57,698 bases of DNA from an uncultured Bacteroidota bacterium (GTDB lineage Bacteria > Bacteroidota > Bacteroidia > Chitinophagales > Chitinophagaceae): positions 1 through 57,698 of the forward strand of contig CAIUZK010000089.1 in NCBI GenBank assembly GCA_903903635.1. Reading direction: 5' to 3'. The position numbers and the translations under genes are program-made. Position 1 is the first letter of the stretch, and the number at the start of each line of letters is the position of its first letter. Below, in pieces: positions 1 through 57,698 of the stretch. Below the pieces are notes generated by a model. The model did not search any database. It was not told where the DNA came from and was given only the letters and a program-made list of their open reading frames with translations.

Positions 1-64
1 GCTTAATGTGATGATATTCGTGCGCCAAAATTATTTTGAAGAATTGATACTGATAAAAGAACTT

Positions 65-126
65 TCTATGATAGTACGTTTTTCGTACTGTCATAGACCG
101 TATACGGTCTATCATAGATTTTTTTT
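65..126 (+). terminator. Rho-independent-type terminator with competing hairpins
   Basis: Three overlapping dyads are visible. Bases 65-78 pair with 84-97 around a T5 loop (14 bp, one G-T). Bases 93-112 form a perfect 20-bp palindrome. Bases 65-74 are also a perfect inverted copy of 109-118. Eight T residues follow at 119-126. The palindrome plus T-run is a classic terminator for a plus-strand gene lying before the window. The first hairpin shares bases 93-97 with it, so the two cannot both form completely. Confidence 0.65.
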
Positions 127-458
127 CGGGGCTAATTGATTAGGGATTAGTGAGGTATATGTTATACCTACCTTCGTTTTTTCGCAAGTGGCTAAATAGT
201 TTGTTTTTTTAATGTGTTTTACCCCTCCTTCGCTTGAAAAGAGCTATGGCGGGTGAAAGAAGATATGATTAGCAGATTATATAAATTCCAGTTACAAACC
301 GGGCAAATTGCTAAGACACCAGTCAGCTACGCACAAAGGCTATATTACAGAGTCGCGCCAGACTGATGTTCCTCACCAACAACCTTGCGTATGGCAGTTA
401 GTCTTCGTTGCATTGATTTATGCCGTACTAAGTATTTTTCAATTTTAGCTTTAACTAA
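127..458. other. Intergenic stretch, no gene seen
   Basis: No open frame with convincing composition was found on either strand. A short perfect hairpin (153-159 with 163-169) and a GC-richer patch around 221-255 are the only structures noticed. The stretch separates the upstream terminator from the HigBA promoter region. Confidence 0.5.
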
Positions 459-493
459 TAATTTTGTTTTCTAATAGAAAACTTATAATTTTG
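459..493 (+). promoter_or_regulatory. HigBA promoter/operator: two -7 boxes around a perfect inverted repeat
   Basis: Two TAATTTTG sequences (459-466 and 486-493) match the Bacteroidota -7 consensus TAnnTTTG. Between them bases 466-472 and 476-482 form a perfect 7-bp inverted repeat with a 3-base spacer. A dyad overlapping the promoter just before a toxin-antitoxin operon is where HigA-type antitoxins bind for autorepression. The assignment as a HigA operator is inference. Confidence 0.55.
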
Positions 494-497
494 TGTA

Positions 498-806
498 GTG
501 TTTAATATCATTGCAAGATCTACCCTGCTATATTATTGCAAAAAATATCCGGCAGCATCGAATGCACTACAAGAATGGTATCATGAATTACTTAAATGCT
601 CATTTAAAAATTTCAATGAGCTAAAGAAGGTTTATGGCAATGCAAGCCTGGTTGGAGATGACCGTGTTGTATTCAATATAATGGGAAATAACTACAGGCT
701 GGTAGTTCGGATAGTTTTTGAATTTAAGGCTGTACAGGTTAAATGGTTCGGCACACACAAAGAGTATGATTTAGTTGACGTTTCAACTGTTCATTACAAA
801 AAATAA
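498..806 (+). CDS. higB: HigB-type mRNA interferase toxin
   Basis: This 102-aa protein fits the HigB_toxin family (RelE-like fold, ribosome-dependent mRNA cleavage). The diagnostic part is the C-terminal half: FNIMGNNYRLVVRI followed by VKWFGTHKEYD, matching the family pattern FN-x-x-GN-x-YR and the THxEYD end. The start is a GTG at 498; it gives the usual family N-terminus (MFNII) and no ATG is available. Toxin first and antitoxin second, with a 5-base gap, is the normal higBA order. The length is typical and nothing looks broken, so the pair is probably functional. Confidence 0.85.
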   Translation: MFNIIARSTLLYYCKKYPAASNALQEWYHELLKCSFKNFNELKKVYGNASLVGDDRVVFNIMGNNYRLVVRIVFEFKAVQVKWFGTHKEYDLVDVSTVHYKK

Positions 807-811
807 GTATT

Positions 812-1168
812 ATGAAATTGAAAGTCATAAAAACAAAAAAGGAGTACCACGCATTTTTGGAATGGGTAGATGAACTTTTTGATAAAAAGGTAAAACCTGA
901 TAGCAATGAGGGGGAAGAATTGCAGGTAGCTTTGCTATTGATAAAACAATATGAAGATGCTCATTTCCCAATTCCTATGCCCGATCCTATAGATGCGATC
1001 AATGCTAAAATGGCAGAAAGGGGTATGAAAAACAAAGACCTTGTGGGGATAATAGGATCAAAAGGATATGTATCCTCCATCCTCAACAAAAGAAAACCGC
1101 TCAACCTGGAACTTGCAAAGATCTTTCATCGTGAGCTGGGAATCCCTGCGGAAATATTATTATCCTGA
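812..1168 (+). CDS. higA: HigA-type antitoxin, HTH domain
   Basis: The 118-aa product has an acidic N-terminal half and a C-terminal helix-turn-helix (about residues 58-115) of the HigA/XRE type, with MKNKDLVGIIGSKGYVSSIL forming the two DNA-contacting helices and LAKIFHRELGIPAEILL closing the domain. It would neutralise the toxin encoded 5 bases upstream and repress their shared promoter, probably at the dyad at 466-482. This long two-part HigA with a C-terminal HTH is common in Bacteroidota. Confidence 0.85.
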   Translation: MKLKVIKTKKEYHAFLEWVDELFDKKVKPDSNEGEELQVALLLIKQYEDAHFPIPMPDPIDAINAKMAERGMKNKDLVGIIGSKGYVSSILNKRKPLNLELAKIFHRELGIPAEILLS

Positions 1169-1386
1169 TCCGGGTGTTCCATACCCAGTGCCAATAATAA
1201 TTATACCCTCAATTGCATTTGAATTTTCCACTACATGGTTCTTCCAGCCATGCGCTCTATATTGAATCCGGGTTGAAACAGGCCAAATCAAATAACGCTA
1301 AAAAATATTTAAAAATATTTTTTCTCCACGGGTTACCTTTTTCTGTTTGGAGTATAAACCTGCATAACCAACTAAAAAACATAAGT

Positions 1387-1590
1387 ATGAAATTTGTAAA
1401 ATTATCAATCGTTGCTCTTACTTTGGGCGTATTTGTAACTTCTTGCGGCGGCGGCGAAGGCACTAAGCCTGCTACTGATTCAGCAGCAGCAGCTACTACA
1501 GCTACAACTACTACAACTACTACAGCTCCAGCTCCAGCAGTTGACACTCAGAAAGCTGGTCCAGCTAAGGATACTGCAGCAAAAAAGTAA
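1387..1590 (+). CDS. Small low-complexity lipoprotein
   Basis: The 67-aa product starts at the ATG at 1387, which begins a clean lipoprotein signal (MKFVKLSIVALTLGVFVTSC, lipid cysteine at residue 20). After GGGEG the mature part is nearly all Ala, Thr, Pro, Asp and Lys, including a run of seven Thr, and looks disordered. Longer open frames that cover it upstream lack a proper signal. No domain is recognisable; it is probably an abundant outer-membrane or periplasmic peptide. It is followed at once by a strong terminator. A similar Thr/Pro/Lys lipoprotein is encoded at 2079. Confidence 0.7.
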   Translation: MKFVKLSIVALTLGVFVTSCGGGEGTKPATDSAAAATTATTTTTTTAPAPAVDTQKAGPAKDTAAKK

Positions 1591-1606
1591 TTTAACTTAA
1601 TTGCAA

Positions 1607-1647
1607 AAACTAATAAAACCATCCACTTCGGGTGGTTTTATTAGTTT
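1607..1647 (+). terminator. Intrinsic terminator-like hairpin
   Basis: Bases 1607-1624 pair with 1630-1647 over 18 bp (one G-T pair) around a 5-base loop. The 3' arm is T-rich (GGTTTTATTAGTTT). It lies 16 bases after the lipoprotein stop codon and is the likely end of that transcript. Confidence 0.75.
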
Positions 1648-1713
1648 AAATCATTGCACACAAAATTGCACACTCATCGCCCAAATGCGCAATTTCCAGA
1701 ACCTAATCGATTG

Positions 1714-1979
1714 ATTGTCAATAAAAAACTGTGCAACAAAATATTTTTTGCGCAGTGTGCAATTCCACAAACCTCCCCTCTCGCGTTTGTACCCGGCATT
1801 TTTTAACCATCAGAATTACAAAGTTGAAAATCTGATTCAAACGTACTCCCCGGAACAAGGTCCCGTTTCTTCAGGGAGGGCCAGGGGGTATTGTGCAACA
1901 AAATATTTTTTGCGCAGTGTGCAATCTTGCACACATTATGGCATTTAATCAGGTATTATCGATCTAATTGTCAATAAAA
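1714..1979. repeat. Nested direct repeats in the spacer between two lipoprotein genes
   Basis: A 34-base sequence beginning TGTGCAACAAAATATTTT occurs identically at 1730-1763 and 1892-1925. A second repeat, ATTGTCAATAAAA, occurs at 1714-1726 and 1967-1979. More TGCACA/TTGCGCA words lie at 1653-1693. Each 34-mer begins and ends with TGTGCA-type words and has an AAAATATTTT palindrome inside. The intervening DNA encodes nothing convincing. It could be a small mobile-repeat scar or a cluster of protein-binding sites. Confidence 0.7.
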
Positions 1980-2078
1980 TCAAAAGAAGAATATTGCGCT
2001 TAATTTAGTTTCTGCCCATTTTTGTTAATTTTGGAAAGCGTAATTACACCTTATAATGAATTGATACCGCAATAAACA

Positions 2079-2393
2079 TTGAAAAAATACACAACATATA
2101 TTACCGTATTCATCTGTTGTCTTGCCCTGGCCTCCTGTGGCAGTGGAGATACCGAGGTCATTACCGCCGATTCTTCGGTTACCAGCACCTCGGTAGATAG
2201 CGCCCACCATGCCGAGGCTATCAATACCGATACTACTACTGCGGCGCCTATGGCTATAAGAGATTCAGTCATTCCGCCAAAAGTGGATACGCCCAAAACA
2301 GACACTCCGAAAAAGAAACCAGTAACAACCCCTAAAAAACCCGAACCTAAAAAAACACCTGCTAAACCACAGCCTAAAAAGGATAAAAAGTAA
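2079..2393 (+). CDS. Lipoprotein with Lys/Pro-rich tail
   Basis: The 104-aa product has a lipoprotein signal (MKKYTTYITVFICCLALASC, cysteine at residue 20) and then an acidic, Thr-rich segment followed by a PKK/KTP-rich basic tail ending in KKDKK. The only in-frame start giving the signal is a TTG at 2079. The polycationic tail resembles proteins that contact peptidoglycan or nucleic acid, but no domain is identifiable and the function is unknown. It converges on the peptidase gene, whose stop lies 16 bases on. Confidence 0.6.
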   Translation: MKKYTTYITVFICCLALASCGSGDTEVITADSSVTSTSVDSAHHAEAINTDTTTAAPMAIRDSVIPPKVDTPKTDTPKKKPVTTPKKPEPKKTPAKPQPKKDKK

Positions 2394-2408
2394 AGTCTGC
2401 AGAACTGT

Positions 2409-3710
2409 TTATTTCTGGACAGCAACAAAATCTATGAGCAAATGGGCAACCCCTGCCACATGATTGAGCGTCAGTTCGCCGGCCACATCATATATATCAT
2501 GGTAAAATCCTTTGCCGCCATTAGAGTACATAAAAAATGAAGGAACCCCGGCTTCGGTGAAGTAATAATGATCACTGTTTTGTGCCTTGCCACGGCTCTT
2601 TATTACAGGTATGTACTTATTGGTTTCGTTGATATGCTGCAACTGCCCGAATTGTTTCGGAAATTCAGTGGCATTAACCACTGTAACTCCATCAGTGGCA
2701 TCGCCCATGATATCAATGTTGGTCAGGAACTTTAGTTTGCCCAGCGGAACCACAGGATGCTTTACATAATAGTCGCTGCCCAGCAGGCCGGGCTCCTCGC
2801 CACTAAAGACAATAAACATTACCGAATAATGGGGAGGGTGCTTAACAAAATAAGAAGCAAGATAAAGCAGCATAGATATGCCACTGGCATTGTCGCTTGC
2901 CCCCGGGAACAACGCTTTTTCGCCCATCATACCCAGGTGGTCATAATGGCCGGTTAAAGCAATAAAACTATCTTTAACCTCGCCCGGCGCAATGGCAATA
3001 ATGTTTTCGTTGCGGCATTTAGCAGCATACACAGCTTTTATGTCTGCCCTTACTTCAGTGCAATTAGCAGGCAAGGCATCTTCTTTAATGTAGAAAACCG
3101 CCGCCGGAATATTCTTACCAGCGGTGGTCCATGTTAGTTTACTCTTCTGAGGAACCAGGTAGCAACCTTCAGGCAGTACCATGGCAATCTCCTCCATATG
3201 GGCGCCAAGGGCCTTGCACATGGTATCGGTGTTTTTGAGGAGGTAAGCCGCTTCGCCGTTAAATTGCCTTAATGCTTTTTTAAGCATGTCGATATCAGTA
3301 ACGCTGCCCATGTCTACTGTTTTAACAGGCAATGACTTTGCGGCAAAGGAGGTAGAGCCTGCATCAATAAGGTAATCGGCGCCGGCCACCAGTTCCTTTC
3401 CGTTTACCGCCAATATCATTTTGCCGGGAAATGAATTCACAGGGAAGTAGTACGGCTGTACTATAGAACTATTGCCCGGCGCGGGTTGCAGTCCATATTC
3501 CCAGAATTTTTCCTGGATGTATTTCGAGGCAATAGCTCTCCCCTCCTGTACATAACCACGGCCATGCATATTGTCGGCACACAGTAATTCGGCCTGAGCA
3601 TGAATGAATTGTTTTATGGTAGTTGAATCCGATTGGGCATAGGAGGATGCACCTTGGATCAACAGAACGAACAACAAAAACCTGGAACATTTAGACATGG
3701 TACACATCAT
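2409..3710 (-). CDS. M28 family zinc metallopeptidase, secreted
   Basis: The 433-aa protein has a signal peptide ending near SSYAQ; starting at the internal Met (3698) would give a cleaner signal. The C-terminal half is an M28 aminopeptidase-type domain. The zinc-ligand motifs are in order: TGHYDHLG, PGASDNASG, SGEEPGLLGS (catalytic Glu), then NIDIMGD and a late histidine in YHDIYD. A PA-like N-terminal region precedes it. It probably removes N-terminal residues from peptides in the periplasm or outside the cell. The 5' region abuts the AT-rich spacer before glutamine synthetase, which is transcribed in the opposite direction. Confidence 0.88.
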   Translation of the reverse strand: MMCTMSKCSRFLLFVLLIQGASSYAQSDSTTIKQFIHAQAELLCADNMHGRGYVQEGRAIASKYIQEKFWEYGLQPAPGNSSIVQPYYFPVNSFPGKMILAVNGKELVAGADYLIDAGSTSFAAKSLPVKTVDMGSVTDIDMLKKALRQFNGEAAYLLKNTDTMCKALGAHMEEIAMVLPEGCYLVPQKSKLTWTTAGKNIPAAVFYIKEDALPANCTEVRADIKAVYAAKCRNENIIAIAPGEVKDSFIALTGHYDHLGMMGEKALFPGASDNASGISMLLYLASYFVKHPPHYSVMFIVFSGEEPGLLGSDYYVKHPVVPLGKLKFLTNIDIMGDATDGVTVVNATEFPKQFGQLQHINETNKYIPVIKSRGKAQNSDHYYFTEAGVPSFFMYSNGGKGFYHDIYDVAGELTLNHVAGVAHLLIDFVAVQK

Positions 3711-4179
3711 TAAAACAACACCAAATGAAAAAGAGTTTAAAATTAGTTATAAAGCACTCAAAACATAATTTATGCACCACACAGTTTTTCATAAAACAAA
3801 ACCGGACTATAGCCCGATAATCTCTAAAGAAAGTGAACGCACCCAGTCAAGCAATAGAAGCCCGAAAAAGCTTTAATTGCGAAAAGAAAAGAACAACACC
3901 TAATTTTGCGGTGAATTTCTGAATTCACTACGAAACAATACCATTTTCGTTAGATTTTTTCATGTATTAATTTTTCGTAATTAATTTACATACATTTTTT
4001 TCTGTTTCTTTTTATTTATAATAAATATTGATTAGTATGCATTATAGCTGATTTATTGCAGTATATTATATTTCAATATTCACATTTTACAAAACACTAT
4101 GTTATTTTTTTATAAAAAAATGTTTAGTTTTTTTATAAAATTATGCTGAAAGCTGTAGATTTGCACAAAACTTAATATT
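3711..4179. other. AT-rich divergent spacer upstream of glutamine synthetase
   Basis: No gene is visible. The second half is extremely AT-rich. Two TAnnTTTG-type -7 boxes face the glutamine synthetase gene: TAATTTTG at 3901-3908 (with TTG at 3877-3879, 21 bases upstream) and TAGATTTG at 4156-4163. The first would give a leader of about 265 nt, the second a leader of about 10-15 nt. Confidence 0.45.
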
Positions 4180-6375
4180 ATGTCATCTTTACGTTTTCAG
4201 GCCTTAGATGCACTGGCAGCAGGCGAGGAGAAAAAAATTGAAGGTTACGGCGACAAGCGCATAACCGCAATTTTTGGTACAAATGTATTCAGCGGACGTA
4301 CTATCCGTGAATACCTGAGCGATGAGGCATATAAGAGCCTTATGAACTCAGCAAAATCAGGCCATCGTGTAGACCGCAGAATTGCCGATCAGGTAGCTGC
4401 AGGTATGAAGGCCTGGGCTGAAGGAAGAGGAGTAACCCACTTTACGCATTGGTTTCAGCCGCTTACCGGTACTACAGCCGAAAAGCATGATTCATTCTTT
4501 ACTATTAAAAGTGATGGTGCCGCTATTGAGTTGTTTGATGGCGACGCCCTGATACAGCAGGAGCCTGATGCTTCCAGCTTCCCTAACGGCGGCATCCGCG
4601 CTACTTTCGAGGCTCGCGGTTATACCGCCTGGGACCCATCTTCACCTGCATTCATCATGGAGGCCGGATCGGGCAAAACACTGTGCATCCCTACCATTTT
4701 CATAGCATACAATGGCGAGTCGCTGGATTATAAGGCGCCACTGCTGAAATCAATAGCGGCGCTGGATAAAGCTGCTGTTGATGTGTGCCATTTCTTCGAT
4801 AAGAATGTAACTAAAGTAACCGCTACCCTGGGCTGGGAACAGGAATACTTCGTAATTGACGAAGGTCTGGCCAACGCCCGCCCCGACCTGTTGATGTGCG
4901 GCCGTACCCTTTTGGGCCATAGCCCTGCAAAAGGCCAGCAGCTTGAAGACCATTATTTTGGCAGCATACCAGAGCGCGTATATGCATTCATGCAGGATTT
5001 CGAACAGGAGTCTTACAAGCTGGGTATACCATTGCGCACCAGGCACAATGAAGTAGCGCCTTCGCAGTTTGAGTGCGCTCCTATTTTCGAAGAGTGCAAT
5101 ATCGCTGTTGATCATAACACCCTGCTCATGGATGTGATGAACAAAGTGGCTAAACGCCATAAGCTGAAGGCCCTGCTTCATGAAAAGCCATTTGCAGGCA
5201 TCAACGGATCGGGTAAACACAACAACTGGAGCCTGGCTACAGATACAGGCGTTAACCTTCTTTCGCCAGGCAAAACACCACGCACCAACCTTATGTTCCT
5301 CACCTTCTTTGTGAATACAATTAAGGCGGTACATGATTATGATGATCTGTTGCGTGGCGCTATTGCATCGGCCAACAACGATCATCGTCTGGGCGCTAAC
5401 GAGGCTCCGCCAGCCATCATTTCTGTATACATAGGCAAGTTCCTGAGCGATGTACTGGATGAAGTGGAAACAAGAGTAAAAGAAAAATTCAGCGAGCAGG
5501 ATGAAGTGATCCTGAAACTGGATATACATAAGCAGATCCCTGAGTTGCTTATGGACAATACCGATCGTAACCGTACCAGCCCGTTTGCATTTACCGGCAA
5601 CAAATTCGAATTCAGGGCAGTAGGTTCAACTGCCAATTGCGCTTCGCCAATGACCGTGCTCAACACCATCATGGCCGAAACCCTGAAACAATTCAAGAAG
5701 GATGTAGATGCGCTGGTTGAGAAAGGAGATAAAAAGGAAATAGCGGTACTGCATGTGCTGAGGTCTTACATTACATCCTCAAAACGCATCAGGTTTGAAG
5801 GCGACAACTATAGCGATGAATGGGCTGAAGAAGCTAAGCGCCGCGGACTGAACAACTTCAAAACCACTCCTGAAGCGCTCGATGCATTTGTGACTGAGAA
5901 AGGCAAGCAGGTATTTTACGACAATGGCATCTACAGCAAGCGCGAACTGGAAGCCCGTCATGAAATAATGCTGGAAGACTATATTAAAAAGGTTCAGATC
6001 GAGGCGCGCATTATAGGATATCTTGCTACCAACCATATTCTGCCGGCCGCCATCAATTACCAGAATGTACTGATACAGAATGTGCGTGGCCTGAAAGAAC
6101 TGGGACTGGATAAAGACAGCTATAAAACCCAGCTCAACCTTATAGAACTGATGAGCAACCATATCCGTAACATCAACGATAACGTAGAAGCTATGCTGCA
6201 AGCCCGTAAGAAGGCCAACGATACAGCAGATATGCATAAGCGCGCATTGAAATACTGCCACGAAGTGAAACCATACTTTGACACCATCAGGTATCATTCA
6301 GATAAACTGGAGCTAATTGTAGACGACAAGCAGTGGCCTTTACCAAAGTACCGCGAACTGTTATTTATACGGTAA
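4180..6375 (+). CDS. glnN: Glutamine synthetase type III
   Basis: The 731-aa length identifies the large type III enzyme, typical of Bacteroidota, which makes glutamine from glutamate, ammonia and ATP. Visible landmarks are NEVAPSQFECAPIFEE (metal/substrate site), GSGKHNNWSL (ATP-site loop), NEAPPAIISVYIG and FEFRAVGSTANCASP near the active site. A helical C-terminal extension ends in WPLPKYRELLFI. Type III enzymes act as dodecamers in the cytoplasm and are usually nitrogen-regulated. The gene is alone, with its own promoter region and a hairpin 3' of it, so it appears monocistronic. Confidence 0.95.
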   Translation: MSSLRFQALDALAAGEEKKIEGYGDKRITAIFGTNVFSGRTIREYLSDEAYKSLMNSAKSGHRVDRRIADQVAAGMKAWAEGRGVTHFTHWFQPLTGTTAEKHDSFFTIKSDGAAIELFDGDALIQQEPDASSFPNGGIRATFEARGYTAWDPSSPAFIMEAGSGKTLCIPTIFIAYNGESLDYKAPLLKSIAALDKAAVDVCHFFDKNVTKVTATLGWEQEYFVIDEGLANARPDLLMCGRTLLGHSPAKGQQLEDHYFGSIPERVYAFMQDFEQESYKLGIPLRTRHNEVAPSQFECAPIFEECNIAVDHNTLLMDVMNKVAKRHKLKALLHEKPFAGINGSGKHNNWSLATDTGVNLLSPGKTPRTNLMFLTFFVNTIKAVHDYDDLLRGAIASANNDHRLGANEAPPAIISVYIGKFLSDVLDEVETRVKEKFSEQDEVILKLDIHKQIPELLMDNTDRNRTSPFAFTGNKFEFRAVGSTANCASPMTVLNTIMAETLKQFKKDVDALVEKGDKKEIAVLHVLRSYITSSKRIRFEGDNYSDEWAEEAKRRGLNNFKTTPEALDAFVTEKGKQVFYDNGIYSKRELEARHEIMLEDYIKKVQIEARIIGYLATNHILPAAINYQNVLIQNVRGLKELGLDKDSYKTQLNLIELMSNHIRNINDNVEAMLQARKKANDTADMHKRALKYCHEVKPYFDTIRYHSDKLELIVDDKQWPLPKYRELLFIR

Positions 6376-6410
6376 TAAGCTTTAATAAACGAATTATCAG
6401 TACAATGCCC

Positions 6411-6437
6411 CCAATCCCTCCTTGCAGGAGGGATTGG
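6411..6437 (+). terminator. Perfect 12-bp hairpin after glutamine synthetase
   Basis: Bases 6411-6422 pair perfectly with 6426-6437 around a 3-base loop. The stem is GC-rich (CCAATCCCTCCT). No T-run follows directly. It lies 36 bases after the stop and may be a terminator, an RNA-stabilising stem or a copy of a dispersed palindromic repeat. Confidence 0.5.
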
Positions 6438-6564
6438 CAATTTAGGGAGCGGTTTTATTCCCCGATTTTTGGCATGGCCAGGGTAATGCAAAGCAGGTAG
6501 GCATATGAAAAGAAACAGAAGCATAATGCCCCTTTGGGCCCAATTTTCATAAATCGGGGAAATA

Positions 6565-6594
6565 TTGTTTTATAGAATAACAAAAGTATTTTTG
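6565..6594 (+). promoter_or_regulatory. Promoter of the MBOAT/SGNH/GT-C locus
   Basis: TTG at 6565-6567 and TATTTTTG at 6587-6594 are separated by 19 bases, matching the Bacteroidota sigma-ABfr pattern. It lies just before the first MBOAT start at 6603 and is the only clear promoter before the eight-gene run. Confidence 0.5.
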
Positions 6595-6602
6595 GGTAAC
6601 TG

Positions 6603-8015
6603 ATGGCTTTTAACTCGCTGCACTTCATCGTATTTTTTGTACTGGTAACCCTTCTGTACTTCAGGCTTAAGAAACAGGAAGGGCGCATAGGGTTATTGCT
6701 TATTGCAAGTTGTTATTTTTATATGTCATTTATACCAGAGTATATCCTAATACTCGGTTCAATGGTAATTGTTGATTATTTTGCTGGTATACTGATAGAT
6801 AGAAACCAGGGCTTTTCCCGTAGGTTCTGGCTCATTACAAGTATCGTTGCAAACCTGGGGGTGCTGGCTGTATTTAAGTACTACAATTTTTTCATAGGCA
6901 ACATCCATGATGGGTTGCTACTGTTCGGCAAATCGGTTTCGCTTCCGGTGCTCAAAATAGCATTACCTATCGGCCTATCATTCCACACCTTCCAGGCTAT
7001 GAGTTATACTATAGAGGTATACAGGGGTAACCAGGTAGCGGAGAAAAGGTTCCCGGTATATGCGCTCTATGTTATGTTCTACCCCCAGTTGGTAGCAGGC
7101 CCTATTGAGCGTCCCCAGAATATGCTGGCCCAGTATAAGGAATTCAGGGAGTACAATTGGGACAATATCAAAGAAGGCCTATCCCGCATGGTATGGGGCT
7201 TTTTAAAAAAGGCAGTGATTGCCGACAGGCTTGCCATGGTAGTCGACTGGTCTTTCTCACATACCCATGAAAGCTCATCAACAGTTTTGCTCATCGGGGC
7301 AATGTGTTATTACTTCCAGGTGTATTGTGATTTTTCAGGTTATTCAGATTTGGCACTTGGCGCAGCCAAAGTGATGAATATTAAGCTCATTGAAAATTTC
7401 AAGCAACCATTTTTCAGCAAAAGCGTTTCGGAATTCTGGAGGCGATGGCACATCTCCCTTTACTCCTGGTTTTATGATTATGTATACAACAGTATCTTCT
7501 TTTCATTAAGGAACCTCGGGAAAATTGCATTGGTTGCCAGTGTGCTTATTACCTTTTCGTTGAGCGGATTATGGCATGGCGCCGCCTGGCATTTTATATT
7601 CTTCGGCTTACTGCAGGCGGTGGTGCTTATCTATGAATTCTCTACAAGGGACCTGCGCAGAAAGTTATTCAGCAGCATGCCGGGGTGGGCCAGTGTTTTT
7701 CTCAGCATAGGCATTACATTCTGCTTTTTCATTTTAGCACAGGTATTCTTTCGTGCCGAAAGCATGGGTAAAGCATGGGATTACCTTACCGGGATATTCG
7801 CATTAAGGGGTGGCTCCGGCAATTTTGGAATGGACATCGCAGAACTCATCTTTGCCGCTTTGCTTATATTAGTATTGCTTGTCCGTGAAAATAAGCTACC
7901 TGGTTTTAAGATAAGTAATGACACTAGCTTCTTTGCCTACTTTACTTTCATGGTTGTGATTTGCTATTTCTTCGGGGTATTTGCTGAAAATCAATTTATC
8001 TACTTTCAATTCTGA
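6603..8015 (+). CDS. MBOAT-family membrane O-acyltransferase (AlgI-like), divergent copy
   Basis: The 470-aa polytopic protein belongs to the MBOAT/AlgI family, which moves acyl groups across the membrane onto polysaccharide hydroxyls. Landmarks are FKYYNFF, LPIGLSFHTFQAMSYTIEVY, FYPQLVAGPIERP, CDFSGYSDLALG, EFWRRWHISL and SGLWHGAAW, with the presumed catalytic histidine at residue 325. Unlike the paralogue at 9138 it lacks the usual YIPLGGNR loop after the RWHISL motif; the sequence there is YDYVYNSIFF. It is paired with an SGNH-like gene 3 bases downstream, the usual AlgI plus AlgJ/X arrangement. Confidence 0.9.
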   Translation: MAFNSLHFIVFFVLVTLLYFRLKKQEGRIGLLLIASCYFYMSFIPEYILILGSMVIVDYFAGILIDRNQGFSRRFWLITSIVANLGVLAVFKYYNFFIGNIHDGLLLFGKSVSLPVLKIALPIGLSFHTFQAMSYTIEVYRGNQVAEKRFPVYALYVMFYPQLVAGPIERPQNMLAQYKEFREYNWDNIKEGLSRMVWGFLKKAVIADRLAMVVDWSFSHTHESSSTVLLIGAMCYYFQVYCDFSGYSDLALGAAKVMNIKLIENFKQPFFSKSVSEFWRRWHISLYSWFYDYVYNSIFFSLRNLGKIALVASVLITFSLSGLWHGAAWHFIFFGLLQAVVLIYEFSTRDLRRKLFSSMPGWASVFLSIGITFCFFILAQVFFRAESMGKAWDYLTGIFALRGGSGNFGMDIAELIFAALLILVLLVRENKLPGFKISNDTSFFAYFTFMVVICYFFGVFAENQFIYFQF

Positions 8016-8018
8016 TCT

Positions 8019-9110
8019 ATGGCGAAAAAGATTGCGAGGGATTTTACGATATTGTTCTGTTTTGCAGTGCTCTGCCTGTCAACTTCGCGCACTACCATGC
8101 AATTCCTGTTTGATATAAGAGACGTTGATAAGTGGTATGGATTTTTTCAGGGCAACCACGGCGACCTGGCCAGCATGTCACACCTCGACTACGTGCATAA
8201 GTTCTACGATCCGAAAGCGTATTTTTTGAAACGCACCAGTTACAAGGGGCCTAAAAACACAGTTTTGTTTATTCATGGCGATAGTAATATCTGGAAGATC
8301 AGTGATAGCGTTTTTGCCGGGGTTTGCGATTATAAATTTATTGGATGGTCTAACCCATTTAAATATAAGCTCGACAAGGCGAAAAGAAATGTATTAATAA
8401 TAGAAGTTGGGGAAAGGCTTTTAAGAGAGTATTACAACACTACAGAAATATTGGATGAATTCACAGACACTTCAATGTTGAAGAAAAACGCGATGATAGG
8501 CCCAGCAACATGGCAGGGCAATAAATATTCAGGTTCGATGGTGCCATGGTTTAACCTGGATGACCTGTTCAATAAAAATATCAATCAGAATATCGCAGGC
8601 AACCTGTTTAGTTATAAATTCATGACACCGATGTTTGGTTACAAAGCAGCCATCAATTATTATTTATTCAACCGGGCATCGGGTGATGTGGTTATCTCAG
8701 ATGACAGGCAATACCTGTTTTACAAACAAACAATTGGCCCATCCTACAAAGGGAGTTCCTTTTCCTATCTTGGGCCAGATGAAATAACTCATCTGATAAC
8801 CAACTTCAATACAATATATGATTATTATAAATACAGCGGATTCGACCAGATCTACCTTTCTATTGTACCAAATACCGTTACCATCCTTCAGCCAAAAGGG
8901 TATAATAACCTGATACCGCTAATTCAGCATGATCCTCGCCTTAAGATACCTGTAATTGATATTTACTCTGTTTTCAAGGATTCAAAGAAAGAATATTTCC
9001 AACATGGGGATACCCATTGGAACATTGATGGAAAGCAAAAATGGATAGATATGGTCAACGACACGCTCCTGGAATCTGATAAACGGGAAAGGCAGGCAGG
9101 CAATAAGTAA
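8019..9110 (+). CDS. SGNH/AlgX-like acyltransferase partner, membrane-anchored
   Basis: The 363-aa protein has one N-terminal membrane or signal segment (about residues 8-25) and then an extracytoplasmic SGNH-hydrolase-like domain. The nucleophile motif is HGDS (residues 86-89) and the Asp-x-His pair is GDTHWN (D331, H333). In alginate and similar systems such proteins take the acyl group exported by the MBOAT partner and place it on the glycan. It starts 3 bases after the MBOAT stop, so the two are translationally close. The substrate is not known. The paralogue at 10536 is recognisably related throughout. Confidence 0.8.
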   Translation: MAKKIARDFTILFCFAVLCLSTSRTTMQFLFDIRDVDKWYGFFQGNHGDLASMSHLDYVHKFYDPKAYFLKRTSYKGPKNTVLFIHGDSNIWKISDSVFAGVCDYKFIGWSNPFKYKLDKAKRNVLIIEVGERLLREYYNTTEILDEFTDTSMLKKNAMIGPATWQGNKYSGSMVPWFNLDDLFNKNINQNIAGNLFSYKFMTPMFGYKAAINYYLFNRASGDVVISDDRQYLFYKQTIGPSYKGSSFSYLGPDEITHLITNFNTIYDYYKYSGFDQIYLSIVPNTVTILQPKGYNNLIPLIQHDPRLKIPVIDIYSVFKDSKKEYFQHGDTHWNIDGKQKWIDMVNDTLLESDKRERQAGNK

Positions 9111-9137
9111 TCAGATTCAAATAATATCTTTGTTGAA

Positions 9138-10532
9138 ATGACATTTATTTCCCTTCAGTTTATCGTCTTTTTCATGGTGGTAACACTTCTGTTTTTCCGG
9201 TTGGGAAATCAGAAAGGGCGGATATGGTTATTGCTTATTGCCAGTTGCTATTTTTATATGTCCTTTATACAGGAGTATATTCTTATACTTGGGGGCACAA
9301 TAGTCATCGATTATTTCGCTGGCATACAAATAGAAAAGAGCGAAGGCAGTTCTCGCAGATTTTGGCTCATACTCAGTATTATTGCCAATATTGGCACACT
9401 TGCGGTATTTAAGTACTACAATTTCTTTATAGGCAATATTCATACAGGCTTGCAGTTTTTGGGCAAACCGATTTCATTGCCCCTGCTGAAAATGGCGCTG
9501 CCCCTGGGACTTTCGTTTCATACATTCCAGGCATTGAGCTATACAATAGAAGTATACAGGCGCAAACAAACCGCTGAAAGGAATTTTGTGGTTTATGCAC
9601 TGTATGTGATGTTTTACCCCCAATTGGTTGCCGGCCCTATAGAACGGCCTCAGAATATACTGCCCCAGTTAAAGGTCTTCAGGCAGTATGACTGGAACAA
9701 TGTAAAAGACGGACTGGCAAGAATGCTCTGGGGCTTTTTCAAAAAAGCAGTTATTGCCGACAGGCTGGCCATGGTGGTAGACCGCACCTTTCAACACTAT
9801 CCTGAAAGCTCGTCCGTAGCACTTGCGATTGGGGCTGTGTTTTATTCCTTCCAGATCTATTGCGACTTCTCCGGTTATTCGGATATAGCCCTTGGGGCCG
9901 CAAAAGTGATGAATATCCAATTGATGGAGAATTTTAACCAACCCTACTTGTCACGCGGCTTATCTGAATTCTGGACCCGGTGGCATATTTCGTTATCCAG
10001 TTGGTTTCGCGATTATCTATACATTCCGCTAGGCGGCAACAGACACGGTGAAACAAGAAGAAAACTGAATATACTGATCGTGTTTCTGCTTAGCGGCCTC
10101 TGGCATGGCGCCAACTGGACATTTATCATTTGGGGGTTGCTTCATGGCCTTTTTGTATTACTGCTTACTTTCAGTATTAAAAAAGGGAAGGAAAGCCAAA
10201 CAGGATTTGCATCGCTGCTGCAGGTACTGTTCAATTTTATGCTGGTTACCCTGCTGTGGATATTTTTCCGGGCTGAGAACACTGGAATAGCATGGGATTA
10301 TATAAAGACGATATTTTCATTCAGAGGTGGTTCGAATTACATAGCCATAAACAGCGCCGAATTCATTTTCTCGCTGGCGGCCATAGGCACTATGTTATGG
10401 CGCGAGTATTACTTGCCCACGCACTTTATCAGGAACAATAAGTGGTTTTATATTTATGTAACTTTCATGGTGGTTGCTTGCTATTATCTGGGTGTATTTG
10501 CTGAAAATCAATTTATATACTTCCAATTTTAA
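9138..10532 (+). CDS. MBOAT-family membrane O-acyltransferase (AlgI-like), canonical copy
   Basis: This 464-aa paralogue of the protein at 6603 shares nearly every landmark: FKYYNFF, LPLGLSFHTFQALSYTIEVY, YPQLVAGPIERP, CDFSGYSDIALG, EFWTRWHISL, and SGLWHGANW with the presumed catalytic histidine at residue 323. It keeps the canonical YIPLGGNR loop that the first copy has lost. Both proteins end with the same GVFAENQFIYFQF tail, which shows a recent tandem duplication. It is followed 3 bases later by its own SGNH partner. Confidence 0.92.
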   Translation: MTFISLQFIVFFMVVTLLFFRLGNQKGRIWLLLIASCYFYMSFIQEYILILGGTIVIDYFAGIQIEKSEGSSRRFWLILSIIANIGTLAVFKYYNFFIGNIHTGLQFLGKPISLPLLKMALPLGLSFHTFQALSYTIEVYRRKQTAERNFVVYALYVMFYPQLVAGPIERPQNILPQLKVFRQYDWNNVKDGLARMLWGFFKKAVIADRLAMVVDRTFQHYPESSSVALAIGAVFYSFQIYCDFSGYSDIALGAAKVMNIQLMENFNQPYLSRGLSEFWTRWHISLSSWFRDYLYIPLGGNRHGETRRKLNILIVFLLSGLWHGANWTFIIWGLLHGLFVLLLTFSIKKGKESQTGFASLLQVLFNFMLVTLLWIFFRAENTGIAWDYIKTIFSFRGGSNYIAINSAEFIFSLAAIGTMLWREYYLPTHFIRNNKWFYIYVTFMVVACYYLGVFAENQFIYFQF

Positions 10533-10535
10533 GAC

Positions 10536-11600
10536 ATGCTAAAAAAGATACTCAGCTACATATTCATCATTATTGGTTTGTTCTTTCTCTGGGCATCTAC
10601 CTCACGCAATGCCATGCAATATATATCCCAAAAAAGAGACAATAATGAATGGTGGGGATCTTATCAATGCCTTAAGGGAGACCTTGTCAGCATGGCTTAT
10701 CTCGATATTGTAAAAAGGTTCAACCCACTTCCTGAAAATGAAAATGCCAACCGAGCTGCCTACAATGTACCTAAATCAACGATCCTTTACCTACATGGCG
10801 ACAGCTATTCCCGGCATCTCAGTGATTCGGATTTTGCAGGTGTACGTAAATATATTCCGATAGACAGGAATCATGGCATCAATTATCATCTGGATACCGC
10901 CAATAAAAACATCCTCTTAATAGAGATATCAGAAAGATATTTCCGGCTCTATTTCTCCGGTCTTCAGATTCTGGATGAAGTATGTGACTCTGTGATTAAA
11001 AAGAAGACGATTGCATGGAGCCAGGATAATGAATACCCAGCTATCACAGAAGCCTCCATTCTACCCAAAATAGGAGTAAGCGACCTGTTCAATAAATATA
11101 TCAATCAGAACCTGCAATGCAATCTCTTCAATTATAACTTCATGATGCCGCTGTTTGAATCCAAGGCTGCATTGAATTATTATGTGTTCAACCGTGCATC
11201 GGGTGACGTAGTTATTTCGAACGATCACAATTACCTGTTTTTAAAAGAAACTGTAACAAAAACCGGTATCAACAGTTCCTTTTCACCTTTACAGGATGAT
11301 GAAATTAATAAACTGGTACATAACCTGAACACAGCTTATGACCATTATAAATCCACTGGCTTTAAAGAGGTCTATCTGAGCATTATACCCAATTCAGCAA
11401 CAATTTTACAACCTGCTGGTTACAATAATCTGATACCACTACTCCAGTCAAATCCCGGACTGAAGATAAAGATCATTGATATTTACACGGTTTTTAAGAA
11501 GACATATGAATCAGTTTATCTGCCCGGTGATACGCACTGGAATAATAAAGGCAGGCAGTTGTGGCTGAAAACAGTGAATGAAAAGTTGTTACAGCTTTAA
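10536..11600 (+). CDS. SGNH/AlgX-like acyltransferase partner, second copy
   Basis: The 354-aa protein is a paralogue of the one at 8019, with the same architecture: an N-terminal membrane segment, HGDS nucleophile motif (Ser90), the shared FNRASGDVVISND stretch, and a C-terminal GDTHWN (D332, H334) completing the SGNH-type triad. It probably acylates an extracytoplasmic glycan together with the MBOAT at 9138. The MBOAT-SGNH pair was duplicated as a unit, since both copies keep the same order and 3-base gap. Confidence 0.8.
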   Translation: MLKKILSYIFIIIGLFFLWASTSRNAMQYISQKRDNNEWWGSYQCLKGDLVSMAYLDIVKRFNPLPENENANRAAYNVPKSTILYLHGDSYSRHLSDSDFAGVRKYIPIDRNHGINYHLDTANKNILLIEISERYFRLYFSGLQILDEVCDSVIKKKTIAWSQDNEYPAITEASILPKIGVSDLFNKYINQNLQCNLFNYNFMMPLFESKAALNYYVFNRASGDVVISNDHNYLFLKETVTKTGINSSFSPLQDDEINKLVHNLNTAYDHYKSTGFKEVYLSIIPNSATILQPAGYNNLIPLLQSNPGLKIKIIDIYTVFKKTYESVYLPGDTHWNNKGRQLWLKTVNEKLLQL

Positions 11601-11651
11601 TTCAGAATTACCGGTATTACATTTACTACTAACAATACTTATCAAATAAAA

Positions 11652-13337
11652 ATGGCCCAGTTGCTCACAAATATTTTTCAGAATACAAATAACCGGCTTA
11701 GGTTGCTCCAGGTATTTGGTCTCTTCTGGCTGATCACATTTTTGCTTTACCTGCCTGCTGCCAAATCGGGAATGGTGGGTGATTTCCCCTATTATGTAAA
11801 CCTGATAAAACAACAGACACTTTGGGAATACATCAATCCTAAGAACTCGCTGGTGCTCTACCAAACGATGGAACTTACCATGTATGTGCTGTACAAATTA
11901 TTTGGTCTGCATCCGTGGCCATGGCATTTGTTTTACGTGAGCCTGCATGCTGTCAACGGGCTCTTGCTGTTTAGTTTTTTCAGCAACCTGCTTAAGGACT
12001 CTGGTGTAAAAAACGGCGCAATTCTTTCCTTCATTTCTGTTTGCCTGTTTATTATATGCCCCCATGCATCTGAAGCTGTTGTCTGGAAGCCTGCAAACCA
12101 TTTCCTGCTTGTGCCTGTACTTATGTTCCTCATATTGGTTCTGGTACAGCAATACCTGAAAAATCAGAAACCGGTTTATGCCGTTATTTCATGGCTGCTG
12201 TTTTTTTATTCCAGTTTTTCGCTTGAGTTTTTTTACCTGATGCCCTGGCTGGTATTGATGCTGCTTGTCTATTACCGCATAGCAGCAGGAACAGATAAAA
12301 TCATTTTCAGAAAATCATTACTGTGGTTTTTTGTGCCGCTGGTATTATTGTTTGTCGTGCATCTTTGCCTTCTGCGATTGCAGAGCAACACTTTTGTATC
12401 GCATTACGGTCATTTCGACAAATTGCCTGTATTATATTACCTGAACAAACCGCTGAAATATGTATTCCATATCATATTTTTTGGCAGGTTTTTCCATCAT
12501 GAAACGCGCATGCATATTTACGAAATATGCGAGTCCCTCACTGCCGTAATTATTTTTTATGGTGTCTGTATCCTACTCTGGGCTTTTGTTTTGCTTCGTT
12601 TAAAGGAGGCCGCACCGCAACTCAAGGCCTTAGCCATTTGTGCCGCATTCTCCTTGCTCTGCTATCTTTTTCTCTCAGCACTCATATTCTCCGATCAGCT
12701 ACTGGTTTCGCTCGACCGTTATACCTACCTGGCCAATGGATTTGCCTACCTTACCCTTGTTTTGCTTATCAATTTTATTCCTTACCGTAGTATATTTTAC
12801 CTTATCACTTTCAGTTATGGCCTGGTAAACATTTATGCAACATTGAAAATCAACAAATACTGGAAACAATCAGCCAACATTATCAGCAACCTGATAACCA
12901 ACATTCCCGATCCGGGCAATAAAACCATACTCCTCCTAAACTTACCGGATGACCTGAGGGGTGTTCCGATGATAGCTGCACAACCTGAAGGGCGTTTTAA
13001 AATTATGCAAAACGAGCTTACCCCTCACCCGCTCAGAAACAATATGTATGATGTCTCGGCCTACAATATGGATGCCGCAACCGACGGAGCTCATGTTATG
13101 GTCATTAATGACAGTATGCTGCATGTTACCCTTAACCAGTGGGGTACATGGTGGTTGTATGGCTTCCTGGGAGCGACCAGTTATACCAATGAGGATTATA
13201 AGCTTAATATGATTGATGAAGGCCACTGGTATGAATTAACACTGAAACACCCGGTTAATCAATACTTATTGCTTTACCAGGTGGGCGACAAATGGAAGAC
13301 CGTAGATTGGGACAAGAAGAATGTGGATCAGTATTAA
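11652..13337 (+). CDS. GT-C-like polytopic membrane protein, tandem paralogue 1 of 4
   Basis: The 561-aa protein has about ten or more membrane segments and a soluble C-terminal domain of about 150 residues. It resembles the GT-C fold of PMT/TMTC-type glycosyltransferases: an acidic residue in the first outer loop (SGMVGDF, D44), CPHASEAVVW in place of the TMTC HP-x-x-TEAV motif, SLEFFYLMPW, and LDRYTYLANGF in place of ERYLYLPS. The C-terminal domain starts at DPGNKTILLLNLP and ends DKKNVDQY. Members of this fold usually use lipid-linked sugars, but activity is inference. It begins 51 bases after the SGNH gene. Confidence 0.65.
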   Translation: MAQLLTNIFQNTNNRLRLLQVFGLFWLITFLLYLPAAKSGMVGDFPYYVNLIKQQTLWEYINPKNSLVLYQTMELTMYVLYKLFGLHPWPWHLFYVSLHAVNGLLLFSFFSNLLKDSGVKNGAILSFISVCLFIICPHASEAVVWKPANHFLLVPVLMFLILVLVQQYLKNQKPVYAVISWLLFFYSSFSLEFFYLMPWLVLMLLVYYRIAAGTDKIIFRKSLLWFFVPLVLLFVVHLCLLRLQSNTFVSHYGHFDKLPVLYYLNKPLKYVFHIIFFGRFFHHETRMHIYEICESLTAVIIFYGVCILLWAFVLLRLKEAAPQLKALAICAAFSLLCYLFLSALIFSDQLLVSLDRYTYLANGFAYLTLVLLINFIPYRSIFYLITFSYGLVNIYATLKINKYWKQSANIISNLITNIPDPGNKTILLLNLPDDLRGVPMIAAQPEGRFKIMQNELTPHPLRNNMYDVSAYNMDAATDGAHVMVINDSMLHVTLNQWGTWWLYGFLGATSYTNEDYKLNMIDEGHWYELTLKHPVNQYLLLYQVGDKWKTVDWDKKNVDQY

Positions 13338-13361
13338 TCCTTAACCGCCCATGCACTACAT

Positions 13362-15080
13362 TTGTTTCAGTACAATAATCCCAATGCTGTTTTGACAAGA
13401 AGCCCAGATAATATCAGTAACTATAAAGACTACCAGAAAGCACTTCTGGTATTTGTGGTTTATTGGATTGCGCTTTTTGTGCTCTACCTGCCGGCAGCAA
13501 ATGCGGGCAGAGTGGGCGACTTCCCTGGATGGGTAAATTTCCTGAACAGCAACAACTTTACTGACTACATCAACAGGAAAGGTTCGGGCATACCCAGTAT
13601 GTACCAGTTTACCCAGATTATTACTTATTTATTTTACAGACTTTTTGGCGCCAATGCATGGTTGTGGCATGTGTTGTATATATCGCTGCAAGCCATAAAT
13701 GCGGTATTGCTTTTTGTATTTTTCACACGTCTATTTTCAGGCTCATCCGTTAAAAACCCCGGTATTGTTGCTTTTTCGGGGGCATTATTGTTTTGCCTTA
13801 CTCCATACATATCTGAGGTTGTAGTTTGGGAACCTTCCTTTCATTATTTACTCGGCCTTTTGCTTATGCTTGTGGTAATGATCTGTGCACAGAATTTTCT
13901 GCTGAACCGTAAGAAGAACTATATATGGATCGGGGGAATTGTATTTTTCCTTTCTTCGTACTCATTAGAAGTGTTTTATCTAACGCCAGCTTTTGTTCTC
14001 ACCCTGGGTATTTACTACTATCTGGCATTGAGCATCAGTAAAAAGACATTGAGGGACCTGGTTCTGTATTTTACCATCCCACAGGCACTCATTTTTGTAC
14101 TGCATATTGTACTGCTGCGAGTAATCTACCATTCCGGCATTGCGCATGTTGGCACAGTGGCTATTCATTTTGGCGCAGTTAATTTGTCGAAATCTTTAAA
14201 ATACCTGTTTCATATAGTTTTTCTGGGCAGGTTTTTCAGCCTGGATGTGCGGGCCAAAGTTTACCACTTTTGTTCATCGTCTATTGGGCTTTATGGATTC
14301 TATGGATTTGCGTTGCTATTAGTAACCTATCTGACTTATAGGTACAAGCAGATGGCTATTCATTTAAAAGCCAATATCCTGTTGTTGCTTTGGGCGGCAT
14401 TATGCATTGGCCTTATTCTCCCTCTTTGGTTTCCCGAAACAGGCTTAGTGATTTACGACCGGTACACCTATGTTGCCGATGCATTTATTTTTATGTGCAT
14501 TGCCTTGTTCATTAATAATTTATTTAGCCGGTATTTGTGCCTGGGTATTCTGGCAATTTATGCGCTAATAAATATCCGGTATACCCATAAGGTAAATGCT
14601 TACTGGCAGCAATCTGCGCATATAGTCAACCGGCTGGTTGAGACATTCCCAAATGACAAGTCGAAAAAAGTACTCCTGCTAAACATACCCGAATGCCTTG
14701 ATGGTGTGCAGATGATAGGTACAAGGGATGATGGCGAGTTCAGAATGATGTACAATGCCCTAATGCCAGACAAAATAAACAATACCGTTTATGATGTGGA
14801 AGCATATAATATGAACAGTACCAGCGACGGGGCTCATGTAATAGTAGTAAATGACAGCACCATGAAGGTAGTATTGAATCAATGGGGAACCTGCTGGTGG
14901 TATTATGGCTATGGCGCCACGAGTTATGAAAATGCAGATTATAAAGTTGAAATGCGTGATCAGGGGCATTGGTACGACCTCATTTTGAAACATTCTGCCG
15001 ACAATTACCTTTTATTATTTAGCACAGGTGACAAGTGGCAGATAGTGGATTGGAGCAAAAAGAATGTTGACCAATATTGA
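13362..15080 (+). CDS. GT-C-like polytopic membrane protein, tandem paralogue 2 of 4
   Basis: This 572-aa paralogue has the same layout: LYLPAANAGRVGDF in the first loop (D53), HVLYISLQAINAVLLF, TPYISEVVVWEPSFHYL, SLEVFYLTP, YDRYTYVADAF, then the soluble tail with NIPECLDGVQMIGT, AYNMNSTSDGAHV and NQWGTCWWYYG. The start appears to be a TTG at 13362; no in-frame ATG lies nearby. The gap to the previous gene is only 24 bases, and its last residues (KKNVDQY) match those of paralogue 1, so the two derive from a tandem duplication. Confidence 0.65.
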   Translation: MFQYNNPNAVLTRSPDNISNYKDYQKALLVFVVYWIALFVLYLPAANAGRVGDFPGWVNFLNSNNFTDYINRKGSGIPSMYQFTQIITYLFYRLFGANAWLWHVLYISLQAINAVLLFVFFTRLFSGSSVKNPGIVAFSGALLFCLTPYISEVVVWEPSFHYLLGLLLMLVVMICAQNFLLNRKKNYIWIGGIVFFLSSYSLEVFYLTPAFVLTLGIYYYLALSISKKTLRDLVLYFTIPQALIFVLHIVLLRVIYHSGIAHVGTVAIHFGAVNLSKSLKYLFHIVFLGRFFSLDVRAKVYHFCSSSIGLYGFYGFALLLVTYLTYRYKQMAIHLKANILLLLWAALCIGLILPLWFPETGLVIYDRYTYVADAFIFMCIALFINNLFSRYLCLGILAIYALINIRYTHKVNAYWQQSAHIVNRLVETFPNDKSKKVLLLNIPECLDGVQMIGTRDDGEFRMMYNALMPDKINNTVYDVEAYNMNSTSDGAHVIVVNDSTMKVVLNQWGTCWWYYGYGATSYENADYKVEMRDQGHWYDLILKHSADNYLLLFSTGDKWQIVDWSKKNVDQY

Positions 15081-15108
15081 AGTATATTTGTTTCATAAGT
15101 AGTATTCA

Positions 15109-16806
15109 TTGACCAGCACAGCTATAACCGAAAATAAAAAAATATCATTTTTACAAGGCAACAGGAATGCCCTGGTGTTAATTGTATTATGGCTGGTCAC
15201 TTTCCTGCTTTATCTGCCTGCAGCAAAAGCCGGATGGGTAATAGATTCTGCCGGTTGGCTGAATAATATCAGGAACTTATCATTTCTGAACTACATCAAT
15301 AATTCGCAATCAGGCATACCCAGCCTTTACCAGTTCACACAGCTCACTACCTGGATATTTTATAAAGTATTTAATGCTAATCCATATGCCTGGCACACAC
15401 TGATGGTTACTATGCATGCCATTAATGCCTTCCTGTTCTTCATTATTTTCAAAAAGGTGCTTTCAGATTCCGGGGTAGAAAATGGTTTCAGCATCTCTCT
15501 TACCGGTGTTTTATTGTACACTGTTTGTCCGCACATATCAGAGGTTATTGTTTGGGAGGCAGCCTACCATTACCTGCAGGGTTTCATGCTCATACTTCTG
15601 ATCCTTTACTGGGTTCAGAAATATCAGAATGACCAACAGATAAAATATGCATGGCTGGCCGGAATAACCTATTTGTGTGCTACCTACTCACTTGAGATTT
15701 TTTACCTCACACCATGGTTTGTTATAACTATGGCATTGTATTACCGCTTTGCTTTGGGTCGCGACCAGTTAGTTTTCAAGCAAATAATCCAGCGTTTTTT
15801 TATACCCCAGATCGTTATGTTCCTGATGCATATTGTAGTGCTTAAGGGAGTATACGGCTGGTTTTTCGCACATATCGGACAGAATATTTTACAGCCATTC
15901 ACAAGCTACATCTGTAAACCCCCCAGATACATTTTTCATATCATTTTCTTTGGCAGGTTCTTTCCACTCGACCTGCGCAGGCAGATCTATCTGATCATTG
16001 GATCCAACGCCGGACTGATTGCTTTTTACAACATCTTTATCCTGCTCTGTTGCTATATCGTTGCTAACTTCCGGAAGATGACGATGAAAGCCCGCTCGGC
16101 TGTATTGTTGTTTGCCTGGATCATTATCTCTCAGGCAATAATTATGCCACTGGCCTTCCCCGATATGTTGCTGGTTTATTTCGACCGCTACACCTATTTC
16201 ATGGATGCTTTTGTATACATGCTGCTGGCAGTGTTGGCAAGTTTCATAGGTATCAGTGCGCTAAGGGTCGCTTTAATTGCAGCCTATGGCCTGGCTAATA
16301 TATTTTTCACATCGCGCATTAACCTTTACTGGAAACACTCTGCATACATCAACAACAGGCTGCTGAAAAACTTCCCTGATCCCGGCAACAAAACTGTTAT
16401 CCTGCTCAACCTGCCACAAAACATGAACGGCATTCCCATGATAGGTGCGGAGAAAGAAGGGCAGTTCCAGATGATGTATAAATTGTTTGTAAACAAAGAC
16501 CTTAAAAATAAGATTTACGATGTGGTGTCCTATAATATGTCTTCGCAGGAAGATGGCGCCCATGTGTGGGTGCACAACGACAGCATGCTGAGAGTGACGC
16601 TCAACCAATGGGGCACGTGGTGGTGGTACCAGGCCCAGGGCGCTATCAGCTACGAAACAGAAGATTATAAACTGAACATGATGGACATGGGCCATTGGTA
16701 TGACCTGAAATTAAAACACCCTCCGGGCCAATACCTGATCTTGTTTCAGCAGGGCGACCAGTGGAAAACTGTAAACATGAAAAGAAGGGCTGAAGAACAA
16801 TATTAA
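15109..16806 (+). CDS. GT-C-like polytopic membrane protein, tandem paralogue 3 of 4
   Basis: The 565-aa product shows the family features: LYLPAAKAGWVID in the first loop (D46), CPHISEVIVWEAAYHYL, YSLEIFYLTPWFV, FDRYTYFMDAF, then the soluble tail DPGNKTVILLNLP, NMNGIPMIGA, DGAHVWVHND and NQWGTWWWYQ. The start is a TTG at 15109, 28 bases after the preceding stop. Conservation is spread across both the membrane part and the tail, so all four copies seem to be under selection rather than decaying. Confidence 0.65.
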   Translation: MTSTAITENKKISFLQGNRNALVLIVLWLVTFLLYLPAAKAGWVIDSAGWLNNIRNLSFLNYINNSQSGIPSLYQFTQLTTWIFYKVFNANPYAWHTLMVTMHAINAFLFFIIFKKVLSDSGVENGFSISLTGVLLYTVCPHISEVIVWEAAYHYLQGFMLILLILYWVQKYQNDQQIKYAWLAGITYLCATYSLEIFYLTPWFVITMALYYRFALGRDQLVFKQIIQRFFIPQIVMFLMHIVVLKGVYGWFFAHIGQNILQPFTSYICKPPRYIFHIIFFGRFFPLDLRRQIYLIIGSNAGLIAFYNIFILLCCYIVANFRKMTMKARSAVLLFAWIIISQAIIMPLAFPDMLLVYFDRYTYFMDAFVYMLLAVLASFIGISALRVALIAAYGLANIFFTSRINLYWKHSAYINNRLLKNFPDPGNKTVILLNLPQNMNGIPMIGAEKEGQFQMMYKLFVNKDLKNKIYDVVSYNMSSQEDGAHVWVHNDSMLRVTLNQWGTWWWYQAQGAISYETEDYKLNMMDMGHWYDLKLKHPPGQYLILFQQGDQWKTVNMKRRAEEQY

Positions 16807-16840
16807 CCAAAACCATGTACCATTAAATTGAATAAATGAA

Positions 16841-18523
16841 ATGAGCGAAACAGGCACATCATGGATAAAACGGGGTGAGCAGCTTTGGTTATTCCTTGCC
16901 TTCTGGCTGCTTACATTCGTCATGTACTTTCCTGCGGCAAGAGCAGGCTGGGTGATAGATGGGGTTGGGTTTCTATACAATCTCAGGCATCAGTCATTCT
17001 GGGATTTCATCAACCGTACCAATTCTGCCGACCAGAGTTTTTATCAATTGTTCACGCTGCATTATTATTTGTTCTACAAGTTGTGGGGATTTAATGTGTG
17101 GCTCTGGAGTCTGTTGTATATTACGGTGCAGGCCATAAATTCACTCCTGTTATTCCAGCTTTGCCGCAACATTTTTTATGATTCCGGGGTAAAGAGATAT
17201 ATACTCATACCTGTTATAGGCGTGCTCCTGTTCTCTGTATCACCTCACATTTCCGAGATCATTATCTGCAGGGCCTATTTTCATTATTTACTCAGTTTTA
17301 TGTTCATTCTGCTTACCTTGCTATGGGTACAAAAATACCAGCATGAGCAGCGCATAAAGTACCTTATCGGCTCCTCTATTCTTTTTATTCTTTCTACCAT
17401 CACCTTAGAGATCTTCTACCTGATACCATTCTTTGTGCTAACCCTGGCTTTGTATTACAGATACGCACTCAACTTTGATAATAAGGTTTTCAGAAAGACA
17501 TTGCTTTATGTTTTCCTGCCGCAGTTTATATTGCTTGGCCTTTACTTTGTCGCATTACTGCTTACTTTCAAACATTTTAAACCTCATAAAATTGAATTGA
17601 ATCAGTCGGCAGTCGACTATTTATCCAAGCTCCCAAAATACATTTTCCATATTGTTTTTCTGGGCAGATATTTTTCTCAGAACGCCAAAAAAGTGGTCTA
17701 TGCGTTTTGCGAATCGTGGCCTGCAATAATATTGGTATACGGACTCATCATTACAGCATTTGTTCTTATTATGGCCCGGATCAGGAAAACTACCAACGAC
17801 CGCAAACCTGTCTGGCTGTTGTTTTCGTGGGTAGTTCTTACACTTGGATTCTTATTACCCCTTGGTTTCCCGGGACCTGAATTGCTGGTTTTTTATGACC
17901 GCTATACCTATTTTGCCGATGCCTTTATCTATATTTTACTGGCCCTGATTATCTCGAGATTTGTTACCAATAAGTATGTGGCTATTCTCCTCTTTTGTAT
18001 CTATGTTGATCTCAACCTTTACTTCACTATAGAAGTAAACACATCATGGATTGAATCGAATGTAATCAATACCAATCTGCTCAGAAACTTACCTGATCCG
18101 GGAAATAAGACAGTACTGCTGCTGAATATACCTGAGAATATGAATGGCGCCCCAATGATAGGAACGGCACCTGAAGGCGCATTCAAAATGATGCGCGAGG
18201 TGTATACCGATACCATTATAAACAACAAGATTTACGATGTAGCTTCCTACAACATGACCGCCGAGTATAACGGGGCCCATGTTACGGTGCTTAATGACAG
18301 TGTGCTTAAAGTGGTGCTCAACCACACAGGCACCTGGTGGTGGTATGATGGCCATGGCGCTGTGAGCTACGAAACACCCGATTACAAAGTGGATATGAAA
18401 ACCGTAGGCATGAGGTATGACATTACCCTCAAACATCCTGCTGATAGCTATCTGCTGCTATACAGTGTGGGCGACAAATGGAAAGAGGTGAATATGAATC
18501 TGAAAAATAAACAGCAGGATTAA
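16841..18523 (+). CDS. GT-C-like polytopic membrane protein, tandem paralogue 4 of 4
   Basis: The 560-aa last copy starts at an ATG. It keeps the first-loop acidic residue (AGWVID, D40), SPHISEIIICRAYFHYL (Trp changed to Cys at the VVW position), TLEIFYLIP, YDRYTYFADAF and the tail DPGNKTVLLLNIP, NMNGAPMIGT, NHTGTWWWYDG. It differs most in the ISE-loop and tail, which may reflect a different donor or acceptor. Its stop lies 21 bases from the end of the convergent arsenic operon. No terminator hairpin was found between them. Confidence 0.65.
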   Translation: MSETGTSWIKRGEQLWLFLAFWLLTFVMYFPAARAGWVIDGVGFLYNLRHQSFWDFINRTNSADQSFYQLFTLHYYLFYKLWGFNVWLWSLLYITVQAINSLLLFQLCRNIFYDSGVKRYILIPVIGVLLFSVSPHISEIIICRAYFHYLLSFMFILLTLLWVQKYQHEQRIKYLIGSSILFILSTITLEIFYLIPFFVLTLALYYRYALNFDNKVFRKTLLYVFLPQFILLGLYFVALLLTFKHFKPHKIELNQSAVDYLSKLPKYIFHIVFLGRYFSQNAKKVVYAFCESWPAIILVYGLIITAFVLIMARIRKTTNDRKPVWLLFSWVVLTLGFLLPLGFPGPELLVFYDRYTYFADAFIYILLALIISRFVTNKYVAILLFCIYVDLNLYFTIEVNTSWIESNVINTNLLRNLPDPGNKTVLLLNIPENMNGAPMIGTAPEGAFKMMREVYTDTIINNKIYDVASYNMTAEYNGAHVTVLNDSVLKVVLNHTGTWWWYDGHGAVSYETPDYKVDMKTVGMRYDITLKHPADSYLLLYSVGDKWKEVNMNLKNKQQD

Positions 18524-18544
18524 TAGCTCATGACAGGAGATCTG

Positions 18545-18925
18545 TTAATCCAACAGTTCTTTCACCTTATCCCCTATCAGATCCCTTACCTTTCTGAAAT
18601 CAGCCTCATCCATATCTCTTGGGTCGGGTATACTCCAGTCAATTCTATGCTTAGCCTTTACTAGCGGGCATGCATCGCCGCAACCCATTGTGACTGCATA
18701 ATCGAACACCACATCAGGCAATTCATCCAGCGATTTCGATTGGTGCACGGAGAGGTCATAGCCCAATTCTTTCATAGCATTAATTGCCTTGGGGTTTACT
18801 TTCCCTGATGGCCTGGAACCGGCACTAAAGGCCTGCACATTGCTGCCACCATATATAGCAGCAAACGCCTGAGCCATCTGGCTTCGGTTACTGTTTTCTA
18901 TACAAACAAAAAGCAGGTTTTTCAT
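18545..18925 (-). CDS. arsC: Arsenate reductase, low-molecular-weight phosphatase type (copy 1)
   Basis: The 126-aa protein has the phosphatase loop CIENSNRS (Cys8 to Arg14, CX5R) and a downstream GCGDACP segment with the two cysteines used by thioredoxin-coupled ArsC for the disulfide cascade, then the DWSIPDP loop. It reduces arsenate to arsenite for export or methylation. It is the last gene of the minus-strand ars operon, 34 bases after acr3. It belongs to a different subgroup from the ArsC encoded at 20917. Confidence 0.88.
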   Translation of the reverse strand: MKNLLFVCIENSNRSQMAQAFAAIYGGSNVQAFSAGSRPSGKVNPKAINAMKELGYDLSVHQSKSLDELPDVVFDYAVTMGCGDACPLVKAKHRIDWSIPDPRDMDEADFRKVRDLIGDKVKELLD

Positions 18926-18959
18926 TTAATATCCTTTGAAGATGTTCTCAATTAAATTT

Positions 18960-20027
18960 CTATTTCTGTTGCAAATAGTACTTATCCCTCAACCAGAAGG
19001 CTACCCGAACCAGCAAGATCAATGCAGGTACTTCTACCAACGGCCCGATTACTCCTGCAAATGCCTGGCCTGAATTTATACCAAAAACGCCGATTGCAAC
19101 AGCAATAGCCAATTCAAAATTGTTGCCTGCAGCAGTAAACGACAGAGCTGCATTTTGTGAATAATCGGCACCCAGCTTTTTTCCTATGAAGAACGTTACG
19201 AGGAACATGATCACGAAGTAAACAACCAATGGAATAGCTATTCTTATTACATCAAAGGGTATCTGCACTATAAGTTGTCCCTTAAGGCTAAACATGGCAA
19301 TGATGGTAAATAACAAAGCGATCAGGGTAATCGGGCTAACTAAAGGAATAAATTTACTTTCATACCACTCCCTGCCTTTAGCAGCTATTAATGTATACCT
19401 GCTGATAATTCCGGCCAAGAACGGAATACCCAGGTAAACAAATACACTTCTGGCTATTTGTGCAATGCTGATATCTATATCCATGCCCTTTACACCAAAG
19501 TAAGGTGGCAACACTTTTATAAACAACCATGCGAAAAAACTAAAAAACAAAACCTGGAAAATACTATTGAGCGCTACCAGCCCGGCAGCGTACTCCCTGT
19601 TGCCCTCAGCCAGTTCATTCCAAACTATGACCATGGCTATGCATCGGGCCAGCCCTATCATTATCAGCCCTACCATATATTCGGGCTTGTCACCCAGAAA
19701 TATTATGGCCAGCAGAAACATCAGGATCGGCCCTATGACCCAATTCATAATAAGCGATAGCGACAGTATTTTAATATTACTAAACACCTTGCCTAATTGC
19801 TCATACTTAACCTTAGCCAATGGCGGGTACATCATCAGTATCAATCCCACAGCAATGGGAACATTTGTTGTACCCGATTGAAAAGAATTTATAAAAGTAG
19901 TTGTCCCCGGAATGAAGTAGCCCAGAGCGATACCTATAGTCATTGCCATAAATATCCATAAAGTAAGGTATCGGTCAAGAAAGCTTAGTTTCTTGCGCTC
20001 AGCAGGAGAACAGTTATTTGCACTCAT
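18960..20027 (-). CDS. acr3: ACR3-family arsenite efflux transporter
   Basis: The 355-aa inner-membrane protein has ten predicted helices of the bile/arsenite/riboflavin transporter fold. Recognisable ACR3 features are [15 protein letters not shown], the conserved cysteine in [26 protein letters not shown], and the late acidic motif [17 protein letters not shown] followed by GPLVEVP. It extrudes arsenite formed by the two ArsC enzymes. It sits between arsM and arsC with short gaps, as a typical member of the operon. Confidence 0.95.
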
Positions 20028-20052
20028 TAATTTAGTTTTAGCAATTCAGCAA

Positions 20053-20889
20053 TTAGTTACAACATCCAGGCGCGCAGCATGCATCGGGCTTTTTAGCATA
20101 AACGGTTATGCTGTATATACCCAGGCCACTGTTATTAAATTCTGCAATTTCAGCAGGAGTAAGGTAAGCGGCCAGTATATCATCCGGTATCAGTATTTCC
20201 TTTTCCTTCTGTATAGTTATATCCTTAAAGCCAGCGGCGCTGATCATACCCATATAGTCTTCTTTTTGCACTGCGCCAGAAATGCAACCGGCATACATCT
20301 CAGCCAGACTCTGTAACTTATCGGGCAACTGGCCTACAAGCACTACATCTGAGATGCTGAAATGGCCACCATTCCTGAGCACACGCATAATTTCTTTCAG
20401 CACATTGGCTTTGTTGGGCACCAGGTTAAGTACACAGTTGCTTACAATTACATCGGCAACATTAGCAGTAATGGGCATTTTCTCAATATCACCCTGCCTG
20501 AATTCTACATTGTTGAACTTTAGTTTCTCCGCATTTGCCCTGGCTTTTTCAATCATTGCCTCAGTAAAGTCAATACCTATTACCCTGCCTTTTTCTCCGG
20601 TTATAGCCCTGACTATAAAACAATCATTACCTGCGCCGCTACCCAGGTCTACTACTGTATCCCCTGGTTTTATCTGGGCAAATTCAGTAGGCAGGCCGCA
20701 ACCTAAACCCAGGTCCGCATCTGCATTATAGCCTTCCAGTTTGGTATAATCATCACTCATGATGTTGTACACCTCGGTACTGCAACCACCTGATCCGCAA
20801 CATGAACTCATATTGGTTTGCTTATTCTGCAATGCAATCTCACTATATTTCTGTTTTACCAGATCCTTTAATTTCTGTTCTGTTTGCAT
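20053..20889 (-). CDS. arsM: Arsenite S-adenosylmethionine methyltransferase
   Basis: The 278-aa enzyme methylates trivalent arsenic using S-adenosylmethionine. The N-terminal CCGSGGC cluster (C30, C31, C36), LGLGCG (C64), the SAM-binding DLGSGAGND, SNCVLNLV (C152) and AGCISGA (C202) give the cysteines that bind arsenic; the 50-residue C152-C202 spacing matches characterised ArsM enzymes. The tail ends CCAPGCC, another probable thiol site. Methylation alongside efflux gives two detoxification routes in the same operon. Confidence 0.95.
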   Translation of the reverse strand: MQTEQKLKDLVKQKYSEIALQNKQTNMSSCCGSGGCSTEVYNIMSDDYTKLEGYNADADLGLGCGLPTEFAQIKPGDTVVDLGSGAGNDCFIVRAITGEKGRVIGIDFTEAMIEKARANAEKLKFNNVEFRQGDIEKMPITANVADVIVSNCVLNLVPNKANVLKEIMRVLRNGGHFSISDVVLVGQLPDKLQSLAEMYAGCISGAVQKEDYMGMISAAGFKDITIQKEKEILIPDDILAAYLTPAEIAEFNNSGLGIYSITVYAKKPDACCAPGCCN

Positions 20890-20916
20890 AAAATTGAATT
20901 TTAAAATTGATTTACA

Positions 20917-21363
20917 TTATATCCAATAACTTAACTGTTTTGCTTCAGCAATAAATTTCAAGACTTCTTGCTCAATTTCATCCCTTACATTTCGCGTGTT
21001 TGCCAATATCTCCTCTTTTGTCCCGTTAAGCAATGAAGGATCAGCGAATGACCATGCAAGGCGTTTTACTTTCCCAGGAAAAATAGGGCATTGCTCAGCT
21101 TTGGCGGCATCGCATACTGTTATTACCGCATCATATCTCTTTCCCTGCCTGAACACATCGAAAACACTTTGTGTGCCATGCCGGCTGATATCTATGCCTA
21201 TCTCCTTCAGAACTGTAACAACATTCTGGTTTAGCTTGCCTGGTTCCAAACCGGCGCTCCCGGCAAGAAATGAACCTTCTCCTAACTTATTCAGGAATGC
21301 TTCTGCCATCTGGCTCCTCGCAGAATTATGGATGCAAACAAATAGCACTTTGAACTGTTCCAT
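20917..21363 (-). CDS. arsC: Arsenate reductase, low-molecular-weight phosphatase type (copy 2)
   Basis: The 148-aa protein has CIHNSARSQMAEAF near the N-terminus (P-loop CX5R), AGSAGLEPG, VITVCDAAKAEQCPIFPG with two further cysteines for the thiol relay, and a WSFADPS acid loop. It is the second ArsC of the operon and differs clearly from the 126-aa one, so this is not a recent duplication. It lies 33 bases after arsR and 27 bases before arsM. Confidence 0.9.
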   Translation of the reverse strand: MEQFKVLFVCIHNSARSQMAEAFLNKLGEGSFLAGSAGLEPGKLNQNVVTVLKEIGIDISRHGTQSVFDVFRQGKRYDAVITVCDAAKAEQCPIFPGKVKRLAWSFADPSLLNGTKEEILANTRNVRDEIEQEVLKFIAEAKQLSYWI

Positions 21364-21396
21364 AAAATTGATTTTTAATTTTAATTACAAAATGTG

Positions 21397-21735
21397 TTAG
21401 CAACATTTGGAGCTACTCTCCACCTTATTTATATCAACAAAAAATTCGAAAAACAGTTTTTTATACCGCTCCCATACTTTAGGATCAATGCAATAACAAA
21501 TACTCGTACCCTCAATTGAACCCTGTATGAGACCCATTTGTTTTAATTCCTTCAGGTGCTGCGAGATGGTTGGTTGGGCAAGGCCCAGTTCGCCAACAAG
21601 ATCATTGCAAATACAGGAATTGGCTTTCACCAGGTGCTGCAATATGGCAATCCTTGCCGGATGCCCCATTGCCTTGGCAATATTGGCCAGCTCGTTCTGT
21701 TTTTTGGTAAATAAATCTGTTTTACTGATCCCCAT
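21397..21735 (-). CDS. arsR: ArsR-family metalloregulator
   Basis: The 112-aa winged-helix repressor heads the ars operon. MGHPARIAILQHL and LAQPTISQHLKELKQMGLI form the DNA-binding helices. The SCICNDLV stretch replaces the classic ELCVCDL arsenic site, with two cysteines in the alpha-3 region, and the C-terminus ends SSKCC, a possible third thiol ligand. Arsenite binding should release it from the dyad at 21741-21766, which ends 6 bases from its start codon. Confidence 0.92.
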   Translation of the reverse strand: MGISKTDLFTKKQNELANIAKAMGHPARIAILQHLVKANSCICNDLVGELGLAQPTISQHLKELKQMGLIQGSIEGTSICYCIDPKVWERYKKLFFEFFVDINKVESSSKCC

Positions 21736-21740
21736 TTATC

Positions 21741-21766
21741 AATCGTTTCATTGCAATATTACGATT
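21741..21766 (-). promoter_or_regulatory. Probable ArsR operator
   Basis: A 26-base dyad reads AATCGT-TTC-ATTGCAAT-ATT-ACGATT: outer 6-bp arms and an inner 8-bp palindrome share one centre. It lies just upstream of the arsR start codon. ArsR dimers bind such interrupted palindromes, so it is most likely the autoregulatory operator of the operon. Confidence 0.65.
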
Positions 21767-21853
21767 AATGACTGAATTACAAAAATAAATTTTCCTCTGC
21801 CGCATGACTCGCAGGTAATTATCGGTATTTTTACTATACACAAATAACATAAA

Positions 21854-21955
21854 ATGGTTCGGAATGCCACCCCTGAAGATGCAGCCGCAATCTCAGGAAC
21901 CTTTAGATTAGCAGTCTGGATGCGGGCGGTGGGTGAATCGGGTATTGGGAATTGA
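21854..21955 (+). pseudogene. Remnant of a GNAT acetyltransferase N-terminus
   Basis: A 33-codon frame starts with MVRNATPEDAAAISGTF, which matches the opening beta-strand and helix of GNAT enzymes of the phosphinothricin acetyltransferase/ArsN group, then loses similarity and stops. The rest of the domain (acetyl-CoA-binding QRxGxG region) is absent. ArsN genes often accompany ars operons, so this may be what remains of one, divergent from arsR. Attribution to ArsN is inference. Confidence 0.5.
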
Positions 21956-22026
21956 TTTTAGAAAATGAACCAGCGCTTTAACTTACCTTGGAACCTATTT
22001 TATACATTGCGCCATAATCAGTTTAC

Positions 22027-23367
22027 TTGTCTGAAAGCAAAACCATAAAACTAGAAAGAGGTTTATCCCTCGCACAAGCCACTGCTATCAATATGATAGA
22101 TATGGTGGGCATAGGCCCGTTCGTTACCATGTCTATAATAGTCGGGCTCATGCATGGGCCCGGAAGTATATTTGCATGGCTGCTGGGCGCATTGCTAGCC
22201 TATGTAGATGGTATGGTTTGGGCAGAGCTGGGTGCCAAATGGCCCGAGGCTGGTGGTAGCTATGTTTTTCTGCGTAAAATATTTGGTGGTGAGAAGATGG
22301 GCAAGATGATGTCCTTTCTCTTCATCTGGCAAACTACTATTCAGGCGCCACTTGTAATAGCCAGTGGCGCAATCGGGTTCTCCAAATACTTTTCCTATCT
22401 CATCCATCTCACCGATATTCAGAAGAAGATGGTAAGCGGCACACTGGTTATTTTACTTGTGGGATTGCTGTACCGCAATATCAAAAGCATTGGTAAGATA
22501 TCGGTAATACTTTGGATAATAACCGGTGGCACTATTTTATGGCTTATATTTTCCGGGTTCGGACATTTTAACGCCCATCAGGCTTTCGACTGGCATTTCG
22601 AAGGCTTCGATGGCAGCCTGCTATTGTTTGCCGCCCTGGGCAGATCTTCGCTCAATGCTGTGTACTCTTACCTTGGCTACTACAATGTTTGCCATCTTGG
22701 CGCCGAGATCAAGGATCCTGCCCGTAACATTCCGAGGGCTATTATTATTTCCATTACCGGCATAGCCATTCTTTACCTGGGTATGCAGACCATGGTGCTG
22801 GGAGTATTGCCGTGGCAAGTAGTTGCCAAATCTGATTTTGTAGCCAGTCTCTATTTCGAAACCATTTACAAAAGCCACTTAGTTGGCCAGGTGGCTACAT
22901 TCCTTATCCTTATTATAGCGTTGGCATCTTTGTTCTCAGCCATTCTGGGCTACTCCCGTATACCCTATGCCGCTGCCCTCAATGGCGATTTCTTCAGCAT
23001 ATTCGCAAGGGTGCATCCCAAACATAAATTCCCGCACATCTCCCTGCTGGCCATTGGCAGCCTGGGCTTTGTTTTCAGTTTGCTGTTCCGGCTGGGTGAT
23101 GTAATAACGGCTATATTGATGATGCGCATCCTTATCCAGTTTGTATCACAATCGGTAGGTGTGCTTGTATGGCATTACCGCAAGCCTCTGGAAGAACGGC
23201 CCTTCAAAATGCCCTTATTTCCTATACCGGCCATTTTAAGTATACTCATCTGGATGTTCATCTTCTTCAGCAATGACCCTAAGTTTATTTTAGGCGCAGT
23301 GGTAATTATCGGGAGTGGATTGGTGGCGTATTTTGTGAGGGAGCGGTATAACAAAGTTGCAGAATAA
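22027..23367 (+). CDS. APC-superfamily amino acid permease
   Basis: The 446-aa inner-membrane protein has about twelve membrane segments and the APC signature near the N-terminus: LSLAQATAINMIDMVGIGPF (helix 1 break), then LAYVDGMVWAELGAKWPEAGGSYVFLR. A cytoplasmic loop contains EIKDPARNIPRAI, typical of amino acid/polyamine permeases. The start is a TTG at 22027. The gene appears solitary; substrate cannot be told from the sequence. Confidence 0.9.
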   Translation: MSESKTIKLERGLSLAQATAINMIDMVGIGPFVTMSIIVGLMHGPGSIFAWLLGALLAYVDGMVWAELGAKWPEAGGSYVFLRKIFGGEKMGKMMSFLFIWQTTIQAPLVIASGAIGFSKYFSYLIHLTDIQKKMVSGTLVILLVGLLYRNIKSIGKISVILWIITGGTILWLIFSGFGHFNAHQAFDWHFEGFDGSLLLFAALGRSSLNAVYSYLGYYNVCHLGAEIKDPARNIPRAIIISITGIAILYLGMQTMVLGVLPWQVVAKSDFVASLYFETIYKSHLVGQVATFLILIIALASLFSAILGYSRIPYAAALNGDFFSIFARVHPKHKFPHISLLAIGSLGFVFSLLFRLGDVITAILMMRILIQFVSQSVGVLVWHYRKPLEERPFKMPLFPIPAILSILIWMFIFFSNDPKFILGAVVIIGSGLVAYFVRERYNKVAE

Positions 23368-23408
23368 CGTTGCAACTTCATTTATTCTTGCGGCACATCA
23401 AGCTGGCA

Positions 23409-23774
23409 TTATCCTTTCTCGAATCCATATTCTCTTTGTATCTCTAATACTGCTTTTACCATTCGCAATGCTTTCTCGTCGGACATATCTATCAAGTCCA
23501 TTACCTCTTCACATAAAGCTTCTGTGATTGTCATACTTTTTCCTTCCCTTACGGAAAGACCTAACTCGGGATATTTTTTCACCATCTCTTCATGCGGTAT
23601 CCGTTCGCTTTCATCCTTAGACTCCTCAAGCATTATTCGTAACTCTTCAGGCATTTCATCCCAATCCGGGCCTATTTCTATATCCAGTATTGCTTGAAGA
23701 ATACGAAGTGTTTTATTATCCAATTCAGACAAATTCCGCTTCACATCTTCCCGCAAAATTTCTGTAACCGACAT
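23409..23774 (-). CDS. Small acidic protein with an internal duplication, antitoxin-like
   Basis: The 121-aa product begins at the ATG at 23774; an upstream TTG would only add residues over the promoter. The two ends resemble each other: MSVTEILREDV...TLRILQAILDIE and MTITEALCEEV...ALRMVKAVLEIQ. Between them ERIPHEEMVKKYPEL looks like the acidic end of addiction-module antitoxins. No toxin gene lies beside it. Function unknown; a solitary antitoxin or a two-repeat adaptor are possibilities. Confidence 0.65.
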   Translation of the reverse strand: MSVTEILREDVKRNLSELDNKTLRILQAILDIEIGPDWDEMPEELRIMLEESKDESERIPHEEMVKKYPELGLSVREGKSMTITEALCEEVMDLIDMSDEKALRMVKAVLEIQREYGFEKG

Positions 23775-23790
23775 AGTTATTACTTTATAA

Positions 23791-23798
23791 CAAATATA
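23791..23798 (-). promoter_or_regulatory. -7 box of the duplicated small protein
   Basis: On the minus strand the sequence is TATATTTG, matching TAnnTTTG, 16 bases before the ATG at 23774. This supports choosing that ATG over the upstream TTG at 23819. Confidence 0.45.
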
Positions 23799-23815
23799 CG
23801 GAAAAGCAATCAAAA

Positions 23816-23902
23816 TCAACTCTGGATCATCACCGACTTCATTGAAATCGAAGCCATTTCAAACTGGCTGTAGAAGAAGGATACCTTGTCATACATTTTG
23901 TA
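23816..23902 (-). pseudogene. Copy of the YgiD-type dioxygenase 3' end
   Basis: Read on the minus strand this gives KVSFFYSQFEMASIS, MKSV and a TGA stop, in frame. It aligns with the last ~28 codons of the dioxygenase at 24604, where the end is KVSFFNSQFDMASIS, MKSV, MIAAG. About nine in ten bases match over roughly 60. Upstream of this tail the similarity stops. It lies on the far side of the DUF6934-like module from the intact gene and in the same orientation. Confidence 0.75.
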
Positions 23903-23985
23903 ACACTAATGCCTGTAAAAGATAGCTTGTATCGTAGCTGAAACCCGTCTTTGTTTTTTTATTTTTTTACGCTTTATTTGTATCC

Positions 23986-24462
23986 ATGAAGTACGACGTA
24001 TATACAGGAATAATTGCCAGTAAAGATTACAGCGTATTTGATTTTACCAGTGAGGGTAAAAATGGTTTAATCAGAAAAAGAATACAATTTACCCCAACTG
24101 AAATGACTGATGTTTACAATCTTTCCTTTGGAGATATAGATGAGAACGGTGAGATTGATGATTTTGGTGTTAGTAATAATGGTGACCGGAATAAAATATT
24201 GGCTACTATTGCTGAGGTTGTAAAATCATATACTCATAAATTTCCTGCGCATTGGATATTTTTCAATGGAAGTACCGATGAAAGGAATAGATTGTATAGA
24301 ATGGCGGTTGGTTTGAATCTGGACGAACTGAGCGTTGTTTTTAATATTTATGCTATTGAAGATGGTGAAATTGTTCCTTTTATGAAGAACAGGGAAATAT
24401 CTGCTTTTTTAATTAGACGAAAAAATGTAATTTTGAAGCATGAAAAAGGCGGGCAATTCTAA
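23986..24462 (+). CDS. DUF6934-like protein, first gene of a two-gene module
   Basis: The 158-aa protein opens MKYDVYTGIIASKDYSVFDF and continues EGKNGLIRKRIQFTPTE, VYNLSFGDID, which I recognise as the Bacteroidota-specific DUF6934 type (recalled from family pattern, not searched). The middle contains FPAHWIFFNGSTDERNRLYRMAV and the end ISAFLIRRK. No catalytic motif is evident. A 53-aa gene overlaps its 3' end by 23 bases, which suggests co-translation; such pairs often behave like toxin-antitoxin or other selfish modules, but this is inference. Confidence 0.65.
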   Translation: MKYDVYTGIIASKDYSVFDFTSEGKNGLIRKRIQFTPTEMTDVYNLSFGDIDENGEIDDFGVSNNGDRNKILATIAEVVKSYTHKFPAHWIFFNGSTDERNRLYRMAVGLNLDELSVVFNIYAIEDGEIVPFMKNREISAFLIRRKNVILKHEKGGQF

Positions 24463-24601
24463 GGCGCTGTATACCGGGAAAGGTATAAATATCACTATTA
24501 GTGAAGATTTGAGTAATCTCAAGCCAAGCCGGTATGCTTTAAAGAAATTGGAAGAGGCGAATAAAATTTTGCGTGAATTAAAAACGCCTCTGCCTCAATA
24601 A
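24440..24601 (+). CDS. 53-aa partner of the DUF6934-like gene
   Basis: An ATG at 24440 opens a 53-codon frame that overlaps the upstream gene by 23 bases. The product starts MKKAGNSKALYTGKGINITI, then SEDLSNLKPSRYALKKLEEA and a basic end. It is rich in Lys and Ser. Its composition is protein-like and the overlap suggests coupling. Its stop lies 2 bases before the end of the convergent dioxygenase gene. No family recognised. Confidence 0.6.
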   Translation: MKKAGNSKALYTGKGINITISEDLSNLKPSRYALKKLEEANKILRELKTPLPQ

Positions 24602-24603
24602 TA

Positions 24604-25494
24604 CTACCCCGCTGCAATCATCACCGACTTCATAGAAATCGAGGCCATATCAAACTGGCTATTGAAGAAGGAAACCTTATCATTCTTTTGTTGTAACCCA
24701 AGGATATAAAACAACGGCAGCAAGTGGTCGTAAGTAGGATGAGCCATGGTGGCGGTATTACCTAGTATTTTCTGGTAATTCATGGCTGATGCATGGTCGC
24801 CTTTCTCTATCCACTCAGTAAATTTACTGTCAAACTCGCGAGCCCAGTCATATACTTTATTGCCACCACTCCAGTCTACATCGCGCAGGTTATGCACCAG
24901 GTTGCCACTACCTATTATCAGCACACCCTTATCGCGCAGGTTATTCAGTTGCCTGCCTATTTCATAATGGTAGGCCGGTGGCTGATCGTAGTCAATGCTT
25001 AACTGATATACCGGAATATCGACGGCAGGATACATAGGCAGCAATATGCTCCATGTGCCATGGTCCAATCCCCATGTATCATCGGCCTGGATATAGCTGT
25101 AGGTAACTATTTCTGCAGTAAGTTTTGCAAACTCAGGAGTTCCCGGCGCAGGATATTCCTGGTCAAACAGTTTTTTAGGAAATCCTCCAAAATCATGAAT
25201 CGTTTTAGGATGGCTCATAGACGTAACCTTCGTACCCTTGGTTATCCAGTGTGCCGATATCGACAAGATGGCCCTGGGCCTTTGCAACGTCTTGCCCATG
25301 CTCTGCCAGGTTCGGTGGTATACCGTATCCTCAATAGCATTCATCGGGTTACCATGCCCGATGAACATGGCAGGCATTCTATCTGTCGGGGCAAGTGCAT
25401 TGCCCAATTTCTCTAAAGCTGATAATGTACTCATACCTGAAATTTGTGCGAGGGCCAGCAGGCCCCCGGCTTTTAATAATGTGCGCCGCTCCAT
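24604..25494 (-). CDS. ygiD: LigB/YgiD-type extradiol ring-cleavage dioxygenase, exported
   Basis: The 296-aa protein begins with a twin-arginine-like leader (MERRTLLKAGGLLALAQ). The body matches 4,5-DOPA extradiol dioxygenase/YgiD: FIGHGNPMNAIED (metal histidine), ILSISAHWITKGTKV, HDFGGFPKKLFDQEYPAPG, WGLDHGTWSILLPMYP and GSGNLVHNLRDVDW. These enzymes use a zinc or iron centre to open catechol-type rings. The presence of an export signal is common in Bacteroidota homologues. A TATCTTTG box at 25533-25540 faces it. Confidence 0.88.
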   Translation of the reverse strand: MERRTLLKAGGLLALAQISGMSTLSALEKLGNALAPTDRMPAMFIGHGNPMNAIEDTVYHRTWQSMGKTLQRPRAILSISAHWITKGTKVTSMSHPKTIHDFGGFPKKLFDQEYPAPGTPEFAKLTAEIVTYSYIQADDTWGLDHGTWSILLPMYPAVDIPVYQLSIDYDQPPAYHYEIGRQLNNLRDKGVLIIGSGNLVHNLRDVDWSGGNKVYDWAREFDSKFTEWIEKGDHASAMNYQKILGNTATMAHPTYDHLLPLFYILGLQQKNDKVSFFNSQFDMASISMKSVMIAAG

Positions 25495-25532
25495 GCCAAT
25501 CCAAATTTAGTGATTATTCCATCTAACTTTTG

Positions 25533-25540
25533 CAAAGATA
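25533..25540 (-). promoter_or_regulatory. -7 box of the dioxygenase gene
   Basis: TATCTTTG on the minus strand, 38 bases upstream of the ATG at 25494, matches TAnnTTTG. No clear TTG was found at the -33 position. Confidence 0.4.
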
Positions 25541-25627
25541 CGTGTATGTACATCTATTTAATAATTACAAACCTGATAGAGGTATAAAGAGTACCTATAA
25601 TCCACGTTTTTGCATAATTTTAGCACT

Positions 25628-26245
25628 ATGCCGGCCAAAACAAACACTGCTTACTTCGAGCACTTATCAAAAGACAAAAAACTGAAACCACTTCTGGAAA
25701 CACTCGAACCTTACCAGCTTAAAAAGAGGAAAAATGTTTGCCTGAGGCTTTGCGCATCAATTATGAGTCAGCAATTGTCCACCAAAGTGGCAGAGGTTAT
25801 TTTCAAACGTTTTCTTGAGTTGTATGACGGCAAAGAACCAACACCACAGCAGATAATAGATACTCCTTTTGATAAGCTCAGGGGTATTGGCTTATCCAAC
25901 GCAAAGGTGGGTTATGTTCAGAATGTAGCCAGCTATATGAAAGAACATAATGCCGATGATAAGCTCCTGGCCAAAATGAGCAATGAAGCAGTGATTGATT
26001 TTCTTACACCCATCAAAGGAGTTGGCAAGTGGACTGTTGAGATGCTTTTAATGTTTACTTTGGGCCGGGAAGATGTATTTGCGGTAGACGACCTTGGGAT
26101 ACAACAAGCTATGTCGAGAATCTACAATCTGGATATGGCCGACAAGAAAGCACTTCGCGAAAAGATGCTGCAGATATCGGCAAAATGGGCACCTTACCGC
26201 ACATATGCCTGTTTTTACCTATGGAAATACAAAGACACTAAGTAG
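25628..26245 (+). CDS. DNA-3-methyladenine glycosylase (AlkA/HhH-GPD family)
   Basis: The 205-aa base-excision-repair enzyme removes alkylated bases. It shows SIMSQQLSTKVAEVIFKRF, then LRGIGLSNAKVGYVQNVASY and the helix-hairpin-helix IKGVGKWTVEMLLMF, followed by FAVDDLGIQQ, whose aspartate is the catalytic residue of the GPD loop. No FeS cluster loop is present, which fits the AlkA group. I chose the ATG at 25628 over a TTG at 25610 because it begins a normal MPAKTN N-terminus. Confidence 0.9.
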   Translation: MPAKTNTAYFEHLSKDKKLKPLLETLEPYQLKKRKNVCLRLCASIMSQQLSTKVAEVIFKRFLELYDGKEPTPQQIIDTPFDKLRGIGLSNAKVGYVQNVASYMKEHNADDKLLAKMSNEAVIDFLTPIKGVGKWTVEMLLMFTLGREDVFAVDDLGIQQAMSRIYNLDMADKKALREKMLQISAKWAPYRTYACFYLWKYKDTK

Positions 26246-26300
26246 CCTATTTGCGCAGAAATTGCTGCTTTAATTTTTCAGTACAATTCTAATTTCAGAA

Positions 26301-26308
26301 TAACTTTG
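26301..26308 (+). promoter_or_regulatory. -7 box upstream of the J-domain gene
   Basis: TAACTTTG matches TAnnTTTG; it lies 76 bases before the start at 26385. A strong AAGGAGGT sequence follows at about 26319-26326 but too far from the start to serve it. Confidence 0.35.
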
Positions 26309-26384
26309 CGCAATTATAAGGAGGTATTAAAATCTAAGATCAAGGCATAAAATATGGCCCCCTTTTAGGTACAGGGTTACTTGC

Positions 26385-27035
26385 ATGAAAGACTATTACA
26401 AAATATTAGGTGTCAAACCATCTGCCTCCTCACAGGAAATCAAAAAAGCATATCGTGCGCTGGCTTTTAAATACCATCCCGACAAAAATCCGGATAACAA
26501 ACTTGCAGAGGCCCAGTTTAAAGAACTGCAGGAGGCATACTCAGTTTTATCTGTTCCGCAAAAAAGAGAGGCATACGATGATGAGCGGTGGCTTATGGGT
26601 ATGGGCACAAAAACCCAGTACAATGAAGCCGTTACACCAGCATGGTTACTCAAGGTATGTGTAGAACTAAACACCAGCCTTGCCTCTATGGATACTTTCC
26701 GCATCAGCCAGGGAGCGCTGCAGGCCTATATCCTGCTCATACTTTCAGATGCGCACATTGCTATTCTGATCAATGAAGGGTCAGAACCTTATATACAACG
26801 GGTTGCAGATGAAATATTGCTGGCCACCAAAAAGCTGGAAGTGATCTACCAGGATGAGATAGCTGAGAAACTGGCACTACTGGCCTATAACAATGCTAAG
26901 CTGAAACTAAGCATAGAAGATGAACTGGAAGAAAGGAAGAAAAAATCGAAGCAGGAAAAGTTATTCCCTTATATAGTCTTGCTGATAACTCTGGCATTGT
27001 GCTATTTCATGTATCTATACGGCAACCGCTTCTAA
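26385..27035 (+). CDS. J-domain protein with C-terminal membrane anchor
   Basis: The 216-aa protein starts with a full J domain ([23 protein letters not shown] in [10 protein letters not shown], residues 1-66), so it should stimulate an Hsp70 ATPase. The middle is helical and unassigned; the last 25 residues form a hydrophobic segment ([19 protein letters not shown]) followed by GNRF, a tail anchor. It lacks the Gly/Phe and zinc regions of DnaJ. It is likely to recruit DnaK or the Hsp70 at 35693 to the inner membrane. Confidence 0.88.
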
Positions 27036-27041
27036 TCCGGT

Positions 27042-27557
27042 TCAGTCAAGGAAACCTAACTGCTGCTTCATTTCTTCTATCACATTGTATATAATCGGGC
27101 ACCGGCCGTAATGCCCTAAAGTACCCGGCAACCTGTCTTTGAATCCAGGCTTATGCAGGTGCGGAAAATCCCTGCATTCAGTAAACCGCGAATCATAGAT
27201 AGTGCATTTATTATCAGCCAGGAAATGGCATGGCATTGTATTTATAAATAACCTGCCAGCCATACTTTCTTCAATATACTTTTCTTTCGTCTCCTCTGGT
27301 GTTAGTTTCAGATGAGCAGCCAAAGGAGCGACTTCATCAGACGTAACATTGATCACAAGTGTTTTGCAGCAATTGCCACAGGCAGTACAATCTATAGCAG
27401 GGCTTACCGTGTTATTAATAATATGGGCAATTTTATCCAGCGCATCATTATCCCAATCCCTCAGATAACTGATAAACTGATCATTCTCCTCAATCCTGCC
27501 ATCAGCTATTTTAGCTATGCTATCAAGGTTTGTTTCATAAGGTAAGTTTGCCGGCAA
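27042..27557 (-). CDS. YkgJ-type cysteine-cluster protein
   Basis: The 171-aa protein belongs to the YkgJ/CxxCxxCC family, thought to bind zinc or an Fe-S cluster. The metal ligands are visible as DCTACGNCCKTL, PCHFLADNKCTIYD and CRDFPHLH. The start appears to be a TTG at 27557, near a TACTTTTG promoter box. It converges with the J-domain gene, with 6 bases between stops. Its biochemical role is not established. Confidence 0.82.
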   Translation of the reverse strand: MPANLPYETNLDSIAKIADGRIEENDQFISYLRDWDNDALDKIAHIINNTVSPAIDCTACGNCCKTLVINVTSDEVAPLAAHLKLTPEETKEKYIEESMAGRLFINTMPCHFLADNKCTIYDSRFTECRDFPHLHKPGFKDRLPGTLGHYGRCPIIYNVIEEMKQQLGFLD

Positions 27558-27574
27558 GAGATCTGGTTAAGGCG

Positions 27575-27582
27575 CAAAAGTA
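27575..27582 (-). promoter_or_regulatory. -7 box of the cysteine-cluster gene
   Basis: TACTTTTG on the minus strand matches TAnnTTTG, 18 bases upstream of the start at 27557. Confidence 0.4.
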
Positions 27583-27598
27583 AAGGATACAACCGGAT

Positions 27599-30016
27599 TT
27601 ATTTTATCCGGCTGGATTCATCAATTGAATAATTCCGCTGCATATCGGTTTGCCTGCCTCCAAACCTATAGGTAACAGCCAGCGTAAAAAACCTTGTAGC
27701 ATATCGTGTGCCGGAATAGGAACTGAAATTGTCTGTAGCAATATGCTTTATAGTATTATACAGATAGAAAGGATCTGTGGCCGAAAATTTCAATAAAAAT
27801 TGCTCACCTATCTTTTTAGTTGCACCTGCCTCCATGTATATGGTAGGATCATAGGTCGTGATCTGTGTCAGTCGCTGTCCATTATTATAATAAGCTACAG
27901 CCTCAGCTTTCCAGCCATGCCCGAAAGTGAATTGCGTATTCACACTCAACAGGCAACCGTTCCAATCTGCTTTTTGGTTCACACCATTTACCGGCCCTGA
28001 ATATTGCAGGTAATATATACTACCCGACAGATTTACTGCCCACCATTTGAAAAGGTCTTTATTAAAAATAACCGACAACTTAGCGAACCTGGAAGATGCA
28101 ATATTCTCATCCTTATCATAAACAACCCTGGTGACCGTATTAAGCCACTGAAGATCGCTTATCTCATCTGATGTAACTGAATAACTAAAAGTGGTTATAA
28201 CCATATTCCTATAGCTATGCTTCAATTCTGCAGTATTTGTATACTGAGGCTGCAAGCCCGGATTACCAACTTTATAGGTATTCTCAAAAGAGTAAAATAT
28301 AAACGGATTCAGCATCTTGTATTCCGGACGCTCAATTCTTCTCCCATAATTCAGTTCGAACTGGTTATTGCTATCCATTTTATACCCGACAAAGGCCGTA
28401 GGGAATGGTGCGATATAATTCTTCATGAAGCTTCTGTAGTTGACATACTGAATACCGCTGGCCAAAGTATACTCAGCCCTTAACCCTATTTTCGCTTCCC
28501 ATTTCGGGTTGATTTTTTTTGATACTGAAAGATAAGCAGCGCCAATATTTTCCTTGTATAAAAAGTGGTTGCTCCGGGTGGTATCATTTACCCAAACATT
28601 GTTCTGAAAAATTCCGAACACTGCTTTGTTATCCGTATTTACCCAACTGGCCTTCAGCCCTGCTTCAACGTTCACACCATTCTTAAACATATTGGTAAGA
28701 TCCGCTTTTAAACTATAAACATTGATAGCATTATTCTGCTGGCTCTTAATTATCGACTGGCCAGGCAATGGATTCAAAAGGTAATCAAGGGTAGTATTTG
28801 TAACACCCTCATGTTCATTTTTTGTATAGTCCAGATAATCGAAATTCACTTCCAGATTACTCATTTTTGATAAGGCTTCACTATAATATACATTAGTGGT
28901 CAGGTTATTCCTTATAAACCCGTCAGGGTTGAATATCCTACTGTAAGATTGGATAATGTTGTTTTGATCAGAATTGGTGATCTGTACATTTGTCTGGTTG
29001 GCATTGGGGTGGTAGGTTGCATTTATATTGGCGCCGAAGGTTATTCTGTTGTTGAGCTTATAATCAGCATTGAACCTTCCGGCAGTATTGCTAAACCGCT
29101 CAGTTTCGTAGGAATGAATCGTACCTGAACCGGTATTAGCCTTCGATGAGGGATTGAGATAATGCAGCGTTTCATTATAGTCGGCAAAACCTATTGCTTC
29201 CATATCTGTTGCACTTAGTGAAAGACTTAGTTTCTTTACTTTATAGTCCAGCATAATGCTCTCATCACGGTGAAAGTACACTCCCGATCCAAGGCTGAGC
29301 ATCACATTGCCATTAAATCCCTCCCTCCTGTTTTTCTTCAGTTTTATATTGATGATACCCATATTGCCTTCAGCATCATACTTTGCACCCGGCTGCGTGA
29401 TCAGTTCCAATTGCGTTACCTCATCGGCTGAAATGGTTTTAAGATATTCTGTAAGATCTTCACCCGACAAGTAGGTTTGTCTGCCATCTATCAATACCAG
29501 CACTCCTGATTTTCCTTGCATGGAGACTACTCCATTCATATCCACCGATATTCCGGGCAATCGCCTCATCAGTTCCAAAGCATTGGTTGTGCCAGTGGTT
29601 ACAGCGCCCTCTATATTCACCACAAGTTTTCCAAGACCCATTTCAATAAATGGTTTCTTTGCTGTCACTGCCACTTCACTAAGTGATGTACTTTCCTTCT
29701 GTAACTCAATAATGCAATTCACTTCAGCATCGTCCTTTACATCCACGGTTTGCGAACCTCCTGCATAACCCTCCGCACTGGCAACTACATAATACTTCCC
29801 TGGCAGCAAAGCCTTCAGCAGAAAGCCCCCCGATTCGTCGCTGATTTCAGTTCTGATCCATGCTGAGTCAGCGCCATTCAGTAACGTCACGGTAGCTGCC
29901 GCCAGTCCTGCACCGCCGCTCTTTACTGCACCTGAAATGCTGCCTGATGTGGCATAGCACAAGTTACTCATCAGGCAGAATAAGAAAAAGAATAAACAAA
30001 GGACAAGGTTGCCCAT
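27599..30016 (-). CDS. Outer-membrane beta-barrel receptor with carboxypeptidase-like N-domain
   Basis: The 805-aa protein has a signal peptide, a carboxypeptidase-regulatory-like repeat (GSISGAVKSGGAGLAAATVTLL, residues ~25-105), a plug-like region with LELMRRLPGISVDMNGVVSM and VLVLIDGRQTYLSGEDL, then a large barrel of aromatic-rich strands in the OMP_b-brl_3 style (NQFELNYGRRIERPEY, PFIFYSFENTYKVGNPGL). It ends in SIDESSRIK rather than the usual terminal aromatic. It resembles TonB-dependent receptors, but no TonB box was seen. Substrate unknown. Confidence 0.85.
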   Translation of the reverse strand: MGNLVLCLFFFLFCLMSNLCYATSGSISGAVKSGGAGLAAATVTLLNGADSAWIRTEISDESGGFLLKALLPGKYYVVASAEGYAGGSQTVDVKDDAEVNCIIELQKESTSLSEVAVTAKKPFIEMGLGKLVVNIEGAVTTGTTNALELMRRLPGISVDMNGVVSMQGKSGVLVLIDGRQTYLSGEDLTEYLKTISADEVTQLELITQPGAKYDAEGNMGIINIKLKKNRREGFNGNVMLSLGSGVYFHRDESIMLDYKVKKLSLSLSATDMEAIGFADYNETLHYLNPSSKANTGSGTIHSYETERFSNTAGRFNADYKLNNRITFGANINATYHPNANQTNVQITNSDQNNIIQSYSRIFNPDGFIRNNLTTNVYYSEALSKMSNLEVNFDYLDYTKNEHEGVTNTTLDYLLNPLPGQSIIKSQQNNAINVYSLKADLTNMFKNGVNVEAGLKASWVNTDNKAVFGIFQNNVWVNDTTRSNHFLYKENIGAAYLSVSKKINPKWEAKIGLRAEYTLASGIQYVNYRSFMKNYIAPFPTAFVGYKMDSNNQFELNYGRRIERPEYKMLNPFIFYSFENTYKVGNPGLQPQYTNTAELKHSYRNMVITTFSYSVTSDEISDLQWLNTVTRVVYDKDENIASSRFAKLSVIFNKDLFKWWAVNLSGSIYYLQYSGPVNGVNQKADWNGCLLSVNTQFTFGHGWKAEAVAYYNNGQRLTQITTYDPTIYMEAGATKKIGEQFLLKFSATDPFYLYNTIKHIATDNFSSYSGTRYATRFFTLAVTYRFGGRQTDMQRNYSIDESSRIK

Positions 30017-30033
30017 AACGATTTTTATGGCAT

Positions 30034-30041
30034 CAAAAGTA
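30034..30041 (-). promoter_or_regulatory. -7 box of the outer-membrane receptor gene
   Basis: TACTTTTG on the minus strand matches TAnnTTTG, 18 bases upstream of the ATG at 30016. Confidence 0.4.
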
Positions 30042-30080
30042 AACAGCTAATTAGTGTGTGGTATCTTATTTAACCCTAAT

Positions 30081-30121
30081 TAACTGATAAAGCCAACACT
30101 CTGTGCTGGCTTTATCAGTTA
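30081..30121 (-). terminator. Terminator hairpin of the smc gene
   Basis: Bases 30081-30095 pair perfectly with 30107-30121 (15 bp), and the stem continues past one mismatch for three more pairs. It lies 17 bases beyond the smc stop codon (30138). No long T-run follows on the minus strand. Confidence 0.6.
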
Positions 30122-30137
30122 ATAATATAATTACGCT

Positions 30138-33100
30138 TTAATTCAAACTCCTGAAATCCACCGGTACCAGCTTGCTCACACCAGGCTCCTGCATGGTCAC
30201 CCCGTAGATCACATCTACCGATGCCATTGTCTGCTTGTTGTGGGTTACAATGATGAACTGTGAGTTGTCTGAGAACTTACGGATCATCTGTGTGAACTTA
30301 CCTACGTTGGCATCATCAAGCGGGGCATCCACCTCATCCAGTATACAGAATGGAGCGGGCTTGATAAGGTATATTGCAAACAGGAATGCAGTCGAGGTCA
30401 GTGTCTTTTCACCGCCCGACAACTGAGTCAGTGTACTTGGCTTTTTGCCTTTCGGCTGTGCGTATATCTCTATGTTGCTGTCCGCCATATTATCAGGGTC
30501 AGTGAGGCGCAGATCGCAATTATCATCTTCTGTAAAGAGCGCTTTAAACACCGTTACGAAATTCGTCCGCACCATATTAAAGGTGTCACTGAATTTCTGG
30601 TTAGCTGTATTTTCCACTTCCTCAATGGTAGATAATAATGACTCCTTCGCATTTACAAGATCATCCCTTTGCTCCACAATAAAGTCATTACGTACTTTCA
30701 TTTCCGTGTAAGCTTCAATTGCAGTCGGGTTGATCTCACCCATATTTTCCAGGCGCTTCTTCATTTTTTCAGCGCTGGCAGTCAGTTCTTCTATGGTTTC
30801 AGTACCTGTGCGTGGCTGGTCGAGTATTTCATCAAGCACTACCTTAAACTCTATAGCAAGGCGCTCGCTCATACCTGCCACCTGCACCTTCATGGTGCTT
30901 AGTTTTTCTTTTATGCCATTCAGCAATGCCTCTGCATGTTCCTTCTCGCGGCGTTTCTGGTTCAACTGGCCTTCCTGTGCGGTAATGCCATTACGCATTT
31001 CGTAATAGGCCCTGTCCTTTTCATTCAGTATGCGCTCCTCGCTTTCTTTCTTGCTCAGCAATTCGTAAAGCTCATTATCGCCGGTATGCAACAGCTTTTC
31101 AGTTTCAGCCAACTGGGTATTAATTACCTGAAGCTGCTCACTGTTACTGGCAATCTGCCTTTTCAGGTCAGCCAGTTGGTTGGTGCGGAACTGCAGTTCC
31201 TGCTTCAGATTATCCAGCTTACTATGCTGCCTTGTATAGGCAATATTCTGGCTGTTGTATAGTTGGGTTATCTCATTAAAGGCCTGCTCCACCCCTTTGA
31301 ATTCAGCCTCTGCATTCTGAATGTTTTGCTGCAACGCTTTCAGTTCATCAGTTATCTGCTCCAGTTCGGCGCGGGTATCCTGAATATTATCGCGGTTTTG
31401 CTCCAGTTGGTCCTGAATATCCTGTAGTCGTTTATCGGCAGTTGTATTCAGGTGCTCAAAATTCTCCACCCTGTTGCCCAGGTTCACACTATGATTCTGC
31501 AGGCGGTTTATTTCCTGACGGGTTTGCTCAATAGCCTTATCGCTCAACTCATTATTAAATCCGGTGATCCTTGTTTGGGTATCCGATACTTCTTTTTTCA
31601 GATCAGCTGTTATAGCTGTCAAGTCGGCAATCTCCTTAGCCAGTCTTTCCAGGTTTTTGGCACGTCCGATTTTATTGCCTTCAAACAATCCGATAGATCC
31701 ACCACCAAGCGTATACTTACCCCTGATCATTTTTCCACTCCTTGCTACAAGCACATTGCCATTCTTAAGTTCTATATTGGTTATATCGGCGCCCTCATTG
31801 GTAATATACACATGACCCAGCAGGCGTTTTGCTAGTTCGGCGTACTGCTCATCCACAGTTACCACACTTAGCGCAGGCACTGAATTTTCAGGAGCATCAG
31901 CTATCGTACCGGTATATTCGCCGAGATGGTCCAGCACAAAAAAGTTTGCCTTACCCTTCTTATTGGTATCCAGCAGCGAAACTGCTTTGGCGGCTTCACC
32001 GGTGTTGGCTACTATATAGTAGTTAAGATAGTTATCGAGAACATTTTCAAGCGCGGTGCGATATTCATTCTTAACCACAAATACATCGCTCAGCAATGGC
32101 GCTGTATTATCCCATTCCTTATTTTTCTTCAGAAACTTAATACTATCCGGATACCCCTCTAGGCTGTCAACCAATGATTTCAGCAGGTCGTGTTCATTCC
32201 TGCGGGCATCCAGTTTACGGTTCTCCTCAACGAGTTTGGCACGCAGACTTTCCATCTGCTCCTGGCTCTCCAGTATTTTCTGTTTTACTTCTTCATGTTT
32301 TGTTATCAGGTCTTGCAGTTCTTCGCGTTTGTCGGTCAGTTTGTCTTCAGTTTCCTGGCGCTCCTGGCTCAACTGGGCCACCTGCCCTAATCGCTGGTTC
32401 TTTTCTTCCTGCACCTGGTGCATACTGCGCTGCAGGTTCATTACCGATGTATCCGCAATGGCTACCTTCTTCTCAGCATCAAACTGGCTGCGCTGCCTTA
32501 CCTGGTAATCAGCCCTCATTTGCTCCAGCACTTTTTTCTTTTCGTCAAATGCCAGTCGCTTTTCATCTACATTCGCACGCAGGGTTTCCAGTTCTTCCCT
32601 TATTTTCTCCAGCCCGGTAGTTTCTTCAGCTATCTGCCGCTCTGAAAAAGCGATTGAATCTTCCAGCTTCTGCGATTGCCCACCAGCGCCTGCCAGGAAG
32701 TCTCTCAGGTTTTTTTCTCTTTCCTTCAGATGTTCCAGGCGTTGCGCTGCCAGTTTTTTATCGTTCTCCAGTTGGCGCACCCTGTTCACCAATTCGTTAA
32801 ACTGCTTCTGCAATCCGCTAAGTTCCTGCTCCTTCTCTATCAGCTTCACCTTCTGTTGCTCCACACTCGCTTCCTCTGTGGCAACAATAGCTTCCAGTTG
32901 GGTTTTTCTATCGGTCTCTGTATCGTGCTGCTCGTTCAGTGTTTTATACTGTTCGTTAAAATGCTCTAATGATGCTTTTGCAAGCTCTATACTTACTGTT
33001 TTGTACTCACCTTTAATACTGAAATAACGCTCCGCTTTTTTCGCCTGGCTCTCCAGTGTGCGTAGATTATTTCCTATTTCAAACAGGAGATCCTCAATGC

Positions 33101-33668
33101 GGGCAATGTCCAGTTCGGTAGCTTCCAGTTTTTGTTTAGCTTCCTTCTTTCTTGTTTTATATATGCTGATACCGGCGGCCTGTTCCAGCATCCTGCGGCG
33201 TGACCCATCCTTATCCTTAATAATATCATCCACCATACCCAGCTCTATGATAGCATAGGAGTCATTGCTGACACCTGTATCCAGAAACAGATTATGAATG
33301 TCCTTCAGTCGGCAACTCACATCATTGAGCCGGTATTCACTCTCGCCGTTCTTATAAAATTTGCGTGTAATAGTAACTGTAGTAAATTCTGTAGGCAACA
33401 GGTTGCGGGTATTCTCAAAAGTAAGAGATACTTCAGCCATACCCGATGCAGAGCGGGTACGCGATCCGTTAAATATCAGATCATCAAGGTTATCACTCCT
33501 CAATGCTTTTATTTTATGCTCACCTATTACCCAGCGAATCGCATCTACTATGTTTGATTTACCACACCCGTTCGGGCCCACGATCCCCGTTATCGGGTTA
33601 TCCAATATTATATGGGTTTTATCTGCAAAAGATTTAAACCCTTTTATTTCCAACGACTTTAATTTCAA
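30138..33668 (-). CDS. smc: Chromosome segregation SMC ATPase
   Basis: The 1176-aa protein shows the complete SMC plan: head Walker A GPNGCGKSNIVDAIRWVIGE, first coiled coil (about 170-500), hinge (about 510-660, with YPDSIKFLKKNKEW and LGGGSIGLFEGNKIGR), second coil and C-terminal LSGGEKTLTSTAFLFAIYLI with Walker B FCILDEVDAPLDDAN. It extrudes DNA loops and organises the chromosome, normally with ScpA and ScpB, which are not in the window. It is full length and canonical, quite unlike the MukB-type SMC at 45510. Confidence 0.97.
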   Translation of the reverse strand: MKLKSLEIKGFKSFADKTHIILDNPITGIVGPNGCGKSNIVDAIRWVIGEHKIKALRSDNLDDLIFNGSRTRSASGMAEVSLTFENTRNLLPTEFTTVTITRKFYKNGESEYRLNDVSCRLKDIHNLFLDTGVSNDSYAIIELGMVDDIIKDKDGSRRRMLEQAAGISIYKTRKKEAKQKLEATELDIARIEDLLFEIGNNLRTLESQAKKAERYFSIKGEYKTVSIELAKASLEHFNEQYKTLNEQHDTETDRKTQLEAIVATEEASVEQQKVKLIEKEQELSGLQKQFNELVNRVRQLENDKKLAAQRLEHLKEREKNLRDFLAGAGGQSQKLEDSIAFSERQIAEETTGLEKIREELETLRANVDEKRLAFDEKKKVLEQMRADYQVRQRSQFDAEKKVAIADTSVMNLQRSMHQVQEEKNQRLGQVAQLSQERQETEDKLTDKREELQDLITKHEEVKQKILESQEQMESLRAKLVEENRKLDARRNEHDLLKSLVDSLEGYPDSIKFLKKNKEWDNTAPLLSDVFVVKNEYRTALENVLDNYLNYYIVANTGEAAKAVSLLDTNKKGKANFFVLDHLGEYTGTIADAPENSVPALSVVTVDEQYAELAKRLLGHVYITNEGADITNIELKNGNVLVARSGKMIRGKYTLGGGSIGLFEGNKIGRAKNLERLAKEIADLTAITADLKKEVSDTQTRITGFNNELSDKAIEQTRQEINRLQNHSVNLGNRVENFEHLNTTADKRLQDIQDQLEQNRDNIQDTRAELEQITDELKALQQNIQNAEAEFKGVEQAFNEITQLYNSQNIAYTRQHSKLDNLKQELQFRTNQLADLKRQIASNSEQLQVINTQLAETEKLLHTGDNELYELLSKKESEERILNEKDRAYYEMRNGITAQEGQLNQKRREKEHAEALLNGIKEKLSTMKVQVAGMSERLAIEFKVVLDEILDQPRTGTETIEELTASAEKMKKRLENMGEINPTAIEAYTEMKVRNDFIVEQRDDLVNAKESLLSTIEEVENTANQKFSDTFNMVRTNFVTVFKALFTEDDNCDLRLTDPDNMADSNIEIYAQPKGKKPSTLTQLSGGEKTLTSTAFLFAIYLIKPAPFCILDEVDAPLDDANVGKFTQMIRKFSDNSQFIIVTHNKQTMASVDVIYGVTMQEPGVSKLVPVDFRSLN

Positions 33669-33691
33669 AACACTAATATTTAGGGGGAGGA

Positions 33692-33699
33692 CAAAGATA
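33692..33699 (-). promoter_or_regulatory. -7 box of smc
   Basis: TATCTTTG on the minus strand matches TAnnTTTG, 23 bases upstream of the ATG at 33668. Confidence 0.4.
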
Positions 33700-33864
33700 G
33701 AAGAAAATTGATGGTAAAGGAAATGATCAAAAAATTACCCTTTGCACACATATTTATCGAATAATATGCTTATTTTATGCTATTTCAATGAGGCAATCTA
33801 AATCATATAAACAAAAATTCGACTGTATGCTGATATCATACGTACATACTATAACAGGCTCGTG

Positions 33865-33985
33865 GAATCAGAGATTATTCAGGCAATAGTAAAAATGATA
33901 TCCCTATCTGAGTACACAATAAATAAACACATGTGATTTTACAAACAAGAGCAGATCTGGCCAATAAGATTTGGCAAGCTCAGTT
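33865..33985 (+). pseudogene. LuxR-type helix-turn-helix remnant
   Basis: One frame reads SEIIQAIVKM followed by SLSEYTINKH and a stop at 33934; after a one-base shift the next frame reads ILQTRADLANKI. Together they match the recognition helix and end of response-regulator HTH domains (pattern SxxTVxxHRxNILxKTxAxNxAEL) with a deletion of about one helix. It lies in the 342-base spacer upstream of smc, which otherwise holds no gene. Confidence 0.45.
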
Positions 33986-34010
33986 GTTTCAGACTAAATT
34001 CAGGAAAATA

Positions 34011-34880
34011 TTAATTTTCAGCTACCACCTTTTTCTCTTGAAGTACCTTCTCCGGATCAACCAGCCGGACATAATACTTACCCGGACCATATGGCTCGCT
34101 ATCAAAAGTAACATTAAACTTATGATGTCCTCTTTCAAAACGTTTACGTTCTATCAACTGCTCCATCATAAATCCCTTACCGTCATAAACCTCAACCGAG
34201 ATTATACTGGATGCCTTAAGCAGAAATTCAAATGGAATAACCAGCTTTAAAGTCTTACTGGTATAGGCAGACTGACCCGGAGTATTATTTTCTGCATTCA
34301 CTCTGTAATAGGACGGCTTTTCCTGGCCGGTAACCATACTTAATACTTCAATCAGTCTTTTAGATAATGAATCCCTTTCTATATCATACACCTCAACAAG
34401 CTGATGATGATTGGTAATCGACCATACTGCCTTTTGTCCCAGATAATCATATATTTTGTTGTCGTGTATATACCTGAGTACCTTTACAAGATCATCACTT
34501 CCTACCCGGTCAAAAGTATAATGAAGGTTCTTCATTGGACTATGCAACGGGGCATTGCCACAAAATACATATACTTCCACATCGCCTTTTTTCTTCGGGG
34601 CCAATACCAGTTGCTCCTCACCGATAAGCACCATGGGCTGAAAACCGGGGCTATCGGGCTTTAATATTACGCCAAGGTCTACGGTAATATTCAGTGAGTC
34701 AGCTTTCAGATTAGTCATGTTAAGCCTCATCGATTTGCCAATATGATTACCTGCAAAGTTGACTGCATTCAATTTTATGACCTTATTCCTTATCGCGTCC
34801 GAAAAATTCATATTGGTAATTTTCGCCGATGCCATCACAGGCAATCCCAATACAATAAGAAAAAAAAGTATCTTTTTCAT
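34011..34880 (-). CDS. Exported protein of unknown function
   Basis: The 289-aa protein has a signal peptide (MKKILFFLIVLGLPVMASA). The rest is beta-rich; it contains GEEQLVLAPKKKGDVEVYVFCGNAPLHSP and a C-terminal part with SIISVEVYDGKGFMMEQL and a segment with SEPYGPGKYYVRLVDPEKVLQ that looks like an Ig-like or FlgD-like strand pair. No catalytic motif was recognised. It may be a periplasmic adhesion or folding-related protein. A TATATTTG box lies upstream, so it seems to be transcribed alone. Confidence 0.65.
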   Translation of the reverse strand: MKKILFFLIVLGLPVMASAKITNMNFSDAIRNKVIKLNAVNFAGNHIGKSMRLNMTNLKADSLNITVDLGVILKPDSPGFQPMVLIGEEQLVLAPKKKGDVEVYVFCGNAPLHSPMKNLHYTFDRVGSDDLVKVLRYIHDNKIYDYLGQKAVWSITNHHQLVEVYDIERDSLSKRLIEVLSMVTGQEKPSYYRVNAENNTPGQSAYTSKTLKLVIPFEFLLKASSIISVEVYDGKGFMMEQLIERKRFERGHHKFNVTFDSEPYGPGKYYVRLVDPEKVLQEKKVVAEN

Positions 34881-34905
34881 ATAACCTCATTTAGTACTTC
34901 TGAAA

Positions 34906-34913
34906 CAAATATA
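34906..34913 (-). promoter_or_regulatory. -7 box of the exported protein at 34011
   Basis: TATATTTG on the minus strand matches TAnnTTTG, 25 bases upstream of the start at 34880. Confidence 0.4.
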
Positions 34914-34966
34914 CTTAGTATTGCTTTTATTATTTTACTAAACACCCTTTTCCGGTGTTTTTGTAA

Positions 34967-35476
34967 TCACTCATTCTTCCTGATTAACGTAAACCCGTTC
35001 TTTTTAGCATAATCAGCCTGCAGCGCTCTCAATTTGTTTAATACCGCTGTTTCGTCTTTTGAATCATTCTTAACCATATCAAAATGATGATTAACCTGCT
35101 CCAATGTAGACTCCGCAGTAAGCTCCTCAAATGGTATGAAGTCCTTTTTAATCATCCTTTTCTCCACATCCAGCAACTCTATCTCACAATACCTCAAAGC
35201 CTCCGACCCGCCTACATCCTTCATTTTCGCCACCCTTGCTCTGGAATCATCTATATAATGTTCAAATTCAATCCTGCCCTGCTTTAATAAGCTGAAATTC
35301 TTAGCCTTATAACAGTCACCAACCAGCAAACCGAATGCTTTACCCTTCAGATATAATGTATCATTTATGCCAACCAGCGTATTATTCACTAGCAAAGCCT
35401 CTTTTCTGGTGATTAAGTTGCATGAAAATAATGTAATTATTAAAATTGAAAGCATTAATCCGCCTGATACCTTCAT
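34967..35476 (-). CDS. Lipoprotein of unknown function
   Basis: The 169-aa product begins with a lipoprotein signal (MLSILIITLFSC, cysteine about residue 19). The mature part is charged and mainly helical, with DSRARVAKMKDVGGSEALRY and EELTAESTLEQVNHHFDMV, reminiscent of four-helix periplasmic proteins. No family recognised. It lies 86 bases upstream of the exported-protein gene on the same strand, each having its own -7 box. Confidence 0.65.
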   Translation of the reverse strand: MKVSGGLMLSILIITLFSCNLITRKEALLVNNTLVGINDTLYLKGKAFGLLVGDCYKAKNFSLLKQGRIEFEHYIDDSRARVAKMKDVGGSEALRYCEIELLDVEKRMIKKDFIPFEELTAESTLEQVNHHFDMVKNDSKDETAVLNKLRALQADYAKKNGFTLIRKNE

Positions 35477-35492
35477 TTATACTTGTTTTCCT

Positions 35493-35500
35493 CAAATATA
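35493..35500 (-). promoter_or_regulatory. -7 box of the lipoprotein at 34967
   Basis: TATATTTG on the minus strand, 16 bases upstream of the start at 35476. Confidence 0.4.
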
Positions 35501-35642
35501 CAATTTCACTCTTACTAAGTATACAATTGCTTCGACACTAATTTAATCGACAAATAAATATACCACTGATTGTGCCTGCTAAATTGATCTGGTCATTCAT
35601 CGTTTGTCTGCCCTTGCCTATCACCCTATTACTATTCTCTTT

Positions 35643-35672
35643 TTTGCCTGTCGCTTAATCACCCTACCTTTG
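35643..35672 (+). promoter_or_regulatory. Promoter of the HscA-like chaperone
   Basis: TTTG at 35643-35646 and TACCTTTG at 35665-35672 are 18 bases apart, in good agreement with the Bacteroidota -33/-7 pattern, 20 bases before the start at 35693. Confidence 0.5.
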
Positions 35673-35692
35673 CGCTCCAATTCAAATAACAT

Positions 35693-37552
35693 ATGGGCAA
35701 AATAGCCATCAATATAGTTACCGGAAGTATACAGCAAGAAGAAATAATAGTAGGCATTGATCTCGGCACAACCAATAGCCTGATTGCTATTGTAAGAAAT
35801 GACACACACATGCCTATTGCGCTCAGAGAAGTTGACGGACTTGCGCTGGTACCTTCCATTGTCCATTTTGATGAGTATGGCAACACTACAGTTGGCAATC
35901 CTGCCAAAGAATTATTGATAGCTGAACCATCACGTACTATTTACTCGGTTAAGCGCCTGATGGGTAAATCTTATAAAGATGTAAGCAGGGACAAAGGTTT
36001 CTTTGCTTACAATATTATTGATGACGGAACAGATGCACTGGTAAAGATCCAGGTAGGCAATACTTTTTATTCTCCTATTGAACTCTCCTCCTGCATACTT
36101 AAAGAATTAAAGAAACGCGCAGAGCACATATTAAAAACAAACATCACCAAGGCGGTCATTACTGTGCCTGCTTATTTCAATGATGCACAGCGCCAGGCAA
36201 CCCGCGATGCCGGCCGCCTGGCAGGTCTGGACGTGCTCCGCATTATCAACGAGCCTACGGCAGCTAGTCTCGCCTATGGTTTAGGAACCAATCACAACGA
36301 GGAAAAAACAATTGCCGTTTACGACCTTGGCGGCGGCACTTTCGATATCTCTGTGCTTACCATCAACAACGGCATTTTCGAAGTATTGTCCACCAATGGC
36401 GACACCTACCTGGGTGGGGACGATATGGATAACATGATCGTTAAATACTGGCAGGATCAGTTGGGTGTTACCGATATGGAGTTGCATAATTTCAAATCGC
36501 TTGCCCAGCAGTTCCGCATCAGGGCAGAGCAGGCCAAGGTTCACCTTACAACCAATGAAACTTATGAAGGCGCTATTGATGATTATGCAGTTATTCTGAC
36601 CCGCGAAAAGTTCAATGAACTTATACAGCCTCTGGTAGACCGCACTATAAACGCCTGCCGCAATTCGCTCAAAGATGCGGGACTTGCCGCTTCACAGATC
36701 GATGCTGTGGTAATGGTGGGTGGATCCACCCGTGTGCCACTGGTAAAGGAAAGTGTACGCAATTTCTTCGGCAGGGAGGTTTACGACCAGTTGAATCCTG
36801 ATGAGGTTGTTGCGCTTGGGGCTGCAGTTCAGGCCGATATTCTGGCCGGTAATAATACCGAAATGCTGCTCCTTGATGTTACTCCATTATCCTTAGGAAT
36901 TGAAACAATGGGTGGACTTATGGATGTACTCATTCCACGAAATTCAAAAATACCCAATAAGGCAGGCCGCCAATATACCACCCAGAAAGACGGGCAAGGC
37001 AGTATGCGCATATCTGTATTCCAGGGCGAACGCGATCTGGTGCAGGATAACCGCAAACTGGCTGAGTTCAACCTCACCGGTATACCCGGTATGCCTGCCG
37101 GCTTGCCCAAAGTGGAAGTAACCTTTCTCATTGATGCCGACGGAATTCTTAAAGTGAGCGCTACCGAATTACGAAGTGGTGTGGCGCAAAGCATTGATGT
37201 AAAGCCCCAGTACGGACTTACCGATGAAGAAGTGGAAAAAATGCTGCTCGATTCGCTCACCCATGCCAAGGATGATATTAAAACCCGCGCCCTGGTTGAA
37301 GCTACTACCGAAGCGCAGCAGATGCTGGATACCACTGAAAAATTCCTGAAGAAGCACAGAGATTTTCTTTCCGACGATGAGGTGGCGCTCACCAATTCTC
37401 ACATGCAGCAGTTGCGGGATGCCATTTCGGCGCAGGACAAAGACCGGATACATAATGAAACTGAGATCCTGAATGATGTTTCCCGCCCCTATGCCGAGCG
37501 GGTTATGGATGCCGCTTTGAAGGATGCAATGAAAGGTAAAAAAGTTATCTGA
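35693..37552 (+). CDS. hscA: HscA-like Hsp70 chaperone
   Basis: The 619-aa Hsp70 has the nucleotide-binding domain with [61 protein letters not shown] and [13 protein letters not shown], followed by a substrate domain ([14 protein letters not shown]). The N-terminal extension ([17 protein letters not shown]) and the [11 protein letters not shown] segment match the Bacteroidota proteins usually labelled Fe-S assembly chaperone HscA rather than DnaK. HscB and other isc genes are not adjacent. Its C-terminal lid is shorter than in DnaK and lacks the EEVD-like tail. Confidence 0.85.
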
Positions 37553-37723
37553 TTTAGGATTTACATTGACCATTGTATAATATGCCGGTTGCCTTTTTAT
37601 AAAATGTAACTGGTGCAAGGCCTCTGTATGCACCTATCCGGGTAGTTTTATCCTGAAAACCAAAAAATTGCTACCGTTTACGCCAATGAATTATTATTTT
37701 TGAAAAGAATAAATCACAGGCTT

Positions 37724-38254
37724 ATGTTCTTCTCAAAACCAAAAGGCGCTCAGGTCACTGATATTATTTATATCAATGAAAATGGATTCCATTCAGCTAT
37801 TGCACAATGGATGGGGCAAAATGCAAATGGTATAGTTTCTGTGTGGTTTCAAAGGGACCTGGAAACACTAAGGCATGCCTTACATAACATCCCTGAAAAC
37901 CGGTTTACATTGAGCGACCGGCTGGCATTTGTCCATTTAGATGAAGGCAAGCCTATACTGTTTGCCGGCCATCATCCATTGCACCTTAATGAGCAATCGA
38001 TTTGCGATGAACTGGGCCTCAAACAAATGCTGGTATACTCACATCTGGATATGGCGCTATTCAGCTATTTCGGTGGTAAGAATCTTAAAGAACTGATGTC
38101 GAAAATGGGCGTGAAAGAAGACGAACCTATTACACATACCATGATCACAAAAGCCATAGAAAAAGCCCAGGAAAAAATAGCTTCAAAAGTAATCTCTGAT
38201 ATGCACGCCAACTCTGAAGAAGAATGGATGCGGATGAATGTGAATCAGGGTTAA
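37724..38254 (+). CDS. Hypothetical cytoplasmic protein
   Basis: The 176-aa protein (from the ATG at 37724; a TTG at 37700 would add eight residues) starts MFFSKPKGAQVTDIIYINE, then has FHSAIAQWMGQNANGIVSVW and IPENRFTLSDRLAFVHLDE. The alternation of strand and helix and the glycine-rich GHHPLHLNEQ suggest a Rossmann-like small domain similar to those used in sequestering or dimer interfaces, but no known family was identified. It follows hscA by 171 bases; a functional link is only positional. Confidence 0.65.
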   Translation: MFFSKPKGAQVTDIIYINENGFHSAIAQWMGQNANGIVSVWFQRDLETLRHALHNIPENRFTLSDRLAFVHLDEGKPILFAGHHPLHLNEQSICDELGLKQMLVYSHLDMALFSYFGGKNLKELMSKMGVKEDEPITHTMITKAIEKAQEKIASKVISDMHANSEEEWMRMNVNQG

Positions 38255-38420
38255 TTCAAAAATACCAGGCAAAGAGCATGGCACTTTGTTTGCTACACCT
38301 TTTGACGGTAGCACAGAGTATTTTTGCAACTCCATCAGTGGAAGCCAGGTTGACAACAAAACCTTTGACCAGACAGGATATTATTCACACGCTTATGCTA
38401 ATGAATTAGTGGAAGAATGA
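38244..38420 (+). pseudogene. Possible coding remnant in a shifted frame
   Basis: A frame without an ATG runs from 38244 to a TGA at 38418-38420 and reads GTLFATPFDGSTEYFCNSIS, then GSQVDNKTFDQTGYYSHAYA and NELVEE, a composition that looks like real protein. A TTG at 38286 could start a 44-aa product. It begins right after the end of the upstream gene in another frame, so it may be a broken gene or a frameshifted extension. Confidence 0.3.
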
Positions 38421-38471
38421 GTTAAAAGAAAAATAATGATAATATTTGTTATTTGCATTACATTTTTTTCC

Positions 38472-38479
38472 TAACTTTG
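38472..38479 (+). promoter_or_regulatory. -7 box of the small cysteine-rich lipoprotein
   Basis: TAACTTTG matches TAnnTTTG, 18 bases upstream of the ATG at 38498. Confidence 0.4.
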
Positions 38480-38497
38480 AATTCTAAAAATTTCTCT

Positions 38498-38725
38498 ATG
38501 AAACTTAAAGGCATTTTATTTTTTGCTGCATCCATTGCGATTTCTGTGGCAATATCATCTTGCGGGCCAGGTACATGTGTGTGCCATTGTAATACAGCCT
38601 CCACCAAGAGTGTGCACAATTATAATTTAGGCAATATAACAATTTCTGATGCTAATGGTAAATGCAGCGCACTTAGAACTCAATACGGATGGGATACGTG
38701 TATGGCCTCGAAAGAAATGCCATAA
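38498..38725 (+). CDS. Small cysteine-rich lipoprotein
   Basis: The 75-aa product starts at 38498 with a lipoprotein signal (MKLKGILFFAASIAISVAIS followed by SCGPG, lipid Cys at residue 22). Immediately after come CVCHC-type cysteines, then a polar stretch ending WDTCMASKEMP. The cluster of cysteines at the mature N-terminus could bind a metal or form disulfides. Function unknown. Confidence 0.65.
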   Translation: MKLKGILFFAASIAISVAISSCGPGTCVCHCNTASTKSVHNYNLGNITISDANGKCSALRTQYGWDTCMASKEMP

Positions 38726-38795
38726 CAATCATTGCCACTTTCATACTGAGACACTAACAGCGTTTATTTTACATTTTCATTGCAATATTACATCT

Positions 38796-38803
38796 TACCT
38801 TTG
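38796..38803 (+). promoter_or_regulatory. -7 box of aspartate kinase
   Basis: TACCTTTG matches TAnnTTTG, 56 bases before the ATG at 38860. Confidence 0.4.
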
Positions 38804-38859
38804 CGCCCCCGTTACAGAGCTTAATCTTTAATGGTTCTTTACTATTTTTATTACTTCCT

Positions 38860-40125
38860 ATGCGTGTTTACAAATTTGGTGGTGCATCCATAGCCGATGC
38901 AGGCAGGATGGCGGCCTTATTGCCCATCATCAGTGATGAAAAAGAGCCCCTGCTGCTTGTATTATCAGCATTGGGCAAAACCACCAATGCCCTTGAAGCG
39001 ATTGTGAACCTGGCTGTAAAAGGACAAACAGATGAGGCCCTGACAGCAACCAAAAACCTGGAAGAACAACACCTCGATTACGCAAAGAGCCTGCTCGATG
39101 CTGCTCATTTTACACTAGCTGCAGCGGCGCTGCGCAACCATTTCAGCGAAATGGAACTGGCGGTAAAATCCAGCCATCCGGCCTTCTACGATTATTCCTA
39201 CGACCAGATCGTATGCATGGGCGAGTTACTCTCTTCCACCATGTTTTCTTTTTTCCTGAAGCAAAATAATGTTGCCAATGAATGGCTTGACATCCGCACT
39301 GTAATACGCACCGACGACACTTATCGCGATGCAGTAGTGGATTGGGATTACTCCGCTAAAAAAGCTGAAGAAATTATTGCGCCACAACTGAAACAAGGTA
39401 AAATTGTTATTGTTCAGGGATTTATTGGCAGCACCGCCGATGGCAAATCGGTTACCCTGGGTCGTGAGGGCTCCGATTATACTGCGGCTATTCTGGCGGC
39501 CATGCTGCACATGGAATCTGTCACTATCTGGAAAGATGTAAACGGACTGCAGAATGCCGACCCAAAACTATTCCCCGATACGGTTAAAATCGAGGCGATA
39601 TCTTATAATGAGGTTATCGAAATGGCCTTTTATGGCGCCCAGATCATACACCCTAAAACCATAAAGCCCCTGCAAAATGCCAATATCCCGCTTTATGTAA
39701 AGTGCTTTTTCGACAAAAACCTGCCGGGTTCTGTCATCAGGAGCGAAGTAGATCATGCGCACTATCCGCCGCTCATAGTGCTCAAAGACAATCAGGTACT
39801 CATACAGGTTACCACCCGCGACTTTTCTTTTATTACCGAGGATAACCTTAGTACATTATACTCCGTTTTCCACGATCTGAAAATAAAGATCAACCTTATC
39901 CAGAATGCCGCTATAAGCTTTATAGCCTGTATCGACAACAGAGAAGATAAAGTAAAGGCCCTGATTAATGCGCTAAGCAAGCACTACAAGGTATCCCTCA
40001 ACGACCATGTAAGCTTGCTTACCGTGCGCCATTACACCCCCGAAATTATTTTTGAACTTACAAACGGGAAACAAACACTCCTGCGCCAGGAGACCAGAAA
40101 GACAATTCAGGTGGTAATGAAGTAG
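38860..40125 (+). CDS. lysC: Aspartate kinase
   Basis: The 421-aa monofunctional enzyme phosphorylates aspartate, the first step toward lysine, threonine and methionine. The N-terminal MRVYKFGGASIADAGRM carries the kinase lysine; GFIGSTADGKSVTLGREGSD and IWKDVNGLQNADPKL are the aspartate and nucleotide sites, and MAFYGAQIIHPKT follows. The C-terminal part (after about residue 300) forms ACT domains, so feedback control is expected. The gene is alone; the decayed gene at 40280-40629 converges on it. Confidence 0.92.
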   Translation: MRVYKFGGASIADAGRMAALLPIISDEKEPLLLVLSALGKTTNALEAIVNLAVKGQTDEALTATKNLEEQHLDYAKSLLDAAHFTLAAAALRNHFSEMELAVKSSHPAFYDYSYDQIVCMGELLSSTMFSFFLKQNNVANEWLDIRTVIRTDDTYRDAVVDWDYSAKKAEEIIAPQLKQGKIVIVQGFIGSTADGKSVTLGREGSDYTAAILAAMLHMESVTIWKDVNGLQNADPKLFPDTVKIEAISYNEVIEMAFYGAQIIHPKTIKPLQNANIPLYVKCFFDKNLPGSVIRSEVDHAHYPPLIVLKDNQVLIQVTTRDFSFITEDNLSTLYSVFHDLKIKINLIQNAAISFIACIDNREDKVKALINALSKHYKVSLNDHVSLLTVRHYTPEIIFELTNGKQTLLRQETRKTIQVVMK

Positions 40126-40279
40126 AACAGAAGGCCATGGCTTTTTATAGGGAACATATACCTGCCAAATTTTTCAGCGCCTATTGATTTATCAAGCGCC
40201 TTGCCATGACAAGCATATCCATGTGATCAAAAGCCAGTTCATTAATATCACTCACATTAAATTAACTGGCTACTTGCAT

Positions 40280-40629
40280 CTAATGCTGCCCGCTCAAATA
40301 GCTTCTGCCACTGGCATCATACACCATAATGAATATATCATCGTACTGCTCATACCTATACCGCTTTTAAAGGCTGTCAATGTTGGCATAGCTACCGGTG
40401 TAGTGATAAATAAAGTTCCTTGTGTCCGGAGCGCCATAACCGCTGTCTGGTATCATTCCGGGCGCTATGCTTAGCACGTAAAGGCTGCCTTCCCGCCATT
40501 AGTATCCAGCCTCTGGTGCAGTTCAATTACTTTAGGGCTGCTAATTTGGATAGTATTAGGTGCTTTCTTGCAAGAGATAATGAAAATGAGAAAAACTGTA
40601 TCGAAGAGGCAGAAGTATTTGTATTTCAT
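40280..40629 (-). pseudogene. Frameshifted lipoprotein gene
   Basis: From an ATG at 40629 the minus strand encodes a clean lipoprotein signal (MKYKYFCLFDTVFLIFIISC, Cys20) followed by KKAPNTIQISSPKVIELHQR and LDTNGG, then runs out at a stop at 40471. One frame over, the protein-like sequence resumes: GSLYVLSIAPGMIPDSGYGA, PDTRNFIYHYTGSYANIDSL, then TAA at 40367-40369, then KRYRYEQYDDIFIMVYDASG to a TAG at 40280-40282. A single-base deletion near 40480 and a nonsense codon explain this. Confidence 0.75.
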
Positions 40630-41017
40630 AAGGATGGTTTTTTAAGAACGAATTATCAGTCAAAAGATCGTTATACAAACTTGATATTTACACAAACATC
40701 GCATATGACTAATTGAAAATGTTTATTCACAATCATAAAAGATTGTGCTCATTTCCTGCTTCAACCGTGCCATCACGGCTCCGGTAATTCTATACCTAGC
40801 CATAAAACCTGACTAGAGAAACAATTTCATGTCAATAAATACCGGCTTAATAATTGCGCCATAAACAGGACTGCGGCGATTAAGTAAAAATGGAGAAATA
40901 GATATGGTGAGTGGGTCCAGAAGTTTAACACCTGTTCCCTCCTGCTCCATTTTTATTCATAGTACCTGTTTTTTGCAACAGCAATATTTACTTTTGATTG
41001 CGCTACCTTTAATTTGA
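40630..41017. other. Spacer with no convincing gene
   Basis: Only short minus-strand frames without clear starts are visible (for example around 40745-40800 and 40830-40950), and a small 7-bp hairpin at 40728-40747. Codon composition is protein-like in places, so more decayed DNA from the neighbouring lipoprotein region is possible. Confidence 0.35.
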
Positions 41018-41025
41018 TAAATTTG
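41018..41025 (+). promoter_or_regulatory. -7 box of the large GT-C-like gene
   Basis: TAAATTTG matches TAnnTTTG. TTTG lies at 40993-40996, 21 bases upstream. The ATG is at 41030, so the transcript would have almost no leader; the assignment is tentative. Confidence 0.3.
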
Positions 41026-41029
41026 CTCT

Positions 41030-43339
41030 ATGCCCACATCTTCCAAAAGAATCTGGCTGTTAATTACCTCCCTGTTTGCACTTTGCATTATTGCAATTAC
41101 ATTTTCTCAGATGTTAACCGATCCGGGGCATCTGGTTACTCCGTTATATGGAGATGCAGCCAAAAACATGCTTGCTTATTTGTATCAGGTTATTTATGGG
41201 AAAGGATACTGGTTTACGGGTATGAACTACCCTTATGGCGAACATATTGTGTACATGGATGGCCAGCCTCTTTTATCTGTTACTTTAAGTTATTTTAAGA
41301 GTATCACTATTTCCCAGGCACTCACAGTAATGTGGTATTCAATGTTGCTTAGTTATTTTCTGGCGATCATCTATGTTTATAAAATTCTGGTGCACTTTGG
41401 GGTAAGTGAATTTATTGCAATGCTTTTCTCCGGGCTGATCGTTGTTATGTGTCCGCAGTTGTTACGCTCCCTTGGGCACTTTGGACTTGCATACGCCTGC
41501 GTTGTGCCTATGCTGTTTTACTGGACGGCAAAATACTACGTTAATCCTCATCGTAAATATGCCCTGTACATACTTATAATGGGGCTTCTGGCCACTTTCA
41601 TTCATCCCTACTTTTCCGCAATTGTGCTGCTTTGGGTATCGTTTTATGCTTTCGGCTACTTCATTTTTACAAGTATTAACTGGAAACAAAAGGTGCGGCA
41701 CACTTTTCCACTGTTGCTAAGCATTTTTCTGCTTTTTGGCATTGTAAGCATCTTCATGAAATCTACCGATCCCTATAAAGACCGGGCCGCCACACCGTAC
41801 GGAATGACCGTATATTGCGCCAGGGGTGAGCATATTTTTACTTCACCCTATTCACCTGTATGGAAGTTCGTTGACGGTAATAACGGATTTGTTCAGAAAA
41901 CAATAGGAGATGAAGGGTTTACCTACCTGGGAATAACAGTGATTGCCGCTTTTGTTTTTTCTTTAATAAAAGGTATTATCAACCGCCGAAAAAAACAAAG
42001 CTCACTTAATATTATTAATAATACCGGCTTTAAACGGGTTTGGTTATTCATAGCCTTTGCAGCCTTATTATTAAGTATGGGTGTGCCGTTTGTCTGGCAC
42101 ATGGAATGGATAACAACTTATTTATCCTTCCTGAGGCAATTCAGATCGCTCGGAAGGTTTAGCTGGATCTTTTATTATGTAATGACGATCTATGGCGTTG
42201 TGGTTATTTACACTTACTATGCAAAGTACCTTGCTGAGGGAAAGTCTTCTTCTGCATGCGCACTGCTATTTTCATCGCTGGCATTATGGAGCTTTGAAGC
42301 AAGCGGTTACATAATGACTGAACGGAATGCCATTGGCAGCCTAAGCAAGAACTATGATGAATTATGCGGTACTAACGAAGGTAACTGGAATCGGTTTCTT
42401 TCCGGACACCATTATAAAGCAAATGACTTCCAGGCTATGTTGTTGCTGAGGTTCTTCAACGAAGAAAGCGATAAACTCTGGGTCGGAGGTGATCCTTTAC
42501 AAATGGAAATAGGTACCGGCTTTGTGGCTGCTATACAGACACATTTGCCGATCATAGATGCCATGGCTCATTCATCCTGGGGAATAACCGAGAAACAGGT
42601 AAAAATAGCAGGCGGGCCATATGCCATAAAACCTATGCTGAACGATTTGCCCGACAACAAACCATTCCTGCTACTGAATCATAGCAGCGATGAACTTGAC
42701 CCTGACCAGAAGTATATTTTAGCATCCTCCGATTTTATAGGCGATAATAATTCATGGCACGTATATGCCTGCTATCCCGATCGTATAAAGGCTAACGATA
42801 AAAAATATGGCGATAGTATCAAAGCCATGATTCCATTCCTGGGATACAGGGATACCTGCCTAAGATGCTCCGGCACATGGTATGTCAATCACTTTGATTC
42901 AGTGAAGACAAAGGATAAATTCTTCGGAAATGGAGCACAGCCTCAGATCATGCAGTTGGAAACAGTTATAGCGGATATCCCGATTAAATCGCGGCCTGCA
43001 AACGGGCAATATGAATTCTCCTGTTGGTTCCTGCTGGGCGATGAAAATTACAGAAGCCCGTTTTTCAAATTAGAGTTCCGCGATGCTTCCGGCAATATTA
43101 TCAGCAAAACAGACGTATTGACAAAGGAAAGTACCGACAATAAGGGCCTATGGTTCAGGGCTTATAAATTCTTTACTGTTCCGCCTGAATGTACCAGCAT
43201 AAAGTGCGTTCTGTACAATGAACCGGATGAAACGTATAAAATTATGGATGAATTATTGCTGCGCCCCGTAGATGCGCTGATAATATCCAGATATCAGGAT
43301 GGAGCTATTATGGTAAATAATCATTTACTGGCACAATAA
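41030..43339 (+). CDS. Large GT-C-like polytopic membrane protein with C-terminal domain
   Basis: The 769-aa protein has about a dozen membrane segments in its first ~430 residues and a soluble C-terminal part. The first outer loop contains YGDAAKNMLAYLYQ (acidic residue) and NYPYGEHIVYMDGQPLL, in the style of GT-C lipid-linked-sugar glycosyltransferases. The end (about 640-760, with YEFSCWFLLGDENYRSP) looks like a beta-sandwich that could bind carbohydrate. It is not obviously a close paralogue of the four proteins at 11652-18523. Function by fold only. Confidence 0.6.
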   Translation: MPTSSKRIWLLITSLFALCIIAITFSQMLTDPGHLVTPLYGDAAKNMLAYLYQVIYGKGYWFTGMNYPYGEHIVYMDGQPLLSVTLSYFKSITISQALTVMWYSMLLSYFLAIIYVYKILVHFGVSEFIAMLFSGLIVVMCPQLLRSLGHFGLAYACVVPMLFYWTAKYYVNPHRKYALYILIMGLLATFIHPYFSAIVLLWVSFYAFGYFIFTSINWKQKVRHTFPLLLSIFLLFGIVSIFMKSTDPYKDRAATPYGMTVYCARGEHIFTSPYSPVWKFVDGNNGFVQKTIGDEGFTYLGITVIAAFVFSLIKGIINRRKKQSSLNIINNTGFKRVWLFIAFAALLLSMGVPFVWHMEWITTYLSFLRQFRSLGRFSWIFYYVMTIYGVVVIYTYYAKYLAEGKSSSACALLFSSLALWSFEASGYIMTERNAIGSLSKNYDELCGTNEGNWNRFLSGHHYKANDFQAMLLLRFFNEESDKLWVGGDPLQMEIGTGFVAAIQTHLPIIDAMAHSSWGITEKQVKIAGGPYAIKPMLNDLPDNKPFLLLNHSSDELDPDQKYILASSDFIGDNNSWHVYACYPDRIKANDKKYGDSIKAMIPFLGYRDTCLRCSGTWYVNHFDSVKTKDKFFGNGAQPQIMQLETVIADIPIKSRPANGQYEFSCWFLLGDENYRSPFFKLEFRDASGNIISKTDVLTKESTDNKGLWFRAYKFFTVPPECTSIKCVLYNEPDETYKIMDELLLRPVDALIISRYQDGAIMVNNHLLAQ

Positions 43340-43730
43340 AACACCGGCTAAATTGAATCGAGGTTCGATTTCTTATTCTCCACTGAAAAGAGTGCGATGT
43401 ATACAGCGAGGTAGCCTCCACTTCTTCTTAGCATAATTTATAGCGCCAATAAGGCGTTTTGCCTACCTTGGGATATAATCAAAGATTGGTGCACTTAATT
43501 GTTTCATCATACCCCTGGTGGTATCCTTTGTGCCTACTCTGGTTAAAATTAGTCACATTATACATTTACATAGTGCACCCAATTCCAGTTGGTCTCAACA
43601 AGTTATGAACATATTTCAGAAAGATGTACAATAGTTACCCGTATTGATTTTTAACCCCTCGTAATCCCCAAATAACATTTCAATTATTCTACTGCATAAA
43701 TACTCCTGCCAAATCACCCCCCTATTCCCT
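43340..43730. other. Spacer before the Wadjet operon
   Basis: About 400 bases without a gene. An imperfect inverted word (GGTGCACTTAATT near 43486 and AATTGGGTGCACT in reverse near 43575) and a small GCGCC/GGCG hairpin near 43441 are the only structures noticed. Confidence 0.4.
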
Positions 43731-43738
43731 TATATTTG
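43731..43738 (+). promoter_or_regulatory. -7 box of the Wadjet operon
   Basis: TATATTTG matches TAnnTTTG, 11 bases upstream of the jetA start at 43750. No good -33 element was seen. Confidence 0.4.
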
Positions 43739-43749
43739 CCGCCTGTTTT

Positions 43750-44949
43750 ATGAAGACCTTCTCATCCATTCAGCAATTACTGGCAACACTCAGCCGCGAG
43801 CAAAAACTGCTTAGCGAGCTGTTTGAAAAAAGGAAAATGCTTTCCTTCAACTACGACTATGCCCTTGAATTGGTAGATTTTGATGCCGATAAAATAAGAG
43901 CGCTCGTAGATTATGCAGTGGTCAGGCAGAATGGCAACAACCTGGAGCTGGATGATCTGTTCCTGCAGTTTTTTGAGCAGGTGATGGAGGTGAACGAGGA
44001 GATCAACGCTTCCTATATTAATGAGCACATCCAGAATATAAAGCAGAATATCATCTACTATTTGCAGGAAAACAATGAAACCCGCAAATACGGCTATCTG
44101 CGACAGGTGAAGCATGCCATGCGCAAAATAGGCGTCATAGCCCTGCGTAATGTGGTAGACCTGAACAGAAATATTGATAATACCTTCAAAAACGAGCCCA
44201 ATTACAAGGTTAAGAAAACCAAGCTGGAGCATCTGGATATAAAGCGCAATACCATATATGCGCTCATAAACCAGACCGATCATCTGGTATCGGGAGAGGA
44301 AGAACAGACATTCTTTAAAGTTGCCGCCGATGAAGAACTGAACCGGATCATTATCCTGCTCAAACTGCAACTCAATGAATGCCGGCACAACCTCATCGAC
44401 ATTCAGAAGCAGATAATAGAATACCTGAACCGTATAAAACACCAGAGTGGCGTAATAGAAAAGCTAAGGCAGATAAAATACCTCAAAGATCAGTTTGAAC
44501 TGAAAAGTAAAACGGATATAGTAGCCCTGCTTTCCGATAATACCGCTGTGATATTTGAGCCTAACCCTGTATATCCGCTCAATATTCCTTTAGATCAGTT
44601 GCAGGCCGATGATGATGCCCGTGAGGTTATAGCCAAAGTGGCCAAAAGGATACGAACAAATGTTAAAAGCTCTATGCCGCTGCTCGGCAATATCTCTGAT
44701 GAGTACCTCGAAACACAGATACAGGAAGAGATACAGATCAACCTGGATGAAGTAAAGAACGGATTCCTGGCGGGCAGCAACAATTTGTTCGATTTTATCT
44801 GCAGTTACGATTTTGGCAAGGACGTAAACTTTGATGAGCGGGTTACCATTTATTGCCAGATGATCTCACAGTTTGATATACTGTTTAAAATAACGGAGAA
44901 CTACAACACTAAGGAAGATGTAGCATTCGCAATGGTTTATCCTAAATAG
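43750..44949 (+). CDS. jetA: Wadjet JetA (kleisin-like, MksF-type)
   Basis: The 399-aa protein is the first of four tightly packed genes. Its N-terminal half is helical (SREQKLLSELFEKRKMLSFN, LFLQFFEQVMEVNEEI) and the middle forms long helices with KIGVIALRNVVDLNRN; the end is a small mixed domain. This agrees with a kleisin subunit bridging the SMC heads, but similarity at the sequence level is weak and the call depends on operon position before the KITE, SMC and toprim genes. It lies 6 bases before jetB. Confidence 0.75.
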   Translation: MKTFSSIQQLLATLSREQKLLSELFEKRKMLSFNYDYALELVDFDADKIRALVDYAVVRQNGNNLELDDLFLQFFEQVMEVNEEINASYINEHIQNIKQNIIYYLQENNETRKYGYLRQVKHAMRKIGVIALRNVVDLNRNIDNTFKNEPNYKVKKTKLEHLDIKRNTIYALINQTDHLVSGEEEQTFFKVAADEELNRIIILLKLQLNECRHNLIDIQKQIIEYLNRIKHQSGVIEKLRQIKYLKDQFELKSKTDIVALLSDNTAVIFEPNPVYPLNIPLDQLQADDDAREVIAKVAKRIRTNVKSSMPLLGNISDEYLETQIQEEIQINLDEVKNGFLAGSNNLFDFICSYDFGKDVNFDERVTIYCQMISQFDILFKITENYNTKEDVAFAMVYPK

Positions 44950-44955
44950 AAAAAA

Positions 44956-45513
44956 ATGCCAGTACCTAAACATACATCCGATATTTTCGAGATACTCAGC
45001 AAGGGGCAGTTTATATGCTCCAATAGCAGTAAAGACAGCATCCGGAAACTATACAATATTATAGATGAGAATTTCGATGACCTCTACGACTATTTCAAGG
45101 CCATCAACCTTGTACTGGAAAAAGGGGATGAGTATTATATGTTTACCCGGTTGGAAAACAAGACCGACCTCGAACGTAAGATAGAAGCCGCTTTCAAATG
45201 GATCGACATCCTTGATTTCTTCAAGGCCATCGACCATTCATTTGGCGCGGGTTACCGTTTCACCCCGTCTGATATTCTCATAAAGCTATCGGTAGATGTA
45301 GACCTGAAAAACAAACTCGAAGGCCTGAAAAAATATGCAGGCGGAAAAGAAAAACATGCTGAGATCCTGGATAAAGTGCTCGATCAGTTGAGAAGAGATA
45401 ATTTCATAGAACTGGAAAATGAAATTACCAACAGCTACAAAACACTTTCCTCCTTTCATTACCTGGAGCGCCTTATATTATCTATAAACGTTCCTGAATC
45501 GATACAAAAATGA
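44956..45513 (+). CDS. jetB: Wadjet JetB (KITE-like, MksE-type)
   Basis: The 185-aa protein has winged-helix-like segments (SDIFEILSKGQFICSNSSKD, FKWIDILDFFKAIDHSFG, RFTPSDILIKLSVD). Its size and position between the kleisin-like and SMC genes match JetB/MksE, the dimer that binds the kleisin. Its stop codon overlaps the jetC start (ATGA), so the two are translationally coupled. Assigned mostly by context. Confidence 0.78.
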   Translation: MPVPKHTSDIFEILSKGQFICSNSSKDSIRKLYNIIDENFDDLYDYFKAINLVLEKGDEYYMFTRLENKTDLERKIEAAFKWIDILDFFKAIDHSFGAGYRFTPSDILIKLSVDVDLKNKLEGLKKYAGGKEKHAEILDKVLDQLRRDNFIELENEITNSYKTLSSFHYLERLILSINVPESIQK

Positions 45514-48500
45514 GATATTTAAACAGAGTAATTTTTATAAACAGCGCCAATGTAAAATTTGCAGAAATTGCAATTGATGGCAATGTGCATTTTATAGGTA
45601 CTCAGGGTGTAGGTAAAAGCACACTGCTGCGTGCCATACTGTTCTTTTACAATGCCGACAAACTGAAACTGGGAATAGAAAGAGGTAAAAAAACTTTCGA
45701 TGAATATTACTTTCCCGGCGGTGATTCATACGTTATTTACGAGGTGGTAAGAGAAACCGGACCTTATTGCATTATGGCTTTTAAGTCGCAGGGGCGGGTT
45801 TGCTTCCGGTTCATTAACAGCGAATTCAACCTGGGCAATTATGTAGAGAATGGCAAGGTAAAATCATGGGATGGTATCAGGGAAAGCTTTGGTAAAAAGT
45901 TAGGTTACACCAAGAAGATAGACCGCTACGAAGAATACCGAGATATATTGTATGGCAACAATGCCGGCCTGGAAAAAGAATTCAGGAAATACTCACTGAT
46001 TGAAAGCAAGCAGTATCAGAACCTGCCGCGTACCATTCAGAATGTGTTCCTGAATTCCAAGCTGGATGCGGAATTCATTAAGCAGACCATCATCATGTCG
46101 CTCAATGAGGAGGAAGTAAAGATAGAGCTGGATAAATATGCCCTGCACCTCAAAAATTTCGATACCGAGCTGGCCGACATTAATAAATGGACCGAGGTCA
46201 ACAAGTCGGGAGAGATCCCGGTGCGTAAAATGGCAGAGAACATTGCGCGTATACATGCCGCCATTCAGTCGCTGAACAGGGAGAAACAAGAAACAGCTAT
46301 ACAGCTCTTCAGATGTTATGATCAGACACTGAATGAATTGCCCACGCTGGAAAAGAACCGGGACCTGCAACAGAAACTGCGCCAGTCGGCACAGCAGAAA
46401 TCAGACGATCTGAAAGGGAAATTCCAGGCCAAAAGAGATGATGTACAGAAGCAGATCAACATTCTGGACAACGACCTTAAAAAAGCAAAGGGTAAGTCGG
46501 AATACTACGATAGTATCAATATCGGTTCTATCATCCAGAGAATTGAAAAGAAGGATACCATAGAGGCTGAGCGCGGGCGCCTTCAGGGTGAACGCATTTT
46601 ATTGAATGCTAAGTTCACAGAAATAAACAGCCGCTACAATGCACTCATTCAGCAACAGCAGAACGCCCTTGCTGGTTATGAAAATGAATCGCAGGCAAGG
46701 AAGAACAAATTGCGTGAAGAGTTTTTGTTGTTCAAAGGAGAAATTACCGAACAGTATTACCATGCATTTGCCGAAATAAGAAAACAAAGCCAGGATGCCC
46801 TTGAGGTGGCACGCAATACTATTTCGCAGCAGAAAGAACATATCCATGACCTGAAGCTTAAGAAGCAGAAGGGTAATCTGCAACGCTATTTTGAGCAGGA
46901 TATAGAGGCGGTGAAAGCAGAGATCAGCCTGCTGACCCAGAAGATCAAGAGCAACGAAGTTGATATAGCTGATTTTAAGAAACAGGTAGATACACTTCAG
47001 AAACAGTTCGACCTTGAGCAGGAAAAAACCATATCGGTTTACGACCGCAAGGCGGAGAAGATGTGGGATGATAATAAGGTCTTCCAGAGTTCCATTGCCT
47101 CTATAGATGCCAAGCTGCAGAAAAATAAGGATTCATTGTATGGCTGGCTCAATACCAATGTGCCTGGCTGGGAAAATAATATCGGCAAGGTTTTGGATGA
47201 AGAACATGTACTGTTCCTCGATGGCTTGTCGCCACACCTGGCCGATGGCACTCATGAAACATTGTATGGGCTAACGATTGACCTAAAGGAAATAAATAAA
47301 AAGGTAAAGACGGTTGCCGACTATGAAAAAGAACGTGCTGAGTGGCAGCAAAAGGCTGATACCAACAAAGCCAATATCAACAAGCTGATTGAAGAAAGAG
47401 ATAGTGAAGCAGGTAAATTGAAAAACCGCTACCAGGGGAGAATTAAAGACCTCAATAATACCCGCAGGCAAATGGAGTATGAACTTCAGCGCAGTAAGGG
47501 GCAGTTGCAGGCTAATGAAGTAAAACGTGCCGACCTGTTTAGAAAAGCCGCAGAAGAAAAGGAACAGTTTTTGAACCTCGTAAATCAGGAAATAGAAGCT
47601 GCATCTGAAGAACTGATCAGGGAAGAAAAGAATTTGCAGGCAATTAATGCGGGCATACAAAAGCAACTGGACAATAAAGAAAAGGAACAGAATAAGAAAA
47701 TAAGAACTGAGGACCAACGTATAAAAGAACTGATAGTTGCCCTGGAGGAAGAGTTGCTTGCAAAAAGACAAGAAACACAGGCAAGGATAGCAGAAATCAA
47801 GCAACAACAAACCAATGACCTTACCCAGGAAGGCGCCGATGTGCTGCGTATGGCAGGCATTGAAAAAGAGCTGGCTGCAATACTGAAGGAGCTGGACTTT
47901 ATAGATGAGAACAGGGATAAGGTAGCCGAATACAATAAGGACCGAAAAGAACTGCTGGATAAGGTAGATGAATACAAGACAGAAAAACGCCTGAAGGAAA
48001 ATCAACTGGACAATGAGCAGGAAAAATACAATCTGCAGAAACAGAAGATCCACCAGGAAATAGACCTCATTACCATTGAGATCAATGAACTCAGCAACCG
48101 TCTTGCATTCATCAATGAAGGACTAAGTACGTTTGAAAGCTTTAAGCAGACCGACCATTACAAAGAAATCGCAGAATTTGAACATCATAAATCAGATGCT
48201 GGCGAAATCACCACAGGACTGAAATCCCTGATCGATGCATTGCACAACCGCATTTATACTATTTTGGAGCGATACAACGACCTGCAGTCGGCTATCAATA
48301 AGTTCCTGGGCAATTTCTCATCCCAGAATGTTTTTGGTTTTAAAACGGTTCTTTCAGAGCGAAATGATTTCATCGAATTTGCAGAAATGCTAGATGAGTT
48401 CCTCGAAGAAAATAAGATCATGCAGTATGAAAAGAGGGTTAATGAACGTTTTGCAACCCTCATACGCCAGATAGGAAAAGAGACCAACGAGCTTACCTCC

Positions 48501-49175
48501 AAAGGCGGGGAGATACAAAAGGTAATCACAGAGATCAATCGCGATTTCGAAGAGCGCAATTTTGCCGGTGTAATCAAGAGCATACGACTGCAACTCTCTG
48601 AGAGCAAGAACAATATTGTTACCCTGCTCAAGGCTATCAAGGAGTTTAATGACCAGAACAGCATGGGGCTTGGGGTTGTCGATCTGTTCTCAACAGGCGA
48701 CAATGAAAGTAAGAACAGGAAGGCCATATCCTTACTCAAGGAGTTTGCAAAAGAGATCAATGCACGCAAGGAAAAAGAAATAGGCCTGCCCGACTCTTTC
48801 GAATTGCAATTCAGGATTGTGGAAAATGAAAATGACAGCGGATGGGTAGAAAAGCTCACCAATGTGGGTTCAGAGGGTACCGATATACTGGTAAAAGCCA
48901 TGATCAACATTATGCTGCTCAATGTGTTCAAAGACAGCGCCTCCAAGCGGTTTAAGGACTTCAGGATGCATTGCATGATGGATGAAATAGGTAAACTGCA
49001 CCCCAATAATGTGAAGGGGATATTGAAATTTGCCAATGACAGGAATATCCTGCTCATCAACAGTTCACCTACCTCCTACAATGCCATGGATTACAGGTAC
49101 ACCTACCTGCTATCTAAAGACAGCAAGCATGTTACTACCGTAAAACGACTAATAAAAAAAGGCGCTGATGTATGA
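45510..49175 (+). CDS. jetC: Wadjet JetC (MukB/MksB-like SMC ATPase)
   Basis: The 1221-aa ATPase starts with a head carrying Walker A GTQGVGKSTLLRAILFFYN (Lys36). Long coiled coils (about 260-560 and 640-1050) flank a small hinge-like segment (VPGWENNIGKVLDEEHVLF). The C-terminal head has the signature-like NVGSEGTDILVKAM and Walker B FRMHCMMDEIGKL (about residue 1158). The early Walker A and SEGT motif are of the MukB/JetC type rather than SMC. It would extrude plasmid DNA until the toprim partner cuts. It overlaps jetB and jetD by 4 bases each. Confidence 0.92.
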   Translation: MRYLNRVIFINSANVKFAEIAIDGNVHFIGTQGVGKSTLLRAILFFYNADKLKLGIERGKKTFDEYYFPGGDSYVIYEVVRETGPYCIMAFKSQGRVCFRFINSEFNLGNYVENGKVKSWDGIRESFGKKLGYTKKIDRYEEYRDILYGNNAGLEKEFRKYSLIESKQYQNLPRTIQNVFLNSKLDAEFIKQTIIMSLNEEEVKIELDKYALHLKNFDTELADINKWTEVNKSGEIPVRKMAENIARIHAAIQSLNREKQETAIQLFRCYDQTLNELPTLEKNRDLQQKLRQSAQQKSDDLKGKFQAKRDDVQKQINILDNDLKKAKGKSEYYDSINIGSIIQRIEKKDTIEAERGRLQGERILLNAKFTEINSRYNALIQQQQNALAGYENESQARKNKLREEFLLFKGEITEQYYHAFAEIRKQSQDALEVARNTISQQKEHIHDLKLKKQKGNLQRYFEQDIEAVKAEISLLTQKIKSNEVDIADFKKQVDTLQKQFDLEQEKTISVYDRKAEKMWDDNKVFQSSIASIDAKLQKNKDSLYGWLNTNVPGWENNIGKVLDEEHVLFLDGLSPHLADGTHETLYGLTIDLKEINKKVKTVADYEKERAEWQQKADTNKANINKLIEERDSEAGKLKNRYQGRIKDLNNTRRQMEYELQRSKGQLQANEVKRADLFRKAAEEKEQFLNLVNQEIEAASEELIREEKNLQAINAGIQKQLDNKEKEQNKKIRTEDQRIKELIVALEEELLAKRQETQARIAEIKQQQTNDLTQEGADVLRMAGIEKELAAILKELDFIDENRDKVAEYNKDRKELLDKVDEYKTEKRLKENQLDNEQEKYNLQKQKIHQEIDLITIEINELSNRLAFINEGLSTFESFKQTDHYKEIAEFEHHKSDAGEITTGLKSLIDALHNRIYTILERYNDLQSAINKFLGNFSSQNVFGFKTVLSERNDFIEFAEMLDEFLEENKIMQYEKRVNERFATLIRQIGKETNELTSKGGEIQKVITEINRDFEERNFAGVIKSIRLQLSESKNNIVTLLKAIKEFNDQNSMGLGVVDLFSTGDNESKNRKAISLLKEFAKEINARKEKEIGLPDSFELQFRIVENENDSGWVEKLTNVGSEGTDILVKAMINIMLLNVFKDSASKRFKDFRMHCMMDEIGKLHPNNVKGILKFANDRNILLINSSPTSYNAMDYRYTYLLSKDSKHVTTVKRLIKKGADV

Positions 49176-50026
49176 TACTCCCGCTCTCTATAGCCGAAAA
49201 ACTGCAATTGCTTGCCGCTGGCGGGCAATTGCCGGCCAGTAGCCTGAAGCATCCTCTGGTTGCCGAATTACTGGATGAGGGATTGGTTAATGAGCGCATA
49301 TCAGGCCGTACAAAAAGAACCTGTTATATAGCAGACAACGACAAGTTCAACCGCTACCTGCTCAACAGGTGGGATATACCCAACCTGGCTGATTATATTC
49401 AGACTTTAAAAAACAAAGAGGCCAGCCGGGCCGATCTGGTGGCAGTGAGCAACAACTCCAAAACTGCGGCAGTACGTACATTTAAAGGATTCCTGGTAAG
49501 CAGTTACCAACCCATAGAAACGAGTCTGAATGGCTTGCCATTTACGGTACAGCCAGCCTATGGAACCTTTCAGTTTATCTATGATTTCGGAAATTTTGTC
49601 CCTGCCCCCGATACTGTTATTGTTGGTATAGAAAATCCTGAGTGCTTCGCATTTGTAGAAAAACTAAGGTACTTACTGCCAGGTATCAATCCTTTGTTTG
49701 TAAGCCGGTATCCGCAAGACCAGGGCAGGGATTTGATTAAGTGGCTGCAATCAATTCCTAATCCTTACCAGCACATGGGCGACTATGATTTTGCAGGTAT
49801 TAATATCTACCACCAGGAATTCAAAAAACATCTTGGCGAGAGGGCTACATTCTTTATCCCGGATAATATGGAATTGCTTCTTGAACGGTTTGGCAATAAA
49901 TCGCTGTATGATAAACAGCAATTAAATGCCGCAGAGGTTACCGAGCCTGGCCTGATAACACTTATCGGGTTAATGCACCGGTACAAAAAATGTCTGGAGC
50001 AGGAAGCCCTGCTTATCCGAAAATAA
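49172..50026 (+). CDS. jetD: Wadjet JetD-like toprim nuclease, short form
   Basis: The 284-aa protein has an N-terminal winged-helix-like part (residues ~1-70) and a toprim domain with VGIENPECF (Glu154) and MGDYDFAGINIY (Asp204, Asp206), the acidic residues that bind magnesium in topoisomerase VI/Spo11-type nucleases. Wadjet JetD uses this site to cut plasmid DNA. Most JetD proteins I know of are nearer 380-400 aa; here the arm before toprim is short, resembling the DUF7281 group (recalled, unsearched). The start ATGA overlaps jetC. Confidence 0.82.
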   Translation: MILPLSIAEKLQLLAAGGQLPASSLKHPLVAELLDEGLVNERISGRTKRTCYIADNDKFNRYLLNRWDIPNLADYIQTLKNKEASRADLVAVSNNSKTAAVRTFKGFLVSSYQPIETSLNGLPFTVQPAYGTFQFIYDFGNFVPAPDTVIVGIENPECFAFVEKLRYLLPGINPLFVSRYPQDQGRDLIKWLQSIPNPYQHMGDYDFAGINIYHQEFKKHLGERATFFIPDNMELLLERFGNKSLYDKQQLNAAEVTEPGLITLIGLMHRYKKCLEQEALLIRK

Positions 50027-50082
50027 AAGTGGCGCTATGAACCTTAAGCTCATAGCACCACTTAATAATAGTTAAAAGCCGA

Positions 50083-50958
50083 CTAAAGTATATTCAGTAT
50101 CTGCTCTTTAGCCTTTTCCAGTTCATCCTTCATATTGATCACTATCTGCTGAATCTCTGCATGGTTGGCTTTCGATCCAAGCGTGTTGATCTCCCTGCCT
50201 ATTTCCTGCAAAATGAAGTTGAGCTTGCGGCCAATAGAAGCATCATTTTCATTAATGGTGTCGTTAAAGTAGGTGCAGTGTTGTTTCAGCCTGATCTTCT
50301 CCTCCGAAAAATCCATGCGCTCCATATAGTAGATCATTTCCTGCTCAAACCTGTTCGGATCTATCTTTTCCTTATTGGTCATGTCATCCAGCCATTGGTT
50401 CAGGCGGGCACGCACCCGCACCATACGCTCCGGTTCCAGCGGAATGATCTTATTATGCAACTCATCAATATTACTGATCCGCAACCTGATATCCTTCAGC
50501 AGTGCTTCCCCCTCATGCAGTCTGTGCTGCATCAGCTGATTGGCTGCGGCTACAATTACAGTCTTTACATTTTCCCATTCTGCCTCCGGCAATACATCCA
50601 TATCAGGAGCCACAACCTCCGGCATACGCATCAGCGTAGATATTATGTTTTCCTGCGGTAGTCCGGTCTGTTCTGCTATCTGCTTCATCCCCTGGTAATA
50701 AAACAAAGCCAGGTCAGTATTCACCACCATCGGTTTCGAAGCGCCTTCCTGTTTTACATTTACCGTCAGGTCTATTGTACCACGCAGCAGCATAGTGCTG
50801 AGCAAAGCCCGTATATCAAGTTCATACGACCTTAATATCGGGGGCAGTTTGGTGTTTACATCAAATTGTTTGCCATTCAGGGCCTTTACTTCTACTACCA
50901 CCTGGCGGTTATTTACTGTCGCTTCGGCACGCCCAAACCCTGTCATTGAATATAGCAT
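50083..50958 (-). CDS. yicC: YicC-family endoribonuclease
   Basis: The 291-aa protein has the full YicC signature: MLYSMTGFGRAEATVNNRQV at the start, EVKALNGKQFDVNTKLPP, and a C-terminal EIGREINTLGSKANHAEIQQ with MKDELEKAKEQILNI. YicC enzymes are hexameric RNases active on small RNAs. Length and both ends are canonical. It converges on the Wadjet operon. Confidence 0.92.
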   Translation of the reverse strand: MLYSMTGFGRAEATVNNRQVVVEVKALNGKQFDVNTKLPPILRSYELDIRALLSTMLLRGTIDLTVNVKQEGASKPMVVNTDLALFYYQGMKQIAEQTGLPQENIISTLMRMPEVVAPDMDVLPEAEWENVKTVIVAAANQLMQHRLHEGEALLKDIRLRISNIDELHNKIIPLEPERMVRVRARLNQWLDDMTNKEKIDPNRFEQEMIYYMERMDFSEEKIRLKQHCTYFNDTINENDASIGRKLNFILQEIGREINTLGSKANHAEIQQIVINMKDELEKAKEQILNIL

Positions 50959-51089
50959 ATCTGTTTCTTTGCAGCAAAAGAAAACAAACCTGAGGCAATA
51001 ACGAAACCTGAGGCGCTCTTTTTACTTAAAAAAGATCGTAAAATCGTCTTAAAAGTGAAATAAGGGTGTTTTCAGCAGTAATATTTAGT

Positions 51090-51097
51090 TATTTTTG
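51090..51097 (+). promoter_or_regulatory. -7 box of the EnvC-like gene
   Basis: TATTTTTG matches TAnnTTTG, 20 bases before the ATG at 51118. Confidence 0.4.
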
Positions 51098-51117
51098 TTT
51101 CAGACTAAAGTTTTTTC

Positions 51118-52503
51118 ATGCGCGCAACAAGTATCCTGCTATGCCTTTTATTGTCTTTAAGCCTTATGGCCCAGCAGAAAGTTCAGCAGGATTATGTGCC
51201 GCCTACCAAAGCCCAGTTGGAGGCAAAGCGCAAAGAGTTGCTTAGTGACATTAATGAAACAGAGAAGCAACTTTCTGAGATTAAAAAAGACAAGAATGCA
51301 TCAATAAGTCAGTTGAGGGCTTTACAGAATAAACTGGCCCAACGGCAAAGTCTGATTGGAAATATCAATGATGAAATCAGCGATATCGACAACACCATAA
51401 AGGTCTCATCTAAAGAAGTACTTACACTGAAACAAAAACTGGAACAGCTTAAAATCAGGTATGCACAGTCAATCAGGTATGCCTATGAAACCAGAAGTTC
51501 ATTTGGTATGCTGGCTTTCCTGTTTTCATCTGCCGACTTTAATGATGCTACCCGCCGTATGAAGTACCTGAAAAAGTTCAGAGATTTCCGCAAGCAGCAG
51601 GTAATACAGATCCGGCTAACTCAAAATCAGTTGCAGCATAAAATCGGCGTGTTGAATGTACAGAAGGCGGAAAAGGATGAATTGCTGGGCAAACAGGTAC
51701 AGCAGAAACAGGAATTGCTTAAAGAGACTGACCAGACCAACCAGGTGATTCAGCAAATGAAGGGCAAGGAAAGCGAACTGATGGCCAACATTGAGAAGAA
51801 CAGAATAGTGGCCAACAGGGTAAATAAGGCCATACAGGTTTATATAGAAGCTGAAATGGCCAAAGAAGCAAAGAAAGCCGCTGAAGAGGAGGCCAAACGT
51901 AAAGCTGCTGAGGCAAAGGCTAATCCTGTGCCGGTTAAGCCTGTGGTTACTACAACCACTAAACCTTCAACCAATGAACCAGTAGTCAATAATCCTTCTA
52001 AAATACTACCCCATCCAAAACCGCCAAAAGCAGAAACACCTTTACTTCTGACACCTACAGACGTTGTGCTGGCCGATAAATTTGAATCAAATAAAGGGAA
52101 GTTATACTGGCCTGTCGACAAGGGATTTATTGCTGACCGCTACGGTGAACATTTCCACCCGCTGTACCATAAAATCAAAATCATTAATGACGGTATTGAT
52201 ATACAAACAGATGAAAATGCACCTATTCAGGCTGTATTTAATGGCAGTGTATTTAAAGTATTCTCAGCCGATTTCGGCAGCACACAGATCGTTGTGTTGA
52301 AGCATGGGAAGTACTTTACGCTATATAGAGGTCTGACCGATGTAAAAGTAAAAGTCGGGGATAATGTTTCGGTTAAGCAGGTTTTAGGACATTGTGCCCA
52401 TAATGATGAAAACCAACCGGTATTTAACTTCCAGATATGGCAATGGACCGGCAAAAAGAACATTACCCTGAATCCCGAAACATGGATAGGTAAGGCACAT
52501 TAA
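51118..52503 (+). CDS. EnvC-like murein hydrolase activator, degenerate M23 domain
   Basis: The 461-aa exported protein has a signal peptide (MRATSILLCLLLSLSLMA), long coiled coils (about 30-260), a Pro/Lys linker and a C-terminal LytM/M23 fold (about 335-460). The zinc ligands of active M23 peptidases are replaced: the HxxxD motif reads IINDGIDIQT and the HxH motif reads VFNFQIW. As in EnvC and NlpD, it should therefore activate cell-wall amidases during division rather than cut peptidoglycan. The gene is on its own. Confidence 0.88.
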   Translation: MRATSILLCLLLSLSLMAQQKVQQDYVPPTKAQLEAKRKELLSDINETEKQLSEIKKDKNASISQLRALQNKLAQRQSLIGNINDEISDIDNTIKVSSKEVLTLKQKLEQLKIRYAQSIRYAYETRSSFGMLAFLFSSADFNDATRRMKYLKKFRDFRKQQVIQIRLTQNQLQHKIGVLNVQKAEKDELLGKQVQQKQELLKETDQTNQVIQQMKGKESELMANIEKNRIVANRVNKAIQVYIEAEMAKEAKKAAEEEAKRKAAEAKANPVPVKPVVTTTTKPSTNEPVVNNPSKILPHPKPPKAETPLLLTPTDVVLADKFESNKGKLYWPVDKGFIADRYGEHFHPLYHKIKIINDGIDIQTDENAPIQAVFNGSVFKVFSADFGSTQIVVLKHGKYFTLYRGLTDVKVKVGDNVSVKQVLGHCAHNDENQPVFNFQIWQWTGKKNITLNPETWIGKAH

Positions 52504-52544
52504 TTGTTACCTACCTACCTTCATGCCCGTTTATTCGTAAAAAA

Positions 52545-53954
52545 TCAATCCTGAATTTTTACTTTATCTGGTGTTATCAACGGTATGCCTTTTTCCATCT
52601 TGATCTTGCCATAACCACCCATCACATTACGTAGGTTATGGTAGCCGTGGCGCTTCAGTATGGAGCAGGCAATTACTGACCGGTAACCACCGGCGCAGTG
52701 TACATAGAGGTTGTTCTCATCATCTATCATGGCCACATTCACAGGATCCATCAGTGTATCGAGCGGTGCATTAAGCGCTCCCTTTACATGCCCGGCATCA
52801 AATTCTCCTGCCTTGCGCACGTCTATCACTTCCAGCCTGCTGTCGTGTGGTATGTCCATTGCCAGTTCGTCTGGTTCTATATCAATGATCAGGTCGATCT
52901 CTTCACCTGCATCGCGCCATGCCTCAAAACCACCCTCCAGGTAACCCTGCACATTATCTATACCCACACGGGCCAGCCTCGTAATACTTTCCTTTTCCTT
53001 ACCCGGTTCTGTTACAAGTACCAGTGCCTGGCTATAAGGCAGCAATGAGCCTGCCCATTCTGCATAACGGCCATCCAGCCCTATGCTCAGCGACTCTTTT
53101 ACAAATCCCAGAGTGAACACAAAGGATGGCCTGGTATCCAGTATCCATGCGCCTTCTTCTACTTTCTTTTTAAAGTCGGCTATGCTAAGTGCATGCATTC
53201 CTTTTTCATAAACCTCGTCTATACTTTCATACCCCTGTTTATTGATACGGGCATTTATCGGGAAGTAGGACGGCGGCGTGTTGAGACCTGTAGTAACAGC
53301 CTTTATAAACTCCGCTTTAGTCATTTCCTGCAGGGCATAGTTACTGGCCTTCTGAATGCCAATGGTGCTGGATGTTTCAGGCCCCAGATTCTTACCGCAC
53401 GATGAGCCTGGCCCATGTGCCGGATAAACAATAATATTATCATTCAGCGGTTTGATCTTGTTCTGGAGTGAATCATACATCATTCCTGCCAGTTCTTCCT
53501 TGCTCAGGTTGCCGCTAAAGAGATCAGGACGACCTACATCGCCAACAAACAGCGTATCGCCCGTGAAAATACAATATTCAGCGCCTGCTTCATCCATAAG
53601 CAGAAAACAAGTGCTTTCCAGCGTATGCCCCGGTGTATGCAGCGCTTTTATTTTCAATTTACCAATCTCAAATACCTCACCATCTTTTGCAACATGTACC
53701 TTAAATGCAGCATCAGTATCCGGGCCATATACTATAGTCGCGCCGGTCTTTTTAGCCAGGTCAATGTGTCCGCTTACAAAGTCTGCATGAAAATGGGTTT
53801 CAAAAATGTATTTGATTTTCATTCCCCTTTCCTCCGCCATCTGAATGTAGGTATCCACATCGCGCAATGGATCGATAATTGCAGCCTCGCCTTCACTGGC
53901 TATAAAGTAAGCAGCCTCACTCAGGCATCCGGTATATAATTGCTTGATTTCCAT
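52545..53954 (-). CDS. Metallo-beta-lactamase fold/rhodanese sulfur enzyme
   Basis: The 469-aa protein joins a persulfide dioxygenase-like domain (THFHADFVSGHID, LHTPGHTLESTCFLL, FTGDTLFVGDVGRPDLF, YPAHGPGSSCGKN) with two rhodanese modules. The first (about 265-355) has no catalytic cysteine; the second has VHCAGGYRS with the active Cys. It should oxidise glutathione- or thiol-persulfides and handle sulfane sulfur. In Bacteroidota such fusions are common. Confidence 0.9.
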   Translation of the reverse strand: MEIKQLYTGCLSEAAYFIASEGEAAIIDPLRDVDTYIQMAEERGMKIKYIFETHFHADFVSGHIDLAKKTGATIVYGPDTDAAFKVHVAKDGEVFEIGKLKIKALHTPGHTLESTCFLLMDEAGAEYCIFTGDTLFVGDVGRPDLFSGNLSKEELAGMMYDSLQNKIKPLNDNIIVYPAHGPGSSCGKNLGPETSSTIGIQKASNYALQEMTKAEFIKAVTTGLNTPPSYFPINARINKQGYESIDEVYEKGMHALSIADFKKKVEEGAWILDTRPSFVFTLGFVKESLSIGLDGRYAEWAGSLLPYSQALVLVTEPGKEKESITRLARVGIDNVQGYLEGGFEAWRDAGEEIDLIIDIEPDELAMDIPHDSRLEVIDVRKAGEFDAGHVKGALNAPLDTLMDPVNVAMIDDENNLYVHCAGGYRSVIACSILKRHGYHNLRNVMGGYGKIKMEKGIPLITPDKVKIQD

Positions 53955-54104
53955 TTTCTGAAGTATATAGTCGTAAGTATAAAGTAAAAAGTATGTTTCG
54001 CACCCAATAAAAAAGAGGACAAAGTTATGATAAAGTGTTTTATGTGAGGTGATCCGGTTATAAATATTGTTTATTGGTCTGCCTTTATGCTGCGAATAAC
54101 CAGC

Positions 54105-54133
54105 TTAATCTCCGCATATTATGCGGTGATTAA
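54105..54133 (-). terminator. Hairpin after the GGGP synthase gene
   Basis: Bases 54105-54117 pair with 54121-54133 (13 positions, one T-T mismatch) around a 3-base loop, and the word AATCTCCGCAT is repeated just outside (54107-54117 and about 54141-54151). It lies 72 bases downstream of the minus-strand gene ending at 54205. No T-run was seen. Confidence 0.45.
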
Positions 54134-54204
54134 TAGTCATAATCTCCGCATCATCTGCTCTCCTATCTTCATTAGGTATTAATTTGCCGCGCGAAAAAAT
54201 AACA

Positions 54205-54963
54205 CTATCGCACTTTACTCCCAACTGCCTCCCTCGTCGCAGCCGCCATATCTCTTATCAGCATAGGGTCGCGCTCTATAGCGTTGCCCACAACTATAAT
54301 GTTGGCGCCGGCCTGGCAGTTTTCAAAAACTTTTTCGGGAGTAAGTATGCCGCCGCCTATGAACAAAGGAATTGCTATCTGGCTGCTTACCTTCTGTATC
54401 ATTTCGGTGCTTATGGGCCTGCGTGCGCCGCTGCCGGCATCCATATAAATGATGTGCTTACCCTGCAGTTCACCGGCCCATGCTGTGCATAAAGCAATTT
54501 CGGGTTTGTCGGCAGGAATGGGTTGTGCATTACTCATGTAAGACACAGTAGTTTGCACACCTCCGTCAATGATCATATAACCTGTAGATATTACTTCCAG
54601 GCCGCTGGCCCTTACCTGGGGCGATGATACAACATGCTGGCCAATTAGCAACTCCGCATTCCGGCCTGATATAAGAGACAGGTACAATAGCGCATCGGCA
54701 TAAGGCGTTATCTGTGCCGGGCTGCCGGGAAACAATACAACCGGTATGTCGCTTTCGGCTTTAAATCGTTGGATGCACAATTCCATCTGGTGCGCCATAA
54801 GCAAACTGCCACCCATGAGCAGGTAATCAACCCCGGCATCATTGCACAATCGGGCCAGGTACTGCATATCGGCAGGCGCTATCTTGTCCGGATCGGCAAG
54901 CACTGCAAAACCGCTTTTATTCTGATCCTTAAGCGATCGTAATTGATTGATTATCTTACCCAT
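54205..54963 (-). CDS. Geranylgeranylglyceryl/heptaprenylglyceryl phosphate synthase family
   Basis: The 252-aa protein starts at the ATG at 54963; an upstream frame extension to 55053 has no convincing content. It shows the GGGPS/PcrB TIM-barrel landmarks: FAVLADPDKI, DYLLMGGSLL, YMDAGSGARRPIS, PLFIGGGILTPEKV and GANIIVVGNAIERD. This family makes ether-linked prenylglyceryl phosphates. Bacteroidota often carry an archaeal-type homologue whose role is unclear. Confidence 0.88.
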   Translation of the reverse strand: MGKIINQLRSLKDQNKSGFAVLADPDKIAPADMQYLARLCNDAGVDYLLMGGSLLMAHQMELCIQRFKAESDIPVVLFPGSPAQITPYADALLYLSLISGRNAELLIGQHVVSSPQVRASGLEVISTGYMIIDGGVQTTVSYMSNAQPIPADKPEIALCTAWAGELQGKHIIYMDAGSGARRPISTEMIQKVSSQIAIPLFIGGGILTPEKVFENCQAGANIIVVGNAIERDPMLIRDMAAATREAVGSKVR

Positions 54964-55129
54964 AAACCAGATACTGGTTGTAAAATACACAAAGGAAAGC
55001 CGGAGCAAACAACTTTGGCTTTTAGCCTTTATTAATGCAATAAAGGTAGGCAATAAGTTGATTCACTGATAATAAAACGCTCCTGGTGATACCGGAGTAT
55101 TGCCAGGAGCGGTAAATATATTGATATGG

Positions 55130-55570
55130 CTATTTTTTAAGCAGGTCCCTGATCTCAACCAACAACTTATCAGTTGATGATGGTTCCGGCGGGGCAGCAA
55201 CTGCTGCTGCGGCCTCTTCCTTCTTCTTCATTTTTGCCATTGCCTGTATCATCAGGAAGATAAAGAATGCGATGATAAGAAAGTCGAAAATGGTTTGAAC
55301 AAAATGACCATATGCGAAGACATTCGCTCCGGCTTTTTTAGCTTCCTCAAGTGTTTTATAATTATCTCCGGTTTTGCCATATTTGAGGACATAAAACTTA
55401 TCAACAAACATCTGTCCTTTTCCGGTAAGAGCACTAACCAGTGGCATGATCACATCGTCTACCATAGAGGTTACTATCTTACCAAATGCGCCGCCTATTA
55501 TCACACCCACAGCGAGGTCAATAACCGACCCTTTCATTGCGAAGGCCTTGAAATCTTTAATAAAACTCAT
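55130..55570 (-). CDS. mscL: Large-conductance mechanosensitive channel MscL
   Basis: The 146-aa protein has the MscL N-terminal helix (MSFIKDFKAFAMKGSVIDLA), TM1 VGVIIGGAFGKIVTSMVDDV, the periplasmic loop with KAGANVFAYGHFVQTI and TM2 FLIIAFFIFLMIQAMAKM, then a charged C-terminal helix. It opens on membrane tension to release solutes under osmotic downshock. Length is usual. Confidence 0.95.
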   Translation of the reverse strand: MSFIKDFKAFAMKGSVIDLAVGVIIGGAFGKIVTSMVDDVIMPLVSALTGKGQMFVDKFYVLKYGKTGDNYKTLEEAKKAGANVFAYGHFVQTIFDFLIIAFFIFLMIQAMAKMKKKEEAAAAVAAPPEPSSTDKLLVEIRDLLKK

Positions 55571-55624
55571 GTTGTAAAAATAAAGAAATAACTGAAATCG
55601 CCAATGGTTAAACGATTTATTTCG

Positions 55625-56992
55625 CTATTTGTCAATAACGAATTTTATCATATCACTTTCCCTTTCTCCCCTAACCTGCAGAATATATATACCACCCGGT
55701 TCATTAGTCAGAAATATCTCTTCGCTGAGATTACCCTCAATAAATTTAGTATGTTCAGAGTATACTATTTGTCCCAGGACGTTGGTTATTTCTATATCTA
55801 CCCTTTCATCAGTTTTCTGACTGGAAATACTCCTAAGCATAAATATGCCCCTATTGGGATTAGGGAATACCTGGCTTTTGATATGGATACCTGAATTTAC
55901 TTCTTCAGCGCTTAAGGTAAGTGTATTCACTTTCCGGATAACCGAAAACCAAAGGTCAGAGATATAATAGTTCCCTATCCTGTCTATCGCAAATCCGGTG
56001 GCATCGTAGAAGGAAGCAGCCAATGCCGGGCCACCATCGCCCGAATAGGCTGCAATGCCGTTTCCTGCCACAGTAGTTATAATTCCGGATGGGGTTACCT
56101 TACGGATCCGCCTGTTAAACAGGTCCTGAATATATAGATTTCCGGTACTGTCGGTGGTAACACCAAAAGGGCCAAAAATCCCTGCCGTAGTTGCACTTCC
56201 GCCATCACCATAAAATCCACCAACCGCGCCATTGCCTGCATATCGGGTAATGATACCTGCCGGACTAACTTTTCTCACCACATTATTGCCATCATCGGCA
56301 ATATAAAGATTGCCTGCATGGTCAACAGCCAAACCTAATGGATTATTCAGTGCGGCAACTGTCGCTGGCCCGCCATCTCCGGTATAACTAAGTATGCAGT
56401 TCCCCGCAACGATTTTAACAGAGTCTCCGTTTTTCACCTTCATCACTACACGCCATGCTGTATTTGAAAAATAAATATGGTTGGAATCATCCAGGGCAAT
56501 TCCTGTTGGGTTCGAAATGCTGTATACCAAACCGGGTGGTAACCCGGAGCAGTAGTCCTGTATGTGATAATTAAGAGTTGAAATTACTCCCGAACCGTTT
56601 ATTTTCCTGATAACATTATTGCCATTATCAGTAAAATAAAGATTGCCCTGGTGGTCAAGCGCAATATCATAAGGTGTATTTAGCCTCGCATTCGTGGCTG
56701 GCCCACCATCGCCACTATAGCCTGCTATACCGGTTCCTGCATAGGTACTGATAATTCCGGAAGCATCTACCTTACGTATTATATTGTTGATACGCTCTGC
56801 TATGTACAAATTCCCCATATCATCTATTGCCAGACCATATGGACTAAACATAGTTGCATCGGTAGCCGGGCCACCGTCACCGGTATAGCTCGCAACCCCA
56901 CCAATACCCGCATAAGTACTTATTATCTGAGCACCTGAGTAATAGGATAGGAATAAAAGTAAAACTGAGAGTTTATAAAATTTCGGGGTCAT
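55625..56992 (-). CDS. NHL-repeat protein with type IX secretion C-terminal domain
   Basis: The 455-aa exported protein has a signal peptide, about six NHL repeats (units with YTGDGGPAT, G-NLYI and NIIRKV, residues ~25-365) forming a beta-propeller, and a C-terminal T9SS type A sorting domain (VFPNPNRGIFMLRS, then IEITNVLGQIVYSE and GGIYILQVRGE). It should be secreted and attached to the cell surface. The propeller may bind carbohydrate or protein; the ligand is unknown. It belongs to a tandem pair. Confidence 0.88.
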   Translation of the reverse strand: MTPKFYKLSVLLLFLSYYSGAQIISTYAGIGGVASYTGDGGPATDATMFSPYGLAIDDMGNLYIAERINNIIRKVDASGIISTYAGTGIAGYSGDGGPATNARLNTPYDIALDHQGNLYFTDNGNNVIRKINGSGVISTLNYHIQDYCSGLPPGLVYSISNPTGIALDDSNHIYFSNTAWRVVMKVKNGDSVKIVAGNCILSYTGDGGPATVAALNNPLGLAVDHAGNLYIADDGNNVVRKVSPAGIITRYAGNGAVGGFYGDGGSATTAGIFGPFGVTTDSTGNLYIQDLFNRRIRKVTPSGIITTVAGNGIAAYSGDGGPALAASFYDATGFAIDRIGNYYISDLWFSVIRKVNTLTLSAEEVNSGIHIKSQVFPNPNRGIFMLRSISSQKTDERVDIEITNVLGQIVYSEHTKFIEGNLSEEIFLTNEPGGIYILQVRGERESDMIKFVIDK

Positions 56993-57065
56993 GATCAGGT
57001 AAACAGCTATAACAGGACTAAAGATACATTATTTTTTGATATTGAAAAGCCGGTTTTTATTTCTG

Positions 57066-57698
57066 CTAACGTTCAATTGCAAATTTTACTACATCATTTA
57101 CGTTCTCCCCTTTTATGTGCAACATGTAGATACCATTGGGTTCATTGGTCAGAAATATTTCTTCACTAAGAATGCCCTCAATAAACTTTGTATGCTCTGA
57201 ATACACCACCTGACCCAGAATATTGGTTATTTCAATATCCGCATTTTCACTCGTTTTCTGACTGAAAATACTCCTTATCATAAATACACCCTTGTTGGGA
57301 TCGGGGAATAACTGGCTTTTGATTTGCACACCTGCATTCACCTCTTCAACGCTGATGGTAAGTCTGGTCACTTTGCGTATGACCGAGTACCAAAGGTCGG
57401 ATATATAATAATTTCCTTTCCGGTCTATGGCAAATCCTGTGGCATCATAGAAAGAAGCCGCCAATGCCGGGCCACCGTCGCCTGCATATGCGGCTATCCC
57501 GTTCCCGGCCACCGTTGTTATTATTCCCGAATGAGTAACTTTTCGTATTCTACGGTTGAACAGGTCTTGTATATACAAATTCCCTGCACTATCGGTAGTT
57601 AGCCCAAAAGGGCCAAAAATTCCGGCAGAAGTCGCAGGCCCGCCATCGCCATAAAATCCCCCGGTAGCGCCATTACCGGCATATCGGGTAATGATACC
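57066..57698 (-). CDS. Second NHL-repeat/T9SS protein, cut by the window end
   Basis: The frame is open from the window edge at 57698 to a stop at 57066 (at least 210 aa) and is a close paralogue of the neighbouring gene. It begins in the repeat region (ITRYAGNGATGGFYGDGGPA), goes through further NHL repeats and ends with the same T9SS domain (LFPDPNKGVFMIRS, IEITNILGQVVYSE). The start and signal peptide lie beyond the window. Divergence is concentrated in scattered residues, so both copies seem functional. Confidence 0.88.
   Translation of the reverse strand, partial: GIITRYAGNGATGGFYGDGGPATSAGIFGPFGLTTDSAGNLYIQDLFNRRIRKVTHSGIITTVAGNGIAAYAGDGGPALAASFYDATGFAIDRKGNYYISDLWYSVIRKVTRLTISVEEVNAGVQIKSQLFPDPNKGVFMIRSIFSQKTSENADIEITNILGQVVYSEHTKFIEGILSEEIFLTNEPNGIYMLHIKGENVNDVVKFAIER

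Follow-up and report, generated by a model that had tools for sequence, protein, structure and literature searches.

The window, a stretch of 57,698 nucleotides from an uncultured Bacteroidota bacterium, carries eight genes on one strand in the order M1-S1-M2-S2-G1-G2-G3-G4 (positions 6603-18523), which raises the question of what such an octet does and whether its parts belong together. It had originally been described as an amplified surface-modification locus. On balance, we read the octet as a periplasm-facing glycan-decoration cassette, in which lipid-linked-sugar glycosyltransferases act with PatA/PatB-like O-acylation; working from outside the inner membrane, the octet would probably decorate a surface molecule first with sugars and then with acyl groups. 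The basis of this reading is homology, predicted fold, motif retention, gene order and orthology. The features are listed below, with their evidence in parentheses.

6565..6594, + strand: possible Bacteroidota-type promoter, TTG-N19-TATTTTTG (weak; ends 9 bases before the first start codon)
6603..8015, + strand: M1, MBOAT O-acyltransferase, 470 aa (PF03062, 82.7 bits; DltB 8jem, E 2.8e-26; WHG and C-terminal FIYFQF; long branch in the M tree)
8019..9110, + strand: S1, SGNH-like acyltransferase partner, 363 aa (GDS and GDTHWN in the 24-protein S alignment; ALGX only below cut-off)
9138..10532, + strand: M2, MBOAT O-acyltransferase, 464 aa (PF03062, 100.6 bits; DltB, E 1.9e-27; WHG and FIYFQF)
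10536..11600, + strand: S2, SGNH-like acyltransferase partner, 354 aa (S alignment; tree)
11652..13337, + strand: G1, probable GT-C glycosyltransferase of a new family, position 1, the most divergent of the four (fold, trees, identities)
13362..15080, + strand: G2, probable GT-C glycosyltransferase, position 2 (A4 profile; trees)
15109..16806, + strand: G3, probable GT-C glycosyltransferase, position 3 (A4 profile; trees)
16841..18523, + strand: G4, probable GT-C glycosyltransferase, position 4, the last (A4 profile; trees)
12900..13334, + strand: predicted C-terminal beta domain of G1, with no family assigned (model pLDDT 93.5)
14643-15077, 16369-16803 and 18086-18520, + strand: predicted C-terminal beta domains of G2, G3 and G4

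Layout of the octet and its acyl-transfer module

The ORF coordinates uphold the description of eight same-strand genes with gaps of 3-51 bases, the intergenic gaps being, in order, 3, 27, 3, 51, 24, 28 and 34 bases. The start codons of G2 and G3, as called, are TTG. G1-G4 are membrane proteins of 560-572 residues, and G2, G3 and G4 are 44, 44 and 41% identical to G1; identity is 64% between M1 and M2 and 50% between S1 and S2. The same genome holds eight MBOAT matches, two S genes, both inside the octet, and five full-length G genes, namely the four in the octet and one alone on contig C219.

One clear promoter had been proposed for the octet. Sigma-70-type matches over 6200-18900 were at chance level (40 observed versus 36.8 expected), and what stands of the proposal is the weak site at 6565-6594. 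It follows the Bacteroidota-style pattern TTG-N19-TAnnTTTG, and two such sites were found in the window versus 1.42 expected by chance. The second promoter-like site (464-493) lies near a HigB-type toxin gene and, downstream of it, a 118-aa ORF with no Pfam match (both within 498-1168).

Upstream of the octet is a type III glutamine synthetase gene (glnA, 4180-6375). On the other side, a probable arsenic operon occupies the minus strand at 18545-21735 and comprises an ArsR-type regulator, two LMWPc-family proteins, an SBF-family transporter and a methyltransferase. Farther along, a 399-aa ORF with no Pfam match precedes a probable condensin-type cluster (43750-50026) of MksE, a 1221-aa DUF3584 protein and a DUF7281 protein, presumably a Wadjet/MksBEF system. 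A Pfam scan of 39 window proteins, which covered all but some smaller ORFs, revealed no Wzx, Wzy or capsule family and no linked flippase and polymerase of the Wzx/Wzy polysaccharide type. This bears out the absence that the original prediction called unusual; it is the appearance to be expected from such a decoration cassette.

Both MBOAT domains exceed the PF03062 cut-off of 27 bits, and both proteins match solved DltB structures by sequence. Against the NCBIfam DltB equivalog, M1 and M2 reached 147 and 152 bits, far below the cut-off of 375. The conserved His (WHG) and the C-terminal FXYXXF-type motif, in the form FIYFQF, were present in both and in all 26 MBOAT ORFs listed, a list in which two places are entered twice (L047/L087 and L060/L147, the latter not an array). 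FIYF[QR]F is also the C-terminus of three further MBOATs of the same genome (L001, L004 and L006); the motif is therefore a mark of the MBOAT class and not of the octet locus. FXYXXF is described as a shuttle for acyl groups: with acetyl-CoA, PatA acetylates the Tyr within its C-terminal motif, which PatB then draws on to acetylate peptidoglycan (PMC12148441, in excerpt).

In an alignment of 24 S proteins, out of 41 S ORFs clustered, Asp88-Ser89 was conserved in 24/24 and the Gly of GDS in 23/24; within GDTHWN, D331 was conserved in 24/24 and H333 in 23/24, all as sequence motifs only. A PDB sequence search with S returned no match, and S1 and S2 reached ALGX with E values of 0.0037 and 0.011, below the Pfam cut-off. 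In the trees, S2 groups with S genes that adjoin G in other arrays, and M1 and M2 come from two different MBOAT clades. These motifs support the proposed MBOAT/SGNH partnership: judged from sequence, M/S is an acyl-transfer module with its catalytic motifs intact, and the FXYXXF shuttle of M together with the Asp, Ser and His motifs of S makes PatA/PatB-like acyl transfer its likely chemistry. As in PatA/PatB and AlgI/AlgJ/AlgX, an MBOAT with WHG and a C-terminal FxYxxF is followed by an SGNH-type partner. The octet differs from those systems in the sub-threshold ALGX score of S and, in the stretch scanned, in the linkage of M/S to GT-C genes rather than to alginate, cellulose or peptidoglycan genes.

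The G family and its relationship to TMTC proteins

No Pfam or NCBIfam model matched G1-G4 at cut-off, and no Pfam model covered G in any of 40 members scanned. In the same 40, PF08409 (TMTC_DUF1736) was absent at E<=0.1 and no TPR family matched. The predicted structure nevertheless gave a confident GT-C membrane fold, which supports the fold pattern originally proposed for the quartet; counting against it, the TM-scores of the 15 best Foldseek matches were modest (0.31-0.44; rmsd 10.9-16.8 A). With hhalign, the membrane domain of G was homologous over 373 columns to that of TMTC-type TPR glycosyltransferases (99.1%), and two controls both stayed below 1%, although these were two-row alignments and therefore less sensitive than the six-row TMTC set. 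By profile comparison, then, the quartet are remote sisters of the TMTC-type TPR glycosyltransferases, one of the relationships the original prediction had proposed to check. G is also distinct from YfhO. The TMTC-type enzymes with TPRs belong to family GT105. Five TMTC-like TPR proteins occur in one genome, G000 (contigs C94, C187, C218, C214 and C103; L014-L018).

G retains an acidic residue in the first periplasmic loop (EL1), D44, which is Asp in 131 of 132 rows and Glu in the remaining one and aligns with the first D of the TMTC DD motif; the role of such a catalytic acidic residue is described in PMC7801869 (in excerpt). Kept in common with TMTC are the EL1 Asp, an EL1 Tyr, an EL3 Glu and an R-x-x-Y motif, and D44, E192, R356 and Y359 are near-invariant, with E192 missing in 2 of 60 array G rows. 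The second Asp of DD has no counterpart in G, where the residue after D44 is F in G1 and G2, S in G3 and G in G4, and an invariant His sits where the alignment to TMTC has the Asp of the RxD motif. G thus differs from TMTC in having a single Asp, a beta domain and no PF08409 match, whereas TMTC has DD and TPRs. By predicted fold and motifs, the quartet are probably GT-C glycosyltransferases of an unnamed branch.

Residues about 417-561 of G, modeled alone, fold as a beta-rich domain with nine invariant columns across 34 sequences; it is a candidate acceptor-binding module. The last ~75 residues of this domain recur (E 2e-7 to 3e-12) as a C-terminal extension of MgtE at seven distinct loci, in each of which the extended gene lies a short way upstream of a solitary G gene (L107, L108, L119, L123, L126, L132 and L136, the last also entered as L051). 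The extended proteins are 544-580 aa long, with L119 cut at the locus end, and lie directly upstream of G, except that one ORF intervenes in L136. MgtE identity was assigned by Pfam for L123 and for the normal-length L076, and by clustering for the others (23 members, median 472 aa). From sequence, the extension looks like a gene-end duplication of G fused in frame.

Linkage and age of the M-S-G block

Of 35 genomes of the window's genus, 28 had S, 31 had G and 26 had both, and 22 carried S and G on one strand at a distance of no more than 3 kb. Among 73 named loci, the best of 121 relatives, 21 loci from 21 different isolates had M+S+G on one strand, compared with about 2.4 expected from MBOAT density alone. 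The 35-genome and 73-locus counts are not independent, because the sets share genomes (G097 is L087, for example). The other 52 loci showed no same-strand M+S+G; some were cut by contig ends, and L147 has its MBOAT on the other strand. One G is inverted in the L096 array. Within one genus, the M-S-G block is a unit, and the co-occurrence of M, S and G, whose lack would have told against the original prediction, is conserved there.

Beyond the genus, G was found in 23 of 147 genomes of the family sample and 2 of 296 of the phylum sample, each count including the window's own genome, so the block is not conserved across Bacteroidota. Of 30 stretches around G in the family sample, only one had M+S+G, in G097 of the window's genus. 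S was found in 6 of 298 genomes of the order sample, the window's own included; of the other five, four from other genera have an MBOAT-S pair in a stretch that shows no G, and the fifth stretch is truncated. With G and S sparse and the modules apart outside the genus, the linkage is, as far as sampled, a feature of one genus-level group. In another family, a sulfatase-family protein (L162, 10640-12565), presumably LtaS/EptA-like, lies close to an M-S pair.

Type III glutamine synthetase marks a chromosomal slot: glnA stands beside 14 of the 21 related arrays (12 by clustering and two, L099 and L133, by eye); different genes lie upstream of L078 and L080, and five arrays begin at a contig end. 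Each of the 21 has one MBOAT and one to three S genes, some being cut by contig ends, so the doubled MBOAT of the window is not the rule. In L099, S and G are separated by YfhO (PF09586, 194-196 bits), which in L077 is found instead between glnA and the array; in L078 and L083 a 579-580-aa membrane protein with no family assigned separates S from G. Near the slot, 11 loci (L054, L079, L082-L085, L087, L093, L104, L117 and L120) have a protein of the 4'-phosphopantetheinyl transferase family, assigned by clustering and, for the L120 member, by Pfam ACPS; it might bear on acyl carrier loading.

A FastTree tree of 132 G rows contained one group of 78 rows (60 from M+S+G loci and 18 others; support 97) and a second group of 43 rows, all from loci without M+S+G (support 90). 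In a quick IQ-TREE tree of 64 rows, the window's positions 1-4 fell in clades of 5, 16, 13 and 12 rows. A further 7-row clade separates position 3 from position 4 in L080 and L083 and has another place in L090, L093, L096 and L103. The position-2 type preceded the position-3 type in 10/10 arrays holding both, and the position-3 type preceded the position-4 type in 10/10 arrays, the window included in each count; L103 opens with the position-4 type. Orthology holds only in part for position 1, since that of L085 and L087 falls in a neighboring clade.

Five four-gene arrays, picked after the tree was seen, were compared by identity. Paralogs within a genome averaged 40.5%, same-position proteins across genomes averaged 48, 63, 65 and 58% for positions 1-4, and 78 of 80 best matches were in the same position. 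Positions 2-4, and position 1 in part, are by these comparisons old, differentiated paralogs kept in order across species. The serial duplication originally suggested therefore stands as homology and fails as a recent event, and the word 'amplified' misleads.

Proposed function, alternatives and significance

In the cassette reading, undecaprenyl-phosphate-linked monosaccharide carriers would be made elsewhere in the genome, where a GtrA/DPMS-type domain occurs three times, and each G, at the periplasmic face of the inner membrane, would probably move a monosaccharide from its carrier to an acceptor in the cell envelope. G1-G4 would have separate, long-maintained specificities, for which variable sugar donors are plausible, and the beta domain could bind the acceptor. 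M1 and M2 would take a cytoplasmic acyl group, likely acetyl, and attach it to the Tyr of their own FIYFQF end, and S1 and S2 would pass it to glycan hydroxyls. We infer the donor, the acceptor, the acyl group, the activity of G, the separate specificities and the action of both modules on one glycan. Among the findings that count against the cassette, the octet contains no donor-synthesis gene or identifiable acceptor, and the modules are apart outside the genus.

The nearest rival differs in the acceptor only, so that its probability overlaps with that of the cassette: G would be TMTC/PMT-like protein O-glycosyltransferases placing single sugars on secreted proteins, and M/S would O-acylate these glycans. 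The nearest relatives found for G are indeed TMTC-like, and human TMTCs are described as components of an O-mannosylation pathway (PMC7801869, in excerpt); in the portion available of a 2025 review (PMC12871550), the Bacteroidota O-glycan commonly begins with mannose and carries acetyl groups, and its oligosaccharyltransferase is undiscovered. Against this, G lacks TPRs, one core step hardly explains a four-gene array, and a family present in 2 of 296 phylum genomes cannot supply the general Bacteroidota enzyme; we hold the rival to be a doubtful, if appreciable, alternative.

That M-S and G are independent modules brought together by chance at one slot beside glnA is likewise rather unlikely. 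The four genomes with M-S and no G in the stretch, the 52 loci with no M-S in view near G, and the frequency of glnA, which suggests that the region is syntenic in general, speak for it; the shared strand, the mostly short gaps, the different upstream neighbors in L078 and L080, and a linkage that lasts while same-position proteins diverge to 41-81% identity speak against it. A very improbable reading gives the GT-C fold another job, in acyl or lipid handling or as a non-catalytic scaffold: the DD motif is down to one Asp, the His replaces the RxD Asp and no activity is known for G, but the near-invariance of D44, E192, R356 and Y359 argues otherwise. The cassette reading is the one we retain. 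An unlikely extension of it makes the array an ordered periplasmic assembly line, building a short glycan with one sugar per conserved position and without polymerase or block flippase. Each position would draw on its own undecaprenyl-phosphate carrier, the fast-evolving position 1 and exchangeable membrane proteins (YfhO and the 579-aa one) would set a species-specific part, S paralogs fed by one MBOAT would acylate defined positions, and G would found an uncatalogued bacterial sister family of the TMTC O-mannosyltransferases with its own acceptor-binding domain.

Among known systems, the nearest working analogy is Gram-positive GT-C glycosylation by CsbB/GtcA/YfhO of a polymer that is also acylated by Dlt (DltB/DltD) (PMC8035078, in excerpt). 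Both would combine a GT-C enzyme with MBOAT/SGNH acylation of an extracytoplasmic polymer, and YfhO occurs at two related arrays; the M proteins of the octet, however, fall well short of the DltB equivalog score, G is not YfhO, and the eight genes include no GT-A, flippase, DltA, DltC or DltX. The LFG O-glycosylation locus is also a Bacteroidota glycan locus with several glycosyltransferases, but LFG loci begin with metG and wzx (PMC12871550, in excerpt), neither of which is among the 39 window proteins scanned. Within a literature search of limited scope, no paper was found that joins MBOAT, GT-C, O-acetylation and glycosyltransferase, and none on glycosyltransferases of Flavipsychrobacter.

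The same review, in the portion available, describes the core-glycan machinery of Bacteroidota as unidentified and advises seeking homologs of eukaryotic O-mannosylation (PMC12871550). The five TMTC-like TPR proteins of the window's own genome and the G family are, by sequence, candidates for that step, although G is too restricted in its distribution to serve as the general enzyme. A GT-C subfamily that Pfam does not cover in the 40 members scanned, and that carries a beta domain, is now tied genetically to MBOAT-SGNH acylation, and the octet offers a compact, deletable locus for studying the decoration of Gram-negative envelope glycans outside the inner membrane.
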